Below, one piece after another: positions 1-64,000 of a DNA stretch of 64,000 nt. Source of the DNA: Sphingomonas naasensis. Its GTDB lineage: Bacteria; Pseudomonadota; Alphaproteobacteria; Sphingomonadales; Sphingomonadaceae. A program made the translations under genes and the position numbers. Within the stretch, counting starts at the first letter, position 1, and each line of letters begins with the position of its first letter. Where the stretch lies: the NCBI RefSeq assembly GCF_004792695.1, contig NZ_SRXU01000005.1:62001-126000 (forward strand), written 5' to 3'. The notes beneath the pieces are model-generated. The model did not search any database, was not told the origin of the DNA, and saw only the letters and a list, made by a program, of their open reading frames with translations.

Positions 1-793
1 CGTCAGTCTCGTCTGGCTGACCGCGGGCGCGCTGGTGATCTGGGCGGTGGGGAAGCTCGGACTCGAAAAGGAAGTCTATCTGCTCGGCGCGCTGCTCGCC
101 GGCTACGGCATCGCCAGCGCCGCGGCGATCGCGCTGGCGCGGGCCGGATCGCCGAACAACATGCTGAGCAGCATCGTCGGCGATTTCTCGGGCATGCCGC
201 CGCTGATGAAGCGGCTGGCGGTGGCGCAGTTCTTCAGCTGGTCGGCGCTGTTCATCATGTGGATCAACACCACGCCGATCGTCGCGCAGCGCTTCTTCGG
301 CGCCGCCGACGCGACGAGCCCGCGCTTCCAGGAAGGCGCGAGCTGGGTCGACGTGCTGTTCGCGACCTATAACGGCGTCGCCGCGATCGCCGCGCTGACG
401 CTGCTCCCCTTCCTCGCCCGGCGCATCGGCCAGGCACGCACCCATATCGTCGGGCTGCTGTGCGGCGCGGCGGGCTATGCCAGCTTCTTCGTGATGCCCG
501 ACGCGACCTGGCTGATCGCGAGCCAGATCGGCATCGGCATCGCCTGGGCGTCGATCCTCGCCATGCCCTATGCGATCCTCGCCTCGAGCCTGCCGCAGAA
601 GAAGCTCGGCATCTATATGGGGCTGTTCAACGTCTTCGTGGTGGTGCCGCAGCTGCTCGTCGCCACCGCGATGGGATCGATCATGAACCGCTTCTTCCCG
701 GGCGAGCCGATCTGGACGATGGCGTTCGCCGCCGCGACGCTGCTGCTCGCCGCCGCGGCGATGACGCGGGTGGACCGGCTGGTGCGGACCTAG
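1..793 (+). CDS. MFS transporter, C-terminal part (5' end outside window)
   Basis: The reading frame is open from the left edge and ends at TAG 791-793, so about 263 C-terminal residues are present. They contain roughly six hydrophobic segments separated by short charged loops, including a cytoplasmic RRIGQART loop typical of the major facilitator superfamily. The general look (paired helices, GIGIAWASILAMPYAI segment) resembles SLC45/sugar-type MFS carriers, but the substrate cannot be read from this fragment. It is convergent with the AIM24 gene; the two stops overlap by 4 nt (790-793). Confidence 0.75.
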   Translation, partial: VSLVWLTAGALVIWAVGKLGLEKEVYLLGALLAGYGIASAAAIALARAGSPNNMLSSIVGDFSGMPPLMKRLAVAQFFSWSALFIMWINTTPIVAQRFFGAADATSPRFQEGASWVDVLFATYNGVAAIAALTLLPFLARRIGQARTHIVGLLCGAAGYASFFVMPDATWLIASQIGIGIAWASILAMPYAILASSLPQKKLGIYMGLFNVFVVVPQLLVATAMGSIMNRFFPGEPIWTMAFAAATLLLAAAAMTRVDRLVRT

Positions 794-1626
794 TCGTTGC
801 CGCCGATGAAATCGCCGAGCGAGCCGAGCATCGAGCCCTCGCCGCGATTCTGACCACCCCATGACCCCGAGGCCGCGAGCATCCGGCCGGCGAGGCGCGA
901 GAAGGGCAGCGACTGGATCCAGACATGGCCGGGCCCGGTGAGCCGCGCGAAGAACACGCCCTCGCCGCCGAACACCGTGCTCTTCACGCCGCCGGCCGAG
1001 ACCAGATCGAAATCGACGGTGGGCGTGAAGGCGGCGACGCAGCCGGTATCGACGTGGAGCTCTTCACCGGGCGCGAGCTGACGCTCGACCACGGTGCCGC
1101 CCATCTGCGCGAACACCCAGCCATCGCCCTCGAGCTTCTGCATGATGAAACCCTCGCCGCCGAACAACCCGGTCATCACCTTGCGCTGAAAGGCGACACC
1201 GATCGTGACGCCGCGCGCCGCGGCGAGGAAGGCATCCTTCTGGCAGATCAGCTGGCCGCCATAATCGGCGAGCCGCAGCGGCAGGATCGCCCCGGGCACC
1301 GGCGAGGCGAAGGCGACCCGCGCCTTGCCGCTGCCGTGATGGGTGAAGACCGTGGTGAACAGGCTCTCGCCGGTGACCAGCCGCTTTCCGGCGCCGAGCA
1401 GCTTGCCCATGAAGCCGCCGCCCTGCCCGCCCGATCCGTCGCCGAACACGGTGGTCATCTCGATCGAGGCGTCCTTCCAGACCATCGCGCCCGCCTCGGC
1501 GACCGCGCTCTCGCCGGGATCGAGCTCGATCTCGACGAACTGGAGCTCCTGGCCCTTGATCTCGAAATCGATATCGTCGGCGACGCCGGCCGAGCGACGG
1601 TGCTGCCACGGATTCTGCGTGAGCAT
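790..1626 (-). CDS. AIM24/TIGR00266 family protein
   Basis: A 278-residue soluble protein with the beta-rich AIM24 (TIGR00266) fold along its whole length; the Gly-rich stretches (GGGFMGKLLGAGKR, FGGEGVFF) are characteristic. The family is widespread in bacteria and related to a yeast mitochondrial protein; its biochemical role is not established. The ATG at 1624-1626 was chosen because a purine-rich ribosome site (GGGGGGAA) lies just upstream; the same frame runs further but only through rnhB in another frame. It is the last gene of the glmM-to-AIM24 run, 14 nt after rnhB. Confidence 0.85.
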   Translation of the reverse strand: MLTQNPWQHRRSAGVADDIDFEIKGQELQFVEIELDPGESAVAEAGAMVWKDASIEMTTVFGDGSGGQGGGFMGKLLGAGKRLVTGESLFTTVFTHHGSGKARVAFASPVPGAILPLRLADYGGQLICQKDAFLAAARGVTIGVAFQRKVMTGLFGGEGFIMQKLEGDGWVFAQMGGTVVERQLAPGEELHVDTGCVAAFTPTVDFDLVSAGGVKSTVFGGEGVFFARLTGPGHVWIQSLPFSRLAGRMLAASGSWGGQNRGEGSMLGSLGDFIGGND

Positions 1627-1640
1627 CGGAATTCCCCCCT

Positions 1641-2285
1641 TTATTCCGCGGCGATCCGCGGCCCGAAATCCAGTTCCGCCTGCGCGACCGGCGCGAAGCT
1701 GCGCCGGTGATGCGGCGTCGGCCCGAGGCTGCGCAGCGCGTCCTGATGGAATTTGGCCGCATAGCCCTTGTTCGACTTCCAGCCATAGCCGGGGTGGAGC
1801 GCGTCGAGCGCCGCCATCATGCAATCGCGCTGGTGCTTGGCGACGATCGAGGCGGCGGCGATCGACAGGCACAGCGCGTCGCCGCCGACCACGGCATGGC
1901 TCTGGTGCGACCAGTCGGGGCAGCGATTGCCGTCGACCAGCACGAAGGCCGGAACGAAGCCGAGCGCCTCGACCGCGCGGGTCATCGCCAGCATCGACGC
2001 CCAGAAGATGTTGAGCGTGTCGATCTCCTCGACGCTCGCCACGCCGACCCCGACCCGGGCACAGGCGAGAAGCTGTTCGCACAGCCGCTCGCGCTTCGCC
2101 GCGGTGAGCACCTTCGAATCGTCGATGCCTTCGGGAATGCATTTGGGATCGAGCACCACCGCCGCGGCGACCACCGGCCCGGCGAGCGGCCCGCGCCCCG
2201 CTTCGTCGACACCGGCGACCGGCCCCTTGTGGAGGCGCTGATAGCGGCGTTCGAACTTCAGATCAGGCCCGGGAGTCTTAGGCAT
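1641..2285 (-). CDS. rnhB: Ribonuclease HII
   Basis: A 214-residue enzyme that cleaves RNA in RNA/DNA hybrids and removes single misincorporated ribonucleotides from DNA. The N-terminal GVDEAGRGPLAGP motif (residues about 25-37) carries the first catalytic Asp/Glu pair and the GRG loop that recognises the DNA-RNA junction; DDSKVL and LVDGNR motifs follow, as in the family. Length is normal. It overlaps the end of thiD by 8 nt, so it is probably translated from the same message. Confidence 0.95.
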   Translation of the reverse strand: MPKTPGPDLKFERRYQRLHKGPVAGVDEAGRGPLAGPVVAAAVVLDPKCIPEGIDDSKVLTAAKRERLCEQLLACARVGVGVASVEEIDTLNIFWASMLAMTRAVEALGFVPAFVLVDGNRCPDWSHQSHAVVGGDALCLSIAAASIVAKHQRDCMMAALDALHPGYGWKSNKGYAAKFHQDALRSLGPTPHHRRSFAPVAQAELDFGPRIAAE

Positions 2286-3435
2286 CGTCGAGGCGCCATG
2301 GCGGAAAGCGGCGCATCTCGCCAGCCTGATAGAGACGAACCGCGTTGCCGGCCGGATCGCGCAGCCGGGCCTCGCGCCAGCCCCAGGGCTCGTCCTTGGG
2401 CTCCTGCTCGAACCGGAAGCCCTGTTGCTGGAGATAGGCGACGGTGACGTCGAGGTCGCCGCATTCGAAATAGACGACCGGGGCGGTGTAGCTCTTGTCG
2501 GTGGCGATCGAGAAGGTCGCGCCGCCTTCGCTCTCGAAACGGGCGTAGCGCGGGCTCGCGCGCACCACCTGCCGCAACCCGAGCAGCCGATAGAAGCGCT
2601 CGCTGGCGGCGAGATCCTCGGCAGGGACGGTCACCTGATTGAGCATCGGCTCGAAGAAGCTCAGGTTGAGATCGAGCCGGACCCCCTGCTGCCCCATCGG
2701 GCCATGGCCGCGGCCGAGCGCGGGCGCGGCGCGCATCGCGATCCGCACGAAGCGGCGCGCGCGGTTCACCGCCTCGGGCAGGTCCCATTCCTGCGCGAGC
2801 CCGCACGCGATCGCCGAGGAGAGCGTGCAGCCCGTGCCATGGGTCGCCTCGCTCTCGATCCGCGGATCGCTCCACTCGATCTCGGGCGGATCATCGGGAT
2901 TGGCCGAATAGAGCCGATCGGTGACTTGCACGCCGGCCCCGTGCCCGCCCTTGGCGAGCACCGCACAGCCATGCGCCGCGACCAGCGCGCGCGCGTCGCC
3001 GCCGAGCGCTTCGAGCTCGGGCAAATTGGGCGTCGTCACGCTGGCGCGCGCCATCAGTCGCTCGAATGCGGCGATCGTCGCGTCGTCGGCGAGCGTCGCG
3101 CCGCTGGTCGCAACCATCACCGGATCGAACACCACCGGCACGCCGGGCAGCTCGGCGAGCTTCTCGGCCACCGCCAGCGCGGTGCGCGCCGAGCCGATCA
3201 TACCGATCTTGACCGCGTCGACTCCGATATCGCGGACCACGGCGTCGATCTGGGCGATCACCATGTCGGTGGGGATCGGATGGACCCCGCTCACGCCGAG
3301 CGTGTTCTGCGCGGTGATCGCGGTGATCGCGGTCATCGCATGCCCGCCGAGCATCGTGACGGTCTTGATATCGGCCTGGATCCCCGCGCCGCCGCCCGAG
3401 TCCGAACCGGCAATGATCAGGATACGCGGAGTCAC
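2278..3435 (-). CDS. thiD: Fusion of hydroxymethylpyrimidine (phosphate) kinase ThiD with a C-terminal VOC domain
   Basis: Residues 1 to about 262 are a complete ThiD kinase, which phosphorylates HMP and HMP-P for thiamine synthesis: GSDSGGGAGIQADIK at the N-terminus, FDPVMVATSG in the middle and the anion-hole GTGCTLSSAIA near residue 215. Residues 264-385 form a vicinal-oxygen-chelate (glyoxalase-type) domain, NQVTVPAEDLAASERFY to RDPAGNAVRLYQ, with no stop or frameshift between them. The VOC part keeps the usual DPxGN-xxxLYQ end but its first metal-ligand position is Gln instead of His, so metal binding is uncertain. Standalone ThiD is about 260-270 residues. It follows DUF1272 by 4 nt. 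Confidence 0.88.
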   Translation of the reverse strand: MTPRILIIAGSDSGGGAGIQADIKTVTMLGGHAMTAITAITAQNTLGVSGVHPIPTDMVIAQIDAVVRDIGVDAVKIGMIGSARTALAVAEKLAELPGVPVVFDPVMVATSGATLADDATIAAFERLMARASVTTPNLPELEALGGDARALVAAHGCAVLAKGGHGAGVQVTDRLYSANPDDPPEIEWSDPRIESEATHGTGCTLSSAIACGLAQEWDLPEAVNRARRFVRIAMRAAPALGRGHGPMGQQGVRLDLNLSFFEPMLNQVTVPAEDLAASERFYRLLGLRQVVRASPRYARFESEGGATFSIATDKSYTAPVVYFECGDLDVTVAYLQQQGFRFEQEPKDEPWGWREARLRDPAGNAVRLYQAGEMRRFPPWRLDDA

Positions 3436-3439
3436 GACC

Positions 3440-3664
3440 TTATCCTTTGAACTTGCGTTCCGTGCTCGCCGGATTGTTCGCCAGCGCCTTACCAGCGCGC
3501 GTCGGCCGATCCATCAGCTCGCCGCCGCAATTGGGGCACCGGTCGTCGAGCGCATCGGCGCATTCGGCGCAGAAGGTGCATTCGAACGAGCAGATGAACG
3601 CACCCGCATCGTCGGCGGGAAGATCGGTGCCGCAGCGTTCGCAATCGGGGCGCATCTCGAGCAT
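3440..3664 (-). CDS. DUF1272 cysteine-rich protein
   Basis: A 74-residue protein with paired cysteines (CERC, CSFECTFCAEC, CPNCGG) that look like a double zinc-binding knuckle; this layout and the N-terminal MRPDCERC match DUF1272, whose function is unknown. The C-terminal part (RPTRAGKALANNP) is basic. Its start shares one base with the stop of the preceding small membrane protein gene (TGATG), indicating translational coupling. Confidence 0.85.
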   Translation of the reverse strand: MLEMRPDCERCGTDLPADDAGAFICSFECTFCAECADALDDRCPNCGGELMDRPTRAGKALANNPASTERKFKG

Positions 3665-3849
3665 CAGCGGCTCCCCAGCACATCGCGGATCGAGAGGCCG
3701 ACGAACCAGATCGCGGTGACGATCCCGAACACGATCGGCGCATCGTGACGGAGCGACGCCCCGACATGGTTGAGATCGGACAGGACGCTGCCGACCGCGC
3801 CCGCCGCACCGACCGCGAGCGACTGTTTGAGGCGCTCGCCCAAGGTCAT
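3664..3849 (-). CDS. Small single-span membrane protein, unknown function
   Basis: A 61-residue protein with a short amphipathic N-terminus ([14 protein letters not shown]) and a hydrophobic helix near residues 39-53 ([15 protein letters not shown]). No family recognised. It is supported as a gene by its tight overlaps: 4 nt with the end of glmM upstream and 1 nt with DUF1272 downstream, all in the same direction. Confidence 0.65.
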
Positions 3850-5186
3850 GCGGCGGCCTCGCGCACGGCGTCGCAGACGCGATCGACCACCGCCTCGACC
3901 TGGCCGCGATCGTCGCCTTCGGCCATCACCCGGATCACCGGCTCGGTGCCCGAGGCGCGGATGACGAGGCGGCCATTGCCGTTCAATTCGGCCTCGGCCC
4001 CGGCGATGGCGTCCTTGACGCGCGGATCGTCGAGCGGCTTGCCGCCCTTGAAGCGGACATTCTTGAGGATCTGGGGAAGCGGATCGAAGCGGTGGAGCAC
4101 CTCGCTCGCCGGCGCGCCGGCGCGAACCAGCTCGGCGAGCACCTGCAGCGCCGCGACCAGCCCGTCGCCGGTGGTGGCATAATCGGAGAGGATGATGTGC
4201 CCCGACTGCTCGCCGCCGACATTATAGCCCGACGACCGCATCTTCTCGAGGACATAGCGATCGCCGACCGCGGTGCGAACCATGCCCAGCCCCTGCGCGG
4301 CGAGATGACGCTCGAGCCCGAGATTGGACATCACCGTGGTGACCAGCCCGCCGCCGGCGAGCCGACCCTGGCGGGCCCAGCCGCCCGCGATCAGCGCCAT
4401 CAGCTGATCGCCGTCGATCACCCGTCCGGTCTCGTCGACGACGATCAGCCGATCGGCGTCGCCGTCGAGCGCGATGCCGATCTGCGCGCCCGAGGCCACC
4501 ACGGTCTCGCATAGCGTGTCGGGCGCGGTCGAGCCGACGCCGTCGTTGATGTTCTTGCCATTGGGCGTGACCCCGATCGCGATCACATCGGCACCCAATT
4601 CCCACAGCGCCGAGGGGGCGACCTGATACGCCGCGCCATTGGCGCAATCGACCACGACCTTGAGCCCGTCGAGCGTGAGATCCTCGGGGAAGGTCGACTT
4701 GGCGGCGTGGATGTAGCGGCCGCGAGCGTCCTCGACGCGACGGGCGCGGCCGATATTGGCCGAGGCCGCCAGCGGCACCTCGCCGTCGATCAGCGCCTCG
4801 ATCGCCAACTCGTCGGCATCGGACAGCTTGTAGCCATCAGGGCCGAACAGCTTGATGCCGTTATCGGCATAGGGATTGTGGCTCGCCGAGATCATCACGC
4901 CCATATCGGCGCGCATCGACTGGGTGAGCATCGCCACGGCGGGCGTCGGCATCGGGCCGACCAGGACGACGTCCATGCCCACCGAAGTGAAGCCGGCGAC
5001 CATCGCGTTCTCGAGCATATAGCCCGACAGCCGGGTGTCCTTGCCGATCACGACACGGTGGCGATGCTCGCCGCGCGCGAAATGCGCGCCGGCGGCCATG
5101 CCGACCTTCATCGCCATCGCCGCCGTCATCGCCGAAACATTGGTCGTGCCCCGAATTCCGTCGGTGCCGAAATATTTTCTTGCCAT
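3846..5186 (-). CDS. glmM: Phosphoglucosamine mutase
   Basis: A 446-residue enzyme that interconverts glucosamine-6-phosphate and glucosamine-1-phosphate on the route to UDP-GlcNAc, peptidoglycan and lipopolysaccharide. Visible signatures: N-terminal [10 protein letters not shown], the phosphoserine loop [13 protein letters not shown] around residue 100, the metal loop DGDADR near residue 240, the sugar-binding GGEQSGH near 325 and the phosphate-binding RASGTEP near 410. It is the first gene of the minus-strand run down to position 790, and shares an intergenic region of 72 bp with the divergent symporter gene. Confidence 0.96.
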
Positions 5187-5258
5187 CTACCGCCTTCTCG
5201 CGCCCTTGTGACGCTTCGATACCGCAGTGAATAGCGGTCAAAACCACAAAGGGCGAGC

Positions 5259-6527
5259 ATGTCGCAACCCACCCGTATCCTGTTGTCGCTGATCATCGGC
5301 CTTGCCATCGGCGCGCTGCTCGCCGCCCATGCCCCCGCTTCCGCTCTCGCGGCGGCGGATATCGCGCAGCCGATCGGCCAAGCGTGGCTCAACGGGCTGC
5401 AGATGACGATCGTGCCGCTGGTCGTCGCGCTGCTGATCACCGGGGTCGCCGCGACGACCGAGGCCGCGCAGGCCGGCCGCCTCGCGGGGCGCGCGATCGC
5501 GCTCTACAGCGTGCTGATGTTCCTGTCGGCGGCCGCGGCCGCGCTGCTGACGCCGTTGCTGCTGCAGCTGTTTCCGCTGCCGCAGGAATCGGCGGCGAAT
5601 TTGCGCGCGGCGCTGTCGGGTGCCGGCCAGATCGGGCCGATGCCGCCGATGGGCGAGTTCCTCGCGGCGATCATCCCGGCCAACATCGTGAAGGCCGCGG
5701 CGGAGAATGCCTTCCTCTCGCTGATCATCTTCGCGCTGATCTTCGCCTTCGCGCTCACCCGCGTCGACGAGGCCGGGCGCAAGACGATGACCGGCTTCTT
5801 CATCGCGCTGCGCGACGTGATGCTGGTGGTGATCGACTGGGTCTTGTGGGTCGGCCCGCTGGGCGTGTTCGCGCTCGCCTTCGTCGTGGGCGCGAAGGCG
5901 GGTACCGGCGCGTTCGGCGCGCTGATTCATTACATCCTGATCGTCTCGGCGGTGGGACTGGCGGTGTCGCTGGTCGCCTATCCGGCCGCGGTGATCGGCG
6001 GCCGGGTGCGCTTCCTGCGGTTCGCGCGCGCCGCGCTCCCCAGCCAGGCGGTGGCGATCAGCACCCAATCGTCGCTCGCGACGCTGCCGGTGATGGTCGA
6101 GGGGTCGAGCAAGATCGGCGTGCCGGTGGCGGTTTCGGGCGTGACGCTGCCGCTCGCGGTCGCGATCCTGCGCGCCACCGGGCCGGCGATGAACTTCGCG
6201 GTCGCGATCTATATCGCCGAATGGTTCGGCGTGCCGCTCACCCCCGCGACGCTGGCGCTGGGCACGATCGTCGCGATGCTGACCTCGCTCGGATCGGTCA
6301 GCCTGCCCGGGACGGTGAGCTATATCAGCGCGATCGCGCCGGTCGCCTCGACGCTCGGCGCGCCGGTGGCGCCTTTGGGCCTGCTCGTCGCGGTCGAGAC
6401 CCTGCCCGACATCATGCGCACCGTGGGCAACGTCACCTGGGACGTCGCCGCCACCGCATGGCTGTCACGCCGCACCGGCAAGGTGCCGCTCGACGAGGCC
6501 GACGCGATGCTCGCCGAGCGCGAATAG
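5259..6527 (+). CDS. Dicarboxylate/amino acid:cation symporter (SDF family)
   Basis: A 422-residue integral membrane carrier. The family pattern is clear: an early LNGLQMTIVPLVVALLITGV segment, the serine-rich hairpin (STQSSLATLPVM) and the substrate/Na+-binding ATGPAMNFAVAIYIAEWFG region in the last third. Such proteins import C4-dicarboxylates, glutamate or aspartate with protons or sodium; the substrate cannot be fixed from sequence. The ATG follows AAGGGCGAGC. The short inverted repeat ACCGC/GCGGT at 5221-5238 precedes it. It converges on gor with 10 nt between stops. Confidence 0.88.
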   Translation: MSQPTRILLSLIIGLAIGALLAAHAPASALAAADIAQPIGQAWLNGLQMTIVPLVVALLITGVAATTEAAQAGRLAGRAIALYSVLMFLSAAAAALLTPLLLQLFPLPQESAANLRAALSGAGQIGPMPPMGEFLAAIIPANIVKAAAENAFLSLIIFALIFAFALTRVDEAGRKTMTGFFIALRDVMLVVIDWVLWVGPLGVFALAFVVGAKAGTGAFGALIHYILIVSAVGLAVSLVAYPAAVIGGRVRFLRFARAALPSQAVAISTQSSLATLPVMVEGSSKIGVPVAVSGVTLPLAVAILRATGPAMNFAVAIYIAEWFGVPLTPATLALGTIVAMLTSLGSVSLPGTVSYISAIAPVASTLGAPVAPLGLLVAVETLPDIMRTVGNVTWDVAATAWLSRRTGKVPLDEADAMLAERE

Positions 6528-6537
6528 GCGCTAGCCG

Positions 6538-7884
6538 CTATTTGAGCAGCACCAGCTCCTCGGCCATGCTCGGGTGGAGCGCGACGGTGTCGTCGAACGC
6601 TTCCTTGGTGAGCCCGGCCTTCACCGCCACCGCGGCGCCCTGGAGGATCTCCGGCGCATCGGGACCGATCATGTGGATGCCGACCACCCGGCCGGTCATC
6701 CCGTCGCACACCATCTTGTAGAGCGCGCGCTCGTTGCGATTGGCGAGGACGTTCTTCATCGCGCGGAAATCGGAGGTGTAGACCTTGACCGAGCCGAGCT
6801 TGTTGCGCGCCTCGCCCTCGGTCATGCCGACCGCGGCGATCGGCGGATGGCTGAACACCGCGCTGGGCACGCAGCTGTAATCGACCGTCTTCGGCTTGCC
6901 GCCGAACACCGTGTCGGCAAAGGCCTGCCCCTCGCGGATCGCCACCGGCGTCAGCTGGATGCGGTTGGTGACGTCGCCCACGGCATAGATGCTGTCGACG
7001 CTCGAGCGGTTCTGCGCGTCGACCTTGACCGCGCCCTTGGCATCGCGCTCGACGCCGACCTCGGCGAGCCCCAGCCCCTCCGAATTGGGCACGCGGCCGG
7101 TGGCGAACATCACCACATCGACCTCGACCGGCTCCTGCCCGGTGAGGAACACCTTGAGGCAGCCATTGTCGAGCTTCTCGATTTTCTCGAACTCGGCATG
7201 GAAGCGGAAGTCGATGCCCTTGGTCAGCGAGATCTGGAGCAGCCGGTCGCGGACCGAATGATCATAGCCGCGCAGGATCACGTCGGTGCGGTTGACCACG
7301 ATGACGTGGCTGCCGAACTCGTTGAAGATTCCGGCGAACTCGTTGGCGATATAGCCGCCGCCGGCGATCAGAATGCGCCGCGGCAGGCTATCGAGGTGGA
7401 AGGCCTCGTTCGAGGTGATGCCGTGCTCGCTGCCGGGGAATTCGGGAACATGCGGATGCGCGCCGGTGGCGATGAGGATGTATTTCGACGTCACCTTCCT
7501 GCCCGAGGCGAGCGTGACCTCGTGCGGGCCGGTGACGGTGGCGCGCTCGAGGATGATCTCGGCGCCGGCATTCTCGAGCCCCTGGGTGTAGAGGCCGTTG
7601 AGCCGATCGACATCGGCGAGGACGTTGTCGCGCAAGGTCGCCCAGTCGAAATCGCACTCGGGCACCTGCCAGCCGAAGCGCTTGGCGTCCTTGAGATCCT
7701 CGGCGAAATGCGCGCCATAGACGAGCAGCTTCTTGGGGACGCAGCCGCGGATCACGCAGGTGCCGCCGACGCGATATTCCTCCGCGACCGCGACCTTCGC
7801 GCCATAGGCCGAGGAGACGCGCGACGCCCGCACGCCGCCCGACCCGGCGCCGATGACGAAGAGGTCGTAATCATAGTCAGCCAT
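6538..7884 (-). CDS. gor: Glutathione-disulfide reductase
   Basis: A 448-residue FAD enzyme that reduces glutathione disulfide with NADPH. The N-terminal dinucleotide fold (FVIGAGSGGVRASR), the redox-active disulfide in GGTCVIRGCVPKK, the second dinucleotide fold (ILIAGGGYIANEFAG), the FAD motif (IYAVGDVTNR) and the C-terminal HPSMAEE carrying the catalytic His are all present. The second motif is followed by VVNRTDVILRG, the basic residue pattern expected for NADPH. The gene appears to be monocistronic. Confidence 0.95.
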   Translation of the reverse strand: MADYDYDLFVIGAGSGGVRASRVSSAYGAKVAVAEEYRVGGTCVIRGCVPKKLLVYGAHFAEDLKDAKRFGWQVPECDFDWATLRDNVLADVDRLNGLYTQGLENAGAEIILERATVTGPHEVTLASGRKVTSKYILIATGAHPHVPEFPGSEHGITSNEAFHLDSLPRRILIAGGGYIANEFAGIFNEFGSHVIVVNRTDVILRGYDHSVRDRLLQISLTKGIDFRFHAEFEKIEKLDNGCLKVFLTGQEPVEVDVVMFATGRVPNSEGLGLAEVGVERDAKGAVKVDAQNRSSVDSIYAVGDVTNRIQLTPVAIREGQAFADTVFGGKPKTVDYSCVPSAVFSHPPIAAVGMTEGEARNKLGSVKVYTSDFRAMKNVLANRNERALYKMVCDGMTGRVVGIHMIGPDAPEILQGAAVAVKAGLTKEAFDDTVALHPSMAEELVLLK

Positions 7885-7947
7885 GGTCGGTCCTTCTGCC
7901 CGCGAATGCCCGGCAGATAGGCGCTGGCAGAGCGATTGGAAACCGCC

Positions 7948-8703
7948 TCAGGCGGGAACGAACCCCGTGAGGGTGACGCGCAGCCGGCGCAGATCGACGC
8001 CCATCTCGTTGCGGAAGCGCGCGGTGGCCGCGTCGCCGAGCTTTCCGAGCGTTGCCGGGTCCTTCCCCGACATCGCCTCGCCATAGGCGGCGGCGTGGAG
8101 CAGGAAGTTGAGCATCCAGATCTCGGCCATCTCCTGGCGCTGCGCGTCGCTCAACCGGGTGAATTGCGGATTGGCGGCGAGCAGCGCGCGGCACTGATCG
8201 CGCACCGCGCGCGCTTCCGCGCCGGTGTTGCTGGTGCGGCCGTTGGCGATCATCCAGTTGAGCAGCCAATAGGCGCCGAGCGCATCGGCGGCATCGCCCG
8301 CGCGCAGCCCGTCCGCGCGCACCGCGGCGCTCCACTGGCCGACGAAATCGGCGTTGAGCAGGGCCTGCCGGATCCGCTGCTTCTGCGCGGCATCGGCGCT
8401 GGTGCTGGATCGCAGCCAGTCGGCGAATTGCCGGCGAACGCGCGCGGTGACCGAGGGGGAGGAGCGGTAGCCGGTGGCTGCGACCGCGGCGGGCGGCGCC
8501 GGCCCGCGCCGCGTGGCCGCCGGGCGCCGCGTCGCTTCGGTCTCGCCGCGCGCGGCGCGCTTCGCCGAATCGATCGCCGGCTGGAGCAGCAGATTGGTCA
8601 TCGCGATCTGCTGCGGCAGGCCTTCGAACATCTGCGCGTGGGCGGGCACCGCGCCAACAAGGGCGGCGGCGATGAGTAACGGTTGAAGCCAGCGAATCGT
8701 CAC
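7948..8703 (-). CDS. Exported protein resembling DUF6683
   Basis: A 251-residue protein with an N-terminal signal peptide (hydrophobic LLIAAALVGAVPAHAQ, likely cleavage after AHA), a Pro/Arg-rich linker near residues 55-75 and a helical C-terminal region with conserved-looking QFADWLRSS and AYWLLNWMIANGR. It most resembles the DUF6683 family, function unknown. GTG at 8701-8703 is preferred to an in-frame ATG 36 nt upstream because AGAGGAG lies 6-7 nt in front of it. The 280 bp upstream (8704-8983) holds no further gene that I can support. Confidence 0.6.
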   Translation of the reverse strand: MTIRWLQPLLIAAALVGAVPAHAQMFEGLPQQIAMTNLLLQPAIDSAKRAARGETEATRRPAATRRGPAPPAAVAATGYRSSPSVTARVRRQFADWLRSSTSADAAQKQRIRQALLNADFVGQWSAAVRADGLRAGDAADALGAYWLLNWMIANGRTSNTGAEARAVRDQCRALLAANPQFTRLSDAQRQEMAEIWMLNFLLHAAAYGEAMSGKDPATLGKLGDAATARFRNEMGVDLRRLRVTLTGFVPA

Positions 8704-8983
8704 AGGGCACTCCTCTGGCGCGCCCCCCCGGGCGCCCAACCGGTTGAGCCCAGCTTGATGACGCGCTCAAACGCCCATGCCGGCCCGTGCGGCAGACGGT
8801 TCTCTTCCATCGCCCAAGCGCGCGATCGCGGATCCGGCGAGGCAAGGGCCGGGCCCTCCGGAGCACGCGCTGCCATCGTGGCGCGCCCGTTTCGTCGCGC
8901 AGGAGCCGCGGACAGACGCAGCGATGCCCTTGGCGATGAACGCGCATGCCCGCCGGCGGTTGTTCGGGCACAAGGAGAGCGAG

Positions 8984-9847
8984 ATGCACATCATTCTCGG
9001 CGGCACCGGCCATGTCGGATCGGCGGTCGCGCGCACATTGCTCGCCGCAGGCGAGCCGGTCACGATCGTCAGCCACGATCCCGCCAAGGGCGAGGAATGG
9101 AAAGCGCGGGGCGCAAAGGTTGCGGTCGCCGATGTTCACGACGTCGATGCGCTGCGTTTCGTCTTTCGCAGCGGCCGGCGCGGCTTCCTGCTCAATCCGC
9201 CCGCGGCGCCGCGCACCGACACCGATCTGGAGGAGCGGCGCACGATCGCGGCGATCCTCGCGGCGGTCAAGGGCGCGGAACTCGAGAAGCTGGTCGTCGA
9301 ATCGACCTATGGCGCGCAGCCGGGCACGCGCTGCGGCGACCTCAACACGCTGTGGGAGCTCGAGCGGGGCATCGCGGCGCAACCGATCCCGCATGCGATC
9401 AACCGCGGCGCCTATTATTTCACCAACTGGGACGCCAATCTGGAGGAAGTGCGCGACACGGGCGTGCTCCGCACGATGTTCGACGCCGATTTCACGCTGC
9501 CGATGGTCGCGCCGGAGGATCTCGGCGCGCACGCCGCGAGGCTGATGACCGACGGTCGCACCGGCATTTTCTATGCCGAAGGCCCGCGCCGCTACACGCC
9601 GCGCGACGTCGCCAATGCCTTTGCCGCAGCGCTCGGCCGCACGGTGCGGGTGGAGACCACGCCGCGCGACCAATGGACGCCCGCGTTCAAGGCGCTCGGC
9701 TTTTCGAGCCCCGCCGCCGAGAGCTACGCGCGGATGACCGCGGCGACCGCCGACGATCCGGCATTCCCCGCGGAGGCGATCCGCGGAACGACGCGGCTCG
9801 AGGACCATATCGCCGCACTGGTCGAGCGCGCCGTGGCGCCCGCCTGA
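8984..9847 (+). CDS. NmrA-like NAD(P)-binding protein
   Basis: A 287-residue protein of the atypical short-chain dehydrogenase (NmrA-like) group. The N-terminal dinucleotide motif GGTGHVGSAVART is intact, while the active-site Tyr-Lys pair of classical SDRs is not evident, as is common in NmrA-like sensors and quinone-type reductases. ATG 8984 has AAGGAG eight bases upstream; the frame extends 207 nt further but without support. It is transcribed divergently from the exported hypothetical gene. Distinct from the three paralogues at 26429-31015. Confidence 0.75.
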   Translation: MHIILGGTGHVGSAVARTLLAAGEPVTIVSHDPAKGEEWKARGAKVAVADVHDVDALRFVFRSGRRGFLLNPPAAPRTDTDLEERRTIAAILAAVKGAELEKLVVESTYGAQPGTRCGDLNTLWELERGIAAQPIPHAINRGAYYFTNWDANLEEVRDTGVLRTMFDADFTLPMVAPEDLGAHAARLMTDGRTGIFYAEGPRRYTPRDVANAFAAALGRTVRVETTPRDQWTPAFKALGFSSPAAESYARMTAATADDPAFPAEAIRGTTRLEDHIAALVERAVAPA

Positions 9848-9891
9848 GCGGCGCCCGGGCCGGGCAACGCTCTTCCGCCGGACCGCGCGCC

Positions 9892-10197
9892 TCAGCGCTT
9901 GCGGACGAACTCCGCGCGCAGCACCAGCCCCTTGATGCCTTCGTACTTGCAGTCGATCTCCTGCGCGTCGCCGGTGAGGCGGATCGACTTGATCAGCGTG
10001 CCGCGCTTGAGCGTCTGGCCGGCGCCCTTGACGGTAAGGTCCTTGATCAGCGTCACCTGATCGCCGTCGTGCAGGACGTTACCCACCGAATCGCGGACCT
10101 CGATCGCGTCTGCGCCCACCCTGGCTGCGGCCTCGGCGGCGGGGATCCATTCCCCGCTCGCCTCGTCATAGACATAGTCGTCGCCGTCGCCCGCCAT
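9892..10197 (-). CDS. PhnA (YjdM) C-terminal-domain protein
   Basis: A 101-residue protein whose second half (DGDQVTLIKDLTVKG to CKYEGIKGLVLRAEFVRK) matches the PhnA/YjdM domain. Full-length PhnA proteins begin with a zinc ribbon with CxxC pairs; here the first 40 residues are acidic and cysteine-free, so that part is lost or replaced. Despite the family name a role in phosphonate metabolism is doubtful. Its ATG overlaps the pgi stop by one base, so it is coupled to pgi translation. Confidence 0.75.
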   Translation of the reverse strand: MAGDGDDYVYDEASGEWIPAAEAAARVGADAIEVRDSVGNVLHDGDQVTLIKDLTVKGAGQTLKRGTLIKSIRLTGDAQEIDCKYEGIKGLVLRAEFVRKR

Positions 10198-11693
10198 CAG
10201 CCGAACGCGCGCTGGATCAGATCGGTAGTGGAGGCGTCGAAATCGCCGCCCTGCTCGGCCGCCCTGGCCATTTCCTTGCCGAGCTCGACACCGAACTGGT
10301 CGAACGGATTGATGCCGAGCAGCACCGCGTTGACGAAGGTGCGCTGCTCGTAGAACGCCAGCAGCGCGCCCAGCGTGCGCGGATCGAGGCGATCGAGCAG
10401 CAGGGTCGAGGACGGGCGGTCGCCCGGATAGGCGCGCGCCTGATCCTGATGCGCGCGGCCGGCCATCAGCGCGGCGCCCTGCGCGAACATGTTGAGCAGC
10501 AGCTGGTTGTGGTGCGAATCGGCCTGGCTGTCGCCCGGCTCGATCACGCCGACGAACTCGACCGGGACCAGCCGCGTGCCCTGATGGAGCAGCTGGAACA
10601 CCGCGTGCTGCGCATCGGTGCCGACCCCGCCCCACGTGATCGGCGCGGTGGGCCAAGTGACCGGCTGGCCGTCGGCGGTGACGCGCTTGCCGTTCGATTC
10701 CATCTCGAGCTGCTGGAGATAGCTCGGCAGCAGGCGCAGCCGTTCGTCATAGGCGAAGGTCGCCCGCGTCTCGCAGCCGCGCGCCTGGGTGTAATAGAGA
10801 TCGGCGAACGCAGCGAGCGCGGGCGCGTTCTTTTCCAGCGGCGTCAGGCGGAAATGCCGATCCATCTCGGCGGCGCCTTCGAGCATTTCCTCGAACGCGT
10901 CCCAGCCGAGCGCCAGCGCCGCCGGGAAGCCGATCGACGACCAGAGCGAATAGCGCCCGCCGACCGATTCGGCGAAGGGCAGCACCCGGGTCTCGTCGAC
11001 GCCCCAGGCGATCGCCTTGTCCGGCGCCGCGGTGAGCGCGATCACCCGGCCATAGGGATCCTCGACGCCGTTGCCCTGCAGCCAGCCCAGCGCGCTGTCG
11101 GCGTTGAGCATCGTCTCGGTGGTGGTGAAGGTCTTGGAGGCGACCGCGATGATCGTCGCCTGCGGATCGAAGCGATCAAACGCCTCCTCCAGCGCGAGCC
11201 CGTCGACGTTCGACACCACCGCGACGTCGTAGCGATCGGCGTCGCGGCCGAGCGCGTCGACGAGCAGATCGGGCCCGAGCGCCGACCCGCCGATGCCGAT
11301 GTGGAGGATGTGGCGCACCGGACCGAGCGCCTCGGCCTCGATCGCGTCGATCAGCGCGCGCATCCGGCCATGGAAGCCGCGCGCGCGCGCCACGCTCTCG
11401 GGGGCGCCCTCGCCGCGTTCGGCGGTGTGCTCGGCGGCGCGACCCTCGGTGACGTTGATCGCATGGCCGGCGAACAGCGCGTCGCGCTTGGCGGCGAGCC
11501 CGGTGGAATCGGCGAGCGCGGCGAAGGCCTGCACGGCCTCGGCGGTCAGATGCGTCTTGGACCAGTCGAAACGGATGCCGGCGACATCGGCGGACAATGC
11601 CGCGACGCGCGACGGATCCGCATCGAAAAGCTGGTTGAGGGGGGCGGGTGTCAGTGCACGGACGGCCGACCAATCGGGCAAGGTCATGTTCAT
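10197..11693 (-). CDS. pgi: Glucose-6-phosphate isomerase
   Basis: A 498-residue glycolytic/Entner-Doudoroff enzyme interconverting glucose-6-phosphate and fructose-6-phosphate. Motifs visible include IGIGGSALGPDL (phosphosugar loop), VASKTFTTTET, the GGRYSLWSSIGFP region and the C-terminal EFVGVIEPGDSQADSHHNQLL stretch containing the catalytic His. The start is well supported by AAGGAG seven bases upstream. The 98 bp to the divergent lepB must hold both promoters. Confidence 0.95.
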   Translation of the reverse strand: MNMTLPDWSAVRALTPAPLNQLFDADPSRVAALSADVAGIRFDWSKTHLTAEAVQAFAALADSTGLAAKRDALFAGHAINVTEGRAAEHTAERGEGAPESVARARGFHGRMRALIDAIEAEALGPVRHILHIGIGGSALGPDLLVDALGRDADRYDVAVVSNVDGLALEEAFDRFDPQATIIAVASKTFTTTETMLNADSALGWLQGNGVEDPYGRVIALTAAPDKAIAWGVDETRVLPFAESVGGRYSLWSSIGFPAALALGWDAFEEMLEGAAEMDRHFRLTPLEKNAPALAAFADLYYTQARGCETRATFAYDERLRLLPSYLQQLEMESNGKRVTADGQPVTWPTAPITWGGVGTDAQHAVFQLLHQGTRLVPVEFVGVIEPGDSQADSHHNQLLLNMFAQGAALMAGRAHQDQARAYPGDRPSSTLLLDRLDPRTLGALLAFYEQRTFVNAVLLGINPFDQFGVELGKEMARAAEQGGDFDASTTDLIQRAFG

Positions 11694-11791
11694 CTCCTTC
11701 GACGCAGGCTGCCCCTATCGCGCTGCAGCATCCGCTGCCAGCCGGATTCATCCGCTTGACCTCCCCGTCCAGCCCAAGCACAGCACGCCAT

Positions 11792-12679
11792 ATGGATAAA
11801 GCGCCCTCCACCGAGCCCGAAGAGCCCGCAGCCGACGCCCCCAAGCCCTATTCGGTGGGGACGGCGAGCGAAAAGCCCAAATCCGAATGGCGCGATCTCG
11901 CGTCGTTCCTCGTCAAGCTCGCGCTGATCGTGTTCGTGGTGCGCAGCTTCATCTTCTCGCCCTTCTCGATCCCGAGCGAATCGATGCTGCCGCGGCTGCT
12001 GATCGGCGACTATCTGTTCATCACCAAATGGAACTACGGCTATTCGAAGCATTCGCTGCCGTGGAGCCTGCCGCTGATCCCGGGCCGCGTCTTCGGCGGC
12101 ACGCCCGAGCGCGGCGACGTGGTGGTGTTCAAGGCGCCGCCCGGCAACGACACCGACTGGATCAAGCGCGTCATCGGGCTGCCGGGCGACACGGTGCAGA
12201 TGATCAACGGCCAGCTCATCCTCAACGGCAAGGCCATTCCCAAGAACCAGATCGCGCAGTTCGTCCTGCCGCTCAGCCCCAATTTCCCTGCGGCGCAGGA
12301 GAATGCCGGGCGCGGCTGCCAGGAGCGTTTCCAGACGCTCGATGGGCAGGGCAACCGGGTGTGCAGCATCCCGCGCTATCGCGAGACGCTGCCCAACGGC
12401 AAAAGCTACGAAGTGCTCGATCAGGGCAATTATCCGCGCGACAATACCGGCATCTACACCGTGCCCGCCGGCCATGTGTTCCTGATGGGCGACAATCGCG
12501 ACAACTCGACCGACAGCCGCTTCCCGCACGAGGAAGGCGGCATCGAGTTCGTCCCGCTCGAGAATCTCGAGGGCAAGGCGGTCGTCAATTTCTGGTCGAC
12601 CGACGGCAGCGCCAACTGGTTCCTGCCGTGGACGTGGTTCACCGCCGCGCGCTGGAGCCGGATCGGAGAAGGCTTCTGA
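11792..12679 (+). CDS. lepB: Signal peptidase I
   Basis: A 295-residue membrane serine protease that removes signal peptides. One N-terminal membrane helix (LASFLVKLALIVFVVRSF, about residues 36-53), then the catalytic serine in SIPSESM (Ser64), the catalytic lysine in DWIKRVIGLPGD, and the box MGDNRDNSTDSR. No clear Shine-Dalgarno sequence precedes ATG 11792; an extended frame from 11648 exists but adds low-quality sequence. It forms an operon with rnc and era, an arrangement common in bacteria. Confidence 0.95.
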   Translation: MDKAPSTEPEEPAADAPKPYSVGTASEKPKSEWRDLASFLVKLALIVFVVRSFIFSPFSIPSESMLPRLLIGDYLFITKWNYGYSKHSLPWSLPLIPGRVFGGTPERGDVVVFKAPPGNDTDWIKRVIGLPGDTVQMINGQLILNGKAIPKNQIAQFVLPLSPNFPAAQENAGRGCQERFQTLDGQGNRVCSIPRYRETLPNGKSYEVLDQGNYPRDNTGIYTVPAGHVFLMGDNRDNSTDSRFPHEEGGIEFVPLENLEGKAVVNFWSTDGSANWFLPWTWFTAARWSRIGEGF

Positions 12680-13347
12680 CCGCCGCCGCGCTGGGGGGCT
12701 GGATCGTCGAGACCTTCGGCCGCGAGCCTGCAGACCTCGCGCCCTATCAGCGTGCGCTGACCCATGGCAGCCAGGCGGCAGCCAATTACGAGCGGCTCGA
12801 GTTCCTCGGCGATCGCGTGCTCGGCCTCGTCATCGCCGAATGGCTGTTTGAGCGCTTCGTCAACGAGCCCGAAGGCGCGCTCTCGCGCCGGCTCAACGCG
12901 CTGGTCACCGGGCCGGTCTGCGCCGAGGTCGCGCGCGAGCTTGGCGTGGCGCGGTTTCTGCGGCTCGGCAAGCAGGCGCGCGAGGATGGCGCGGCCGACA
13001 GCGACAATGTGCTAGGCGACGTGATCGAGGCGTTGATCGGCGCCTTCTATCTCGAATTCGGCCTCGAGCCGGCCCGCGGCTTCATCCGCAGGGCGTGGGC
13101 ACCGCGGATCGACACGCAGGGCCAGGCGCCCAAGCATCCCAAATCGGCGCTGCAGGAATGGGCCGCCGCGAACAATCGTCGACCGCCCGAATATGACGTG
13201 GTCGATCGTTCGGGCCCGAACCATTCGCCGCGCTTCACCGTAAAGGTCGCGATCGGCAAGCTCGCCGAGGCCACCGGCGAAGGCACCAGCAAGCAGGAAG
13301 CCGAGACCGCCGCCGCCGCGGCGCTGCTCGCGAAGCTGCAGAAGTAA
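12676..13347 (+). CDS. rnc: Ribonuclease III, probable CTG start
   Basis: A double-strand RNA endonuclease of about 223 residues. The signature ERLEFLGDRVLGLVIAEWLF and the second acidic cluster DVIEALIGAFYLE mark the catalytic domain; a dsRNA-binding domain (KSALQEWAAANN to SKQEAETAAAAALL) ends the protein. There is no ATG, GTG or TTG in frame in a sensible position: the frame is open back through lepB, and the first conserved residues (GGWIVETFG) follow a CTG at 12676 that overlaps the lepB stop as CTGA, with GGAGAAGG just upstream. I infer a CTG start; the nearest in-frame GTG codons lie inside lepB. Confidence 0.9.
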   Translation: MTAAALGGWIVETFGREPADLAPYQRALTHGSQAAANYERLEFLGDRVLGLVIAEWLFERFVNEPEGALSRRLNALVTGPVCAEVARELGVARFLRLGKQAREDGAADSDNVLGDVIEALIGAFYLEFGLEPARGFIRRAWAPRIDTQGQAPKHPKSALQEWAAANNRRPPEYDVVDRSGPNHSPRFTVKVAIGKLAEATGEGTSKQEAETAAAAALLAKLQK

Positions 13348-13388
13348 CGGCCCTCCCACGACGGGAGGCGAAGCGCTAGAGCGACACC

Positions 13389-14294
13389 ATGACCGATTCC
13401 CCCACCCAGCATTGCGGCGTCGTCGCCGTGGTCGGCGCGCCCAACGCCGGCAAGTCCACGCTCGTCAACGCGCTCGTCGGCCAGAAGGTCGCGATCGTCA
13501 GCCCCAAGGCGCAGACCACGCGCGCGCGGCTGATGGGCATCGCGATCGAAGGCGATGCCCAGCTCATCCTCGTCGATACGCCGGGCATCTTCACCCCCGA
13601 GCGCCGGCTCGACCGCGCGATGGTCGCCGCGGCGTGGGAAGGCACCGACGGCGCCGATCTGATCGCTCTGGTGGTCGATGCCAAGGGCGGGATCGGGCCC
13701 AAGGTGAGCCAGGTGATCGAGAGCCTCGCCGGGCGGCCCGAGAAGAAGATCCTGATCCTCAACAAGGTCGACGTCGCCGACAAGCCACGGCTGCTCGGCC
13801 ATGCCGCCAAGCTCAACGAGGCGCTGGCGTTCGACGAGACCTATTTCGTGAGCGCCCAGACCGGCGACGGCGTCCCCGCGCTCAAGGCGGCGCTCGCCGC
13901 GGCGATGCCCGAGAGCGCGTGGCATTTCCCCGAGGACCAGGTCTCGGACGCGACCGACCGGATGATCGCCGCCGAAGTCACCCGCGAGCAGCTCTATCTC
14001 CAGCTCCACGCCGAGCTGCCCTATGCCAGCGCGGTCGAGACCGAGAAATATTCGGAGCGCCCCGACGGATCGGTCGAGATCCACCAGCAGATCCTCGTCG
14101 CGCGCGACACCCAGCGCGCGATCGTGCTCGGCAAGGGCGGCACGCGGATCAAGGAGATCGGCGCCCGCGCCCGCGCGGAATTGTCGCGGATCATGGGCGT
14201 GCCGGTGCACCTCTATCTCCACGTCAAGGTCAACCCGCGCTGGGAGGAGGATCGCTCGCTCTATCGCGACATCGGGCTCGACTGGGTCGACTAG
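13389..14294 (+). CDS. era: GTPase Era
   Basis: A 301-residue GTPase needed for 16S rRNA maturation and 30S assembly. G1 GAPNAGKST, G3 DTPGIF, G4 NKVD and G5 SAQTGDG are all present; the C-terminal KH domain, which binds the 3' end of 16S rRNA, spans about residues 205-300 (KGGTRIKEIGARAR). It follows rnc by 41 nt; a 6-bp hairpin (CCTCCC/GGGAGG, 13352-13368) lies in that gap without a T-run. Its TAG stop lies within a CTAG shared with the convergent sirtuin gene. Confidence 0.95.
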   Translation: MTDSPTQHCGVVAVVGAPNAGKSTLVNALVGQKVAIVSPKAQTTRARLMGIAIEGDAQLILVDTPGIFTPERRLDRAMVAAAWEGTDGADLIALVVDAKGGIGPKVSQVIESLAGRPEKKILILNKVDVADKPRLLGHAAKLNEALAFDETYFVSAQTGDGVPALKAALAAAMPESAWHFPEDQVSDATDRMIAAEVTREQLYLQLHAELPYASAVETEKYSERPDGSVEIHQQILVARDTQRAIVLGKGGTRIKEIGARARAELSRIMGVPVHLYLHVKVNPRWEEDRSLYRDIGLDWVD

Positions 14295-14998
14295 CCGCCG
14301 GCGAGCATTTCCTCGACCCAGGCGGGGACCAGCGCGCCCGCGCGCCCCATCCGGCTCTCGCCGAACCACAGGCTGCCTTCGGAAGGATCGAGGTTGAGCT
14401 CGAGCGTCGCCGCGCGGTGATGGCGCGCGGTCTGGACGAAGCCGGCGGCGGGATAGACCGCGCCCGAGGTGCCGATCGAGACGAACAGGTCGGCCTCGGC
14501 GAGCGCGCGCTCGACCTGGTCCATATGATAGGGCATCTCGCCGAAAAACACGATGTCGGGGCGCAGCGCCGGCGTGCCGCAATGGGGGCATTCGCTCTCC
14601 GGCGGCAGCGAATCCTCCCAGCCGACGCGATTGCCGCAGGCCGCGCACAGCGCCGATCGCAGCTCGCCATGCATGTGCACGAGTCGCTGCGACCCGGCGC
14701 GCTCGTGCAGATCGTCGACATTCTGGGTGACGAGGAGCAGCGCGCCCGGCCATTCGGCATCGAGCCGCGCGAGTGCCCGATGCGCCGCGTTGGGCGCGAC
14801 GGTGGCGAGCTTCGCCCGGCGTTCGTCATAGAAGCGATGGACCAGCTCGGGATCGTGGGCGAGCGCCTGCGGCGTGCAGACATCCTCGACCCGGTGCCCC
14901 TCCCAGAGCCCGCCGGGACCGCGAAAGGTCGCCACGCCGCTCTCGGCCGAGACGCCGGCGCCGGTGAGAATCACGATGTTTCGGATATCGGACGTCAT
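14291..14998 (-). CDS. cobB: NAD-dependent protein deacylase, Sir2 family
   Basis: A 235-residue sirtuin that removes acyl groups from lysines using NAD+. Seen: GAGVSAESGVATFRG (NAD loop), TQNVDDLHERAG, the catalytic histidine in HMHGE, and a zinc site of four cysteines (CAACG and CPHCG). The ATG at 14996-14998 gives a protein beginning just before the Rossmann fold; in-frame codons upstream add an Arg-rich tail of doubtful reality. The stop overlaps the era stop by 4 nt in opposite orientation. Confidence 0.92.
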   Translation of the reverse strand: MTSDIRNIVILTGAGVSAESGVATFRGPGGLWEGHRVEDVCTPQALAHDPELVHRFYDERRAKLATVAPNAAHRALARLDAEWPGALLLVTQNVDDLHERAGSQRLVHMHGELRSALCAACGNRVGWEDSLPPESECPHCGTPALRPDIVFFGEMPYHMDQVERALAEADLFVSIGTSGAVYPAAGFVQTARHHRAATLELNLDPSEGSLWFGESRMGRAGALVPAWVEEMLAGG

Positions 14999-15108
14999 GC
15001 GAGACCTCGTCGGGAACGCGATGCGCCGGCAACGAATGGCGGGCCCCATCCGGGCCACCGATCGCCGCCCTGTTCGAAAATTTCCCCGCCACCATTGGGC
15101 TGGGGACC

Positions 15109-16005
15109 TCATGTAGCACAATCGGTCGGCCCTGCACGGCCGCCGGGATCCCGACCGTCATTCCCGTCGGGAGTGGGATGGTGCTTCGGGCGTATCGGCC
15201 GGAGTGGGACGAAGCGGGGATGCAACGATGATCGGATCTCGACGCTCTTGATCAGCCAGAAGGCCGCAAAGACGAACACGCCGGCGACCTCGATGATGAG
15301 CGTCGAATAGCCGTTTCGCCCCGGCGCGACGATGTCGAGCGCCGAAACGGCGGCCGGCGTCGCGAACATCGCGATGCCCATGACGAGATAGACGCGCCTG
15401 AAGATCCTCCGACGCCGCGAGCTGCGCATAAGGCACAGCGTATCCTGCGCGCGGAATATGCACACATAGGCGATCATGACGAAGAAGATGATCGCGCTTG
15501 TCGAATGGATGTGCGCCGACAGCGTCGCGGGCGCCTTGGAATCAGGCGGCCAATCCATCGGCAGCAAGGCGACCAGAACCGCCGAGATGCCAGCGACGTT
15601 CAGCGCGGCATCTTCCTGAACCGAGTGCCCGCGATAGAAGAACAGGAACGCGCCGATCGCGAACAGCATGCCCACGAACACGTCCCGCATGGTCCCCGCG
15701 CAGGGTTCCGACGGATGTGCCGCTGAGAAATGATAATAGGCGCTGAGCGAGGGCTGAACCGCGTCCAGCCCGCCGCCGACAATCAGCACGACGGGAAAGG
15801 CGAGCCCGAGGACGCCGATCCCGTTGCGCATGATCACATAGCTTGTCGAGACGCTCAGTGGATCGGCCGGGCGGGCGAATATCTGTTTGGTGGCGGGCTT
15901 GAGGACGCGGAGATATCCGCGCGCCCGCACGACCACATTCGCATAGCGTCGGATTGTCCGGCGGATCCGGCCAGGGCGGCCAGGCGCTGGAAAGAGCGAC
16001 CGCAT
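15109..16005 (-). CDS. Polytopic membrane protein of unknown function
   Basis: A 298-residue protein with a basic N-terminus (RRTIRRYANVVVRARGY) and about six hydrophobic helices between residues 60 and 255. Conspicuous polar-aromatic motifs (SLSAYYHF, MRDVFVGMLFAIGAFLFFYRG, SAHIHS) recur in a group of uncharacterised bacterial membrane proteins. The C-terminal 40 residues are hydrophilic and Pro/Arg-rich. It starts 15 nt after the stop of the 16021-16989 gene, so the two are probably co-transcribed. No function can be proposed. Confidence 0.7.
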   Translation of the reverse strand: MRSLFPAPGRPGRIRRTIRRYANVVVRARGYLRVLKPATKQIFARPADPLSVSTSYVIMRNGIGVLGLAFPVVLIVGGGLDAVQPSLSAYYHFSAAHPSEPCAGTMRDVFVGMLFAIGAFLFFYRGHSVQEDAALNVAGISAVLVALLPMDWPPDSKAPATLSAHIHSTSAIIFFVMIAYVCIFRAQDTLCLMRSSRRRRIFRRVYLVMGIAMFATPAAVSALDIVAPGRNGYSTLIIEVAGVFVFAAFWLIKSVEIRSSLHPRFVPLRPIRPKHHPTPDGNDGRDPGGRAGPTDCAT

Positions 16006-16020
16006 GTCCGCTCGCCACGA

Positions 16021-16989
16021 TCACGCCAGTCCGGGCGGGTCGCTGGCCGGGAAGCTTTCATCGAGCGCCTCGTCCAGCTCGCGGTCGAGGCGGTCATCGC
16101 GGTCCTCGTCGCGCAGACGGCCGGCCAGCCACGAGGCAAGATTGGCGACATAGCGCCGGATCGAACGCTGCGCCGCGGGCGACTGCGCAAGGCCATAGCC
16201 CGGTGCCTCGCTGACGAAGCTCGGCGCGCCGGCGGCGGGATCCCAATTATAATCCGCGAAATGGTGGAAGGTCGATTGCGCGACGCCCGGGCCACCGTCG
16301 GCGGACGGCTCGAATGCGACGATGAGGTTGAAGCGGTTGCCGCTCGCCTGGCTGACGCCGGTCGCGATCACCCGCGCCGTGGGATCGCCGGCGGGCGCAC
16401 CGACCGCGCCTTCGTGCGGATGGGCGGGGAGATAGCGGATGCGCCCGTCCGGCGCGGACGGATCGCGCAACAGCGGGTGAAGCGGATCGGCGGCCTCGAT
16501 CGCCTGGAAGTCACCGTTCGCGCCCGAATGATAGTTCGGCCACAGAATATAGGCGGTCTCACGGTCGTCGATCGTGCGGCGCGCGGCGTCGGGATCGAGA
16601 TTCTTGCTGTGGAAGAAGTGCGCGTTGCCGACGCCGCCCAGCGTGCATACCGAGCTGCCGAGATCCATGTGATCGCGGGTGACCAGCAGGCCGCGACCCT
16701 TGCTCCGGAAGCGTCCGATCGCGGCGCAATCCGCCTCGTGCAGCCCATCGCCGGTATCGACGGCGAACAGCCAGAGCTGGTCGTAGCCCGACTCGTCGAG
16801 CGTCGACAGCACCGGATCGGGCGCGCCGGGCGCGGTGCGATCGCGCGCGGTGACTTCGTACAGGGGGGCGCCATCGTCGTCGGTGAGCCCGGCGAGATGG
16901 TCGCGCAGCATCGAGAAGCGCGCGATGTTCCAGTCGTCGGCGATCGGCGGGATCGTGGTCTGGAGCAGGATGCGGATCGGCCGGGGCAT
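16021..16989 (-). CDS. Uncharacterised protein with a C-terminal ESFPASDPP tail
   Basis: A 322-residue soluble protein not confidently recognised. It begins with a beta-strand pattern (IRILLQTTIPPI) and has alternating motifs (YDQLWLFAVDTGDGL, GRGLLVTRDHMDLGSS, HFFHS, STFHHFADYNWDP) suggestive of a flavodoxin/ThuA-like alpha/beta fold, but this is only a visual impression. The last residues DEALDESFPASDPPGLA match a short tail found on many small proteobacterial proteins of unknown role. ATG 16987-16989 is preceded by GGAGGAA. Probably first gene of a two-gene unit with the membrane protein that follows. Confidence 0.65.
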   Translation of the reverse strand: MPRPIRILLQTTIPPIADDWNIARFSMLRDHLAGLTDDDGAPLYEVTARDRTAPGAPDPVLSTLDESGYDQLWLFAVDTGDGLHEADCAAIGRFRSKGRGLLVTRDHMDLGSSVCTLGGVGNAHFFHSKNLDPDAARRTIDDRETAYILWPNYHSGANGDFQAIEAADPLHPLLRDPSAPDGRIRYLPAHPHEGAVGAPAGDPTARVIATGVSQASGNRFNLIVAFEPSADGGPGVAQSTFHHFADYNWDPAAGAPSFVSEAPGYGLAQSPAAQRSIRRYVANLASWLAGRLRDEDRDDRLDRELDEALDESFPASDPPGLA

Positions 16990-17321
16990 CGCGGGTTCCT
17001 CCATGGCATTGTGGAGCCGGACAGGTGGGACGCTCGACTGCCGTTTCGTTGGCCGCAGGGTGAAATCGGAAAAACCCCTGCGTTCGTCATCCCTGTCGCG
17101 TCCGATTGACACGGCTCGGCAAGCTGCTCCGATGCGCCTGTTGGGGAGCGACGCATCGTCCAAGCTCGCGGCCGGTGTGCCAGCGTGCGCCGGCGCCGGA
17201 TATCGTACGAAGGTATGGCCCGGCCCGTGCTCCGGGCTAGCGCCGGATCGACCACCGCGCGGGTTACCGAACCGCGCGGCGCATCCGAAATCGGTGCCGA
17301 CACCGATCCGAGGAGCGAGAC
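16990..17321. other. Intergenic region between divergent genes (332 bp)
   Basis: No gene can be supported here. It must contain the promoters of the minus-strand 16989 gene and the plus-strand SDR. Visible elements: a TTGACA hexamer at 17106-17111 without a convincing -10 partner, the 8-bp palindrome TCGTACGA at 17203-17210, and an 8-bp perfect-stem hairpin at 17255-17279. Confidence 0.6.
17255..17279 (+). repeat. Inverted repeat in the leader of the SDR gene
   Basis: CCGCGCGG, a 9-nt loop, then CCGCGCGG again: since the unit is its own reverse complement the copies are both direct and inverted. The structure ends 42 nt before the SDR start codon and has no following T-run, so it is more likely an operator or leader structure than a terminator. 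Confidence 0.4.
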
Positions 17322-18071
17322 ATGGGCATGCTGAATGGAAAGACCGCGCTGATCACCGGCGCGAGCAGTGGCATCGGACTGGCGATCGCCGAGGCGTTCG
17401 CTTCCGAGGGGGCGCAAGTCGTCATCTCGGGCCGCGGCCGGCACGCGCTCGACGCCGCGGTCGCCCGGATCGGTGCGGGCACGCTGGCGTTCGAGGGCGA
17501 CGCGGCCGATCCCGGGCACCACCGCCGCGTCGCCGGCGAAATCTCGGCGCGGTTCGGCGGGCTCGACATCTACGTCGCCAATGCCGGACGGAACACGATC
17601 CGCAACTCGGCCGCGGTTTCGGAGGACGAATATGACGCGCAATTCGCGCTCAACGCCCGCGGCGTGTTCTTCGGCGTGCAGGCCGTCGCGCCAATCCTGC
17701 GCGACGGCGGCGCGATCCTGCTCACCGGCTCGCTGGCGAGCGATAAGGTGCTCGAGGGCCATGCCATCTATGCCGGCTCCAAGGCGGCGATCGGTGCCTT
17801 CGCGCGCAGCTGGGCGCTCGAGTTCAAGGCACGCGGCATCCGCGTCAACGTGCTGAGCCCGGGCCCGACCGACACTGCGATCCTCGACAAGCTCGGCATC
17901 CCGCCCGAGCAGCGCGGCGCCTTCGCCGCGGCGATGGCCGATGCGATCCCGCTCGGCCGGCTGGGGCGGCCCGACGAGCTTGCGCAGGCGGCGCTGTTCC
18001 TCGCTTCCGACGCGAGCAGCTTCGTGACCGGCGTCAACCTGCGCGTCGACGGCGGGATGGCCTTGCTCTGA
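17322..18071 (+). CDS. SDR family oxidoreductase
   Basis: A 249-residue classical short-chain dehydrogenase. TGASSGIG (cofactor motif), NAG (about residue 89-91), the catalytic Ser in LTGSLAS, Tyr-Lys in YAGSK, and the SPGPTDT loop are all visible; the C-terminus ends in the usual VDGGMA. The residue after the second strand (SGRGRHALD) suggests NADP(H). Substrate unknown. GAGGAG lies just before the ATG. Convergent with the NarL-type regulator gene at 18087. Confidence 0.88.
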   Translation: MGMLNGKTALITGASSGIGLAIAEAFASEGAQVVISGRGRHALDAAVARIGAGTLAFEGDAADPGHHRRVAGEISARFGGLDIYVANAGRNTIRNSAAVSEDEYDAQFALNARGVFFGVQAVAPILRDGGAILLTGSLASDKVLEGHAIYAGSKAAIGAFARSWALEFKARGIRVNVLSPGPTDTAILDKLGIPPEQRGAFAAAMADAIPLGRLGRPDELAQAALFLASDASSFVTGVNLRVDGGMALL

Positions 18072-18086
18072 AACCGCGCCCCGGCT

Positions 18087-18713
18087 TCAGAGCTCGATGA
18101 TGCCGCGCCGCGCCGCGACGGTGACGGCGTGGGTGCGATCGGTGACGTCGAGCTTGGCGAAGATGTTCTTGAGATGCGCCTTCACGGTCTCTTCGGAGAG
18201 CGACAGCGCGTGCGCGACTTCCTTGTTGGCCTTGCCGATCGCGACGAGGCGCAGCACCGCCGCCTCGCGCTCGCTCAGCGTCTCGTCGGTGACGTGGAGC
18301 GCGATCTCGGCGGCGACGTCGCCATGGACGTGGCGGCGGCCGTGATGGACGTTGCGGATCGCATCGAGCATCTCGGTCCTGAGGCTGCTCTTGAGCAGAT
18401 AGCCGGTCGCGCCCGCCTTGAGCGCGCGCACCGCCTGGACGTCGCCGGCATAGGTGGTGAGCACGAGGATGCGCGCCTGCGGGAACTCGCCGCGGATCGC
18501 GACGATCGCCTCGAGCCCGTTCATCCCGGGCATCTGCAGGTCCATCAGCGTGACGTCGGGCTGGAGCGTGCGGAACCGCTCGACCGCCTCGGCGCCGCCG
18601 CCCGCCTCGCCGACGACGACGATGTCGGCGCGGTCCTCGAGAATCGCCGCGACGCCCTCGCGCAGCAGCGGGTGATCGTCGACGATCAGGATGCGGATGG
18701 GCATGTCAGCCAT
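18087..18713 (-). CDS. NarL/LuxR-type response regulator
   Basis: A 208-residue regulator: receiver domain (residues 1-120) with IVDDHPLLREG, phospho-acceptor Asp58 in TLMDLQMPG and the conserved Lys in LLKSS, then a LuxR-type helix-turn-helix (LSEREAAVLRLVAIGKANKEVAHALSL split across residues about 145-175). It is the obvious partner of the kinase encoded immediately upstream: its ATG (18711-18713) overlaps the kinase stop by 8 nt. A second in-frame ATG at 18704 is possible. Confidence 0.92.
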   Translation of the reverse strand: MADMPIRILIVDDHPLLREGVAAILEDRADIVVVGEAGGGAEAVERFRTLQPDVTLMDLQMPGMNGLEAIVAIRGEFPQARILVLTTYAGDVQAVRALKAGATGYLLKSSLRTEMLDAIRNVHHGRRHVHGDVAAEIALHVTDETLSEREAAVLRLVAIGKANKEVAHALSLSEETVKAHLKNIFAKLDVTDRTHAVTVAARRGIIEL

Positions 18714-21700
18714 GACCGGGTTCCTTCCTGCGGCGCAGCAGCCGCGCGAGCAGACGCCGCGGCGCATGATCAGTGAAGACGAGCCGGGCGGGCAGCGCGA
18801 CCGTGACGGCGCTGCCCATGCCGGGGCGGCTGTCGATCGAGAAGCTGCCGCCGATCCGTTCGGCCCGCTCGCGCATCCCGACCAGCCCGAAATGGCCCGG
18901 CTTGTGCCCCGTGTCGAGAACCTCGTCGGCAATTCCGATCCCATCGTCGCGTATTTCGACGGCGAGCTGGCGCGTCCCGAAGCGGATGGTGACGTCGACC
19001 GAGCGCGCTTTGGCGTGGCGCGCGGCGTTGAACAGCGCCTCGCCGGCGATGCGATCGAGCTCGACCGCGACCAGCGGATCGATCGGCCGCTGCCTGCCTT
19101 CGACGATGATGCGGATCGGGATCGCCGGATCGAAGCCCGCGTCGACCGCACGCTCGCTGATCAGCTCGGGCAAGTCGGCCGAGCCCTTCGCGACGCGTAG
19201 ATTCTGCACCCGATCGCGCCCCTCGGCGAGAATCTCGTCGGCGCGCTCGAGCGCCGCTTCAAGCTGCGCGCGCGACGCGGTTTCGGCGGGCATCTTGTTG
19301 GCGACCGACTGGAAGCGCAGCACCAGCCCCTGGACGCTCTGCAGCAACGTATCGTGCAGCTCGCGGGCGATCCGCTCGCGCTCGCCCAGCCGCTCCTCGA
19401 GCCGCGCGCGAATGCTGCCGGCGACTTGCGCCACGCGCAGCCGATAGGCCGCGGCCAGCAGCAGGAGTCCCGCCAGCGCACACAGCGCGACGAACCATTT
19501 CGACTGGACGAAGGTCGGCGGGATGAGGAATTCGACCGTCGCGCCGGTCTCGTTCCAGATGCCGTTGTCGTTCGCCGCGATCAGGTGGAAGCGATAGCTG
19601 CCCGGCGCGAGATTGGTGTAGAAGGCCTGCCGCCGCGTCCCCGCCTCGACCCAGTCGGCATCCTGCCCCTCGATCCGGTAGCGGACCTGCTTCGCGCGCG
19701 GGCTGGAGAAGCTCAGCACGGCGAAGTCGATCTGGATGTTCGACGTGCCGGCGGGCAGCGTCAGCGCGGACGGATCGCGATAGACTCGCTTGCGGGTGAC
19801 GAGCGCGCTCACCGCGACATTGGGCGGAGTGCGGCTTCGCGTGACATCGTGCGGATCGAGCCACAGGGTCCCGGTCTGAACCGCGATCCACAGCCGCCCG
19901 TCGCCGCCGCGCACGATCGCGCGCCGGCTGTGCGAATGCGGCCGGCTGCGGAGGCCGTCGACCGCGCCGAACAGCTGGAGCGGCAGCGGTCCGTCGGGGC
20001 GGGCGAAGGCACGGTCGAGCTCGGCCGTGGCGATGCGCAGGACGCCGCCCGGGGCGGTCAGCCAGGTGTCGCCCTCGGGCGTTTCCACCAGGCCGTTCAC
20101 CCCGCTGAGCAGCGGCTCGCGGCGCGCGGAAATCGTCTGGAAAGCATCGCCGCGCAGCCGGGCGAGGCCGAACCTGCCCCCGGCGAAGAGGCTGCCGTCG
20201 GCAACCGGCTGGAGCATCGTCTCGGCCGGGGCATAGGGGCCGAGCGGCAACGCGACCGAGCGGCGCGTCGTGCCATCGAGCCGGCTCAGCAGCTGATCGT
20301 TCCATTGCAGCACGATCCGGCGCCGCGCGTCGGTCACCATCGATTTCGGCAGGAAGCCGGTGCCGGGAGCGTCGAACATGCGCTGCCAGCGGCCGGCATG
20401 GTAGCGCGCCATCCCGCCCAGCGCCGCCGTCAGCCAGAAGTCGCCGGCGGCATCGAACGCGCAGTCATAGATCGTGTCGTGCAGCGGCACGGAGGCGCCG
20501 AGCGGACGAACCTGCCCGTCGCGCCAGACCACGACTTCGCGGGTCTGATCCAGCGCGATCCACAGCGCACCGTCCGGCGCCTCGCACAGGGTGCGCGGCG
20601 CCGCCGCGCTGCGGTAAATCGGTTCGGGACGTCCGCCAGGACGGACGCGGTACACGATGTGCGCCTGGCCGATATAGACGGTGCCGTCGGCGCCCTGCAG
20701 CAGCAGATCGCCGAACGGCCCCGGCCGGGTGAGCTCGGGCTCGAGGCGCAGCGTGGCGGGCCAAAACCGGTCGAGCCCGTTTTCAGTGGCAGCCCAGACA
20801 TTGCCTTCATGGTCCTGGAAGACCCGCGCAGTGGCGTTGGAGGACAGGCCGTCGCGCGCGGTGAAATGCTCGACTCGCGACACTGCTTCGACGGCCGAGG
20901 CAGCACCGCGCGGGTCGGGTCGAGCGACGCGCTGCAAACCGTCATAATAAGTCGCGATCCACAGATTTCCCTCGCGGTCGAACGCGGGCCATCCACGGAT
21001 CTGGCCGCCATCGGTCGCATAGGGATGGCGCAGAGGCGGCGGGCTTCCGCGCCCCTGCGGTCCGGTGAGCGGATAGCTGCCGCGGCGCTCGGTCAGCCAT
21101 ATTCGCTGCTCGCGGTCCATCGACAGTCGTCCGAGCATGCCGCGCTCGCGGCGGACGAATTCCAGCCTACGGCCATTGCGGGGCAGCCGTGCAACCGAAC
21201 CGGTGAACGAGATCCAGACGGCGCCGTCGGGGGCAACTTGCATGCCGAACGGATTATCTAGCGGCGCCCCGGCCTCGAGGCCGAATGTAGTCCACTTGCC
21301 GTCCCGAAACCGGAGCAACGGCGTGCCGATCCGCTCGGTCAAGACCCAGATCGTGCCATCTGCGGCCTCCTGCATCGCTTGCACGCGCGCGGGGGCGACG
21401 GGCGCCCGCAGGAAGCGCAGCTTGCCGTCGCGATAGACCGCGAAACGCCGCGAGCGCTCGAAATTGGTCCAGACCTCGCCGTTGCTCCGTACGAGAATTG
21501 CGGACGGTGCGCCCTGCGCGATCAGATCGACGCCGGCGCTGACCGATTCGAAGCGAATGCCGTCGAAGCGGAACAGACCGCTCGCGCTCGCGATCCACAG
21601 ATAGCCGCTCTTGTCCTGCGCGAGCGCGAATACCGGGCGCGGCGCATCGCTCTCCGCGCTCCAGCGCTGATGGGTGTAATGGCTAAGCCGGCGCGGCGCG

Positions 21701-21783
21701 ATCGTCGGATCGGCAATGGCCTTGCCGCACGCCAGCGCCGCCAGCAGCAGCGCCGCGACGAGAATCGCTCCTCTCAGCTGCAT
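18706..21783 (-). CDS. Hybrid-architecture sensor histidine kinase with periplasmic Reg_prop beta-propeller
   Basis: A 1025-residue membrane kinase. A signal sequence (ILVAALLLAALACGKA) is followed by a long periplasmic sensor made of repeated two-component propeller strands (e.g. DKSGYLWIASASGLFRFDG, EGNVWAATENGLDRF), then the Y_Y_Y domain (VRYRIEGQDADWV, APGSYRFHLIAAN), one membrane helix (WFVALCALAGLLLLAAAYRL), a HisKA_3 box with His810 in ARELHDTLLQS and an HATPase (GEALFNAARHAKA, DDGIGI). Such sensors often respond to sugars or other periplasmic ligands. ATG 21781-21783 has AGGAA upstream; the frame extends 57 nt more. Operon with the NarL regulator. Confidence 0.92.
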   Translation of the reverse strand: MQLRGAILVAALLLAALACGKAIADPTIAPRRLSHYTHQRWSAESDAPRPVFALAQDKSGYLWIASASGLFRFDGIRFESVSAGVDLIAQGAPSAILVRSNGEVWTNFERSRRFAVYRDGKLRFLRAPVAPARVQAMQEAADGTIWVLTERIGTPLLRFRDGKWTTFGLEAGAPLDNPFGMQVAPDGAVWISFTGSVARLPRNGRRLEFVRRERGMLGRLSMDREQRIWLTERRGSYPLTGPQGRGSPPPLRHPYATDGGQIRGWPAFDREGNLWIATYYDGLQRVARPDPRGAASAVEAVSRVEHFTARDGLSSNATARVFQDHEGNVWAATENGLDRFWPATLRLEPELTRPGPFGDLLLQGADGTVYIGQAHIVYRVRPGGRPEPIYRSAAAPRTLCEAPDGALWIALDQTREVVVWRDGQVRPLGASVPLHDTIYDCAFDAAGDFWLTAALGGMARYHAGRWQRMFDAPGTGFLPKSMVTDARRRIVLQWNDQLLSRLDGTTRRSVALPLGPYAPAETMLQPVADGSLFAGGRFGLARLRGDAFQTISARREPLLSGVNGLVETPEGDTWLTAPGGVLRIATAELDRAFARPDGPLPLQLFGAVDGLRSRPHSHSRRAIVRGGDGRLWIAVQTGTLWLDPHDVTRSRTPPNVAVSALVTRKRVYRDPSALTLPAGTSNIQIDFAVLSFSSPRAKQVRYRIEGQDADWVEAGTRRQAFYTNLAPGSYRFHLIAANDNGIWNETGATVEFLIPPTFVQSKWFVALCALAGLLLLAAAYRLRVAQVAGSIRARLEERLGERERIARELHDTLLQSVQGLVLRFQSVANKMPAETASRAQLEAALERADEILAEGRDRVQNLRVAKGSADLPELISERAVDAGFDPAIPIRIIVEGRQRPIDPLVAVELDRIAGEALFNAARHAKARSVDVTIRFGTRQLAVEIRDDGIGIADEVLDTGHKPGHFGLVGMRERAERIGGSFSIDSRPGMGSAVTVALPARLVFTDHAPRRLLARLLRRRKEPGHG

Positions 21784-21865
21784 CGCTGTTCCTGCAACTC
21801 GCGCTGGATGCCCCCGTACGCCCAATCCCAAAGCGCCCATTCGCCGGGAGGCGGCGCGGATGCTA

Positions 21866-21879
21866 CCCCCGAACGGGGG
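21866..21879. promoter_or_regulatory. Palindrome CCCCCG-AA-CGGGGG in divergent promoter region
   Basis: A 14-bp perfect palindrome in the 154-bp gap between the propeller kinase and the DoxX-like gene. Its half-site CCCCGAAC recurs at 21890-21897. The position and symmetry suggest a regulator-binding site for one or both genes; the regulator is unknown. Confidence 0.35.
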
Positions 21880-21937
21880 ATCGGAACATCCCCGAACAGA
21901 AGCTGGTCCGGGCCCGCCGACGGGCTATCGCTGGGAC

Positions 21938-22330
21938 GTGCCAAAACTGATCCTGCGTTACCCCGACGGCGCCGCCGGCGCCGCCCTGCTGTTGATGCGC
22001 TGCGCGTCGGCCGCGATCGCCTATCCGGCGCTCGCGCGCGTGCTGCCGCCGTCCGGCGGATGGCTGATAGCAGCCGCCGCCGCAATCCTCGTGCTCGCGC
22101 TGGTGACGGGCTTCGGCACCCGTGCGGCGGCGCTGCTGCTCGCGGCGGCATTGATCGTCGGGCTGTGCGCGGTGCGCGGCGAGACCGCATTGCTGCTGGC
22201 CGCGGCGGCCGGCGGCGCGGTCGCGCTGGCACTGCTCGGCCCCGGCGCATGGTCGGTCGACGCGCGGCGTTACGGCCATCGCGTGATCCGCCTCGAACCG
22301 CGCTCCCCCGATCGGGGAGGCCAGGTCTAA
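21938..22330 (+). CDS. DoxX-like small membrane protein
   Basis: A 130-residue protein starting at GTG with four hydrophobic helices (AALLLMRCASAAIAYPAL, LIAAAAAILVLALVTGF, AAALLLAAALIVGLCAV, ALLLAAAAGGAVALALLG) and the C-terminal GPGAWSVDARRYG motif seen at the end of many DoxX-family proteins. Function unknown; relatives are linked to redox stress in some bacteria. The ribosome site is weak. The perfect 12-bp palindrome CCCCGATCGGGG (22306-22317) lies in its last codons, 76 bp before the FixJ-type regulator gene follows. Confidence 0.65.
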   Translation: MPKLILRYPDGAAGAALLLMRCASAAIAYPALARVLPPSGGWLIAAAAAILVLALVTGFGTRAAALLLAAALIVGLCAVRGETALLLAAAAGGAVALALLGPGAWSVDARRYGHRVIRLEPRSPDRGGQV

Positions 22331-22405
22331 CCGGCTTCGGGATTTCCGGCCGCCGCGCGCCATGAAAGAATTGCCCGTCTTCCGCCGCAGACGCCCGGAG
22401 GTGAC

Positions 22406-23098
22406 ATGATGACCCACGGATCGGAGATGTATCGCGAAGCCGCCGGTGCGGCGCTGCCGGGAGCGATCGCGCACGATCGCCCGCTGGTGCTGATCGTCGA
22501 CGACGATGCGGCGGTGCGCACCTCGATCGAGGAGCTGATGCTGTCGGTGGGGATCGACGCGGCGGGCTTCGGCTCGACTCGCGAGCTGCTCGACGCGAAC
22601 TTGCCCGATCGGCCGGGCTGCCTCGTGCTCGACGTCCGCATGCCGGGCTCGAGCGGGCTCGACCTGCAGCAGCATCTCGCCGCGACCGGCAATCCCCGGC
22701 CGATCGTCTTCCTGACCGGACATGGCGACATCCCGATGTCGGTGCAGGCGATGAAGGCCGGCGCGATCGATTTCCTGACCAAGCCGGTGCGCGACCAGTC
22801 GCTGCTCGACGCGGTGACCGCCGGAATCGAGCGCGATCTCGCCCAGCGCGCCGATGCGGCGATGGTCAAGCAGCAGGCCGATCGCCACGCCACGCTGACC
22901 CCGCGCGAGCGGCAGGTTCTCGCCCAGGTGGCGCTGGGCCGGCTGAACAAGCAGATCGCCTATGACCTCGGCATCAGCGAAGTGACGGTGAAGCTGCATC
23001 GCAGCAGCGTGATGCGCAAGATGGCGGCGGCGACGGTGGGCGAGCTGATCCGGGCGTGGGACATGCTCCCGCCCGAGCTGCGCGAAGGGCAGACCTAG
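22406..23098 (+). CDS. FixJ/NodW-type response regulator
   Basis: A 230-residue two-domain regulator. Receiver domain near residues 27-145 with LIVDDDAAVRTS, Asp76 in LVLDVRMPGSSGLDL and FLTKPVRD carrying the conserved Lys; C-terminal LuxR-type helix-turn-helix (LTPRERQVLAQVALGRLNKQIA, SEVTVKLHRSSVMRKM). CGGAGG precedes the ATG. No kinase is adjacent on the same side except the PAS kinase two genes downstream, which is the likely partner. Confidence 0.92.
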   Translation: MMTHGSEMYREAAGAALPGAIAHDRPLVLIVDDDAAVRTSIEELMLSVGIDAAGFGSTRELLDANLPDRPGCLVLDVRMPGSSGLDLQQHLAATGNPRPIVFLTGHGDIPMSVQAMKAGAIDFLTKPVRDQSLLDAVTAGIERDLAQRADAAMVKQQADRHATLTPRERQVLAQVALGRLNKQIAYDLGISEVTVKLHRSSVMRKMAAATVGELIRAWDMLPPELREGQT

Positions 23099-23111
23099 AC
23101 CATGGTATGGT

Positions 23112-23125
23112 TACAACCCGTTGTA
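23112..23125. promoter_or_regulatory. Operator-like palindrome TACAAC-CC-GTTGTA
   Basis: Two perfect 6-bp arms separated by CC, in the 82-bp gap between the FixJ-type regulator gene and the single-domain receiver gene, 55 nt before the predicted TTG start. Such symmetry at this place suggests a dimeric regulator site controlling the receiver-kinase pair. Confidence 0.4.
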
Positions 23126-23180
23126 GAATCAGCGACATCCGGAGGTGGCCACACCGGCCGCGCGCAGAAGGACCCTCCGC

Positions 23181-23555
23181 TTGTCCAAGGCCTGGATGAT
23201 CGCGATCGTGGACGACGACGCAGCCGTGCGCGAGGCGCTCTTCGATTTCCTGCAAGTGGAGAATCTGCCGGCACGCGCGTTCGCGGCGGCGGCGGACTTT
23301 CTCGCCGATCCCGCGATCGCAAGCTTCGCCTGTGTCATCACCGACATCCGCATGCCCGATATCGACGGGCTCGAGCTGCAGCGCCGGCTGCGCGCGCGCG
23401 GATCGGCGATGCCCGTGATCTTCATCACCTCGACCAGCGAGGAGGCGACGCGGGTGCGCGCGATGCGGGGCGGCGCCATCGCCTTTCTGACCAAGCCGTT
23501 CGACGACGAGGCGTTGCTCGGCATCCTGCGCACGGTGCTGGGCGGGCGCCCCTGA
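23181..23555 (+). CDS. Single-domain response regulator (receiver only)
   Basis: A 124-residue CheY-like protein consisting of one receiver domain: IVDDDAAVREAL, phospho-acceptor Asp55 in VITDIRMPD, the Thr/Ser switch in FITSTS, and FLTKPFDD. No output domain. I chose TTG 23181 because AGAAGGA lies 8 nt upstream; GTG 23145 and ATG 23196 are in-frame alternatives. The stop is one base from the start of the PAS kinase, so the two proteins are probably a pair or parts of a phosphorelay with the FixJ-type regulator. Confidence 0.85.
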   Translation: MSKAWMIAIVDDDAAVREALFDFLQVENLPARAFAAAADFLADPAIASFACVITDIRMPDIDGLELQRRLRARGSAMPVIFITSTSEEATRVRAMRGGAIAFLTKPFDDEALLGILRTVLGGRP

Positions 23556-23556
23556 C

Positions 23557-25236
23557 ATGACTCGATCCTCGTCCCTGATCGCGCCGCAACCCTTGGCAAG
23601 CGAGCGCATGCCGCTGGGCGTGACGCCCGATTCGGCGGCGTGCTGGGAAGTCGACTTGTCGGCGATGCGCGCGCTCGTCGACCGGGTGGCGGCCGGCGGC
23701 GACTGGACCGGCTGGGTGGCGGCGCTGCTCCACGGCGCGCGGATCATCGACGTCAATGCGCGCGGGCTCGAGCTCGTCGGCTCGCCGGTTGCGCGCGACA
23801 GCATGATCGGCCAACCGGTCGCCAGCTTCTGCCCACCCGAGAGCTGGGCGATCCTCGCCGAACTGATCGTCGCGGTGGCATCGGACCGGCCCGATCATGC
23901 AGTGCAGTCGCGCGGGATCAACTCGTTCATGTTCCGCAATGCCGTGCTCACGGTATGGGGGGCGCCGGGCGATGCGCGACCGGACATCGTGTGGGTCGCG
24001 GTCGACGGCGAGATGGCCGACGATCGCTCCTTCTGGTCGGTGCGCGCGAGCGAGCAGCGCTATCGCCGGCTGATCCACCATCTTCCCGGCGCGCTGCTCC
24101 AGGTCGATGCGCGGCCGATGGGCGCGGCATTCTACCAGCTCCGCTCGGAGGGCGTGACCGACATCCGGGCCTATCTGGATGCGCATCCCGATCTGGTCGA
24201 TCACGCGTGTCAGGTGGTGCGGGTGACCGATGCCAATGGCGGTGCGGCCGCGCTGTTCGGCGTGGCCGGCGTCGCCGATCTGGTCGGGCCGGTCGAATAT
24301 ATCTTCGCGCTCGCGCCCGATACCGCGCGGCGCGTGACGACCGCGCATTTCGAAGGACGGCGCAGCGTCGTCGAGCTGATGAAGCTCAAGACCTTCGACG
24401 GCCGGGTCATCGATGCCGAGCTGACGGTGACCTTTCCGACGCCGCCCGAGAGCCTCGACATCACCTTGCTGACGATCGAGGACGTCACCGAACGGCTGCG
24501 CACCGAAGCCGAACTGCGCCAGCTCCAGGCCGATTATGCCCGCGCATCGCGGATCGTGACGCTCGGCGAGCTGGCGAGCTCGATCGCGCACGAAGTCAAT
24601 CAGCCGCTCGCGGCGATCGCGATGAACGCTGACACCAGCCTCCGCTGGCTTTCGCGCGAGGAGCCCAATCTCGACAAGGTCCGGCAGCTCAACGCGCGCA
24701 TCGCCGAGAGCGCGCGGCATGCGAGCGACATCGTCCAGCGTATCCGCGGAATGGCGTCGCGGCATTTGCCCGAGCCGGTGCCGGTCGATTTCAATGCGGT
24801 GATCGAGCAGGCGATGCTCTTCATCTGCCACGAGGTCGAGGCGCGGGCGATCCGGCTGTCGGTGACGCTCGACATCGGCGTGCCGCGCGTGCTCGGTGAT
24901 CGCGTCCAGCTGCAGCAGGTGATCGTCAACCTGCTGGTCAACGCGCTCCAGGCGGTGGCGCCGAGGGGTTTCGGCGAAGGCCGCATCGCGCTGGCGACCG
25001 GAAAGGCGCCCGACGGCGCGGTATTCTTCACGATTCACGACAATGGGCCCGGCATCGCCGAGGCGGATCTCCCGCGCATCTTCGACGGCTTCTTCACTAC
25101 GAAGCCCGACGGCATGGGCATCGGCCTCGAGCTGTGCCAGTCGATCATCGCCGCGCATGGCGGCACGATCAGCGCCTCCAACGCCGCCGAAGGGGGCGCC
25201 GTCTTCCGCATCTCGATTCCGCCCGTCGAGGCGTGA
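23557..25236 (+). CDS. Cytoplasmic PAS sensor histidine kinase
   Basis: A 559-residue soluble kinase. Two PAS-like segments occupy about residues 45-165 and 175-310 (the second ends LLTIEDVTERLRTEAEL), followed by a HisKA box with His345 in SSIAHEVNQPLAAIAMN and an HATPase: QVIVNLLVNALQAV (N box), DNGPGIAEADL, FFTTKPDGMGIGLELC. The HEVNQPLAAI type kinase is typical of FixL/DctB-like oxygen or metabolite sensing. Reads straight after the single-domain receiver. Confidence 0.9.
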   Translation: MTRSSSLIAPQPLASERMPLGVTPDSAACWEVDLSAMRALVDRVAAGGDWTGWVAALLHGARIIDVNARGLELVGSPVARDSMIGQPVASFCPPESWAILAELIVAVASDRPDHAVQSRGINSFMFRNAVLTVWGAPGDARPDIVWVAVDGEMADDRSFWSVRASEQRYRRLIHHLPGALLQVDARPMGAAFYQLRSEGVTDIRAYLDAHPDLVDHACQVVRVTDANGGAAALFGVAGVADLVGPVEYIFALAPDTARRVTTAHFEGRRSVVELMKLKTFDGRVIDAELTVTFPTPPESLDITLLTIEDVTERLRTEAELRQLQADYARASRIVTLGELASSIAHEVNQPLAAIAMNADTSLRWLSREEPNLDKVRQLNARIAESARHASDIVQRIRGMASRHLPEPVPVDFNAVIEQAMLFICHEVEARAIRLSVTLDIGVPRVLGDRVQLQQVIVNLLVNALQAVAPRGFGEGRIALATGKAPDGAVFFTIHDNGPGIAEADLPRIFDGFFTTKPDGMGIGLELCQSIIAAHGGTISASNAAEGGAVFRISIPPVEA

Positions 25237-25274
25237 TGCCGGCGGCGCGGTGGCGCGCCGCCGGTCCACTTCGC

Positions 25275-26099
25275 TCAGCTGCGCAGGAACGCGAGCAGAT
25301 CGGCGTTGAACTGCGCCGCATGCCTGGTCGCGGTCAGCCCGTGCGGCGCGCCGGGATAGAAGATCGATTGCGCGCCGGCGATCAGCCGCGCCGACTTGTG
25401 CCCCGAATCCTTGATCGGCACGATCTGGTCGTCCTCGCCGTGCACCACCAGCGTGGGCACGTCGAACTTCTTCAGATCCTCGGTGAAATCGCTCTCGGAG
25501 AATGCCTTGATGCACTCATAGGCGTTCTTGAGCCCCGCCTGCATGCTGATCAGCCAGAACGCGTCGAGCAGGCTCTGCGGAATGTCCGCGCCCGGCCGGT
25601 TGGCGCCGTAGAAGGGCACGGCGAAGTCACGATAGAATTGCGAGCGGTTGGCGGCGAGGTCCCTGCGCAGCCCGTCGAACAATTCGATCGGCAAACCGTC
25701 CGGATTGTCCGCACTCCGCAGCATGCCCGGAGGCACCGCGCCGAGCAGCACCGCCTTCGCGACGCGGCCGGTGCCGTGCCGGCCGATATAGCGCGCGACT
25801 TCGCCCCCGCCGGTCGAATGACCGACCATCGCGATGTCAAGCAAATCGAGCGCGGCGAACAATTCGGCGAGGTCGTCGGCATAGCCGTCCATGTCGTTGC
25901 GCGTCGAGGTCTGGGCCGATTTCCCGTGGCCGCGCCGATCGTGCGCGATCACGCGGAAGCCGTTCTGCGCGAGGAACAGCATTTGCCCGCTCCACGCATC
26001 CGAGCTCAGCGGCCAGCCGTGCGAAAAAGTGACGACCGGGCCTTCGCCCCAATCCTTGTAATAGAGTTCATGTCCGTCGCTGGTGGTGATCGTCGGCAC
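25275..26099 (-). CDS. Alpha/beta hydrolase, non-heme haloperoxidase-like
   Basis: A 274-residue serine hydrolase. The nucleophile is in GHSTGGG, the acid in [11 protein letters not shown] and the histidine in GAPHGL, with [11 protein letters not shown] forming the oxyanion region and the DRRGHGKS motif typical of the chloroperoxidase/aryl esterase group. GTG 26097-26099 is used because GAGGAG lies 7 nt upstream. It faces the detoxification array across a 329-bp region that contains a perfect EcfG-type promoter in its direction. Confidence 0.85.
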
Positions 26100-26240
26100 T
26101 CGGCTTCTCCTCGACGCGGCGCGCCAGATCACGTTCCGGCGCGCCTTCGGGCTAGGCCCGCCAGGCACGGCGTTCGATCGCGCGGAGGAGCAGAATGGCT
26201 TCTGCGGCAGACGAGGCGCGGCTGCGCCGAGGGCGTGCCG

Positions 26241-26266
26241 GGAACCCGCGCGGCGGCGAACTCGTC
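26241..26266 (+). promoter_or_regulatory. EcfG-like promoter, near consensus
   Basis: GGAAC at 26241-26245, a 17-nt spacer, then CGTC at 26263-26266; the alphaproteobacterial general stress sigma factor EcfG recognises GGAAC-N16-17-CGTT. The last base deviates. It would start transcription about 155 nt before the first NAD(P)-binding protein gene. Confidence 0.35.
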
Positions 26267-26370
26267 GCGAATTCCTGCGGCCCGGGATGGACGACCCTGC
26301 GCCAAAGGACAGGTTTGACTGCCGATTGGCGTGCCCGGCGCATCCGTCGGCGCAATGGCGACGGGCGGCG

Positions 26371-26396
26371 AACGGCGCGATCCTTCTCCTCGTTCC
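26371..26396 (-). promoter_or_regulatory. EcfG-type promoter (perfect match)
   Basis: Read on the minus strand: GGAAC (26396-26392), 17 nt, CGTT (26374-26371). This is the general stress response consensus. The downstream gene is the haloperoxidase-like hydrolase, giving a leader of about 265 nt, which is long; hence moderate confidence that it drives that gene directly. Confidence 0.5.
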
Positions 26397-26428
26397 GGGG
26401 CCGATGGCCTCGACAGGGAGGTGAAGCC

Positions 26429-27181
26429 ATGCAGATCACGGTGATCGGCGGGACGGGGCTGGTCGGATCGAGCCTCGTACGGCAGCTGGAGCAGGCCGGG
26501 CACGGCGTTGTCGCTGCGGCGCGTTCGACGGGCGTCGACATCGTCACCGGCACGGGGCTCGAAAAGGCGCTCGAAGGGGCCGACGCGATCGTCGACGTCT
26601 CCAATCCCGGCTATGGTGATCCCGCGGCGATGCTCCGCTTCTTTCGCGCTTCGACCGCAAGGCTGCTCATCGCGGCGCACCGGGCCGGGGTGCGGCACCA
26701 CGTGCTGTTCTCGGCGATCGGCGCCGGTCGCGTGAACGGCGGCTATTATGTGGCCAAGCAAATGCAGGAAGCGCTGGTCGCCGCTTCGAACATCCCCTTC
26801 ACGATCGTCCGTTCGGCACCGCTGTTCGAATATATCTACGCCGTCGTCGAGGCGGGCCGCACCGCCGAGGCCGTTCGGGTTCCGCCGGTACGGATAGAGC
26901 CCATCGGCACCGAGGATGCGGCAGCTGTTCTTGCGCGGATCACGCCCCGGGCGCCCGCGAATGCCGTGGTCGAGATCGCCGGGCCGAACCGTTACCAGCT
27001 GCCCGATCTCGCGCAGCAGATCCTGACCGCGAACGAAGACTATCGGCCGGTGGTGACCGATGGCGACGGCGATTTTTTCGGCGCCCATATCACCGGCGAT
27101 CCGCTAACCGGGCGCGACGCGCTGCGCCCCGGTTCGGCCGAGCTCGATCTGTGGATCGACCGCGCGCTGGTGCCCGCATGA
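26429..27181 (+). CDS. NAD(P)-binding atypical SDR, paralogue 1
   Basis: A 250-residue Rossmann protein with [14 protein letters not shown] at the N-terminus and [21 protein letters not shown] (a strand-turn typical of this subgroup). It ends with [11 protein letters not shown] and a DLWID helix. It is related to the proteins at 27216 and 30242 (shared [21 protein letters not shown]) but most divergent: [12 protein letters not shown] replaces FRAKxxQExL. AGGGAGG precedes the ATG. First gene of the 11-gene plus-strand array. Confidence 0.82.
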
Positions 27182-27215
27182 GCCCCTCTCTCCATTCGAA
27201 CGAAGGGAAATTTGC

Positions 27216-27980
27216 ATGAAGATCGTCGTCATCGGGGGAACCGGGCTGATCGGCTCGAAGACCGTCGAGCAGCTCAGCCGGCAGGGCCACGAAGTCGTCG
27301 CCGCGGCGCCGAATACGGGCGTCGACACGATCACGGGCGCGGGGCTCGACGCGGCGCTGGCGGATGCCCAAATCGTCATCGACGTTTCGAATTCGCCTTC
27401 GCTCGAGGAGCGGGTGGCGATGGACTTCTTCGAGACTGCGGGGCGGAACATCATCGCCGCCGAAGTGGCGGCGGGCGTGCGCCATCATGTCGCGCTTTCG
27501 GTAGTCGGCACGGAACATCTGCAGGACAGCGGATATTTCCGCGCCAAGCTCGCGCAGGAACGGCTGATCAAGGCGTCGCCGATCCCGTGGACGCTGGTGC
27601 ACGCCACCCAGTTCTTCGAATTTCTCCGCGGCATCGCCGACTCGGCGACCGACGGCGACACGGTTCGGCTGCCGCATGCGCGCTTCCAGCCGATGGCGGC
27701 GCGGGACGTCGCCGCGGCGGTCGCAGAGGTGGCGCTTGGCGAGCCGATCCGCGCCACGATCGAAGTCGCCGGCCCCGAGCCCTTCCACATGGACACGCTG
27801 GTCGCGCAGGTGCTGGCGTGGGACAAGGATCCGCGGCGCGTTATCGCCGATCCCGAGGCGCCCTATTTCGGGCTGCAGATCGACGACAGCTCGCTGATGC
27901 CTGGACCCGACGCGCGGCGCGGTGCGACCGACTTCGACTGGTGGCTGGCCAATGTGCCGCCACCGCCGGCCCGCAAATGA
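27216..27980 (+). CDS. NAD(P)-binding atypical SDR, paralogue 2
   Basis: A 254-residue NmrA-like protein: GGTGLIGSKTVEQL dinucleotide loop, VDVSNSPSLEERVAMDFFET, AGVRHHVALSVVG and YFRAKLAQERLI. The motif order matches paralogue 3 (30242) closely, implying local duplication. Such proteins typically act as NAD(P)H-dependent reductases or redox sensors; the exact reaction is unknown. Starts 34 nt after paralogue 1 with GAAGGG as ribosome site. Confidence 0.85.
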   Translation: MKIVVIGGTGLIGSKTVEQLSRQGHEVVAAAPNTGVDTITGAGLDAALADAQIVIDVSNSPSLEERVAMDFFETAGRNIIAAEVAAGVRHHVALSVVGTEHLQDSGYFRAKLAQERLIKASPIPWTLVHATQFFEFLRGIADSATDGDTVRLPHARFQPMAARDVAAAVAEVALGEPIRATIEVAGPEPFHMDTLVAQVLAWDKDPRRVIADPEAPYFGLQIDDSSLMPGPDARRGATDFDWWLANVPPPPARK

Positions 27981-28414
27981 GCGGCGCGATGCTCAGGCAG
28001 ACCTGCCTCGCGCTCGCATGGCTTCTCGGCCTCGGCGCGCTCGCCAATGGCGCCTTCATGCTGTGGTCGCCGGCAGGCTGGTATTTCGCCGTGCCGGGGG
28101 TGACCACCACCGGCCCGTTCAACCAGCATTTCATCCGCGACATCGGGATCATCTTCCTGTTCCTCGGCGCGGCGTTCCTGATCGGCGCGCGCCGGCCGGA
28201 CTATCGCGTGGTGCTGTGGGGTGCCGCCGCGCTGTGGCTGAGCTGCCACGCGCTCTTCCACTTCTGGGAAGTCGCTGCCGGCATTTGCGGGTCGTCCGCG
28301 CTCGTCCGCGACTTTCCCGCCGTCACCCTCCCCGCACTCATCGCGGCGGGACTGACCCTCTGGGCCATCCGCGACCGCCGCACCGCAATCCCATCCCAAG
28401 GAGAAGTGAAATGA
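27977..28414 (+). CDS. Small integral membrane protein
   Basis: A 145-residue protein with four predicted helices (LALAWLLGLGALANGAFML, FIRDIGIIFLFLGAAFLIG, VVLWGAAALWLSCHALFHFWEV, TLPALIAAGLTLWAI). The conserved-looking HFIRDIG and SCHALFHFWE resemble uncharacterised DUF4345/DoxX-like membrane proteins. ATGA overlap with the paralogue 2 stop and with the next start indicates translational coupling on both sides. Confidence 0.75.
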   Translation: MSGAMLRQTCLALAWLLGLGALANGAFMLWSPAGWYFAVPGVTTTGPFNQHFIRDIGIIFLFLGAAFLIGARRPDYRVVLWGAAALWLSCHALFHFWEVAAGICGSSALVRDFPAVTLPALIAAGLTLWAIRDRRTAIPSQGEVK

Positions 28415-28875
28415 CCCCTCGCATGAATATCTTCCAGGCCGCACCCGAAGGCGCGAAGGCGATGATCGCAGTCGAGACCGCGATCAACCAGAGCGGACTC
28501 GAGCATGGGCTTTCCGAGCTGGTCCGGCTGCGCGCCTCGCAGATCAACGGCTGCGCTTTCTGCATCCACATGCACGCCACCGACGCGCGCAAGCATGGCG
28601 AGAGCGACATGCGCATCCATCTGCTCGACGCATGGCGCGATTCCCCGGCATTCACCGATCGCGAGCGCGCCGCGCTCAACTGGACCGAGTCGCTCACCCG
28701 GATCGGCAAGACGCATGCGCCGGACGCCGATTACGCGCTGCTCCAGAGCCAGTTCAACGAGACCGAGATCGCCAACCTCACGCTGCTGATCGGCGCGATC
28801 AACCTGTGGAACCGCGTACAGATCGGACTGCGCGCCGTCCACCCGGTCGAAGCGCCGGCGGCGGCCGCCGCCTGA
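28411..28875 (+). CDS. Carboxymuconolactone decarboxylase/AhpD-like protein
   Basis: A 154-residue protein with the AhpD core: VRLRASQINGCAFCIHMHATDARKHGE split across the helix, with the redox CxxC (CAFC) followed by HxxxA. AhpD-type proteins reduce peroxides via the disulfide, and many small family members act in oxidative stress defence. Alternatively a peroxidase-related CMD protein of unknown partner. The ATG overlaps the upstream stop (ATGA); AAGGAGAAGTG precedes it. Confidence 0.88.
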   Translation: MTPRMNIFQAAPEGAKAMIAVETAINQSGLEHGLSELVRLRASQINGCAFCIHMHATDARKHGESDMRIHLLDAWRDSPAFTDRERAALNWTESLTRIGKTHAPDADYALLQSQFNETEIANLTLLIGAINLWNRVQIGLRAVHPVEAPAAAAA

Positions 28876-28938
28876 CCATGGCGGATGCGGGGCGAAGCGC
28901 CAGCGATGCCCCGCATCCCGCCTTCCGAGGAGAAAGCC

Positions 28939-29664
28939 ATGAAGCTCCTTCAGGCCCCATGCGAGCACGCCGCGATGTCGATGGCGGGAATCGTCCATGA
29001 TCTCGGCAATCTGATCCAGATCGCGACCTCGGCGATCGGCATCGTCTCCCGCACGCCGGACATGCCCGCGGTGCACGCCGGCCCGATCCTCGCCCGCGCG
29101 CGCTGCTCGCTGGAGCAGGCCGGGGCGATCGTTCGCCAGTCGCTCGGCGGGCTGCGCGATCACGCGACCGCGATCGACCATACCAATGTGCAGGCCTGCC
29201 TCGCGGACATCGCGGCGCTGATCGAGACCATGGAAACGCCCGAGCTCGTGCTCGAGACCGCGGTGACAGCGGATTTGCCCGAGGCGCGGTGCGATCCGAT
29301 CAGATTGCGCCGGGCATTGCTGAACCTCGTCTTCAACGCGCGCGATGCCATCCTCGAAAACGGGCTGGTCGTGGTCGAGGCGCGGACGATCCGCCGCGAT
29401 CGCCTGCCGATCGGCGTCGAAATTCGCGTGATCGACAATGGCATCGGCATGTCGCCCGCCACGATCGCGCGCTGCTGCGATCCGTTCTTCACCACCAAGC
29501 CCGACGGGCTCGGCGGCGTCGGCCTGCCGATGGTCGACCGCTTCGTTCGCGATGCCGGCGGCGAGATGGCGATCGAGAGCGCGCCCGGCATCGGCACCAC
29601 GGTCACGCTGCGCCTGCCGGCGGCGGTGCCGCCGCAAACCCTTTCACAGGAGTTGGAACCATGA
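28939..29664 (+). CDS. Histidine kinase catalytic core without sensor domain
   Basis: A 241-residue protein consisting only of a dimerisation/phosphoacceptor helix and an ATPase domain. His20 lies in AGIVHDLGNLIQI, then N-box LLNLVFNARDAI, G1 DNGIGM, FFTTKPDG and G2-like GLGGVGLPMVDRF. It has no signal peptide, membrane span, PAS or receiver domain. GAGGAGAAAGCC precedes the ATG at 28939, so the short form is well supported. Sitting inside a detoxification operon and overlapping the GST start by 4 nt, it may be a redox or partner-recruited kinase; no response regulator is adjacent. Confidence 0.85.
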   Translation: MKLLQAPCEHAAMSMAGIVHDLGNLIQIATSAIGIVSRTPDMPAVHAGPILARARCSLEQAGAIVRQSLGGLRDHATAIDHTNVQACLADIAALIETMETPELVLETAVTADLPEARCDPIRLRRALLNLVFNARDAILENGLVVVEARTIRRDRLPIGVEIRVIDNGIGMSPATIARCCDPFFTTKPDGLGGVGLPMVDRFVRDAGGEMAIESAPGIGTTVTLRLPAAVPPQTLSQELEP

Positions 29665-30245
29665 AGCTCTATTATGCGCCGGGTGCGTGCAGCCTCGCAG
29701 GCCGGATCTCGCTGCACGAGGCGGGGCTGGATGCCGAATTCGAGCGGGTCGACATCAAGACCAAGTTCACCGAGCACGGCTATGATTACAACGCGATCAA
29801 TCCGCGGGGCTATGTGCCCATGCTCGTCCTCGACGACGGCAATGGGGTGACCGAGAATACCGCGGTCCTCGCGTGGATCGCCGATGTGGCGCCGAAGCTG
29901 GGCGCGGGCGGGCCGCTGGGCCGCACGCGTCTGATCGAGATGCTGTCGTGGCTCTCGACCGAGCTGCACATCGCCTTCAAGCCCTTCTGGCACGACGCCA
30001 GCGACGCGGAAAAGGCGGCCGCCGGAGAGGCGGTGTCGCAGCGGCTGGACCTGCTCGCCGACAATATCCGCGAATTCTACCTGTTCGGCCCGCACTTCAC
30101 CGTGGCCGATGCGTATCTGTTCGCGATGCTGCGCTGGGCCAAGGCCTTCGAGGTGCGGATCCCCATCGAACTGCTCGCCTGGTTCGAACGCGTCGCCGAG
30201 CGCGAGACGGTTCGCCGGGCACTTGCCGAGGAGGGCCTGTCATGA
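29661..30245 (+). CDS. Glutathione S-transferase
   Basis: A 194-residue GST. The thioredoxin-like N-domain starts KLYYAPGACSLAGRISLHEAG, with the Cys of the bacterial beta class (GACS); the glutathione-binding NPRGYVPML (cis-Pro) and VTENTAVL (Glu-Asn/Thr) follow; the helical C-domain ends FTVADAYLFAML (N-capping box). It conjugates or reduces electrophiles and peroxides with glutathione, consistent with gor elsewhere in this window. Overlaps both neighbours by 4 nt. Confidence 0.92.
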   Translation: MKLYYAPGACSLAGRISLHEAGLDAEFERVDIKTKFTEHGYDYNAINPRGYVPMLVLDDGNGVTENTAVLAWIADVAPKLGAGGPLGRTRLIEMLSWLSTELHIAFKPFWHDASDAEKAAAGEAVSQRLDLLADNIREFYLFGPHFTVADAYLFAMLRWAKAFEVRIPIELLAWFERVAERETVRRALAEEGLS

Positions 30246-31015
30246 AGATCGTCGTGATCGGCGGCAGCGGCCGCATCGGCGAGAAGCTGGTCCGCAACCT
30301 GCGCCAGGAGGATTGCCGCGTCTTCGAGGCATCGCGCAGCTGGGGTGTCGACACGGTGACCGGTGTGGGGCTGGCGGAAGCGCTGGTCGATGCCGAGACC
30401 GTGGTCGACGTGTCCAACTCGCCCTCGCTCGAAGGTGCCGACGCGCTGCACTTCTTCGAGACCTCGACGCGCAACCTGCTGGCGGCAGGCCGCGCGGCGG
30501 GGGTCCGGCACCATATCGCGCTTTCGATCGTCGGCGTCGACGGACTGCTCGCCGGGGACTATTTCCGCGCCAAGAAGATCCAGGAAGATCTGGTCAGGGC
30601 ATCGGGGATCCCGTTCACGATCCTGCGTTCGACGCAGTTCTTCGAGTTCATCAGCGATGTCGTCCAGGAAGGGACCGCGCGCGACATTCCGATATCGCCC
30701 GCGCTGGCGCAGCCGATCGCAGGGGAGGATGTCGCCGATACGCTCGCCGATGCGGCGCTCAGCGATCCGTTCAACGCCATGCTCGAAGTCGCGGGCCCCG
30801 AGCAGTTCCGCCTCGATGCCATCGCGACCGAGATCGCGACGGCGCACGAGGACGGGCGCCGCGTCGTGGCCGATGTGCATGCCCGTTATTTCGGCGCCGA
30901 GCTCGGGGAGCGATCGCTGCTTCCCGGCCCGGATGCCCGGATCGCGCCGCAGCGCTTCGACGACTGGCTGCGCGACAGCCTGCGGCCGGGCTGGGCCGCG
31001 GCCCGGGCGGGCTGA
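30242..31015 (+). CDS. NAD(P)-binding atypical SDR, paralogue 3
   Basis: A 257-residue NmrA-like protein closely similar to paralogue 2: GGSGRIGEKLVRNL, VDVSNSPSLEGADALHFFET, AGVRHHIALSIVG, YFRAKKIQEDLV and IPFTILRSTQFFEF. The dinucleotide loop has Ser in place of Thr. It overlaps the GST stop by 4 nt. Retention of three copies in one operon suggests different substrates or hetero-oligomers. Confidence 0.85.
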   Translation: MKIVVIGGSGRIGEKLVRNLRQEDCRVFEASRSWGVDTVTGVGLAEALVDAETVVDVSNSPSLEGADALHFFETSTRNLLAAGRAAGVRHHIALSIVGVDGLLAGDYFRAKKIQEDLVRASGIPFTILRSTQFFEFISDVVQEGTARDIPISPALAQPIAGEDVADTLADAALSDPFNAMLEVAGPEQFRLDAIATEIATAHEDGRRVVADVHARYFGAELGERSLLPGPDARIAPQRFDDWLRDSLRPGWAAARAG

Positions 31016-31059
31016 TCGCCGGTCCCCCCTCTTCCGATCGATTCCCGAAGGAGCCTGAA

Positions 31060-31842
31060 ATGCGCATTCCTGCAATTGCACTGAGTTTCGCCGCCACGCT
31101 CGTCGCTGGCGCTGCCACGGCGCAGACCGCGCCGGCACCGCAAAAGCCGACGATCGTCCTCGTCCATGGCGCGTTCGCGGATTCGTCGAGCTGGGAGCCG
31201 GTGATCGCCGCGCTCGGCAATGACGGCTATCGCGTCATCGCTGCCGCCAATCCGCTGCGCAGCGTTGCCGGCGACGCCGCCAGCATCTCCGCGATCGTCC
31301 GCTCGATCGGCGGCCCGGTCGTCCTCGTCGGGCATTCCTATGGCGGTCCGGTCATCACCGAGGCGGCGAATGGCAACGCCAACGTCAAGGCGCTGGTCTA
31401 TGTCGCCGGCTTCGCGCCCGACACCGGCGAATCGAGCCTCACCCTGTCGGGCAAATTCCCCGGGAGCACGCTCGGCGACGCCTTGACCCCGGTGGCGCTC
31501 GCCGACGGCGAAGAGGATCTCTACATTCGCCCGGACAAGTTCCACGCGCAGTTCGCCGCCGACGTGCCGGCCGCGCAGGCTGCCGAAATGGCGATCACCC
31601 AGCGTCCGATCACGCATTCCGCCCTTGCGGAGCCGTCGGGCCGCGCCGCGTGGAAGCTGCTCCCCTCCTACGTGATCTACGGCTCCGCCGACCGAAACAT
31701 CCCCGCCGCCGTCATGAAGTTCATGGCCGAGCGCGCGCACGCGCGGAAGACCGTCGTGATCGAGGGCGCCTCGCACGCGCTGATGCTCTCGCACCCCGGC
31801 AAGGTCGTCGCGCTCATCGAGGACGCCGCGTCAGCCAAATGA
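31060..31842 (+). CDS. Exported alpha/beta hydrolase
   Basis: A 260-residue hydrolase with an N-terminal signal peptide (IPAIALSFAATLVAGAATAQ, likely cleaved after ATA). Catalytic elements: LVHGAFADSSSW (oxyanion), GHSYGGPV (Ser), IYGSADRNIP (Asp) and GASHAL (His). The organisation matches pyrethroid/EstC-like esterases and PnbA-like hydrolases of Gram-negative bacteria. Periplasmic location contrasts with the cytosolic hydrolase at 25275. AAGGAG lies upstream of the ATG. Confidence 0.88.
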   Translation: MRIPAIALSFAATLVAGAATAQTAPAPQKPTIVLVHGAFADSSSWEPVIAALGNDGYRVIAAANPLRSVAGDAASISAIVRSIGGPVVLVGHSYGGPVITEAANGNANVKALVYVAGFAPDTGESSLTLSGKFPGSTLGDALTPVALADGEEDLYIRPDKFHAQFAADVPAAQAAEMAITQRPITHSALAEPSGRAAWKLLPSYVIYGSADRNIPAAVMKFMAERAHARKTVVIEGASHALMLSHPGKVVALIEDAASAK

Positions 31843-31876
31843 CGTGGCGCGGACCGGGTTTTGACAGGAGGCCGAA

Positions 31877-32908
31877 GTGAAAGCGACCAGCAGGAAGAGA
31901 GTGATCGGCGCGTTGCTCTGCGTCGCGGCACTCGCCGTGCTGGTCGGCGGCTGGGCACGGGCGCGATCGGGCGGATCCGCCTCCACCGACAATGCCTATG
32001 TTCGCGGCGACGTGACGTCGCTGGCGCCGAGGGTGGCCGGCTATGTCACCTCGGTCGCGGTGCGCGACAATCAGGCGGTGCGGGCGGGAGACGTGCTGTT
32101 CCGCATCGACGACCGCGACTATCGCGCGAAGCTGGCACAGGCCGAGGCGGCGGTGGCGGCGGCGCGGGCGCGCATCGCGAACAGCGCCGAGGAGATCCGC
32201 CTGCAGCACACGCTGGTGCGCCAGGCCGAGGCGCAGAGGGGTGCCGCGCTCGCCGATCTCACGCTCAATCGCAAGACCAGCGAGCGCCGGCGCGAGCTCG
32301 TCGAGCGGGGCGCGGTCAGCCGTGCGCAGGTCGACGAGAGCGATGCCGGCAGGCTCCGCGCCGAGGCGGGAACCGCGGTGTCGCGCGCCACGGTCGATGC
32401 GCAGCGGCAGAGGATCGACGTGCTCGGCACCCAGCGCGCCGCCGCGATAGCCGCGCTGGCGCAGGCCGAGGCGGCACGCGAACTCGCCCGGATCGATCTG
32501 GAGAATACCGTGGTGCGCGCGCCGATCACGGGCGTGGTCGGCAACCGCCAGGTCCGCGTGGGCCGGCTGGTGACGCCGGGCGCGTCGCTGCTCGACATCG
32601 TGCCCGTCGGCGATCTGTTCGTCGTCGCCAACTTCAAGGAAACCCAGCTCGGGCAGATCCGCCCCGGACGCCGCGCGCGGATCCGGGTGGACGGCTATCC
32701 GGACATCGCGCTGGAAGGCGTGGTCGACAGCTTCGCGCCGGGCAGCGGATCGGCGTTCAGCCTGATCCCCGCCGACAATGCGACGGGCAATTTCGTGCGG
32801 GTGGTGCAGCGGGTGCCGATCAAGATCCGGCTGCAGGGCAATCCGTTGCAGGGGCGGCTGGTTCCCGGGCTGTCCGCCCGGGTCGAGATCGACGGCGACG
32901 AATCGTGA
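31877..32908 (+). CDS. HlyD/EmrA-family membrane fusion protein
   Basis: A 343-residue periplasmic adaptor. One N-terminal anchor (VIGALLCVAALAVLVGGWA), a barrel-lipoyl pair (STDNAYVRGDVTSLAPRVAGYV and NTVVRAPITGVVGNRQVRVG) flanking a long coiled coil (about residues 90-200, rich in Ala, Glu and Arg), then a beta-barrel (LFVVANFKETQLGQIRPGR). Typical of EmrA in tripartite drug efflux. Starts at GTG with AGGAGG upstream and overlaps the next gene as GTGA. Confidence 0.93.
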   Translation: MKATSRKRVIGALLCVAALAVLVGGWARARSGGSASTDNAYVRGDVTSLAPRVAGYVTSVAVRDNQAVRAGDVLFRIDDRDYRAKLAQAEAAVAAARARIANSAEEIRLQHTLVRQAEAQRGAALADLTLNRKTSERRRELVERGAVSRAQVDESDAGRLRAEAGTAVSRATVDAQRQRIDVLGTQRAAAIAALAQAEAARELARIDLENTVVRAPITGVVGNRQVRVGRLVTPGASLLDIVPVGDLFVVANFKETQLGQIRPGRRARIRVDGYPDIALEGVVDSFAPGSGSAFSLIPADNATGNFVRVVQRVPIKIRLQGNPLQGRLVPGLSARVEIDGDES

Positions 32909-34491
32909 CTGCCGCGGCCGCCGATCCGCCCAAATCCGCCGCGCTCGCGCCGGGCTGGCTGCTGGTCGCCGGCATCGTGCTCGCCAGCCTGACCGAAGCG
33001 GTTGCCGGGACCGCGCTTTCGCTCGGCCGCGCCGACATCATCGGCGATACCTATGCGACGCCCGACGAATTTGCCTGGCTCGATATCGGCTATATTATGC
33101 TGAAACTGACCGGCTTCGCGCTTGCTCCGTGGCTGCTGACGCGGATCGATCCGCGCAATGCCTTGCTGGTGGCGACGCTGGCAATGGGGGCTGCGTGCGG
33201 CGTTGCCGCCTTCACTGCGGACCTGTCGCAGCTGATCGTGCTGCGCGCCGTGCAGGGGCTGGCCGGCGGCATTCTCCTCGTCGGCGGACAGGCCTTGCTC
33301 TTCCAGGGCTGGCCGGCGGCGCGTCAGCCCTTCCTGCAGGCGCTGTTCGCGATGGGCGCGGTGGTCGCGCCCGCGACGCTGGCACCGGCGCTGCAGGGCT
33401 GGCTGGTCGATACCCAGTCGTGGACATGGATATTCTTCGGGGTGATCCCGGTATCGCTCGCGGCGGCGGGGCTGATCCTGATGGACGATTTCGCGCTGGC
33501 GGCGCCGGCGGAGCCGCAGCGGCTCGACGGGATCGGACTCGCCTTGTTCGGCACCGCGATGTTCAGCACGACCTGGGTGTTGAGCCAGGGCAGCCGCTGG
33601 GACTGGTTCGAGGCGACGCGGATCGTCTGGCTCAGTCTGGTTGCCGCCGCCGCGCTGCTGCTGTTCGTGGTCCGGCTGCATCGCGCGAAGGGGCGAGCGC
33701 TGCTCGATCTGGCGGTGTTCCGGGTCGACGATTTCGCCTTCGCGTTCGTCGTCAGCTTCGTCGCCGGGGCGGCATTGTTCGGCAGCGCCTATCTGATCCC
33801 CGCCTTCGCGATCGCCGTGCTCGGCTTCACCCCGACCGACGCCGGCGCGCTGCTGCTGCCGAGCGGCGGCCTGTTCGCCGGTGGGCTGCTGCTCGCGGCG
33901 TGGCTGATGCAGGCGCGCGGGGTGCCGCCGATCGCCACCGTGCCGTTCGGCATCGGGCTGATCATGGTCGCGATGTGGATGCTCTCGGGCTCGACCGCGG
34001 AGAGCGGCGCGGACGACATGTTGCCGGCGATCCTGCTACGCGGGCTCGGGCTCGGTTTCCTGTTCCTGTCGATCACGCTGATCGCCTTCGGACGGCTCGC
34101 GGCCGCGAATGTCGCGTCCGGCATCGCGCTCTTCAATATCGGGCGCCAGCTCGGCGGGCTGATCGGCGTCGCTGGGCTGCAGACGAGCATGGATCACCAG
34201 ATCGCCGCCAACCAGACCGTGCTCGCCGCCGCGCTCAGTCCGGGAACGCCCGCTCTGGCCGAGCGGCTCGCTGCCGTGACCTCGCTGCTCGTCGCACGCG
34301 GAATCGAGGCCGGCGCGGCGGCGAAGGCGGCGACCGCCACGCTCGGCCGCGCCGTTGGCGGGCAGGCGGTGGTCATCGCCTTCGACACCGCGTTCAACCT
34401 CGTCGCCTTGCTCTTCATCTTCGCCGCGCCGGTCGTGATCGCAGTGAAGATCGCACTGGCGCGTCGCGCGCGAACCGGGGTGGAGCCATGA
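32905..34491 (+). CDS. EmrB/QacA-type MFS drug efflux transporter
   Basis: A 528-residue transporter with about 14 hydrophobic helices, the DHA2 pattern. Motifs: FAWLDIGYIMLKLTGFALAPWLL near the start, VLRAVQGLAGGILLVGGQALLF (motif C-like GxxxG region) and LRGLGLGFLFLSITLIAF late. It partners with the HlyD protein upstream (4-nt overlap) and the NodT protein downstream to span both membranes. Substrate unknown; the operon context suggests toxic organic electrophiles. Confidence 0.92.
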   Translation: MTAAAADPPKSAALAPGWLLVAGIVLASLTEAVAGTALSLGRADIIGDTYATPDEFAWLDIGYIMLKLTGFALAPWLLTRIDPRNALLVATLAMGAACGVAAFTADLSQLIVLRAVQGLAGGILLVGGQALLFQGWPAARQPFLQALFAMGAVVAPATLAPALQGWLVDTQSWTWIFFGVIPVSLAAAGLILMDDFALAAPAEPQRLDGIGLALFGTAMFSTTWVLSQGSRWDWFEATRIVWLSLVAAAALLLFVVRLHRAKGRALLDLAVFRVDDFAFAFVVSFVAGAALFGSAYLIPAFAIAVLGFTPTDAGALLLPSGGLFAGGLLLAAWLMQARGVPPIATVPFGIGLIMVAMWMLSGSTAESGADDMLPAILLRGLGLGFLFLSITLIAFGRLAAANVASGIALFNIGRQLGGLIGVAGLQTSMDHQIAANQTVLAAALSPGTPALAERLAAVTSLLVARGIEAGAAAKAATATLGRAVGGQAVVIAFDTAFNLVALLFIFAAPVVIAVKIALARRARTGVEP

Positions 34492-35942
34492 TCGGGAACC
34501 GGCAGTGCCTGGCAATCGCGTCGCTCGCGCTCTGCCTCGCCGCCTGCACGGTCGGGCCGGACTATCGGCGCCCGGTCACGACCGTCAACGAGGCTTGGCT
34601 TTCCCCGGTGGGCGCCGGTGCGGTCGATACGGCCTGGTGGACCCGATTCGAGGATCCCTTGCTGACCGGGTTGGTCGAGTCCGCCATCGCCGGGAACAAG
34701 GATCTCGCGGAGGCGCATGCGCGGTTGCGGGAGGCACGCGCCAACCGCGACGCCGCGCACGGGCGCTCGCTGCCGCAGCTCGGCGCATCGGCCGCGGCGA
34801 CGCAGAGCAGGCTGAGCGAGAACGGACCGCTGCCGGTCGGCAAGGTGCCGGGGCTCGGCCGCGACCTCGCGATCTACGATCTCGGATTCGACGCTTCGTG
34901 GGAGATCGATCTCTGGGGCGGCACGCGCCGCGCGATCGAAAGCGCCGAGGCCCGGGCGCAGGCGGCGGAGGAGGCGCGGCGCGGGGCCATTCTCCAGGTC
35001 ATCGCCGAAGTGGTGCGCGCTTATGTCGATCTCCGCGCCGCGCAGAGCCTGCGGGCGAACGCCATCGCCGATGCGCAGGCGCAGGCGGCGATCGCAGGCC
35101 TCGTCGCCGATCGCCTCGGCGTGGGGCTGGCCTCGCGGTTCGATCTGGTCCGCGCCGAGACCCAGGCGCACGGCACCGCGGCGACGATCCCGGGCTTCGA
35201 AGCCGATATCGCGGCTGCGGCGTTTCGTATCGCGCTGCTGCTCGGTCAGCCGCCCGAGCTTCTGTACGATCGACTACGCCAGCCCGGCGCGCTGCCGGCG
35301 CCCATCGTCGACGTCGCGGCGGGGCTTCGATCCGATCTGCTGCGCCGCCGACCCGATATCCGCCAGGCCGAGCGCGATCTCGCGGCATTCACGGCCGAGG
35401 TCGGTGTCGCCACCGCCGAGCTCTTCCCGCGCCTCTCGCTGATCGGCGGCATCGGGCTTCAGGCGCGCGAACCCGGCGATCTCGCATCGGGCACCAGCCT
35501 GCGCTTCCAGCTCGGCCCGTCATTGCGCTGGCCGATCTTCTCGGGCGGACGCATCCGGGCGCAGATCCGGGCGGCCGACGCGCGCGCCGACGCGGCGATG
35601 GTGCGATATGAGCGAAGCGTCCTGACCGCGCTTTCCGACAGCGAGACGGCGATCAATCGCTATGCCTCGGCCGGGCGGACCCGCGCCGAACGGGCGGAAG
35701 CGCGCGCCGCGGCGGACGAAGCGGTGCGCCTCGCCAGACTGCGTTACGAAGCAGGCGAAGACGACCTGACGGTCCTTCTGCAGACGCAGGCCGCGTTCAG
35801 CGCCGCCGACAGGCTGAGTATCCAGTCGCGGGCGCTCGAGCTTCATCAGATCGCGGCGCTGTACAAGGCGCTGGCCGGCGGCTGGGAGGCCATCGACACG
35901 CCACAGGCGCGCGGAATAGCCGTAACGGGCCGTGGCGACTGA
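34488..35942 (+). CDS. NodT-family outer membrane efflux lipoprotein
   Basis: A 484-residue TolC-like channel subunit. The lipobox LAAC gives Cys20 as lipidation site, followed by TVGPDYRRP, the hallmark N-terminus of NodT proteins. Two internal repeats of helical OEP domains follow (DASWEIDLWGGTRR, RRPDIRQAERDLAAF, SLRWPIFSGGRIRAQI). Overlaps the EmrB stop by 4 nt. Last gene of the 11-gene array; no terminator is obvious after it. Confidence 0.93.
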   Translation: MIGNRQCLAIASLALCLAACTVGPDYRRPVTTVNEAWLSPVGAGAVDTAWWTRFEDPLLTGLVESAIAGNKDLAEAHARLREARANRDAAHGRSLPQLGASAAATQSRLSENGPLPVGKVPGLGRDLAIYDLGFDASWEIDLWGGTRRAIESAEARAQAAEEARRGAILQVIAEVVRAYVDLRAAQSLRANAIADAQAQAAIAGLVADRLGVGLASRFDLVRAETQAHGTAATIPGFEADIAAAAFRIALLLGQPPELLYDRLRQPGALPAPIVDVAAGLRSDLLRRRPDIRQAERDLAAFTAEVGVATAELFPRLSLIGGIGLQAREPGDLASGTSLRFQLGPSLRWPIFSGGRIRAQIRAADARADAAMVRYERSVLTALSDSETAINRYASAGRTRAERAEARAAADEAVRLARLRYEAGEDDLTVLLQTQAAFSAADRLSIQSRALELHQIAALYKALAGGWEAIDTPQARGIAVTGRGD

Positions 35943-36086
35943 CCGCGTTGGAACGATCATTTGCCGGGCGAGCGGGCATGCGAAGCGGGCCTGCGTCCGG
36001 CTGGCGCTTCGGTCGAAAGGAGCCGGTTGGCGGTTATCCGCGATTTTCAGAGAACCGCTGCATTGTGCGTGCTTGCAGAGGGGGAC

Positions 36087-36179
36087 TGGCGGAGACGGAG
36101 GGATTCGAACCCTCGGTAGGAGTAATCCCCCTACGGCGGTTTAGCAAACCGCTGGTTTCAGCCACTCACCCACGTCTCC
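36087..36179 (-). tRNA. tRNA-Ser (anticodon GCU)
   Basis: On the minus strand the acceptor GGAGACG (36179-36173) pairs with CGTCTCC (36097-36091); discriminator G and an encoded CCA end the gene at 36087. The anticodon stem GCGGT/ACCGC encloses the loop TTGCTAA with anticodon GCT; a long variable arm (GTAGG...CCTAC) and the T-arm GAGGGTTCGAATCCCTC confirm the serine class. Decodes AGC/AGU. No attachment-site repeat or integrase is nearby. Confidence 0.95.
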
Positions 36180-36340
36180 GGAAAGGGCCCGAGGCGAGGC
36201 CTATAGCGACGGAGTTTGACGCGATCAACGGGAGAACCGCCTTGACGCAAAATCGACTCCCGTCGTCGCCCCGTTCATTGCAGCGTCAGGCGTCGGCAAG
36301 TAGCGTGCGAGGCTGGAATTTTGCCGGGGGTGGAAATCGG

Positions 36341-37102
36341 ATGCGCGTGCGAAGCTTGATGCTGTGGATGGCGACGGCCGCGCTCGGGCTCGGCGCGACG
36401 CCGGTTTCGGCGCAGATCACGACGATCGATCCCAACACCGCGATCGATTCGGACCTGCAGGGTCCGCCGCCGGAGCAGCAACAGACCCAGCCCCAGACCC
36501 AGCCCATGGATCAGGGCGCGTGGCAGGAGACCCCGCCCGCCGACACGGCGCGCACGCCCGAGCCCGCGCCGCCGCCCGCGGGAAGCGGCGCCGCGACCAG
36601 CGCGCGCGCGCAGGCATCGAACACCTTTGGCCATGACGATCTGATCGGCGCGGCCGAGGGCGTGTTCGGCAAGGGCGCGTCGGGTCTCGCCGGGATCATC
36701 GAGAACATCCTCAAGGATCAGGGTCAGCCCAACGCCTATATCGCCGGGCGCGAAGCCGGCGGCGCGATCGGCGTCGGCCTGCGCTACGGTTCGGGCGAGA
36801 TGTTCCACAAGGTCGAAGGACAGCGGAAGGTCTATTGGACGGGGCCGTCGATCGGCTTCGACGTCGGCGGCGATGCCAACAAGGTCTTCGTGCTCGTCTA
36901 CAATCTCTACGACAGCCAGGAGCTCTACAAGCGCTTCCCGGCGGGCGAGGGCCGTGTCTATTTCGTCGGCGGCTTCTCGGCGAGCTATATGCGGCGCGGC
37001 GACGTCGTGCTCATCCCGGTGCGGCTCGGCGTCGGCTGGCGGCTCGGCGTCAACGCTGGCTATATGAAGTTCAGCGAGAAGCAGCGCTGGCTGCCGTTCT
37101 GA
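36341..37102 (+). CDS. DUF1134 family exported protein
   Basis: A 253-residue protein with signal peptide (MLWMATAALGLGATPVSAQ), a Gln/Pro-rich linker (about residues 40-85) and a C-terminal DUF1134 domain (GREAGGAIGVGLRYGSGEM, GPSIGFDVGGDANKVFVLVYNL). The domain is restricted largely to alphaproteobacteria and has no assigned function; the repetition of Gly and beta-like stretches resembles YSC84-type lipid-binding folds. A longer frame upstream crosses the tRNA gene antisense and is discounted. Confidence 0.85.
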   Translation: MRVRSLMLWMATAALGLGATPVSAQITTIDPNTAIDSDLQGPPPEQQQTQPQTQPMDQGAWQETPPADTARTPEPAPPPAGSGAATSARAQASNTFGHDDLIGAAEGVFGKGASGLAGIIENILKDQGQPNAYIAGREAGGAIGVGLRYGSGEMFHKVEGQRKVYWTGPSIGFDVGGDANKVFVLVYNLYDSQELYKRFPAGEGRVYFVGGFSASYMRRGDVVLIPVRLGVGWRLGVNAGYMKFSEKQRWLPF

Positions 37103-37132
37103 CGACAAAAAGCATCCCGCTTCCATAGTTTA

Positions 37133-37158
37133 GGAACAAAGCCTCGATTGGCCGCGTT
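37133..37158 (+). promoter_or_regulatory. EcfG-type promoter of the PAS-PAS hybrid kinase gene
   Basis: GGAAC (37133-37137), 17-nt spacer, CGTT (37155-37158): an exact match to the alphaproteobacterial general stress sigma factor consensus, 42 nt before the ATG at 37201. Position, spacing and orientation all fit a functional promoter. Confidence 0.65.
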
Positions 37159-37200
37159 GTGCCCGCCGAGCCGGGCCATGTTCAGGTCCGCGGGGAGGCC

Positions 37201-39183
37201 ATGGCGATTTCAGCTGCTTCGGACATCATCGCGTCGGATGGGACCGGCAGGAACCGGTTCGAGCTGCTCGTCCAGAGCGTCACCGACTACGCGATCTACA
37301 TGCTCGACGTGGGCGGCCATGTCGTGAGCTGGAACGCCGGCGCCGAACGCTTCAAGGGCTATCGCGAAGACGAGATCATCGGCCAGCATTTCTCGCGCTT
37401 CTACACCGACGAGGATCGCGCGACGAACCTGCCGGCCCGCGCGCTGCGCACGGCCGAGGAAGAGGGCCGCTTCGAGGCCGAGGGCTGGCGGGTGCGCCAG
37501 GACGGGACGCGCTTCTGGGCCAATGTCGTGATCGATCCCGTGCGACTACCCGACGGGACGCTGGTCGGCTTCGCCAAGGTCACCCGCGACCTGACCGAGA
37601 AGCGCGCCGCCGAGGACGCGTTGCGGCGCAGCGAGGAGCGCTTCCGGCTGCTCGTTCAGAACGTCACCGACTATGCCATCTACATGCTCGACCTCGACGG
37701 CCATGTCGTGAGCTGGAACGCCGGCGCCGAGCGCTTCAAGGGCTATCGCCAGGACGAGATCATCGGCCAGCATTTCTCGCGCTTCTATACCGACGAGGAG
37801 CGCGCCGCCGAGATTCCGCGCAAGGCGCTCGAGCGCGCCCGCACCAAGGGCCGCTTCGAAGCCGAGGGTTGGCGGGTGCGTAAGGACGGCGGGCGCTTCT
37901 GGGCCAATGTCGTGATCGACCCGATCCGCGATCCGTCCGGACGGCTGATCGGCTTCGCCAAGGTCACCCGCGATCTGACCGAGCGGCGCCAGTCGCAGCT
38001 CGCGCTCGAGCAGGCGCAGGAAGCGTTTTTCCAGGCGCAGAAGATGGAGGCGATCGGCAAGCTCACCGGCGGCGTCGCGCATGATTTCAACAATCTGCTC
38101 GCGGCGATCATCGGCAGCCTCGATCTCGCCCGCCGCAAGCTGGCGGATGGCGGCGATATCGGCCGTTTCATTGACAATGCGATGAAGGCGGCGGAGCGCG
38201 GCGCGACGCTCACCCAGCGCATGCTCGCCTTCGCGCGCAAGCAGGAACTCAAGCTCGAGACCGTCGACTCCGCCGCGCTGGTCCGCGGAATGGCCGAGCT
38301 GGTCCAGCGCACGATCGGCGGCGGAGTGCGGATCGATACCCAGTTCCCGCTGGTGCTGAGGCGCGTTCGCGCGGATCCCGCGCAGCTCGAGCTCGCACTG
38401 CTCAATCTCGCGGTCAATGCGCGCGACGCGATGCCCGAGGGCGGACGCATCGTCATTGCCGCGCGCGAGGAGCAGGCCGGACCCGGCGAAGGGGTCAGGC
38501 CAGGCAGGTACATCTGCCTGTCGCTCACCGACAATGGCGAGGGCATGGACCCGGCGACGCTCGCCCGCGCGACCGAGCCGTTCTACACCACCAAGGGCGT
38601 GGGCAAGGGCACCGGGCTGGGCCTGTCGATGGTGCACGGCTTTGCCGAACAATGCGGCGGCAAGCTGGTGCTCGACAGTCAGCCGGGCGGGGGGACGACC
38701 GCCGACATCTGGCTACCCGCCGCGGACGACGAGGCGCCGCCGGAAGTCGAGCGCCCCGATCATGGCGATTGCGCGATCACCGACCGGCTGGTCGTGCTCG
38801 CCGTCGATGACGATGCGCTGGTTCTCACCAACACCGCCGCGATGCTCGAGGATGCCGGCCATTGCGTGCTTCAGGCGGGGTCGGGCCGGGTCGCCTTGCA
38901 GATGTTGAGCGAAAACCGGGTCGACGTGGTCGTCACCGATTTCGCCATGCCCGATATGAACGGTGCGCAACTTGCCGAGGCCGTGCAGGCGGGCTGGGCC
39001 GGCGTGCCGGTGGTGCTCATTTCGGGCTATGCCGAGCTTCCTGACGGCACCGGGGATGATTTGCAGCGGCTCGCCAAGCCGTTTCGCCAGGATCAGCTGC
39101 TCCGCAGCGTCGCGCAGGCGATCGCGGTGCGTGCCCAGGGCGCCGAGGTGCTCCCCTTCCCGACGCGCAAGCAGCAAGGATAG
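37201..39183 (+). CDS. Cytosolic PAS-PAS hybrid histidine kinase with receiver domain
   Basis: A 660-residue protein without membrane spans. Two PAS domains (about residues 20-135 and 148-263) are near-identical tandem copies: both contain VTDYAIYMLD, HVVSWNAGAERFKGYR and FWANVVIDP, offset by 128 residues. Then His294 in GGVAHDFNNLLAAI, HATPase (LLNLAVNARDAMPEGG, TDNGEGMD, GKGTGLGLSMVHG) and a C-terminal receiver with Asp580 in VVVTDFAMPDMNG. The PAS core resembles those in light- or redox-sensing kinases but I see no NCxxC flavin motif. GGGGAGG precedes the ATG; an EcfG promoter lies upstream. Confidence 0.92.
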   Translation: MAISAASDIIASDGTGRNRFELLVQSVTDYAIYMLDVGGHVVSWNAGAERFKGYREDEIIGQHFSRFYTDEDRATNLPARALRTAEEEGRFEAEGWRVRQDGTRFWANVVIDPVRLPDGTLVGFAKVTRDLTEKRAAEDALRRSEERFRLLVQNVTDYAIYMLDLDGHVVSWNAGAERFKGYRQDEIIGQHFSRFYTDEERAAEIPRKALERARTKGRFEAEGWRVRKDGGRFWANVVIDPIRDPSGRLIGFAKVTRDLTERRQSQLALEQAQEAFFQAQKMEAIGKLTGGVAHDFNNLLAAIIGSLDLARRKLADGGDIGRFIDNAMKAAERGATLTQRMLAFARKQELKLETVDSAALVRGMAELVQRTIGGGVRIDTQFPLVLRRVRADPAQLELALLNLAVNARDAMPEGGRIVIAAREEQAGPGEGVRPGRYICLSLTDNGEGMDPATLARATEPFYTTKGVGKGTGLGLSMVHGFAEQCGGKLVLDSQPGGGTTADIWLPAADDEAPPEVERPDHGDCAITDRLVVLAVDDDALVLTNTAAMLEDAGHCVLQAGSGRVALQMLSENRVDVVVTDFAMPDMNGAQLAEAVQAGWAGVPVVLISGYAELPDGTGDDLQRLAKPFRQDQLLRSVAQAIAVRAQGAEVLPFPTRKQQG

Positions 39184-39189
39184 GCCGGC

Positions 39190-39972
39190 TCAGGGCCAGC
39201 CGAATCGTCGCCGCGGACGGGCAGGCGTCGTCGCCGGCTCGCGCTGGAACACCCAGCTGTGATTCTCGACGATCACTGCTGGGACCGGCCGGCCACGCGC
39301 ATCGCGCGACGGGCGAAACCGGAAACGTTGCTGGATCAGGCGGCAGGTGGTGGCGTCGAGCTCGGGGCTGCCGCTCGAATGGGTGATGTCGCATTCGCGC
39401 ACGCGGCCGTCGGTCCAGACCAGATAGCGCACCCCCACCGTGCCGCCGACACCGGCGTCCGCCGCCGTTTCCGGATAGTCCGAATCGCGTAGCTCGCCCC
39501 GCACCCATCGCGGCGGCGTCTCGGCCCCGCCATCGCCGCTGCCATCCCCCTCGCCGCCACTGCCCCTGCCCTCCCCCTCGCCGCCCGCGCCGGTGCCGGG
39601 ACCCGGCACATCGGCATTTCCCGCCGTCGGGGCGGCGCCCACACCGGGGATCGGCGCCGCGACGACGGGGGGCGGTGTCGGCAGCGGCACGACCGGGACG
39701 GGCGCGACGATTTCGATGGGCTCGGATCGCAGATTGGGTGGCGACGCCTTGCCCGCGCGGCGTTCGCTGGGTGTCCGGTGCGGCGCGAGCCGTTCGCGCG
39801 GAAGCGGTGGCGGTTCGGGTCCGATGTCGAAAAGCTGCAGCGCTTCCCCGGGCGATGCGCCGCCGTGCAGCGCCAATCCCGCGACCAGCGCATATCCGAG
39901 AGCCGCGGTCAGTGCCGCAGCCCCCAGCGCGGCCCGGCCGCGCTCCGCTGGTGTCGATCGAACAAAGGTCAT
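39190..39972 (-). CDS. Energy transducer TonB
   Basis: A 260-residue TonB-like protein: short cytoplasmic start, one membrane helix (ALGAAALTAALGYALVAGLAL), a Pro-rich then Gly/Glu-rich periplasmic linker (about residues 50-155) and a C-terminal TonB domain (VGVRYLVWTDGRVRECDI, RFRFRPSRDARGRPV). It couples the proton motive force to outer membrane receptors. ExbB/ExbD are not adjacent. Convergent with the hybrid kinase (6 nt apart). Confidence 0.88.
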   Translation of the reverse strand: MTFVRSTPAERGRAALGAAALTAALGYALVAGLALHGGASPGEALQLFDIGPEPPPLPRERLAPHRTPSERRAGKASPPNLRSEPIEIVAPVPVVPLPTPPPVVAAPIPGVGAAPTAGNADVPGPGTGAGGEGEGRGSGGEGDGSGDGGAETPPRWVRGELRDSDYPETAADAGVGGTVGVRYLVWTDGRVRECDITHSSGSPELDATTCRLIQQRFRFRPSRDARGRPVPAVIVENHSWVFQREPATTPARPRRRFGWP

Positions 39973-40069
39973 GGTTGCGCGCGTCGATCCCGCCGGGAAA
40001 CCTGCTCCCCACCTGGATTCTAGGAACGTGCGCTGGCCGCGAAGGATGCAGTCTTCGCCGGGAGCGAAT

Positions 40070-41395
40070 TCAGCCGAACGCGACTGACTCGAAGCGGATC
40101 GGCGCGCCGGTCGCTGCGGCGGCGAGCTGGCCGTCCCACATCACCCGATTGCCCCGTACGATCGCGCCCAGCGGCTTGCCGGTGAGCGCCATCCCCGTGA
40201 AGGGCGACCAGCCGCAGCGCGACGCGAGCCAGCTTTCCTCGACCGTCCAGCGCGCCTTGAGATCGACCACGGTGAAATCGGCGTCATAGCCGACGGCGAT
40301 CCGCCCCTTGCCGACGATGCCGAACACGCGTTGCGGGCCCGCGCTGGTCATGTCGATGAGGCGCTGCAGCGTCAGTCGGCCTTCGGCGACATGATTGAGC
40401 ATCAGCGGCAGCAAAGTCTGCACGCCGGGCATGCCGCTCGGGCTTGCCGGATACTCCTTCGCCTTCTCCTCGCGCGTATGCGGCGCGTGATCGGATCCGA
40501 TCACGTCGGGAACGCCTTGGTTGAGCCAGCGCCACAGCCCGTCGCGATGCGCGCCCGAGCGGATCGGCGGATTCATCTGGGCCCAGCTGCCGAGGCGCGG
40601 ATAGGCCTCCTCGCCCGCCAGGGTCAGATGCTGCGGCGTCACTTCGCAGGTCGCGATGTCCTTGTGCTTGCCGAGCAGCTCGAGTTCGGCGGGCGTCGTC
40701 ACGTGAAGCACGTGGATCCGCCGCCGCGCCGCGCGCGCCAGCCGGAGGATGCGCTGCGTGGCGAGCAGCGCGCTCTCGTCGTCGCGCCATACCGGGTGCG
40801 AAGCGGGATCGCCGGCGACTCGTTCGTTGAGCCGGGCGTTCATCCGCGCCTCGTCCTCGGCATGGATCGCCACCCGCCGCTTGCCCGACGCCAGCACCCG
40901 CGCCAGCTCGGAATCCTCGGCGACGAGCAGATCGCCGGTCGATGCGCCCATGAAGATCTTGATGCCGGCGGTGCCGGGCAGCCGCTCGAGCTCCTTGAGC
41001 TGCTCGGCATTGGCCGCCGTCGCGCCGACATAGAATGCGTGATCGCACCACATTCGGTTCGCCGCCCGCGCCAGCTTGTCGGCGACCGCGTCGGCGCTGT
41101 CGGTATTGGGTTTGGTGTTGGGCATCTCGAACACGGCCGTGACGCCGCCGAGCACCGCGGCGCGGGCGCCACTCTCGAGATCCTCTTTGGCTTCAAGCCC
41201 GGGCTCGCGGAAATGGACCTGGCTGTCGATGACGCCGGGCAGCACGTCGAGGCCGCTACAGTCGATCGTCTCGCCGGCATCGCCGACATCGCCGATCGCC
41301 ACGATCCGTCCGTCGGTGACGCCGATGTCCACATCGGCCGGTCCGCCGGGCAAATGCACCCGACCACCTGTGAGCTTGAGATCGACGTTCGTCAT
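40070..41395 (-). CDS. Dihydroorotase-like amidohydrolase with altered metal site
   Basis: A 441-residue cyclic amidohydrolase of the dihydroorotase/allantoinase group. Most metal-site residues are present: the Lys expected to be carboxylated (GIKIFMGAS), His in AIHAEDEARM and HVLHVTTPAE, and Asp in IGSDHAPHTREEK. However the first motif reads DSQVHFREPG where canonical enzymes have DxHxHxRxPG, so one zinc-binding His is Gln. It may be a dihydroorotase with a modified site or an uncharacterised paralogue; I leave the symbol blank. Divergent from ygfZ across 44 bp. Confidence 0.78.
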   Translation of the reverse strand: MTNVDLKLTGGRVHLPGGPADVDIGVTDGRIVAIGDVGDAGETIDCSGLDVLPGVIDSQVHFREPGLEAKEDLESGARAAVLGGVTAVFEMPNTKPNTDSADAVADKLARAANRMWCDHAFYVGATAANAEQLKELERLPGTAGIKIFMGASTGDLLVAEDSELARVLASGKRRVAIHAEDEARMNARLNERVAGDPASHPVWRDDESALLATQRILRLARAARRRIHVLHVTTPAELELLGKHKDIATCEVTPQHLTLAGEEAYPRLGSWAQMNPPIRSGAHRDGLWRWLNQGVPDVIGSDHAPHTREEKAKEYPASPSGMPGVQTLLPLMLNHVAEGRLTLQRLIDMTSAGPQRVFGIVGKGRIAVGYDADFTVVDLKARWTVEESWLASRCGWSPFTGMALTGKPLGAIVRGNRVMWDGQLAAAATGAPIRFESVAFG

Positions 41396-41439
41396 ATCGC
41401 CCTCTTTCGTCGCGCGTGCCCGGCTCCTACCTGTTCCCC

Positions 41440-42186
41440 ATGAGCGAGACCAGTCCCGGAACATGGCTATCCAATCGCGCGCTGCTGCGGATAGCGGGTG
41501 ACGACCCCCGCGGGTTCCTGCAGGGATTGGTGACGCAGGATATGGCCGAGGTTACGGTCGCTGCGCCGCAATGGGCAGGGCTGCTGACTCCGCAGGGCAA
41601 GGCGCTGTTCGATTTCATCCTGTGGGACGCCGGCGACGGCGCGATCCTGATCGATTGCGAGTCGGCGCAGCGCGAAGCACTGGCACGCCGTCTGATGCTC
41701 TATCGTCTGCGGCGGGCCATCACCATCGATCCTCTCGAAAGCGGCATCCACTGGGCGCGGCACGGGGATGTCGGCACTGCCGATCCCCGTCTGTCCGAAC
41801 TCGGGCGGCGCTGGCTCGATGCCGGGCGGGGTGCGCCTGCCGATGCCGCCTGGCTCGAACATCGCCTGCGACACGGCGTGACCGAAGGCGCGGCCGAACT
41901 CGGGCAGGACAAGACCTTGTGGCTCGAATGCAACGCCGCCGAGCTCGACGGCGTCAGCTTCACCAAGGGCTGTTATGTCGGGCAGGAGAATACCGCGCGC
42001 ATGCATTATCGCGCCAAGGTCAACCGTCGGCTGGTCGTGGCGCCGCTGGCCGAGGCGGGCGACCGTACGCGCACTTCCTATCCGGCGCTGGGGCTGATGG
42101 TGGAATTGCGCCGGATCGAGGCCCTCGGGGACGCGCTGATACCTGGTTGGCTGCGGGCGGCGGTGGCAAACGAGGCCGGCGCCTGA
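41440..42186 (+). CDS. ygfZ: Folate-binding Fe-S cluster assembly factor YgfZ
   Basis: A 248-residue GcvT-like protein that uses tetrahydrofolate to help assemble or repair certain Fe-S enzymes. The diagnostic KGCYVGQE motif occurs at about residues 172-179, and the N-terminal LLRIAGDDPRGFLQGLVTQD matches the family start. ATG 41440 is used; an in-frame GTG 24 nt earlier is possible. Shares a short promoter region with the dihydroorotase-like gene. Confidence 0.9.
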   Translation: MSETSPGTWLSNRALLRIAGDDPRGFLQGLVTQDMAEVTVAAPQWAGLLTPQGKALFDFILWDAGDGAILIDCESAQREALARRLMLYRLRRAITIDPLESGIHWARHGDVGTADPRLSELGRRWLDAGRGAPADAAWLEHRLRHGVTEGAAELGQDKTLWLECNAAELDGVSFTKGCYVGQENTARMHYRAKVNRRLVVAPLAEAGDRTRTSYPALGLMVELRRIEALGDALIPGWLRAAVANEAGA

Positions 42187-42310
42187 TCGGCGCGCTGCCG
42201 AAGATACCCTTGGGCTATCCCGTCGCCACATCCAGCGGCTCTCCGGCCCGCGCCGGTCATTCTTGAATCACATATCTCGCCCAGGACACTGCGCACCGGT
42301 GCGCCGCGCG

Positions 42311-42343
42311 CAAAGAAAAAGGGAGGCCGGTTTCCCGACCTCC
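42311..42343 (-). terminator. Rho-independent terminator of the OmpA-family gene
   Basis: Reading leftwards on the minus strand, GGGAGGTCGGG, a short loop and CCGGCCTCCC form a stem with one mismatch (42321-42343), followed by TTTTTCTTTG. It lies 30 nt beyond the stop codon of the OmpA-family gene and is the clearest intrinsic terminator in the window. Confidence 0.75.
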
Positions 42344-42372
42344 CCAATTCAGTTCCGAAGAACCTGCGTGGC

Positions 42373-43506
42373 TTACTGACCCGAACCCGGACCGTAAGTG
42401 ATTTCCACGCGGCGGTTCTGCAGTTCGCGGACACCGTCGGCGGTCTCGACGCGCGGGCGGCTTTCGCCGAACGCTTCGGTCGAGATGACGCTCTCGGAGA
42501 CGCCGCGGCCGGTGAAGTATGCCTTCACCGAGTCTGCACGGCGCTGCGACAGACCAACGTTGTAGCTCGCCGGACCCGAACGGTCGGCGTGGCCCGCCAG
42601 CATGACCTGCGCATTGCCGCAGTTCTGGTAGTTGCTGATGGCGTTGTCGAGGATGCTCGAAGCCTCCGGCGTGATGTCCGACTTATCCCAGTCGAAGAAC
42701 ACGATGTACGGTCCGGGGGTGCAGCGGACGGGCTCCGGCGTCGGCTCGGGAGCCGGCGGCGGGGTGTAGGTCGGCTGCGGAGCGGGCTCGGGCGGCGGCG
42801 GCGTGGGCTCGGGCTCGGGCGCACCGAAGTTGAAGGTCAGACCGCCCATGATGCTGTGCGACCGGAAACGGCCGAACCAGGGACGACCCGCCACGTCGAC
42901 GAGCTCGACGCCCGGCGCGTTGAAGAAGCGATACTTCAGCGAGACGTCGATGTTGTCCGACAGCGGCGCGCGCACACCGGCGATGGCCTGCCATGCGACG
43001 ACGGTGTCCGAATCGTCGATCGCGTCGCCATTGGTGGTCAGCGCGAGACGGCTCTTGACGCGGGCAACGCCGAGACCCGGGCCGACAAAGCCCTGCACGC
43101 CATCGTCATCACCGAAGTCCCAGAGCGCGTTGACCATGAAGCTCAGCGCCGACGAACGGCCACCGGCATAATCATAGGTCCCGCCGGGAGCGAAAACGGT
43201 TCCGCCGGCAGCGTTCACATAGGGAAGCGTGGTGGTCGAGCGAAGGCCCGTCACGTTGGCAGCGCGATAGCCGACTTCAGCCTCAAGGCGAACCGGGCCG
43301 AGATCGTAACCGACCGTGCCACCGACGTCGAAGCCGGCGCGGTGATCGACGGTGACGCTATCGATAGCAGCACCCACGTCCCAATCGATGTCTTCGACCA
43401 GCATGGCGCCGCCCTCGACACCCACGTACCACGCATCGTCGCGTGCAAGAGCGGGCGTGCTGAGCGCGGTCGTCGCTAGTGCCAGAGTTACGGCAAGCTT
43501 CCGCAT
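42373..43506 (-). CDS. OmpA-family outer membrane protein
   Basis: A 377-residue porin-like protein. Signal peptide (LAVTLALATTALSTPALA), an N-terminal eight-strand beta-barrel (about residues 25-230, aromatic-alternating strands, ending GGLTFNFGAPE), a Pro/Glu hinge and a periplasmic OmpA domain that grips peptidoglycan: FFDWDKSDITPEA, AGHADRSG, NVGLSQRRADSVKAYF and QNRRVEITYG. AAAGGGG precedes the ATG. It has its own leader (110 bp to the next gene) and terminator, indicating strong monocistronic expression. Confidence 0.93.
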   Translation of the reverse strand: MRKLAVTLALATTALSTPALARDDAWYVGVEGGAMLVEDIDWDVGAAIDSVTVDHRAGFDVGGTVGYDLGPVRLEAEVGYRAANVTGLRSTTTLPYVNAAGGTVFAPGGTYDYAGGRSSALSFMVNALWDFGDDDGVQGFVGPGLGVARVKSRLALTTNGDAIDDSDTVVAWQAIAGVRAPLSDNIDVSLKYRFFNAPGVELVDVAGRPWFGRFRSHSIMGGLTFNFGAPEPEPTPPPPEPAPQPTYTPPPAPEPTPEPVRCTPGPYIVFFDWDKSDITPEASSILDNAISNYQNCGNAQVMLAGHADRSGPASYNVGLSQRRADSVKAYFTGRGVSESVISTEAFGESRPRVETADGVRELQNRRVEITYGPGSGQ

Positions 43507-43616
43507 ATTAATCCCCTTTCAAAGTTGTCACTACGGACAGCGACAAACTCACTACCGAAACGAAAGTTTCTGCGCAAGCACACAAAACCGGGGACTGTTG
43601 CATGAACGTCACAGGG

Positions 43617-44120
43617 TCAACCGCTCTCGATCAACCCGTGCGTGCGTAATGCTTCCAGCACCGAAACAATCACGGCCCGCGCTTCGGCATCAACCGTCGT
43701 GCCTCCCGCTGGTTCCGCGATCGGATCACCGCGCGAGCCAACCACTTGGTCTCCCTCGACAAATAATTTTCCATGGGTCTCGCCGACGCGCCATGCGCCG
43801 GCGATGAAGCGCGCAACCCCTTGCGCAGCGCCCAACCAGAATTGCGCGCCTTCGCGCGGCGACACGAACTGCCAGCCCGAGCTGGTCCAGCCGGCAACGG
43901 CATGGGCGTGCCCCGCCCATTCGTCGGTCGGAGCGGCCCCGACGATCCAGCAATCGCCAGCTTCGGGCGCCTCCGGAGGAACGTTGGTGCCCGCGGCGAC
44001 TGCGGCGGGCTGGACGTTCATGTCGAGCAACGCGAGCGCCGCATTGTGGAACATCTCCTTCTGCGCCTGGCCGGGCTGGAGTAGCGGGAACAAGAGCCGC
44101 GGCGTCGCGGTATCGGTCAT
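43617..44120 (-). CDS. DUF2793 protein, putative GTA tail fibre or receptor-binding accessory
   Basis: A 167-residue protein matching DUF2793 (LLQPGQAQKEMFHNAALALLDM, PPEAPEAGDCWIVG, WQFVSPREGAQFWLG), a domain often found with phage and GTA tail genes. It is the last gene of the GTA cluster; its ATG shares one base with the gp15 stop (TGATG). Likely forms part of the fibre or baseplate periphery, but this is inferred from position and family distribution. Confidence 0.8.
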   Translation of the reverse strand: MTDTATPRLLFPLLQPGQAQKEMFHNAALALLDMNVQPAAVAAGTNVPPEAPEAGDCWIVGAAPTDEWAGHAHAVAGWTSSGWQFVSPREGAQFWLGAAQGVARFIAGAWRVGETHGKLFVEGDQVVGSRGDPIAEPAGGTTVDAEARAVIVSVLEALRTHGLIESG

Positions 44121-46282
44121 CAGTCTTCTCCCGAAGTCGAAAGGCTCAGCGAAGCGGGTGCGGACAAGCCCTGCGCGCCGATCTGGCGGACGCGGATCGT
44201 CGTCACCGCCGGGCGCTCCTCGGCCGTGAGCGAAATCCGCGCCGTGTCCGTCTCGACGATCCGCGCGGCGCCTTCCGCCAGCACGAGCGTCACCTGATAG
44301 CGTTCGAATTCCTCGGAGAGCGGCACATCGACGCCGTCGATCCAGTCCCATCCGCCCCTGCTGCGGCGCACCCAGTCGACATCGGCGCCGCCGTCCGCAC
44401 GTTCCGCCGAACGAAGATGCACGGGCGAAGGGGGGACGACCGAGAGCCCGGAGACTTCGGTCTCGGCCATTTGTGCTTCGCCCAGACCCTGCGCGAACAC
44501 GCGAACGCTGCGCCCCACCACCGTGGCCGGAAGGTCGCGCGTCACGAGCGCGCCCGCGTCGAGCAACACAAAGCGGTCGCCGGTCGCCTGTGTGGCGATC
44601 GCCGCTTCGGTGCCGCGTCGGCCACGCCAAAGGCCATCGAGCGTCCACCGTCTCTCGCCCAACGGAGTCGCTCGCGCGAATTGCAGCAACTCGTCGCCGA
44701 CCATCGCGAGATTGGCCCCGGCGGCCATCGCGGCGGGATCGGCGTCGTGGAGCACCATGGCGCCGTTCGCGAGTTCGACGACGAGGTGGTTCCGGCGATC
44801 CTCAAGATGGCTCGGCGCGGCGCCGGGCGGAGTCACCACCGTCCCGAGGATCGCGGGCGGCGCCGTGCCGCCGATCGGCGACCAGCTCGCGCCATCGTCC
44901 TCGCTCAGCAGCAGCGCGGCGCTTCGCCAGCCGGGGCCGGTCCCCGCCGCGGCGATGGCGAGACGCGGCACGCTGACCGGCGCGCCGAGCGGCGGCAGCT
45001 CGAAGATGTGGAGCGCCGTCTCGCCCGCGGGGAGGTCCGGCGTCGACAATACCCGCCCGCCGCTTGCCCCGGTGATCAGCATGCCCGGCGCCACGGCGAC
45101 GCATTCGAGCAGCAGCACCATCCCTTCGAGCCGCCACTGATCGACGCGCCAGATCCCCGCGGCCCCCGCGATCGTCACCCGTTCGCCCGGACGTATGCTC
45201 AGCAATCGCCACGGCAGCGCCAGCGTGCGGCGTTCGCGCTCGATGTCGAGCCGCTGCAATATGGTCTCGGCGAGCGCCTTGGCGCTCGCGGCGTCGATCG
45301 CCGCCGCGAGCTCGACGCGCGACTCGCGCTGTCCCGCGCCTGGGCGCGTGGCGCGCTGAATGCCGGCCTGATAGTCGCGCGCCGGCTCGTAGTAAGCGAG
45401 CGTCACCGTCTGCGGCGCCGAATCCGCCGCGGCGATGTCCCGGCGTCGGCGCACGCCCCGCTCCGCGCCAGCGCCCGCATCGTCGAGCGCCCGCGCGGCG
45501 CCGTCGCGCGCCCCGAGCAAGGTCAACTTACCGACTTCCGCGCGAAACCAGCCCCCCGCCGCGCCGGCCAGCGTCTCGAGAACCGCGCGCACCGACGCAC
45601 CCGACGCCGCAAAGCCCATCAGCGGCACCATCGCTTCCGGCGTGTCGAGCAAATCTCCCGCGATCTCCCGCGCGATCGCATCGGCGGTTTGCGGCCCGGC
45701 ATCGCCGATCACCTCGAAGGTCAGCGACGGGATGCGATTGCCGAAATCGCCGAGCGCGAGATCCTCGAACACCGCATAGGCGATCCCGCGGTGCGCAGGA
45801 GTCGCGATCGTCCCCTCGATCGACGCGATCAGCGGGTCGGGCGCCTGATCCTCCGACCCGACATGCAGACGGAATCCGGTCCGCGCCTTGAAGTCGCCCG
45901 CGGCGCCGCGCAGCAGCTTGCCATCGGCCCAGATCCGCCCCACGCCCAGGATCGGGCGGGCGGAAAGCGCCACCGCGAATGACGCCGTATAGCTATATTC
46001 GGTCGTCGACGGCTTGCCCTTGCCGCCGCCCCGGCTGGTACGATGCTCGATCAGATCTGTCGCCCAGATCACCGAGCCCGCGACGCGCATCGTTCCGAAT
46101 ATCCGGGGGATCTGCGTGCCGTAGGACGAGGTCTGCACGCGCAGTTCGGTCAGTCGCGGTCCTTCGCGGCCCTTCGGCCGCAGGATCGCATGATCGATCG
46201 CGTTCCCCGCCAACCCCCCCACCGCGCCGCCGATCGGACCCCCGATCAGGCTGCCGGCGACCATCAGTACCACCGTCGCCAT
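44120..46282 (-). CDS. GTA baseplate/tail hub megaprotein, gp15 homologue
   Basis: A 720-residue protein. N-terminus MATVVLMVAGSLIGGPIGGAVGG, then IFGTMRVAGSVIWATDLIEHR, TTEYSYTASFAVAL and VGRIWADGKLLRG match the start of RcGTA gp15. The phage-tail_3 region follows (DLLDTPEAMVPLMGF, WRLLSIRPGERVTIAG). RcGTA gp15 is about 1300 residues because of an internal TIM-barrel (GTA_TIM) domain; here the sequence passes directly from IPSLTFEVIGDAG into the tail_3 region, so that insert is missing. Ends in a fibronectin-like segment. Confidence 0.88.
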   Translation of the reverse strand: MATVVLMVAGSLIGGPIGGAVGGLAGNAIDHAILRPKGREGPRLTELRVQTSSYGTQIPRIFGTMRVAGSVIWATDLIEHRTSRGGGKGKPSTTEYSYTASFAVALSARPILGVGRIWADGKLLRGAAGDFKARTGFRLHVGSEDQAPDPLIASIEGTIATPAHRGIAYAVFEDLALGDFGNRIPSLTFEVIGDAGPQTADAIAREIAGDLLDTPEAMVPLMGFAASGASVRAVLETLAGAAGGWFRAEVGKLTLLGARDGAARALDDAGAGAERGVRRRRDIAAADSAPQTVTLAYYEPARDYQAGIQRATRPGAGQRESRVELAAAIDAASAKALAETILQRLDIERERRTLALPWRLLSIRPGERVTIAGAAGIWRVDQWRLEGMVLLLECVAVAPGMLITGASGGRVLSTPDLPAGETALHIFELPPLGAPVSVPRLAIAAAGTGPGWRSAALLLSEDDGASWSPIGGTAPPAILGTVVTPPGAAPSHLEDRRNHLVVELANGAMVLHDADPAAMAAGANLAMVGDELLQFARATPLGERRWTLDGLWRGRRGTEAAIATQATGDRFVLLDAGALVTRDLPATVVGRSVRVFAQGLGEAQMAETEVSGLSVVPPSPVHLRSAERADGGADVDWVRRSRGGWDWIDGVDVPLSEEFERYQVTLVLAEGAARIVETDTARISLTAEERPAVTTIRVRQIGAQGLSAPASLSLSTSGED

Positions 46283-46283
46283 C

Positions 46284-46685
46284 TCAGCCTCCTTCCGCCA
46301 GCCGCCAGCGTCCGATCAGCGGCCACGGCACGTCGGGCCGCTCGACCACCCGGCGCAGCATCGCGTCCGCGTGAATGACCCCCGCCTCTGCCTCGATCGC
46401 GAAATGCAGCTGCCCTGGCCCGGCATCGAGCAACAACAGGTCGCCGGGCCGCTGCTCGCGCACGTGCTCGAGCCCCAGCGCCGCCAGCGTCGCGGCGACC
46501 CGCCGGGCATCCCCGCTGCGCAGCGCATAGCCGCTCGGCACGCACCCGGCGAAGCCCTCCGCCTGCAACGCCAGCGCCACCAGCCCGACGCAATCGAGCC
46601 CGCCATGTACATCGCGTCCGTGCAGCCTGAACCTCGCCCCCACCGCGGAACGCGCCGCGGCCACGGCGCGCGCGCCGGGCTTCAT
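46284..46685 (-). CDS. GTA NlpC/P60 cell-wall peptidase, gp14 homologue
   Basis: A 133-residue cysteine peptidase expected to open peptidoglycan during DNA delivery. Catalytic Cys in GGLDCVGLVALAL and His in PGQLHFAIEA are both present; the short length fits the GTA/phage NlpC family (TIGR02219). Starts four bases inside the gp13 end, and precedes gp15 by one base. Confidence 0.9.
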   Translation of the reverse strand: MKPGARAVAAARSAVGARFRLHGRDVHGGLDCVGLVALALQAEGFAGCVPSGYALRSGDARRVAATLAALGLEHVREQRPGDLLLLDAGPGQLHFAIEAEAGVIHADAMLRRVVERPDVPWPLIGRWRLAEGG

Positions 46686-47488
46686 CCGCCCGGGTACCGC
46701 GTCAGCAAGTCGATGCCGGGCAAATAGGGTTCGCCACGAAAATTGGCGGCGTTGCCGAACCGTGCCGCACAGGTCGCGAGGCTCTTGTCACACCCCTCGA
46801 TCAACTCGACCAGCGCCCCGCCGGCGTCGAACCGCGGCGGCCGGCGCAGCGTCACCGTGGAGCCCTCGGATCGCGCGATGGCGTCCTCAAGCCCCGAATT
46901 CGCCCCGCCGAACCAGCGCAGGCGTCCGCCCCCATAGGCATCGGCGGCAGGTTCGGCTCCGTCGAGCGTGAGCGTCGTCCCCAGCACCTCCGTCACCCGC
47001 GCGAACCGTCGCCGCCCGGCCATCGCAACCCGACAGCGCCGATCGCCCAACGCCGCGCGGCATTCGGGCGAGGTCTCCTCAACCACCGGCCGTTCGAGCT
47101 GCGCCGACAGCCCGCGCAACTCGGCGGTCAGCGCACCGTCACGCAGTTCCACCGCGCCGAACGTCCCGGCACCCAGCGCCACCGTCTCGCCGGGCGCCGA
47201 CCAGTCGGTCGCGAACAGCGACACGCGCGCGCCGTCCCAGCGTCCTGCGAGCAGATCGGCCTCGGTGATCGCCGCGCTGCTCAGCGCGCCGGTCACGTCC
47301 ATGCTGTCGGCGTCGAGACTCGCGCTCCGGCTGATCGCGCTCGGCGTCATGCCGGGCGCCGCGCGATAGACCAGCCCGTCGATCTCGAGATCATCGTCAT
47401 GCGCGGTGATTCCGATGGTGACGCCGTCGCAGCGCTCGATCCGCCAGCACAGGGTCAACGTGGTGCACTCGCCGTCGAGCCAGCTCAT
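46682..47488 (-). CDS. GTA tail hub protein, DUF2163/BR0599 family (gp13)
   Basis: A 268-residue protein with the DUF2163 N-terminal part (CTTLTLCWRIERCDGVTIGIT, GMTPSAISRSASLDADSMDV) and the BR0599 C-terminal cysteine motif (CRAALGDRRC, CDKSLATCAARF, FRGEPYLPG). In RcGTA the homologue forms the hub between distal tail and megaprotein. It overlaps both neighbours by 4 nt. Confidence 0.92.
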   Translation of the reverse strand: MSWLDGECTTLTLCWRIERCDGVTIGITAHDDDLEIDGLVYRAAPGMTPSAISRSASLDADSMDVTGALSSAAITEADLLAGRWDGARVSLFATDWSAPGETVALGAGTFGAVELRDGALTAELRGLSAQLERPVVEETSPECRAALGDRRCRVAMAGRRRFARVTEVLGTTLTLDGAEPAADAYGGGRLRWFGGANSGLEDAIARSEGSTVTLRRPPRFDAGGALVELIEGCDKSLATCAARFGNAANFRGEPYLPGIDLLTRYPGG

Positions 47489-49737
47489 TCGCGCACCTCC
47501 ACCAACGGCACCGAGGCTGCCAGCCCTGCCAGATAGGTGGCCCGGCTGACGCTCAGCCGGTCCTCGGCGAAACGCACGGGCACGTCGAACGCGAAGCTCG
47601 CTGTCACCACCGCTCCCGCCGCGGGCGGCACGTCGAAGATCACGGACCCGCCGGGCTCGAGCGCGAAGCCGGCGATCTCCATGCCGTCGACCGCGATGCG
47701 CACGCTGTCTTCCACCGGTCGCGTGATCCGACGCACGACGCCGCCATAGCGCTTGATCAGTTGAAACCGCGCCTCGAGATCGTCGCCGATTCCGAGCACG
47801 ACGTCGTCGCCTTGATGATCGAACGGATCGCGCAGGCGGAATCCCCGCGCGGGCCCCATCCGCGCGCGGAAGAAGCCGATCAGCGCGGTGATATCGGCTT
47901 CGGATCGCACCCCCGGCCCAACATCATAGCGTAGTCGCGCCTCGGCCCATTCGGCGTTGCGGTTCTCGCGCCCGCCGGCGCTGGTCACGATCGCCGTCGA
48001 GACTTCGGGCGCCACTTCGGCCTCGCGGCCCAGCGCGATCGGGAACAGCACGTCGTCGAACGCGTCCAATTCTTCCTCCTGATCGAAATGCACGAAGCCG
48101 TCGCGCAGCACCTGCGGCAGCGCCCAGATAAAGGTCTCCGCGACGCCGCGCCGGCGCGACAGGGCGGCGGCGGCCGCGATCGGCTGCCATTGGGCCTTGT
48201 CTTCGGGACGGAGCACGAAGCCTGCGAGATAGTGCTGATCCGCCGCGCCATAGCCGAGCCGCGCCTCCGCCAGCGCCACGCCCTTCGCGCTCGCCGCCGA
48301 ATTGCCCGCGGTGACCCAGTCATAATCCTCGAGCTGGAGCACATCGAAGGCCGGCGCCGCCCAGCCGAGCGGCAGGTTGGCGCGCTGGAGCCCGGGCATG
48401 GCGCGATCGAGCACGGTGGGCAGATAGGCGAGCAGCAGCACCTCGGCGCCCGGTGTCCAGCGCACCACATCGCGCAACGCCAGCGTCGATGCCGCGAGCA
48501 ACGCCCCTGCGGCATCGAGCACCGCCGGATCGACCGTTCCACGCAGATTCTGCTCCGGCGGATCGCCGAGCGCGAGCGTCGCGGCCGCGTCATGGATGCA
48601 TAGCCTTCCGTCGGCCATCACCCACCACCAAGGCTCGCCGATCTGGAACCGGATCGCGAGCCCCGCCGCCTGGGCGATGCCGACGAACGCCAGCGCCACC
48701 ACACGCAGATAGTACATCGCCCCGTCATGCGCGGGCGAGAGCAGCGCCGAGGGCGGGCTCCATCCGGTAAGTCCAGGCGATCCGTCAGCGGCGCGCTGCT
48801 TCCAGTCGTTCCAGCAATGCTGGTCGAGCAATTCGTAGGAGAGCGACCAGATCAGGTCATAGCCGAGCGTCTTGGCGCGCTGCGCGAAATCGCCATGCCA
48901 CGCCGCGCACGCCACGTTGAGCGTTCCCGCGGCGAGGCTGACATAATAGCCGCCCGAATTGGGCTCGAGCCGGAAATAATGGCTCATCCCCACATAGTGG
49001 AGGATGCTGCCGCGATAGCCGAGGTGCAGCGCGTTGCGCAGCACCCGCGCCGGCGTCAGATGATAGCAATCGTCATAGCCATTGGCGATCTGCAACCCGT
49101 GCTGGGGCACGACGGCGGCGCCGATCACCAGCACCGAGCCCGGCCCCTCGCAGACCATGTCGCTGATCTCGACCCACGCCTCGATCGGCGCAGCCAGCGG
49201 CGCGTCCGCACCTGAATAACCCTGCGGCACCAGCGATACGAACATTCGGTCGATATCGCCCGCGAAGACCGGGTCGGCCTCGTCCGGCAGCATGAAGCCG
49301 CCCTCGACCTGCGCGAAGTCGATCGCCACCGTCGCATCCTCGGGGGTGCCGCTGGCATAGTTCCACAACCGCACATACCAGGCCCGCGGATCGCCCGCCG
49401 CGTCGCGTCCCTCGAGCGTCAGCACCGGGCCATTGACCGCGTCGAGCGCCAGAACCCCGGATGATCGCCAGCGAAAGCGCAGCCGACAGCCGCGGAAATC
49501 GCGACTGGTCTCGTACGCCAGCAGCACATGATCGTGCCGGTCCTCGGCTTCCCAGATCAGGCCGGCAAGGTCGTCCTGCCGGAAGAAGACCGCATCGACG
49601 CGCAGCGCGTCGGGCGCGGTGGTGATCACCGACGCCATCATCGGCCGCGGGAAGTTGACCGTCCAGTAAGCAGGATCGAAGCGCGACAACACGCCCTCGG
49701 CCTGCCCCTGACGCGCCGAAGCCAGCCAATGTCCCAT
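47485..49737 (-). CDS. GTA distal tail protein gp12 (DUF2460) with a long N-terminal extension
   Basis: A 750-residue protein. Only the last ~190 residues, from about 558, form the DUF2460/TIGR02217 distal tail domain (NAEWAEARLRYDVGPGVRS, LIGFFRARMGPARGFRLRDP). The preceding ~555 residues are extra: a beta-rich first part (residues about 15-190) and an alpha/beta region with GYRGSILHYVGMSHYF, LIWSLSYELLD, AGLAIRFQIGEPWWW and EVLLLAYLP that reads like a TIM-barrel or glycosidase-type fold. RcGTA gp12 is only about 200 residues. An annotation as non-contractile tail sheath is conceivable; I cannot test it. Confidence 0.8.
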   Translation of the reverse strand: MGHWLASARQGQAEGVLSRFDPAYWTVNFPRPMMASVITTAPDALRVDAVFFRQDDLAGLIWEAEDRHDHVLLAYETSRDFRGCRLRFRWRSSGVLALDAVNGPVLTLEGRDAAGDPRAWYVRLWNYASGTPEDATVAIDFAQVEGGFMLPDEADPVFAGDIDRMFVSLVPQGYSGADAPLAAPIEAWVEISDMVCEGPGSVLVIGAAVVPQHGLQIANGYDDCYHLTPARVLRNALHLGYRGSILHYVGMSHYFRLEPNSGGYYVSLAAGTLNVACAAWHGDFAQRAKTLGYDLIWSLSYELLDQHCWNDWKQRAADGSPGLTGWSPPSALLSPAHDGAMYYLRVVALAFVGIAQAAGLAIRFQIGEPWWWVMADGRLCIHDAAATLALGDPPEQNLRGTVDPAVLDAAGALLAASTLALRDVVRWTPGAEVLLLAYLPTVLDRAMPGLQRANLPLGWAAPAFDVLQLEDYDWVTAGNSAASAKGVALAEARLGYGAADQHYLAGFVLRPEDKAQWQPIAAAAALSRRRGVAETFIWALPQVLRDGFVHFDQEEELDAFDDVLFPIALGREAEVAPEVSTAIVTSAGGRENRNAEWAEARLRYDVGPGVRSEADITALIGFFRARMGPARGFRLRDPFDHQGDDVVLGIGDDLEARFQLIKRYGGVVRRITRPVEDSVRIAVDGMEIAGFALEPGGSVIFDVPPAAGAVVTASFAFDVPVRFAEDRLSVSRATYLAGLAASVPLVEVRE

Positions 49738-49788
49738 GGCAGATCCCCCTCATTAAGGCGCAGCAGCGTCCACCAGCTTGGCAGGGCG

Positions 49789-50367
49789 CTAGTCGACCCC
49801 CGCCAGCGCCGCCTTCACCGCGCGCGCGACTTGCCGGCTCGATTGCGCCAGCGCCCGCGGCGCCTCGCCCGCGCCGGCATTCACAGTGATCGCCACGCGC
49901 ACCTCGCGCGGTCCCGCCGCCACCGGCGCCGCGATGCTCCCCGCGGCCGCAGGCACGAACAGCTCGGGTCCGCGCTCGCCCACCCAATAGGGTCGCAGCG
50001 GGCTGACCGGGCCGCCGGTCGCGCGTCCCGGCGATCCGCCGAACAACGCCAGCATGACCCCGCCCAGCCCGCCGCCTGCACCGCCGCCACTGCCCGCGTC
50101 GCCGCCGATCAGCGCGGCGATGCCCTGCCGCAACGCCGCTGCCGCGATCTCGTCGAGCACGGTCAGGGCCATCCGGCGCAGATCCTCGAACCCCAGCTTG
50201 CCGGTCCGCACCGCACGCAGCAGCGCGCTCTCGATCGCGCGCCCGGCACGCTCGGCGCCCGCCGCCAGCGGCCCATCGATCTGGCCGCGCATCTCGGCAA
50301 CATCGCGCGCAAAGCCCCGGGTATCGGCGCGCACGTCGATGATCATGCGTTCGATCTCTTCATCCAT
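49789..50367 (-). CDS. GTA tape measure protein, short (gp11)
   Basis: A 192-residue tail protein: helical N-terminal part (VRADTRGFARDVAEMRGQIDG, AIESALLRAVRTGKLGFEDLRRM), a Gly-rich centre and the RATGGPVSPLRPYWVGERGPELFVP motif typical of tape measures. It is among the shortest tape measures, comparable with RcGTA. The ATG at 50365-50367 overlaps the chaperone gene end by 8 nt. Confidence 0.88.
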   Translation of the reverse strand: MDEEIERMIIDVRADTRGFARDVAEMRGQIDGPLAAGAERAGRAIESALLRAVRTGKLGFEDLRRMALTVLDEIAAAALRQGIAALIGGDAGSGGGAGGGLGGVMLALFGGSPGRATGGPVSPLRPYWVGERGPELFVPAAAGSIAAPVAAGPREVRVAITVNAGAGEAPRALAQSSRQVARAVKAALAGVD

Positions 50368-50560
50368 CGGGGAAAAGCTCCTTGAGCCGCGCAATCTCCA
50401 CAGGGTCCGGCGGCGCCTCGGCTTCGCCCGCCACCGCCCGCACCAGCGCGCCGAGCTCCGCCGGCGTGGCGCGCCAGAAAGTCTCCGGGGTCCAGCCGAA
50501 GAGAAGCCCCGCCAGCCCGGCCAGTCGCACGGCTGCGCCGCAAAATTGCGCGCTATCCAT
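50360..50560 (-). CDS. GTA tail assembly chaperone, second frame (gp10.1, rcc01693-like)
   Basis: A 66-residue protein with the signature FGWTPETFWRATPAELGAL of the rcc01693/TIGR02216 family. In tailed phages paired small genes before the tape measure act as tail chaperones; in GTAs the two are separate rather than frameshifted. Start and upstream stop share one base (TGATG). Confidence 0.88.
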   Translation of the reverse strand: MDSAQFCGAAVRLAGLAGLLFGWTPETFWRATPAELGALVRAVAGEAEAPPDPVEIARLKELFPDG

Positions 50561-50871
50561 CACCGCCCCGCCAGAATCTGCCCGAGCAATATCTTCAGCG
50601 CCGGCGTGCTCGCCGCCAGTCCCTGCGCGGCGATCGCTTCGCCGAAATCGTCGCGGCTCAGCCCCGCCGGCCGGTCGCGCAGGCAATGCCAGAACAGCGC
50701 GACCATCTCGCCCAGTGCCAGCCGCCCGTCGGCGGCGCGCTCGACCAGCGCGAACAACGGTCCCAATTCGCCCTCGGCGGCGACCAGCGCCGCGAAGCTG
50801 GGCCGCAGCACCAGCGTCTCGCCCGCGAGAGACAGCGACGCCTCGCCGCGCGCCGGATTCGCCCCGCTCAT
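50560..50871 (-). CDS. GTA tail assembly chaperone (gp10, DUF3356-like)
   Basis: A 103-residue protein resembling the gene transfer agent family protein between tail tube and tape measure (ANPARGEASLSLAGETLVLRPSF split at residue 20; PALKILLGQIL). Mostly helical. Overlaps the tail tube gene by 4 nt. Function inferred from position. Confidence 0.85.
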   Translation of the reverse strand: MSGANPARGEASLSLAGETLVLRPSFAALVAAEGELGPLFALVERAADGRLALGEMVALFWHCLRDRPAGLSRDDFGEAIAAQGLAASTPALKILLGQILAGR

Positions 50872-51275
50872 GCCGATACCACCGGCCCCGAGCTCTCCAG
50901 GCTCAGCGTGTAGCTGCGCTCGCCGTTGAAATCGCCGGCATAGTCGAGCCGCGTGACGAGGAAGCGTCCGGTCATCGTCTCGCCGCTCTCGAAGCTCAGC
51001 CGGTAATCGTCGATCGTGCCGGCAAGCGCGTTTGCCTTCACCCGGTTCTCGGCCGCCGATCCGGTGAACACCCCGGCGCCCGAGACGCTCACCGATCGCA
51101 CCCCGCCGCCCGTCAGCAATTCGCGCCAGCCGCCCGAATCCTTCGAAGTGATCACCACCGCTTCGCCATTGATGCTGAGCTGCGTCGTGCGCAGCCCGGC
51201 CACTGTGGTGAAGCTCGCCGGCGATCCGCCATTCCCGACCTTGAGCAGGAACGCACTGCCCTTCTCCGCCGCCAT
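50868..51275 (-). CDS. GTA major tail tube protein (gp9, TP901-1 family)
   Basis: A 135-residue beta-rich protein: AEKGSAFLLKVGNG, TVAGLRTTQLSINGEAV, DSGGWRELLTGGGVRSVSVSG and DYAGDFNGERSYTLSLESSG are typical of TP901-1 tail tube subunits. The polymer forms the tail lumen. AGGAGAG precedes the ATG; 10 nt separate it from gp8, so this highly needed protein has an independent ribosome site. Confidence 0.92.
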   Translation of the reverse strand: MAAEKGSAFLLKVGNGGSPASFTTVAGLRTTQLSINGEAVVITSKDSGGWRELLTGGGVRSVSVSGAGVFTGSAAENRVKANALAGTIDDYRLSFESGETMTGRFLVTRLDYAGDFNGERSYTLSLESSGPVVSA

Positions 51276-51285
51276 AATCTCTCTC

Positions 51286-51687
51286 CTAATTTGCCTGCAG
51301 CACGCGCACGCGGAACTCGATGATCGCGGCGGTCCGCGCCTCGCCCTCCCGCACGACCCGGCTGCGCACGAAGTCGAGGCTGACGATCCGCCAACCCTCG
51401 CCGAGATCGCGCGGCACCGCGGCCAGCGCCGCGCTGACTTCGCCCGTGAGGGCGCGCAGCCTGCTGGTGCGCTCACCGAGATCGAACAGCGCGATCGTCA
51501 GCCTGCCCTCGCGCCCCGCCATGTCCTTGGTGCTCCAGTCGGTCAGCACCGCCTCTTCGACCACCGCATAGGGCCGCACCGCGCGCGCCGGCGGCGCGTC
51601 GAACACGCCGTTGATCGCCACGCCCAGCGGCGCGTGCGTGCGCAATGCCTGCGCCAGCGCCGTGGCGAGTACTTCGTGCAAGCTCAT
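51286..51687 (-). CDS. GTA tail terminator (gp8, DUF3168)
   Basis: A 133-residue protein with the DUF3168 pattern (SLHEVLATALAQALRTHAPL, RPYAVVEEA, WSTKDMAGREGRLTIALFD). In RcGTA the homologue caps the tail where it meets the head. ATG 51685-51687 is chosen over GTG 51696 because GGGAGG lies at a proper distance. ATGA overlap with the gene before it. Confidence 0.9.
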   Translation of the reverse strand: MSLHEVLATALAQALRTHAPLGVAINGVFDAPPARAVRPYAVVEEAVLTDWSTKDMAGREGRLTIALFDLGERTSRLRALTGEVSAALAAVPRDLGEGWRIVSLDFVRSRVVREGEARTAAIIEFRVRVLQAN

Positions 51688-51905
51688 CGCAGCCACCCTC
51701 CCGGCCAGCGGAGCACAGGGTCACGCAGCCAACGCCGCCACAGCCCGCGCCCCGAAATCACCACCCGCCCCGCCCCGGCCTCGGCCTCGGCCTCGACGGC
51801 AAGACCCGGCAAGGCGGCGCGCGCGGCCTCGCCGAGCCGCAGCGTCGCCCGTGCCACTGCGCGCGCGCCGGCCAGCCGGGCGCGCGCCTCGAGCTTGCCG
51901 CTCAT
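51684..51905 (-). CDS. Small GTA head-tail connector protein (gp7-like)
   Basis: A 73-residue Arg/Ala-rich protein (GKLEARARLAGARAVARATL, GRGLWRRWLRDPVLRW). In RcGTA the stopper protein gp7 occupies this exact place between adaptor and terminator; sequence similarity is weak by eye so the assignment is positional. Overlaps both neighbours by 4 nt. Confidence 0.7.
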   Translation of the reverse strand: MSGKLEARARLAGARAVARATLRLGEAARAALPGLAVEAEAEAGAGRVVISGRGLWRRWLRDPVLRWPGGWLR

Positions 51906-52456
51906 GCCGATCGCCGCGCGATGTTGAGCCGCATCCGACGGAATGGCCGCCACAACGCCGCCACCGCGGCGGGCGGCGTGCCGCCGTTGGCGCGCGCCTC
52001 GAACAGATGCGCGGCGAGCAGCACCACTCCCTGCATCAGCGGCGCCGGCAGGCCCGACCAGTCCCCCGCCAGCCCCGCGGCATAACCGATCCGGATCCGC
52101 CCCGCCGCGATCGCCGCGCTGCCGCGCACCCAGCCTTCGCCGGCGGCGTCGATATCGATGCCATAGGTCTCGGGTGGCAGCGCGTAGCCGGTGCCCGAAG
52201 CGCCCAGCCCCTCGACCGCGTCGATCGTCGTCACCGGCGCGGCGGGAAGCCGCTGCCACGCGCCATGCGCCGGCAGCACCTCGCTCCACGCGCGCACGAT
52301 CAGCGCCTGGCCGGTGAATGCCTCGCACAGCGCGAGCGCCGTTGCGGCATGCGTCTCGAGCAGCGCGTCCTCCGCCGCTCCCGTTATCCGCAGATGAAGC
52401 CTGACGGCATCGCGCGCGGCCGCGATCGCCGCCGCCGGAAAGGGCGGAGCAAGCAT
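51902..52456 (-). CDS. GTA head-tail adaptor (gp6)
   Basis: A 184-residue connector of the phage gp6/HK97 type: AAIAAARDAVRLHLRITGAAEDALLE, FTGQALIVRAWSE and a C-terminal RPFRRMRLN segment. Adaptors form a 12-mer below the portal. AAGAGGAG precedes the ATG. A 56-bp gap holding a perfect hairpin separates it from the capsid gene. Confidence 0.88.
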   Translation of the reverse strand: MLAPPFPAAAIAAARDAVRLHLRITGAAEDALLETHAATALALCEAFTGQALIVRAWSEVLPAHGAWQRLPAAPVTTIDAVEGLGASGTGYALPPETYGIDIDAAGEGWVRGSAAIAAGRIRIGYAAGLAGDWSGLPAPLMQGVVLLAAHLFEARANGGTPPAAVAALWRPFRRMRLNIARRSA

Positions 52457-52480
52457 CCCAATCTCCTCTTTCGAAAGGCT

Positions 52481-52504
52481 CCCCTCCCTGCGCGCAGGGA
52501 GGGG
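52481..52504. repeat. 24-bp perfect palindrome between capsid and adaptor genes
   Basis: CCCCTCCCTGCG followed immediately by its reverse complement CGCAGGGAGGGG. On the minus strand it lies 8 nt after the capsid stop codon and 24 nt before the adaptor start. No U-tract follows, so it is more likely an mRNA-stabilising or partially terminating hairpin than a full terminator. Confidence 0.6.
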
Positions 52505-52512
52505 AAACAGGG

Positions 52513-53571
52513 TCAGGAAGCCGCGAACTTGAGCAGCTTGATCGCCTCGGAGTTGCTCACCATGCCGCCGACCCGCTTGGTCGCGTAGAAGTGCACGAAG
52601 GGCTTGTTGCTGTACGGATCGCGCAACACCTGCGTCTCGCCGCGCTCGGCGATCAGATAGCCGGCCTTGAAGTTGCCGAACGCGATCGACAGGCTGTTGG
52701 CCGCGATGTCGGGCATGTCCTCGGCCTCGACCACCGGATAGCCGAGCAGGGTCGCCGGCTGGCCGGCGGCAAGCGCGGGCTGCCAGAGGAATGCGCCGTC
52801 GCTGGTCTTGAACTTGCGGATCCGCGCCAGCGTCGCCGAGTTCATCACCCAGCTCGCCCCCTGCCGATAGGGCGCGCGCAGGCTCTGGACAAGGTCGATC
52901 AGCTTCTCGTCGGGATTGGCCGCGAACGCCCCCGCCGCGCCGCTCGCCAGATATTGCAGCGTCCCGAAGGCCCGCGTCGCATCGCTCGTCGTGGCGGTCG
53001 GCACGGCGAGGAAGCCTTTGGGCTTGTTGACGCCATTGCCCCCGACGAACGCTGCGCCCTCGGCCACGGCGAACTCGCGCGCCACTTCCGCCGCCAGCCA
53101 TTGCTCGACGTCGAACATCGCGTCGTCGAGCATCGCCTGGCTCGCCGCCGGGTTGGCATAGAGATCGCCCATCGGCGGCGCGACTTCGTTGAACACCGGC
53201 GTGTCGGTCTCGGGGCGTGCCACGGTCTCGGCCGCCCAGCCGCTCTCGAAACCGCCGCTGGTCACCAGCTTGCGATAGCCGCTCGATCCGACCTTCACGA
53301 CATTGGCGATGCCGCGGATCGGCGAAACCGCCTTCAGCGTCGCGTCGATCCGGCTGTCGATCTCCTCGGGCACCGCATAGCCACCTGCGGCGTCGCTCGC
53401 GCCCGACAGCGCCTTCATCTCGAAGCCGCCGCTCCCCGAGCGCAGAAAGCCTTCGAACGCCGCGCTGCCGAGCGGCCGCCCGCCCGCCAGCATCGGCCGC
53501 GCCGGGGGCAGCCCCGCCGTCTCCATTGCCTCGAAGCTCGCCTCGAGCGCGTCGGTCACCACATCGTCCAT
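52513..53571 (-). CDS. GTA major capsid protein, HK97 family (gp5)
   Basis: A 352-residue HK97-fold capsid protein. GGYAVPEEIDSRIDATLKAVSPIRGIA split near residue 75 marks the mature N-terminus; SGWAAETVARPETDTPVFNEV, GNGVNKPKGFL, WVMNSATLARIRKFKTSDG and FYATKRVGGMV are family hallmarks. It is shorter than many phage capsid proteins because the N-terminal scaffolding part is brief. Preceded and followed by hairpin-containing gaps. Confidence 0.95.
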   Translation of the reverse strand: MDDVVTDALEASFEAMETAGLPPARPMLAGGRPLGSAAFEGFLRSGSGGFEMKALSGASDAAGGYAVPEEIDSRIDATLKAVSPIRGIANVVKVGSSGYRKLVTSGGFESGWAAETVARPETDTPVFNEVAPPMGDLYANPAASQAMLDDAMFDVEQWLAAEVAREFAVAEGAAFVGGNGVNKPKGFLAVPTATTSDATRAFGTLQYLASGAAGAFAANPDEKLIDLVQSLRAPYRQGASWVMNSATLARIRKFKTSDGAFLWQPALAAGQPATLLGYPVVEAEDMPDIAANSLSIAFGNFKAGYLIAERGETQVLRDPYSNKPFVHFYATKRVGGMVSNSEAIKLLKFAAS

Positions 53572-53594
53572 GTCCGTCTCCCACAGTAAAGAAA

Positions 53595-53618
53595 CCCTCC
53601 TTCCGAAACGGGGAGGGG
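53595..53618. repeat. G/C-rich imperfect hairpin between protease and capsid genes
   Basis: CCCTCC TTCCG AAA CGGGGAGGGG folds into a bulged stem of the same style as the palindrome at 52481. It lies 24 nt upstream of the capsid start codon on the minus strand; sequences of this kind are dispersed in sphingomonad intergenic DNA, so it may be a mobile or REP-like unit. Confidence 0.45.
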
Positions 53619-53664
53619 AACCGCACAGCGCGCGGGGGTGGAGGCTCGCCCGAGGGCAGCCAGG

Positions 53665-54039
53665 TCAGTCGGCAGCCACGGCGTGCACCCGCGCCAGCGG
53701 TTGCATCGGGCTCGCCACGAGGCTGATCTCGAGCAGCTGCAATCCCTTGATCTCGCGATGCGGCCCGGCCTCGGCTTCGGTCACCCGATAGCCGAACGAC
53801 AGCCCCGTCACCGCGCCCCGGGCGACCGCGGCGGCAAGCTGCGGCTCTTCGACCCGCGCGACCACGCGCAACCCGCGCCGGTCGGCCGCCAGCCGTTCGA
53901 CCGTGCCGATCGGCTTGCCGCCATGCTGCCAGAGCAACGGCACCGCGCTGACCCGTCCGAACGCCCCGCGTCGAACCACGTCGCCGCCGCGGTCGGGCAC
54001 GTCGAACACCGCCACATAGCCGGCGAAGCGCACGCTCAT
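53665..54039 (-). CDS. GTA prohead protease, HK97 family (gp4)
   Basis: A 124-residue S78-type serine protease: FAGYVAVFDVPDRGGDVVRRGAF at the N-terminus, catalytic His in LLWQHGGKPIGT and Ser in ITGLSFGYRV-type sequence (here VTGLSFGYRV), LLEISLVASPM near the end. It matures the capsid protein encoded next. ATGA overlap with DUF6127. Confidence 0.93.
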   Translation of the reverse strand: MSVRFAGYVAVFDVPDRGGDVVRRGAFGRVSAVPLLWQHGGKPIGTVERLAADRRGLRVVARVEEPQLAAAVARGAVTGLSFGYRVTEAEAGPHREIKGLQLLEISLVASPMQPLARVHAVAAD

Positions 54040-54344
54040 TTCAGCCAGCCCGGAAACCCGAGCTTGACCGCCAGCCCGACCAGCAGCAGCGCAGCCGCCA
54101 TCCGTCCGGCCCAGGAAAAGGCCGCCTTGAGCGCCGAGCGCTTGGCGTCGCGCCACGCCCCCAGCAACTCGCGCAGCTCGGCCATGTCCTTCGCCGCGCC
54201 GACGTCCTCGAGCCCCAGACGCGCCAGCGCGCGCTGCGCGCTCGCCTCGCCCGCCTCCTCGGCTATCGCCCGAAGCGTCGCCATGTCGGCGCCGTCCTCT
54301 TTCGCCTGCTCGATCAGTTGCGCAAGCAGCGCTTCGTTACGCAT
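54036..54344 (-). CDS. DUF6127 protein of GTA cluster
   Basis: A 102-residue protein with a helical charged N-terminal part (LLAQLIEQAKEDGADMATLRAI) and one C-terminal membrane helix (AAALLLVGLAVKLGF). DUF6127 is found between portal and protease in sphingomonad GTA clusters; in RcGTA the slot is gp3.5. Function unknown; the membrane helix suggests it anchors proheads or acts in assembly rather than in the particle. Confidence 0.78.
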   Translation of the reverse strand: MRNEALLAQLIEQAKEDGADMATLRAIAEEAGEASAQRALARLGLEDVGAAKDMAELRELLGAWRDAKRSALKAAFSWAGRMAAALLLVGLAVKLGFPGWLK

Positions 54345-54389
54345 GTCACTCTCCCGATTGCCCGGCCGCCCGCTCCGGCCTAGGCAGCG

Positions 54390-54566
54390 ATGATGCCCCG
54401 TTGGCTCTTCCCTCTGCTGGTCACGTTGATCGTCGCGCGCGCCGCGCTGCTCGTCTGGGCCTGGTCGACCGATGCCGTCCTCAGGGCAAAATGCGGCAAT
54501 GTCGGTGGAAACTGGGATAGCGGGACGCGCCGTTGCGCGCTCGTGGTCACACCAGCCCGACCATAG
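54390..54566 (+). CDS. Small putative secreted or membrane protein antisense within the GTA cluster
   Basis: A 58-residue ORF starting at ATG 54390 (second ATG 54393) with an N-terminal hydrophobic segment (WLFPLLVTLIVARAALLVWAW) and then a C-x3-GG-x-W-x6-C motif (KCGNVGGNWDSGTRRC), a pattern common in small periplasmic proteins. It fills the only 202-bp gap in the GTA operon and overlaps the portal 3' end by 20 nt on the other strand. No good ribosome site. It may be real; the alternative is chance. Confidence 0.45.
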   Translation: MMPRWLFPLLVTLIVARAALLVWAWSTDAVLRAKCGNVGGNWDSGTRRCALVVTPARP

Positions 54567-55656
54567 CCCGCTTCTCTTCGTCGCTCAGAAAATCCGCCGC
54601 GCTCACCTGACGCCAAAGCCGCTCGCGATCCTCGGCCAGAGCGGTCACGCGATCGAGATCGACCGCCAGCGACGCGCCCTCGAACCAGCCGCGCAACGCC
54701 TGTGCGAGCCCCGCGAGGATCGTGTCCGCCACCGGCAGGATCGCGAGCCGCCACAGCGCGCGATTGGCTTCGCGGTAGTTGGCATAGGCAGTGTCGCCGG
54801 GCAGCCCGAGCAGCATCGGCGGCACGCCGAAGGCAAGCGCGATCTCGCGCGCCGCCGCGGCCTTCAGCCCCACGAAATCCATGTCGGCCGGCGTCATCCC
54901 CATCGCCTGCCATTTGAGCCCGCCCTCGAGCAGCAGCGGGCGTCCGGCATTGGCCGCGCCGGCAAACCCTGCCTCGAGCTCGTTCTTCACCCGCGCGAAC
55001 TGGTCGGGGCTGAGCACCCCGCCGTCGCCGACGTCGTAGATCAGCGCCCCCGAAGGCCGCGCGGCATTATCGAGCAGCGCCTTGTTCCAGCGTGTCGCGG
55101 CATTGTGGATGGCGATCGCTCCCGCCGCCGCGCCGAGGCAGCCGAGCCCGTAATGGTCGTCGACCGGATTGAACGTCTTGAGCTGGACCACCGCGGGGCG
55201 TCCTCCGGCATCCTCCGCCGCGAGCCGGCTGACGTGCGCCCCCACCCGATAGCGATAGGCGACCGGCCAGCCATTCGCGTCGGGCTCGACCGTCACGCGT
55301 TCGGGTCGAAGCGCGAACAGCTCGCGCACCGCGCCGGCGCTGTCGGTCAAAATCTGTACCCACGCGTTGCCGTGGAGCAGAAGATGCGACGCGATCGTCT
55401 CGATCAGCACCTGCCCGCCCGAACGCGCCGTGGCGAGCGCCACCAGCGTCGGATCGCTCGCCGCGAGCGGCACCGATCCCACGCCTTCGCTCACCAGCTT
55501 GACTGCGCGCTGCGCCACCGGATTATGGCAATAGCCTTCGCGCACCTGCGCCTCGTAGCTGCGCGGCCATTCGCCGAGGCTGGTGATGGTGCCGCCACGC
55601 GCCAGCGCCGGCCGCGCGCGGTCACCCGCGGCGGATTTGCGTCCGAACCACTTCAT
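54547..55656 (-). CDS. GTA portal protein, HK97 family (gp3)
   Basis: A 369-residue portal protein forming the 12-mer DNA gate. WFGRKS at the start, AVKLVSEGVGSVPL, HLLLHGNAWVQIL, LKTFNPVDDHYGLGCLGAA, KWQAMGMTPADMDFVGLK and FGVPPMLLGLPGDTAYANYREANRALWR are strong family signatures. ATG 55654-55656 is used; an in-frame ATG 36 nt upstream exists. Ends within the small plus-strand ORF. Confidence 0.95.
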   Translation of the reverse strand: MKWFGRKSAAGDRARPALARGGTITSLGEWPRSYEAQVREGYCHNPVAQRAVKLVSEGVGSVPLAASDPTLVALATARSGGQVLIETIASHLLLHGNAWVQILTDSAGAVRELFALRPERVTVEPDANGWPVAYRYRVGAHVSRLAAEDAGGRPAVVQLKTFNPVDDHYGLGCLGAAAGAIAIHNAATRWNKALLDNAARPSGALIYDVGDGGVLSPDQFARVKNELEAGFAGAANAGRPLLLEGGLKWQAMGMTPADMDFVGLKAAAAREIALAFGVPPMLLGLPGDTAYANYREANRALWRLAILPVADTILAGLAQALRGWFEGASLAVDLDRVTALAEDRERLWRQVSAADFLSDEEKRAMVGLV

Positions 55657-55741
55657 GCCTGTCTCCCCGATCAGGGTATCGTCCGCCGGCAAACCCCTCC
55701 CGCATCCGGAGAGGCAGGGCAGTATGGTCGACCGCCGCGCC

Positions 55742-56410
55742 TCAGCGCCGCGTCGCGAACCAGATCACGTGCCGCGGCCCTTTGCCGTTGCTGCGCGCCT
55801 TCACGCCGACTTCCTCGACGGCAAACCCCGCCTCGCGCAGCCGCCGCGCGAACGCATTATCGGGCGCCGCGGACCACACCGCCAGCACCCCGCCCGGCCG
55901 CAGGGCTGCCTTCGCCGCCGCCAGGCCGCGCATCGAATAGAGTCCGTCATTGCCCGGCCGGGTGAGCCCGTCGGGTCCATTGTCGACATCGAGCAGGATC
56001 GCGTCATAGCGTCCCTGCCCGCGCGCGATCACCGCGCCGACATCGTCGAGCACCACCGCCACGCGCGGGTCGTCGAGGCATCCCGCCGCCAGCTCCGCCA
56101 TCGGCCCTTTCGCCCAATCGATGATCTTCGGCACCAGCTCGGCGACGGCGATCCGCGCATCCGCGCCCAGCCGCCGCAGCGCCGCACGCAGCGTGAACCC
56201 CATGCCATATCCGCCGATCAGCAGATGCGGCGCCGATAGCGGTAGCCGGTCGATCGTCATGTCGGCCAGCGCTTCCTCGGACCCGCTCATCCGGCTGCTC
56301 ATCAGCTCGTTGCGGTCTAGAACGATCATGAAGTCGCGCCCGCGGCGGAACAGCCGCAGCGGGTCGCCGCCAGGCACTTCCGCCGTATCGATCAATTCGC
56401 GCGGGACCAT
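55742..56410 (-). CDS. Spermidine synthase-like methyltransferase-fold protein in GTA cluster
   Basis: A 222-residue Rossmann protein: HLLIGGYGMGFTLRAALRRLG (ligand loop), AVAELVPKIIDWAKGP, DDPRVAVVLDDVG and YDAILLDVDNGPDG correspond to the SpeE core. It lacks the N-terminal beta-domain of true spermidine synthases. Located between terminase and portal, in the same direction, with 27 nt and 85 nt gaps. Whether it acts on polyamines, packaged DNA or is cargo is unknown. Confidence 0.75.
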   Translation of the reverse strand: MVPRELIDTAEVPGGDPLRLFRRGRDFMIVLDRNELMSSRMSGSEEALADMTIDRLPLSAPHLLIGGYGMGFTLRAALRRLGADARIAVAELVPKIIDWAKGPMAELAAGCLDDPRVAVVLDDVGAVIARGQGRYDAILLDVDNGPDGLTRPGNDGLYSMRGLAAAKAALRPGGVLAVWSAAPDNAFARRLREAGFAVEEVGVKARSNGKGPRHVIWFATRR

Positions 56411-56437
56411 CTTCGCTCCTCGGGTTGCGCGCCTCGC

Positions 56438-57736
56438 CTACAGCAAGGTGACCCGCGCCGCACCCCGTTTGCCCAGCATCAATTCGGTCATCGCCCAGAC
56501 AAGCGCGTCGGCACGGTCGGGCGAGCGGCCCGGGCCCTCATAGCCGCCACCGGCCTGCAACCCGCACAATTCATCCTCGAGCGCGGAGAAGCCGCCGACA
56601 TGCCATGCGCGGCCCGCCTCATAGAGCAGCGCCACCGGCTCGGCGCGCGATACCTTCCCCCGCGTGGCATGGACCAGCGTCACCGGCAGGCCGCTGTCGG
56701 CGCCGCGCAGCACGCTGGCCACCATGTCGCCGCCCTGGTTCTTTTCCGCGACGACGCGCTCGGCGCGATGCCGCGCCGCGCACGCCGCCACGGCGCGCGC
56801 CCAGCCTTCGGGCGATGCGCCGTGCACGCTGGCATCTTCGAGCACATAGCCGCGTCGGTCGCGCCCCAGCCCCACCGCGACGATGCCGCAGGCATCCCCT
56901 CCCGCGCTCGCCGGGGGGTCGACACCGATCACCACCCGCACCAGTTCGGGCGCCGCGCCGATCCGCGCCCGCTCCACCATGTCGCGCGTCCACAGCGCGT
57001 CGGGAACGTCATCGAGCAGCTCGCCATGCAATTCCTGCCGCCCGAGCCGCGTGCCGGCATAAATTCCCATCGCGTCGAAAAACCCCCGGGCAAGGTTGGC
57101 CCGATTGACCATCGTCGCGCCGCAGGTCTTGATCACGCTCGCATCGGCGACCAGCCGTCGCACCAGCGCAACCGGGCGCGGTGTGGTCGTGGCGACCACC
57201 TGGGCCTTGCCCATGCGCAGCGACATCAACAGATTGTCCCACGTATCCTCGCCGTTCGCCCATTTGCCGATCTCGTCGGCCCAGGCGATGTGGTGCTGCG
57301 GCCCGCGGAGCTTGTCTGGCTCGCTTGCCGCGAACACTTCTGCCTGCGCGCCTCCGGGCCATTTCAGCCGCCCGATCGACGGCTCCCAGCTCGGCCGCCG
57401 CTGCCACCCGGCAACCGCCAGCAGTCCGCTCTCGCCTTCGATCATCACCCGCCGCACGTCCTCCTGCGTCGCGCCGACCAGCGCGATCCGCAGCTTCGGA
57501 TTGCGCTCGGCTTGCGCGCGCACCCATTCCGCGCCCATCCGTGTCTTGCCGAACCCGCGTCCGGCCATCACCAGCCAGGCCCGCCATTCTCCCGATGGCG
57601 GTGTCTGGTCGGGACGTCGCCACCATGGCCAGTGCTTCTCCAGCACACGCGCATCGATTTCCGAAAGCCCGGAGATGCAATCGCGCCACCGGGGATCGAG
57701 CGCGGCCTGTTCGGCTTGCGAATACGCCGCGGCCAT
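56438..57736 (-). CDS. GTA large terminase subunit (gp2)
   Basis: A 432-residue packaging motor. Walker A in VMAGRGFGKTRMGAEW, Walker B IAWADE, coupling motif VATTTPRP, and nuclease acidic residues in VIGVDPPAS and EKNQGGDMV. GTA terminases package host DNA by headful cutting. ATG 57734-57736 has GGGAGGGG upstream; an in-frame ATG at 57805 sits at the predicted transcription start and would be leaderless. No small terminase gene is adjacent. Confidence 0.93.
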   Translation of the reverse strand: MAAAYSQAEQAALDPRWRDCISGLSEIDARVLEKHWPWWRRPDQTPPSGEWRAWLVMAGRGFGKTRMGAEWVRAQAERNPKLRIALVGATQEDVRRVMIEGESGLLAVAGWQRRPSWEPSIGRLKWPGGAQAEVFAASEPDKLRGPQHHIAWADEIGKWANGEDTWDNLLMSLRMGKAQVVATTTPRPVALVRRLVADASVIKTCGATMVNRANLARGFFDAMGIYAGTRLGRQELHGELLDDVPDALWTRDMVERARIGAAPELVRVVIGVDPPASAGGDACGIVAVGLGRDRRGYVLEDASVHGASPEGWARAVAACAARHRAERVVAEKNQGGDMVASVLRGADSGLPVTLVHATRGKVSRAEPVALLYEAGRAWHVGGFSALEDELCGLQAGGGYEGPGRSPDRADALVWAMTELMLGKRGAARVTLL

Positions 57737-57811
57737 GGCCCCTCCCGAACGTCGAAGCGGACTGCCGCCGCACACCGAAGTGCCCGACTCGCAGTTCTTC
57801 AGCATTCCTGA

Positions 57812-57840
57812 TTAGTGCCACATCAGCGTTGCGCTGTCAA
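57812..57840 (-). promoter_or_regulatory. Candidate promoter of the GTA operon
   Basis: On the minus strand TTGACA (57840-57835), 17 nt, then CACTAA (57817-57812; ACTAAT with an 18-nt spacer). This gives transcription from about 57805, 69 nt before the preferred terminase start. No TTAA-N7-TTAA CtrA box was seen in the gap. Confidence 0.5.
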
Positions 57841-57908
57841 GAACAAATTACCTATATGGTTCGTTTTGATTTCTGCATATCGCCTCGATTGCGCGGCGCC
57901 CGGCTTCC

Positions 57909-58313
57909 ATGGCATGCGCCCCTGCCATGCGCCGAGCTCTTCGCCTCGCTTTCTGGCCCGCGGTTCTCTTCACCTTCGTGATGGCCGTTCTCCCCCATCC
58001 TCCGCAGCTTCCCGGCCAGCCGATCGACAAGGTGCAGCACATCCTCGCCTTCACCGTGCTCACCGCGCTCGCGGTCGCGGGCTGGCCCGGAGCGGCCCGC
58101 TGGCGGCTGTTTCTCGGCCTGTCCGGCTTCGGCGTGCTGATCGAGATTGTCCAGGCGATCCCCGCGCTCCATCGCAGCGCCGACTGGCGCGACTGGCTCG
58201 CCGACACCGCGGCGATCCTCGCCGTTCTCGTGTTCGTCGCGCTGGTCGAGCGGCTTCGCGGTGTCGCTCAGCCGGCAGCGGCGCCGCGGAACGGGATGTC
58301 GCGCCGACCATAA
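57909..58313 (+). CDS. VanZ-like membrane protein
   Basis: A 134-residue protein with four helices and the VanZ-type core PIDKVQHILAFTVLTALAV followed by LGLSGFGVLIEIVQ and SADWRDWLADTAAI, the conserved pattern of the family (DxxxH, E-x-x-Q, D-x-x-A). VanZ proteins are linked to low-level glycopeptide resistance in Gram-positives; here the function is unknown. A second ATG at 57927 is possible. Its 3' end overlaps the DUF418 gene by 46 nt, tail to tail. Confidence 0.78.
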   Translation: MACAPAMRRALRLAFWPAVLFTFVMAVLPHPPQLPGQPIDKVQHILAFTVLTALAVAGWPGAARWRLFLGLSGFGVLIEIVQAIPALHRSADWRDWLADTAAILAVLVFVALVERLRGVAQPAAAPRNGMSRRP

Positions 58314-59467
58314 GTGAGCGCCCGCCAGACCCATTCGACTGGGCCGTAGCGGAACCGCCGAAGCCACCACCGCGCCAATACCAGCTGCGCCGCGATCGCA
58401 CCCAGCCCGACGAGCAGCCGGGTGCGCTGGTCCCAGTCGTCATGCAGCCCGAGTCCGAAACCGTAAAAGAGCGGCACGAAGATCAGCGACTGGAGGATGT
58501 AGAGCGTCAGCGTCGTGCGGCCGACCCCGGCGAGCGGGTGCAGCACCCTCCGCAGCGGACTCTGGAAAAGCGCGAGCAGCAGCAGCGCCCATAGCGCCGT
58601 GCCCGAAAGCTCGAACCAACTGCCGAGCAGCGCCCCGAACAGCCGGTTGGCGGCCTCGCCATGGTCGCCGCGCGCGAATGCGGCCGAAAGATCGTCGCGA
58701 AAGAAATAGAGCAGCAGCACCGCCGCCGCGGCGATCGCCAGCGCGATCCAGCGCGCCCGCGCATAGGCGCCCAGCCGCGCAAAGAAACCGATCCGGCCGA
58801 GCATCATGCCGACCAGATACAGGCCGAGAATCTGGGTGAGTCGGCCCGATTCGAGCATGAACCACCATTTGGGCAGCTGGCCCTGCCAAAGATTGGCGCG
58901 CAGATATTCGCCGAACGTGCCCGACAAATAAGTCGCCATCGCCGGATCGGAATAATGGTTGGGCGGCTGGTTGGCCCAGCTCGCCCCCGCCATCGCCGCG
59001 CCGAGCTGGACGAGCAGCAAGGGGCTGAGGAAGCAGAAGGCGGCGACTGCGATCAGCACCCGATTGTCCCGGACGCGGTGGAAGGCGAGGAGCAGGAAGC
59101 CCATCAGCGCGAGCAGCTGGATGATGTCGCCGCGATAGACCATCGCGTGGAGAAAGCCGATCCCGAACAGCACGGTAAGCCGCCACGCGAAGCGCGCCGT
59201 GAAATCACTGCCACGCCGGGCAGCGCGATCCATCAGGATGAAGAAGCTGAAGCCGAAGCAGAGCGCGAGCAGCGAGAAGCTCTTGCCCATGAACAGAAGA
59301 TAGATGGTGTCGGCGACAGCGCCGGGGCGCGGATCGGCCCAGTAGAGCTCGTAGCTCTCGATCATGTGCACCAGAAACAACGCCATCAGCGCGAAGCCGC
59401 GCACGATGTCGACCGATTCGAGCCGCGTGTCGTTCATCGCCGTTTCCGGCGCCGTCACCTGCTGCAT
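58268..59467 (-). CDS. DUF418/YeiB-type membrane protein
   Basis: A 399-residue protein with about ten helices. N-terminal VDIVRGFALMALFLVHM matches the acyltransferase-like/heparan-type start of DUF418 (YeiB) proteins, and the C-terminal LYILQSLIFVPLFYGFGLGL and VEWVWRALTYG are diagnostic. Function unknown. GGGGAGAGGG precedes the ATG. Confidence 0.88.
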   Translation of the reverse strand: MQQVTAPETAMNDTRLESVDIVRGFALMALFLVHMIESYELYWADPRPGAVADTIYLLFMGKSFSLLALCFGFSFFILMDRAARRGSDFTARFAWRLTVLFGIGFLHAMVYRGDIIQLLALMGFLLLAFHRVRDNRVLIAVAAFCFLSPLLLVQLGAAMAGASWANQPPNHYSDPAMATYLSGTFGEYLRANLWQGQLPKWWFMLESGRLTQILGLYLVGMMLGRIGFFARLGAYARARWIALAIAAAAVLLLYFFRDDLSAAFARGDHGEAANRLFGALLGSWFELSGTALWALLLLALFQSPLRRVLHPLAGVGRTTLTLYILQSLIFVPLFYGFGLGLHDDWDQRTRLLVGLGAIAAQLVLARWWLRRFRYGPVEWVWRALTYGRRDIPFRGAAAG

Positions 59468-59575
59468 TCCCTCTCCCCTTTTCGCGGCGCGACGCTAGCC
59501 GCGGCCGCTCGCGAAATCCAACGCTTGCGTCCCGATCTTTACCGGTTGTTCGTCATGCGGCCCTAGCATCGGGTC

Positions 59576-61258
59576 ATGGCCGGGGGGTTCATCAGATTGG
59601 TCCTGGCATTTGCCGGAGGCATCGCGCTGTTTTGCGGTGCGCCCGCGCATGCGCAAAAAGGAGTCGCGGGCACGCCGCTCCGGGTCTGCGTGCTGCGCGA
59701 TACCGGTGGCATGGATCCGGCCACGCTGATTCGCCAGCCCGCACGCTTCGACTGCGCCACGGCGCAGCATCGGTTCGGCCCCGGCAACTATTGGGTGATC
59801 TCGCAGGACATTCATCAACGCTCGCGTTCGCGCGCGCCGCTCAACGTGCGCCTCGCCAGCCTGTGGCAGCAGAGCCTGACGCTGCACGTCCTCTATGCCG
59901 ACGGCAAGATCGTCTCGCAGACCACCGACGCGCGAGGACTAACGCCGCTGATCCAGCTCGGCGCGATCGCCGAGCAGCCGCTTCCGCGCAGCCAAGCGAA
60001 TGTTGTGCGCCTGCTCTGGCATGTCGAAGGGGCGGCCAATCTTCGCGGGATCCTTCTCGGCGCGCGGCTGTCGACGGCGAAGGAAAGCGAGCACGCGAAT
60101 CTCGCGATGGCAGCGCTCTATGCGGGCTTTGCCGGACTCGCGATCGCGCTGATCATCTACAATCTCGCGCTATGGGGCGCGCTGCGGCATCGCTTCCAGC
60201 TCTATTACTGCCTGATGGTCGGGCTGCTGCTCGCCTATACCTTCTCCTCCTCCGGCGCGCTGGCCTGGGCGTGGCCCGACATCGCCAACAACAGCCGGCT
60301 GCGGATCAACTTCCTGCTGCTCGGCGGCACCGGCACCGCGGCGCTGGTGTTCGCGCGCAGCTTCTTCGAGGAACGCGTCTTCGCCGGCTGGCTGGGGCGC
60401 TACGCCACCGGGGTCGGGCTCGCGATGGCCGGGGTCGGTCTGTTCTATTTCCTCACCGCGCCGTTCGCGATCAAGGCGGTCGATCTCGCCTTCACCTGCT
60501 CGTTCGTCGCGCTCTCCGCCGCGGTATTGCCGCTGCTCTGGCGCGCGTGGCGGCTGCGCAGCAACTATCTCTGGCTGTTCGCCTTCGCATGGGGCGCGCC
60601 GATCCTCACCGCGGCGCTCCGCGCGCTCGCCAATCTGCATTTGCTGCCGTGGAGCTTCTGGATCGACAATTCGACGATCCTCGCGATGATGGTCGAGGCG
60701 ATCGTCTCGTCGCTGGCGGTCGCCTATCGCATCAAGCTGCTCCGCGCCGAACGCGACGACGCGATCGAACGCGAAGTGATGACCCGCCGCCTCGCCGATA
60801 CCGATCCGCTCACCGGGCTGCTCAACCGTCGTGCCTTTCTCCACCAGGCGATCGGCCGGGCCGGCGAGCAGCTGCTGCTGATCATCGATCTCGACCATTT
60901 CAAGCGCGTCAACGAGACGCTGGGCCATGATGGTGGCGACGAAGTCCTCCGCGTGTTCGCGCGCATGCTGCGCACTTCGGTGCCGCAGGGCACGCTGGTC
61001 GCGCGGATTGGCGGCGAGGAGTTCGCCATCCTCACCCCCGCCGATCGCCCGATCGAACCCGAGTCGGTGTTGGCGCGCCTCCGCCAGATGCGGATGCCGT
61101 TCGACATCAAGGTGACCGCGAGCATCGGCACCTGCCAGGGCACGCTGGCCAGCGAGGTCGACTGGAAGGCGCTCTACCGCATCGCCGATACCGCGCTGTT
61201 CGACGCCAAGTCCGCGGGGCGCGACCGGGTCCGCCATGCGATGCGCGCCGCCGCCTGA
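59576..61258 (+). CDS. Diguanylate cyclase with 7TM-DISM sensor
   Basis: A 560-residue membrane enzyme producing cyclic di-GMP. Signal peptide, periplasmic 7TMR-DISM extracellular-type domain (about residues 30-175), seven helices (about 180-400) and a GGDEF domain: DPLTGLLNRRAFL, DLDHFKRVNETLGHDGGDEVL and the active-site RIGGEEF. No RxxD inhibitory site stands out. No EAL domain. Divergent from DUF418 across 108 bp. Confidence 0.9.
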   Translation: MAGGFIRLVLAFAGGIALFCGAPAHAQKGVAGTPLRVCVLRDTGGMDPATLIRQPARFDCATAQHRFGPGNYWVISQDIHQRSRSRAPLNVRLASLWQQSLTLHVLYADGKIVSQTTDARGLTPLIQLGAIAEQPLPRSQANVVRLLWHVEGAANLRGILLGARLSTAKESEHANLAMAALYAGFAGLAIALIIYNLALWGALRHRFQLYYCLMVGLLLAYTFSSSGALAWAWPDIANNSRLRINFLLLGGTGTAALVFARSFFEERVFAGWLGRYATGVGLAMAGVGLFYFLTAPFAIKAVDLAFTCSFVALSAAVLPLLWRAWRLRSNYLWLFAFAWGAPILTAALRALANLHLLPWSFWIDNSTILAMMVEAIVSSLAVAYRIKLLRAERDDAIEREVMTRRLADTDPLTGLLNRRAFLHQAIGRAGEQLLLIIDLDHFKRVNETLGHDGGDEVLRVFARMLRTSVPQGTLVARIGGEEFAILTPADRPIEPESVLARLRQMRMPFDIKVTASIGTCQGTLASEVDWKALYRIADTALFDAKSAGRDRVRHAMRAAA

Positions 61259-61311
61259 CCGCCTTGCCGCTCCGCCGCCCCGGGCCTATGCTCGGCGCGG
61301 GAGGAACGAGG

Positions 61312-61515
61312 ATGCAGCGCCGCCACAGGATATTGATCGCCGCCGGCGCCGCGCTGATGCTGCTCGCGCTCGCCGCGCCGGGGCACCGCGCCGACATCCG
61401 TATCCTCACGCATCGCCCCGGCGATCTCGCCCCGCAAAAGGCGCAGGCCGTGGTCGATCTCGGTCTCGCCTCGATCTCGGTGCTCGTCACCTGGAGCAAG
61501 CGGCTCGGCTATTGA
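61312..61515 (+). CDS. Small exported protein, unknown
   Basis: A 67-residue protein with a hydrophobic N-terminus (ILIAAGAALMLLALAAPGHRA) likely to be a signal peptide, leaving a short mature part (ILTHRPGDLAPQKAQAVVDLG). GGAGGAACGAGG in front of ATG 61312 supports this start over an ATG 24 nt earlier. No family recognised. Confidence 0.6.
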   Translation: MQRRHRILIAAGAALMLLALAAPGHRADIRILTHRPGDLAPQKAQAVVDLGLASISVLVTWSKRLGY

Positions 61516-61533
61516 ACCGCATGCCCGGCTTGC

Positions 61534-61547
61534 TTACACCCGTGTAA
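61534..61547. promoter_or_regulatory. Palindrome TTACAC-CC-GTGTAA abutting the acyl-CoA ligase start codon
   Basis: Two perfect 6-bp arms separated by CC end immediately before ATG 61548 and occupy the place where a ribosome site is expected. This is operator-like (TetR/GntR-type symmetry) and would let a bound protein block either transcription or translation start. Confidence 0.5.
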
Positions 61548-63230
61548 ATGAGTGATTTCGAGCACGTCTGGCGTACCGCGTACCGGCATCCCGGCAGGTG
61601 GGACGATGTCTTCCCGCCGGTGTCGATGGTCACGCTGTTCGAGGCGAGCACCGCCGCCCATCCGCAGGCGCCGCTGCTCGATTTCATGGGCCGCAAATAC
61701 AGCTATGCCGAGACGCTCGATGGTGCCCGCCGCGTCGCCTGCGGGCTGAAGGCGCTCGGCTATGGCCCGGGCGACCGCATCGGGCTCTTCCTGCCCAACG
61801 TGCCCCATTATGTCGCCGCCTATTACGGCATCCTCATGCTCGGCGCGACGGTGGTCAATTTCTCGCCGCTCTATTCGGTCGACGAGCTCTCGGCGCAGGT
61901 CGCCGATTCAGGGACGAAGCTGCTCTTCACCCTCTCGGCCTCGGCGCTGCTGCCGACCGCGCTCAAAGTGCTCGAGGCGAGCGCGCTCGAACGGCTCGTC
62001 GTCGGCTCGATCGCCGGCGCGCTCCCTGCCGCCAAGTCGCTCTTTTACCGCTGGTTCCGTGGCAGCGAAGTGACCCCGCGCCCCGAGGAGCCCCGCATCC
62101 TCGCCTTCTCGCGGCTGATCGCCAATCCGGGCCAGTGCGAGTCGGTTGCGATCGACCCCGAGCGCGACGTCGCGCTCATCCAATATACCGGCGGCACCAC
62201 CGGAACGCCCAAGGGCGCGGTGCTCACCCACCAGAATCTGTCGGCCAATGCCCGCCAGGTCGCGCAGCTCGATCCCGACATGGGCAAGACGCAGGACAGC
62301 ATTCTCGGCGTCCTCCCCTTCTTCCATGTCTTCGCCAATACCTGCGTACTCAACCGCACCGTGCTCACCGGCGGCGAGATCGTCATGCTGCCGCGCTTCA
62401 ACGCCAAGCAGGCGCTCGCCGAGCTCCGCCGCACCCGGCCCCGCTCGCTCCCCGGCGTGCCGACCATGTATCAGGCGCTGCTCGATGCGCCGGGCATGAA
62501 GCCATCCGACTTCAGCTCGCTCAAATTCTGCATCTCGGGCGGCGCCCCGCTCCCTGCCCAGCTCAAGGAGGAATGGGAGCGCATCACCGGCGCGCGGGTG
62601 ATCGAAGGCTATGGCCTGTCCGAAAGCTCGGGCGTGGTCTCGACCAACCCCTATGACGGCCTCAACAAGCCCGGCACGATCGGCCAGCCGCTCGCCGCCA
62701 CCCGGGTTCGCCTCGTCGACAAGGAAGACCCGACACGCGCCCCGCCCCAGGGCGAGCCGGGCGAGATCGTCGTCTCGGGCCCGCAGATCATGCAGGGCTA
62801 TTGGAACCGTCCCGATGCCGACGCGGAGGTGTTCGTCGATGACCACTGGTTGCGCACCGGCGATGTCGGCCTGATCGACGAGGACGGCTATATCCGCATC
62901 GTCGACCGGTTGAAGGACATGATCGCGGTCGGCGGCTTCAAGGTCTTTCCGAGCCAGATAGAGGCAGTGCTGTATCGTCACCCGGCGGTGAAGGAGGCCC
63001 TCGTGCTCGGCCTCCCCGACGCCTATCATGGCGAGCTGCCCCACGCCTATGTGGTGCTCGACGAGGACGTCGAACCGGTCTCGGGCCCCGAGCTCTGCAT
63101 TTGGCTCAACGGCCAGCTCGGCAAGCACGAGCGTGTCTCCGAGGTCGTCATCCGCGATAGCCTCCCCAAGACGATGATCGGCAAGCTCAGCCGCAAGGAT
63201 CTGCTGGCGGAGGTGCGCGGCGAGGCCTAG
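61548..63230 (+). CDS. Long-chain fatty acid-CoA ligase
   Basis: A 560-residue AMP-forming ligase activating fatty acids. P-loop YTGGTTGTPKGA, adenylate motif GYGLSESSG, hinge TGDVGLIDEDGYIRIVDR, DMIAVGGFKVFP and the catalytic Lys in TMIGKLSRKD. The sequence matches FadD-type enzymes (N-terminal WRTAYRHPGRW). No Shine-Dalgarno is visible because a palindrome lies directly upstream. FadD role is inferred from family resemblance. Confidence 0.9.
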   Translation: MSDFEHVWRTAYRHPGRWDDVFPPVSMVTLFEASTAAHPQAPLLDFMGRKYSYAETLDGARRVACGLKALGYGPGDRIGLFLPNVPHYVAAYYGILMLGATVVNFSPLYSVDELSAQVADSGTKLLFTLSASALLPTALKVLEASALERLVVGSIAGALPAAKSLFYRWFRGSEVTPRPEEPRILAFSRLIANPGQCESVAIDPERDVALIQYTGGTTGTPKGAVLTHQNLSANARQVAQLDPDMGKTQDSILGVLPFFHVFANTCVLNRTVLTGGEIVMLPRFNAKQALAELRRTRPRSLPGVPTMYQALLDAPGMKPSDFSSLKFCISGGAPLPAQLKEEWERITGARVIEGYGLSESSGVVSTNPYDGLNKPGTIGQPLAATRVRLVDKEDPTRAPPQGEPGEIVVSGPQIMQGYWNRPDADAEVFVDDHWLRTGDVGLIDEDGYIRIVDRLKDMIAVGGFKVFPSQIEAVLYRHPAVKEALVLGLPDAYHGELPHAYVVLDEDVEPVSGPELCIWLNGQLGKHERVSEVVIRDSLPKTMIGKLSRKDLLAEVRGEA

Positions 63231-63253
63231 TCTGGCGCGATCAGGAGGTGCCC

Positions 63254-63625
63254 ATGCCCGTGCGTCTCGCTTTGCCTGTCCTGGCCTTGCTCACCGCCTC
63301 GGCGGCGCCCGCCCCGCAGCGTATCGACGTGGCGCTGTCCAACTTCCGGTTCACGCCCGCGACGATCGAGCTCACCCATGGCCGGCCCTACATCCTGCAC
63401 CTGTCGAGCAAGGGCGGCCACAGCTTCGCCGCGAAGGCATTCTTCGCCGCGGCGGTGATCCCCGCCGCGGATCGCGCCCGGATCAAAGACGGCAAGATCG
63501 AGCTGGCGGGCGGCGACAGCGTCGAGATCCACATCACCGCGCCGACAGCGGGCAGCTACCCGATCAAATGCACCCATTTCCTCCATGCCGGCTTCGGCAT
63601 GACGGGAAAGTTCGTGGTAGGGTGA
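63254..63625 (+). CDS. Exported small cupredoxin-like protein
   Basis: A 123-residue periplasmic protein: signal peptide (RLALPVLALLTASAAPAP) followed by a cupredoxin fold. Type-1 copper ligands appear as His in GGHSF, then C-x2-H-x2-H and M in IKCTHFLHAGFGM. It may carry electrons or copper. ATG 63254 with AGGAGG upstream; GTG 63248 is an alternative. Starts 23 nt after the ligase gene. Confidence 0.72.
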   Translation: MPVRLALPVLALLTASAAPAPQRIDVALSNFRFTPATIELTHGRPYILHLSSKGGHSFAAKAFFAAAVIPAADRARIKDGKIELAGGDSVEIHITAPTAGSYPIKCTHFLHAGFGMTGKFVVG

Positions 63626-63642
63626 TCCGCGCCGGCGACACG

Positions 63643-64000
63643 CTAGGCCGGCCGGCTCTCGTCGCGATCCTCGAGCCGGAAATGAAACAGCCGGCTGGGG
63701 CCATCTTCGGGGACGACATATAGGTCGCGGCCCTCGATCGCCATTCCTTCGCCGGTATAGGGTCCGCCGCGGCCGAAAGGTCTTACGGGCCCGCTCGCGC
63801 CCGCACGCAAGGTCCGTTTGGTCTTCATCGAGGGCCAATCGATCCAGTCCACCGCGCCGCTCCACAAGGTCAGCGATCCGCCCGCGACGAGCTGGCCGTC
63901 GACGAACTTCATGTCCTGGTAGCGCGTGGGCGAAGGGTTCGGCACGATCCGCGCCGGCGCATCTTCGCCCAGATCGAAGATGTAGAGCAGTTCGCTGTTC
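63643..64000 (-). CDS. Unrecognised propeller-like protein, 3' part only (5' end outside window)
   Basis: The frame is open to the right edge, giving at least 118 residues ending ESRPA. Repeated motifs (ELLYIFDLGE, FVDGQLVAGGSLTLW, MAIEGRDLYVVPEDGPSRLFHF) alternate short beta strands and look like a beta-propeller; DUF6454-type proteins have such spacing, but the family is uncertain. Convergent with the cupredoxin gene (17 nt apart). Confidence 0.55.
   Translation of the reverse strand, partial: NSELLYIFDLGEDAPARIVPNPSPTRYQDMKFVDGQLVAGGSLTLWSGAVDWIDWPSMKTKRTLRAGASGPVRPFGRGGPYTGEGMAIEGRDLYVVPEDGPSRLFHFRLEDRDESRPA

Follow-up and report, generated by a model that had tools for sequence, protein, structure and literature searches.

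Does a gene transfer agent (GTA) operon that appears complete by eye also work? The question is raised by a head-tail cluster of Sphingomonas naasensis at positions 43617-57736, on the minus strand of a 64-kb window (the whole stretch of DNA analysed, 64,000 nucleotides). The cluster is a head-tail operon of the type of RcGTA from Rhodobacter capsulatus, in its sphingomonad form, and its identity as a sphingomonad GTA locus is close to certain. The initial annotation had described it as complete-looking and intact, which did not hold up, because the gene for the small terminase subunit (TerS) is gone from the locus. With an almost intact GTA gene set and TerS missing, the locus may be a naturally occurring knockout and not a fully working system. 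Our overall reading, with a probability of roughly 0.55, is of a sphingomonad GTA that was long kept by selection, then lost TerS and became packaging-deficient. It is also a warning that a GTA operon complete by eye can still be without its packaging starter.

In the open reading frames and their translations, every frame from the large terminase gene terL (56438-57736; PF17289, E 5.8e-24; PF03237, 3.8e-17) to the DUF2793 gene is open on the minus strand, in the order first proposed. The portal g3 (54547-55656; PF04860, 2.2e-67), DUF6127 (54036-54344; PF19622, 1.7e-25), the S78-type prohead protease g4 (53665-54039; PF04586, 8e-18) and the HK97-type major capsid protein g5 (52513-53571; PF05065, 1.4e-86) are followed by the head-tail adaptor g6 (51902-52456; TIGR02215, 1e-21; phrog_442, 2.2e-21). 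A tRNA-Ser predicted at 51985-52073 falls within the gp6 frame and was rejected as an almost certain false positive. At the g7 locus, a short protein (51684-51905) present in clade-mates is a candidate head completion protein; family searches with it returned no match, and a replacement at this locus is described in PMC9765227. The tail genes are the terminator g8 (51286-51687; PF11367, 2.4e-16), the tube g9 (50868-51275), assigned by position and conservation and matched in a relative, and the chaperones g10 (50560-50871; PF11836, 4.8e-23) and g10.1 (50360-50560; PF09550, 3.1e-10). The tape measure g11 (49789-50367) scores just below the Pfam cut-off (PF09718, 1.5e-4) and matches phrog_30701, whose function is not annotated (1.3e-61), and phrog_8892, a tape measure family (8e-11). 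The baseplate hub g13 (46682-47488; PF09931, 1e-51; TIGR02218, 2e-61) precedes g14 (46284-46685), an NlpC/P60-like peptidase placed by position and a match below cut-off (TIGR02219, 0.0017; 18.8 bits, far under the NCBIfam cut-off of 81.9). Last comes DUF2793 (43617-44117, start approximate; PF10983, 2.9e-23), which also matches some tail-fibre PHROGs. The families of the cluster, from terminase, portal and tail completion to the two chaperones, DUF2460, hub, megatron and DUF2793, were recovered, as were motifs picked out by eye (GRGFGKT and IAWADE in TerL, DC and H in gp14).

A PDB search matched capsid, portal, distal tail and megatron to RcGTA chains (E 7.7e-89 to 6TB9, 7.1e-97 to 6TE8, 1e-35 and 1.6e-49; structures 6TBA, 6TB9 and 6TE8). 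The order from terL to g15 is that of RcGTA, and the HK97-type cluster corresponds to RcGTA g2-g15 in both homology and gene order except for one foreign gene, g7 and g14 being assigned by position or a weak match. Full collinearity, as first claimed, fails at this gene, which the initial annotation had passed over; it encodes 222 aa (55742-56410) and splits terL from the portal.

The distal tail protein was likewise not the simple protein expected. Unlike the 210-aa RcGTA protein, g12 (47485-49737, minus strand) has 750 aa and fuses a tail-sheath domain of the phage N4 type (NCTSP_N, aa 18-206; PF23844, 2.5e-97), a TIM barrel (aa 211-548; PF23845, 6.6e-158) and a DUF2460 distal tail protein (aa 561-749; PF09343, 2e-63), also backed by N4 and RcGTA PDB chains, a structure model and a PDB fold search. 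Its N-terminal 550 aa resemble the N4 gp65/gp64 tail sheath (PDB 9LC0, 9YF5) in sequence and fold; in N4 the sheath parts are separate proteins, whereas here they are joined to a siphovirus-type distal tail protein in a single chain. The megatron g15 (44120-46282, minus strand) has 720 aa against 1304 in RcGTA; it matches RcGTA residues 1-212 and 793-1259, and about 580 aa (residues 213-792) are absent. Both features recur in sphingomonad GTA loci. Of 106 loci holding both halves of g12, 105 have them fused in a single open frame, and 101 loci have a g15 collinear with this one for more than 650 of its 720 aa; the set was largely gathered with g12 and so is biased to intact clusters.

The surroundings support a GTA rather than a prophage, as originally proposed. 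An OmpA-family gene (42373-43506, minus strand; PF00691) is the common 3' neighbour of sphingomonad GTAs, found there in many species by synteny, and DUF418 lies upstream in five of nine upstream flanks of relatives. The operon and OmpA neighbour agree with the sphingomonad clusters described in PMC9765227 and PMC9836097. Neither OmpA, DUF418 nor any of nine flanking frames matched an integrase or replication family in Pfam (three frames had no match above cut-off, and one of them, 39193-40012, is probably a wrong frame), so that in its nearest flanks this host locus, common to several species, has no integrase, replication or excision module, and the flanks scanned held none of the integrase, replication and lysis genes of an active prophage. 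A defective prophage would account for structural genes descended from phage, but the scanned flanks, the shared 3' neighbour and the presence of GTA-type families (GTA-gp10, Rcc01698_C, TIGR02218) make it extremely improbable. The genome holds a single terL in our search, and one DUF6456 gene above cut-off (C14:131449-131838, E 1.5e-41), which counts only as a marker of a GafA-type activator, a link taken from PMC9638019.

Upstream of terL, a conserved GTA promoter (57811-57861, minus strand; AACCATATAGG, 10 nt, TTGACA, a 17-nt spacer and a -10-like box) and a conserved, presumably transcribed leader (57783-57810, minus strand; GGAATGCTGAAGAACTGCGAGTCGGG) survive in alignment with relatives and run straight into terL. 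Relatives carry this promoter upstream of their TerS, which spans about 410-520 nt in the clade-mates aligned and would here have occupied the site at 57737-57782 (minus strand). No TerS homologue was matched anywhere in the 64-kb window or directly upstream of terL, and its absence from the locus is very probably real. The promoter pattern had one exact match in the genome and one further at one mismatch, against one for a backwards control, and its conservation is given as examples rather than a rate since the patterns missed some loci. In Caulobacter crescentus, too, a promoter precedes the terminase gene of the GTA (CcGTA), with a putative GafZ site between -35 and -10 according to PMC11150451; the conserved sphingomonad element sits in the same place but differs in sequence, and is a putative control site.

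A clean deletion of the promoter-proximal TerS gene would be the simplest account of these alignments. Since no other gene shows decay, the loss was probably recent. That TerS is missing merely through an assembly error is conceivable in a draft genome of 19 contigs but very improbable, as the site lies 119.8 kb into a 355-kb contig, well away from its ends, and promoter, leader and terL follow one another without a gap and in good form.

The absence is a lesion and not a GTA hallmark. It had been taken to separate the locus from a prophage; this was mistaken, since RcGTA has a small terminase of its own, gp1, which PMC6854486 describes as essential: deletion of g1 is reported there to leave no detectable transfer. 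Moreover, of 91 distinct terL loci, 88 carry TerS immediately before terL, a count made with a profile that drew on 34 of the loci it later recovered and including L067, a second terL of genome G138 that is probably prophage rather than GTA. One exception, L120 in Sphingomonas sp. GC_Shp_5, has neither TerS nor promoter over the 3151 bases searched upstream of terL, suggesting that TerS loss may be tolerated; absence in L171 is uncertain because just 736 bases precede its terL. Some GTAs may be able to do without TerS. The upstream gene of relatives lies before terL and matched PHROG 4044, terminase small subunit, in all three cases tested (E 4.9e-14, 1.5e-9 and 1.3e-8); Pfam Sf6_terminase appeared below cut-off only, in two of seven (6.8e-4 and 0.027), and the best Foldseek matches, to Sf6 TerS, were non-significant (E 0.53). 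With no small terminase upstream of terL and orphan homologues elsewhere, it is the other genes that attest descent while functional completeness fails, and we therefore file the locus as a TerS-less variant, not a complete GTA.

The terL gene was likely exchanged with another genus. In LG+G4 trees (not a mixture model), the window and genome G350 share an allele that groups with other genera (support 100/99), apart from a clade of five clade-mates (100/100), and terL of G269 also stands apart from the remaining clade-mates. Identity is 65-68% to other genera and 64-67% to most clade-mates, so that terL, unlike the portal, is no nearer to the latter. An AU test under the same model did not reject holding window and G350 together with the clade-mates (p 0.123 with eight rows, 0.125 with seven), and this, with the equal identities, leaves exchange likely rather than proven. 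G350, whose terL is 78% identical, retains TerS. The terminal branches (0.20 in the window, 0.21 in G350) show no acceleration, and a pairwise dN/dS of 0.25 indicates constraint. PMC7947584 describes P282 and C292 as TerL residues typical of GTA terminases.

Purifying selection, as first claimed, is supported by pairwise comparisons and by the terminal branch, where structural-gene omega was 0.200 against 0.162-0.249 for eight clade-mates. No lineage-specific relaxation was found for the structural genes taken together; the branch values for g8 (129 codons) and the inserted gene (169 codons) were noisy. The step from selection to a locus still in use did not follow, because this branch (dS 0.32) is too long to show use after TerS loss. 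GTA decay is common in relatives, with large internal deletions in several congeners and an in-frame stop in the G350 capsid gene; the expectation that decay in relatives would overturn the claim was thus partly realised. Unbroken frames and an unaccelerated terL are what a working locus would be expected to show.

Under our reading, a chromosomal GTA operon that has long been under selection would have lost TerS, while promoter, leader and the other structural genes are still in place. Induction through a GafA-like activator would still yield heads and tails, and the distal tail ring would carry the N4-type sheath and TIM-barrel module for binding a receptor or glycan. As TerL would have no TerS to bring it onto host DNA, packaging, and hence gene transfer, would most likely be lost or strongly reduced. 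As a present state, packaging deficiency is an even call.

An orphan TerS homologue on another contig (C14:405483-406091; PHROG 4044, E 9.6e-26), which fits positions 10-159 of the 165 in the GTA TerS alignment (E 1.1e-18), might act in trans. A functional GTA in which this protein, or a TerS-like one on C11, loads TerL is possible but unlikely. The profile matches, a genome search that gave no second terL and the open, constrained state of the remaining GTA genes speak for it. However, the C14 protein has matches in at least 55 of 61 genus genomes (its own included, some being GTA TerS itself, and often several per genome), the best outside its own is 51% identical among the matches listed, and the GTA promoter pattern had no match on C14; being so widespread, it need not be a replacement TerS. 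Packaging without any TerS, with TerL alone starting on broken host DNA, would suit the constrained terL and the behaviour of T4 TerL, which according to PMC6854486 needs no TerS to package linear DNA in vitro. It is improbable given that the same source describes TerS as essential in vivo, that RcGTA requires gp1 and that nearly all terL loci keep TerS.

A broader idea seems decidedly doubtful: that sphingomonad GTAs use a phage-like helix-turn-helix TerS and this lineage, after taking a terminase from a foreign genus, packages without a cognate TerS, by TerL alone or a recruited orphan. If true, this lineage would have taken a natural step to packaging that is independent of sequence. On the origin of random DNA packaging in GTAs, PMC6854486 and PMC7947584 offer the idea that RcGTA TerS lost its DNA-binding domain; in the account of PMC6854486, gp1 has no helix-turn-helix-like unit. 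Sphingomonad GTAs seem to keep TerS with such a unit, and this strain looks like a natural TerS deletion with all else in place, so that both the origin of random packaging and the role of TerS become testable.

The gene between terL and portal (55742-56410, minus strand) encodes a SAM-dependent methyltransferase or spermidine-synthase-like host protein (PF01564, 2.1e-8; 34.4 bits against a cut-off of 22.9) that falls short of the SpeE equivalogs (26.9-41.8 bits against 249.55-472). It is extra relative to RcGTA, which also differs in having g1. Sphingomonad clusters share the insertion in a subset only, and the window differs from them further in its missing TerS and in a terL allele grouping with other genera. 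In most relatives the gene sits elsewhere in the chromosome; of 61 genomes drawn evenly from the genus, 12 (counted by eye) have it no more than 2 kb from terL, and the idea that it inserted by chance in this strain alone was rejected on that ground. Among 93 distinct loci, 23 carry it in the gap from terL to portal, which is not a rate, as the set was partly picked for this gene. Six decayed loci (L035, L039, L040, L041, L042 and L069) keep it at nearly its full length.

The minus strand of the window carries, from 57736 to 43617, open frames for the large terminase (terL, 56438-57736), portal, DUF6127 protein, protease, capsid, adaptor, a short g7-locus protein, tail terminator, tail tube, two chaperones, tape measure, distal tail, hub, peptidase, megatron and a DUF2793 protein. 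This gene run agrees with the initial annotation, and four of its products matched proteins of the Rhodobacter capsulatus gene transfer agent (RcGTA) in the PDB: capsid (E 7.7e-89), portal (E 7.1e-97), distal tail (E 1e-35) and megatron (E 1.6e-49). GTAs in Sphingomonadales and a replacement in the g7 locus are already known (PMC9765227, PMC9836097). The claim that the cluster is complete did not hold, as the small terminase (TerS) gene that precedes terL in 88 of 91 distinct loci is absent. The locus is a sphingomonad GTA that is structurally nearly whole and under selection, without its packaging starter. A predicted tRNA-Ser (51985-52073) lies inside the gp6 coding frame and is likely a false positive; a second was predicted at 36087-36179.

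In relatives, terL is directly preceded by the gene for a protein of roughly 135-205 amino acids, lengths that are approximate since start codons were picked by eye. The three tested against PHROGs matched PHROG 4044, terminase small subunit (4.9e-14, 1.5e-9 and 1.3e-8); matches in Pfam were all below the cut-off. The confident part of an AlphaFold model of one relative's protein (mean pLDDT 73.8) contains short helices at residues 56-69, 72-79 and 83-92; the model's top PDB folds were Sf6 TerS, at a non-significant E of 0.53. The 88 of 91 count comes from a profile made from 34 of these upstream proteins, and the 91 include a second terL of one genome (G138) that is probably from a prophage. 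The misses were the window, the L120 locus of Sphingomonas sp. GC_Shp_5, which also lacks the promoter, and L171, which has only 736 bases upstream of terL and is thus uncertain; in two further loci outside the 91 the sequence ends too near terL to judge. The profile had no match anywhere in the 64-kb window. Deletion of g1, the RcGTA TerS gene, is reported to prevent all detectable gene transfer (PMC6854486). For RcGTA gp1 that source describes no helix-turn-helix as found, and the GTA TerS proteins in its table (92-125 amino acids) include none from a sphingomonad. Our search of the open-licence literature found nothing on a helix-turn-helix TerS in sphingomonad GTAs, the g12 fusion described below or GTA loci lacking TerS.

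TerS in many relatives is preceded by a conserved promoter (AACCNNATNGG, about 10 nt, TTGACA, 17 nt, -10) and a leader (GAACGCTGAAGAATTGCGAGTCGGG). The window retains both, with the leader directly abutting terL. The promoter (57811-57861) is strongly conserved between window and relatives, including the spacer from -35 to -10, often GTCACGCTGAT; this is the position at which a putative GafZ site is reported in CcGTA (PMC11150451). In one relative's locus (L100:10006 and 13193), a promoter copy lies some 3 kb ahead of leader and TerS, and an insertion appears to separate promoter and leader.

An orphan TerS-like protein encoded elsewhere could possibly substitute in trans. The window spans C15:62001-126000 in a 19-contig draft genome of 4.34 Mb, and a TerS alignment search of that genome returned C14:405501-405995 (E 1.1e-18) and C11:167329-167508 (E 9.9e-12), whose proteins matched PHROG 4044 at 9.6e-26 and 4.5e-8, respectively. 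The C14 protein was matched in at least 55 of 61 genus genomes, S. naasensis included, some matches being GTA-linked TerS, and its closest match outside this genome, among those listed, was 51% identical. With the window terL as query, the genome holds one terL. The GTA promoter pattern occurs there once exactly and once with a mismatch; a backwards control also gave one match. Substitution in trans is therefore possible but without positive support. Small-terminase-like genes are scattered more widely (L184:9484-10092, C11:167329 and many genus genomes), many outside the GTA, with at least 16 matches in one genome (G101).

The window portal groups with close relatives with support of 1.0, and the capsid does so less firmly. 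The window terL is 64-67% identical to most of these clade-mates, 65-68% to the nearest sequences of other genera and 78% to that of Sphingomonas sp. DG1-23. In the terL tree these two fall among other genera (100/99) and five mates elsewhere (100/100); an AU test did not reject a joint terL clade (p 0.12). An exchange of terminase genes before the loss of TerS is likely, but not proven.

Purifying selection, as initially proposed, was borne out by dN/dS. Per-gene NG86 means against seven clade-mates were 0.07-0.57, leaving out g9. Over 2988 codons of structural genes, without terL, g7 and the methyltransferase-like gene, omega was 0.200 on the window branch, within the 0.162-0.249 of eight mates; the OmpA control gene gave 0.213 on the window branch. 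The terL end branches of the window and DG1-23 were equal (0.20 and 0.21). Because the window branch is long, the estimate does not tell us about the period after TerS loss.

Decay in relatives was found in part. Of the 83 distinct loci in which terL, portal and DUF2793 were all matched, 68 contain each of the 16 other query pieces at 55% of its length; of the remaining 15, four miss one piece only. The capsid gene of DG1-23 (L078, L103) is interrupted by an in-frame stop near residue 112; apart from this, the gene is 92% identical and the cluster well kept. Judged from sequence, relatives of this strain have thus commonly lost GTA function, and a recent loss of TerS is no surprise. Seven relic operons in other genera of the family (L194, L195, L196, L198, L199, L200, L201) are reduced to TerS, a TerL N-terminus that breaks off around residue 137-151 and still carries Walker A, and a truncated DUF2793, with OmpA still present in six; the rest is deleted. 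A junction of the GPQHSHA kind is common to six of the seven, which suggests one old deletion. Six otherwise well-kept clusters (L052, L053, L054, L080, L083, L084) have an extra ~1.8-2.6 kb between capsid and g6.

Collinearity with RcGTA stood for the head-tail gene run and failed at an extra gene in the operon (55742-56410), which encodes 222 amino acids with a spermine-synthase-type methyltransferase domain (PF01564, 2.1e-8) scoring far under the curated SpeE cut-offs. Matches to it occur in 77 of 99 genomes from the family and 58 of 61 from the genus; in 12 of the 61 it lies within 2 kb of terL. Among 93 distinct loci with terL and portal close together, a set partly picked for this arrangement, it separates the two in 23. 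Since it survives at near full length in six loci with a decayed GTA, we infer that it is a host gene residing in the operon and not a GTA part. In G138 (L068/L095) the gene is followed by portal to tail genes; terL does not precede it there, and g8 is truncated.

Three domains are fused in the g12 protein: NCTSP_N, the TIM barrel found in non-contractile tail sheaths, and DUF2460. Of 106 distinct loci with both halves, a biased set largely collected via g12, 105 encode this fusion in a single open frame. The g12 model has high confidence for most of residues 1-550, and the best PDB folds were phage N4 tail proteins (E 5e-19), followed at rank 6 by a distal tail protein of phage R4C and then by glycoside hydrolases. 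For N4, recognition of gp65 with NfrA has been reported (PMC12892993, PMC5862860), and g12 may by analogy have a receptor role. The protein is present in 221 of 295 genus genomes, and relatives matched by it are mostly labelled Sphingomonas (best 80 of 276 confirmed candidates). Its TIM family occurs in 66 of the 99 genomes from the family; among 190 drawn across the class, three have it (S. naasensis, one congener and one of another family). In alignment with its RcGTA counterpart, the window g15 covers residues 1-212 and 793-1259 and thus lacks most of the peripheral domain (230-744; PMC7296036). The DUF2793 protein (43617-44117) matched two tail-fibre PHROGs (3.3e-9 and 7.9e-7) and families of unknown function, and may thus be a fibre or fibre anchor. 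A 66% relative of g12 is encoded by a 5.4-kb 'Bacteriophage sp.' record (MT840053.1), and a GTA of the sphingomonad type appears in a record under the title Arthrobacter sp. TPD3018 (L134); the two records may be sphingomonad DNA with wrong labels.
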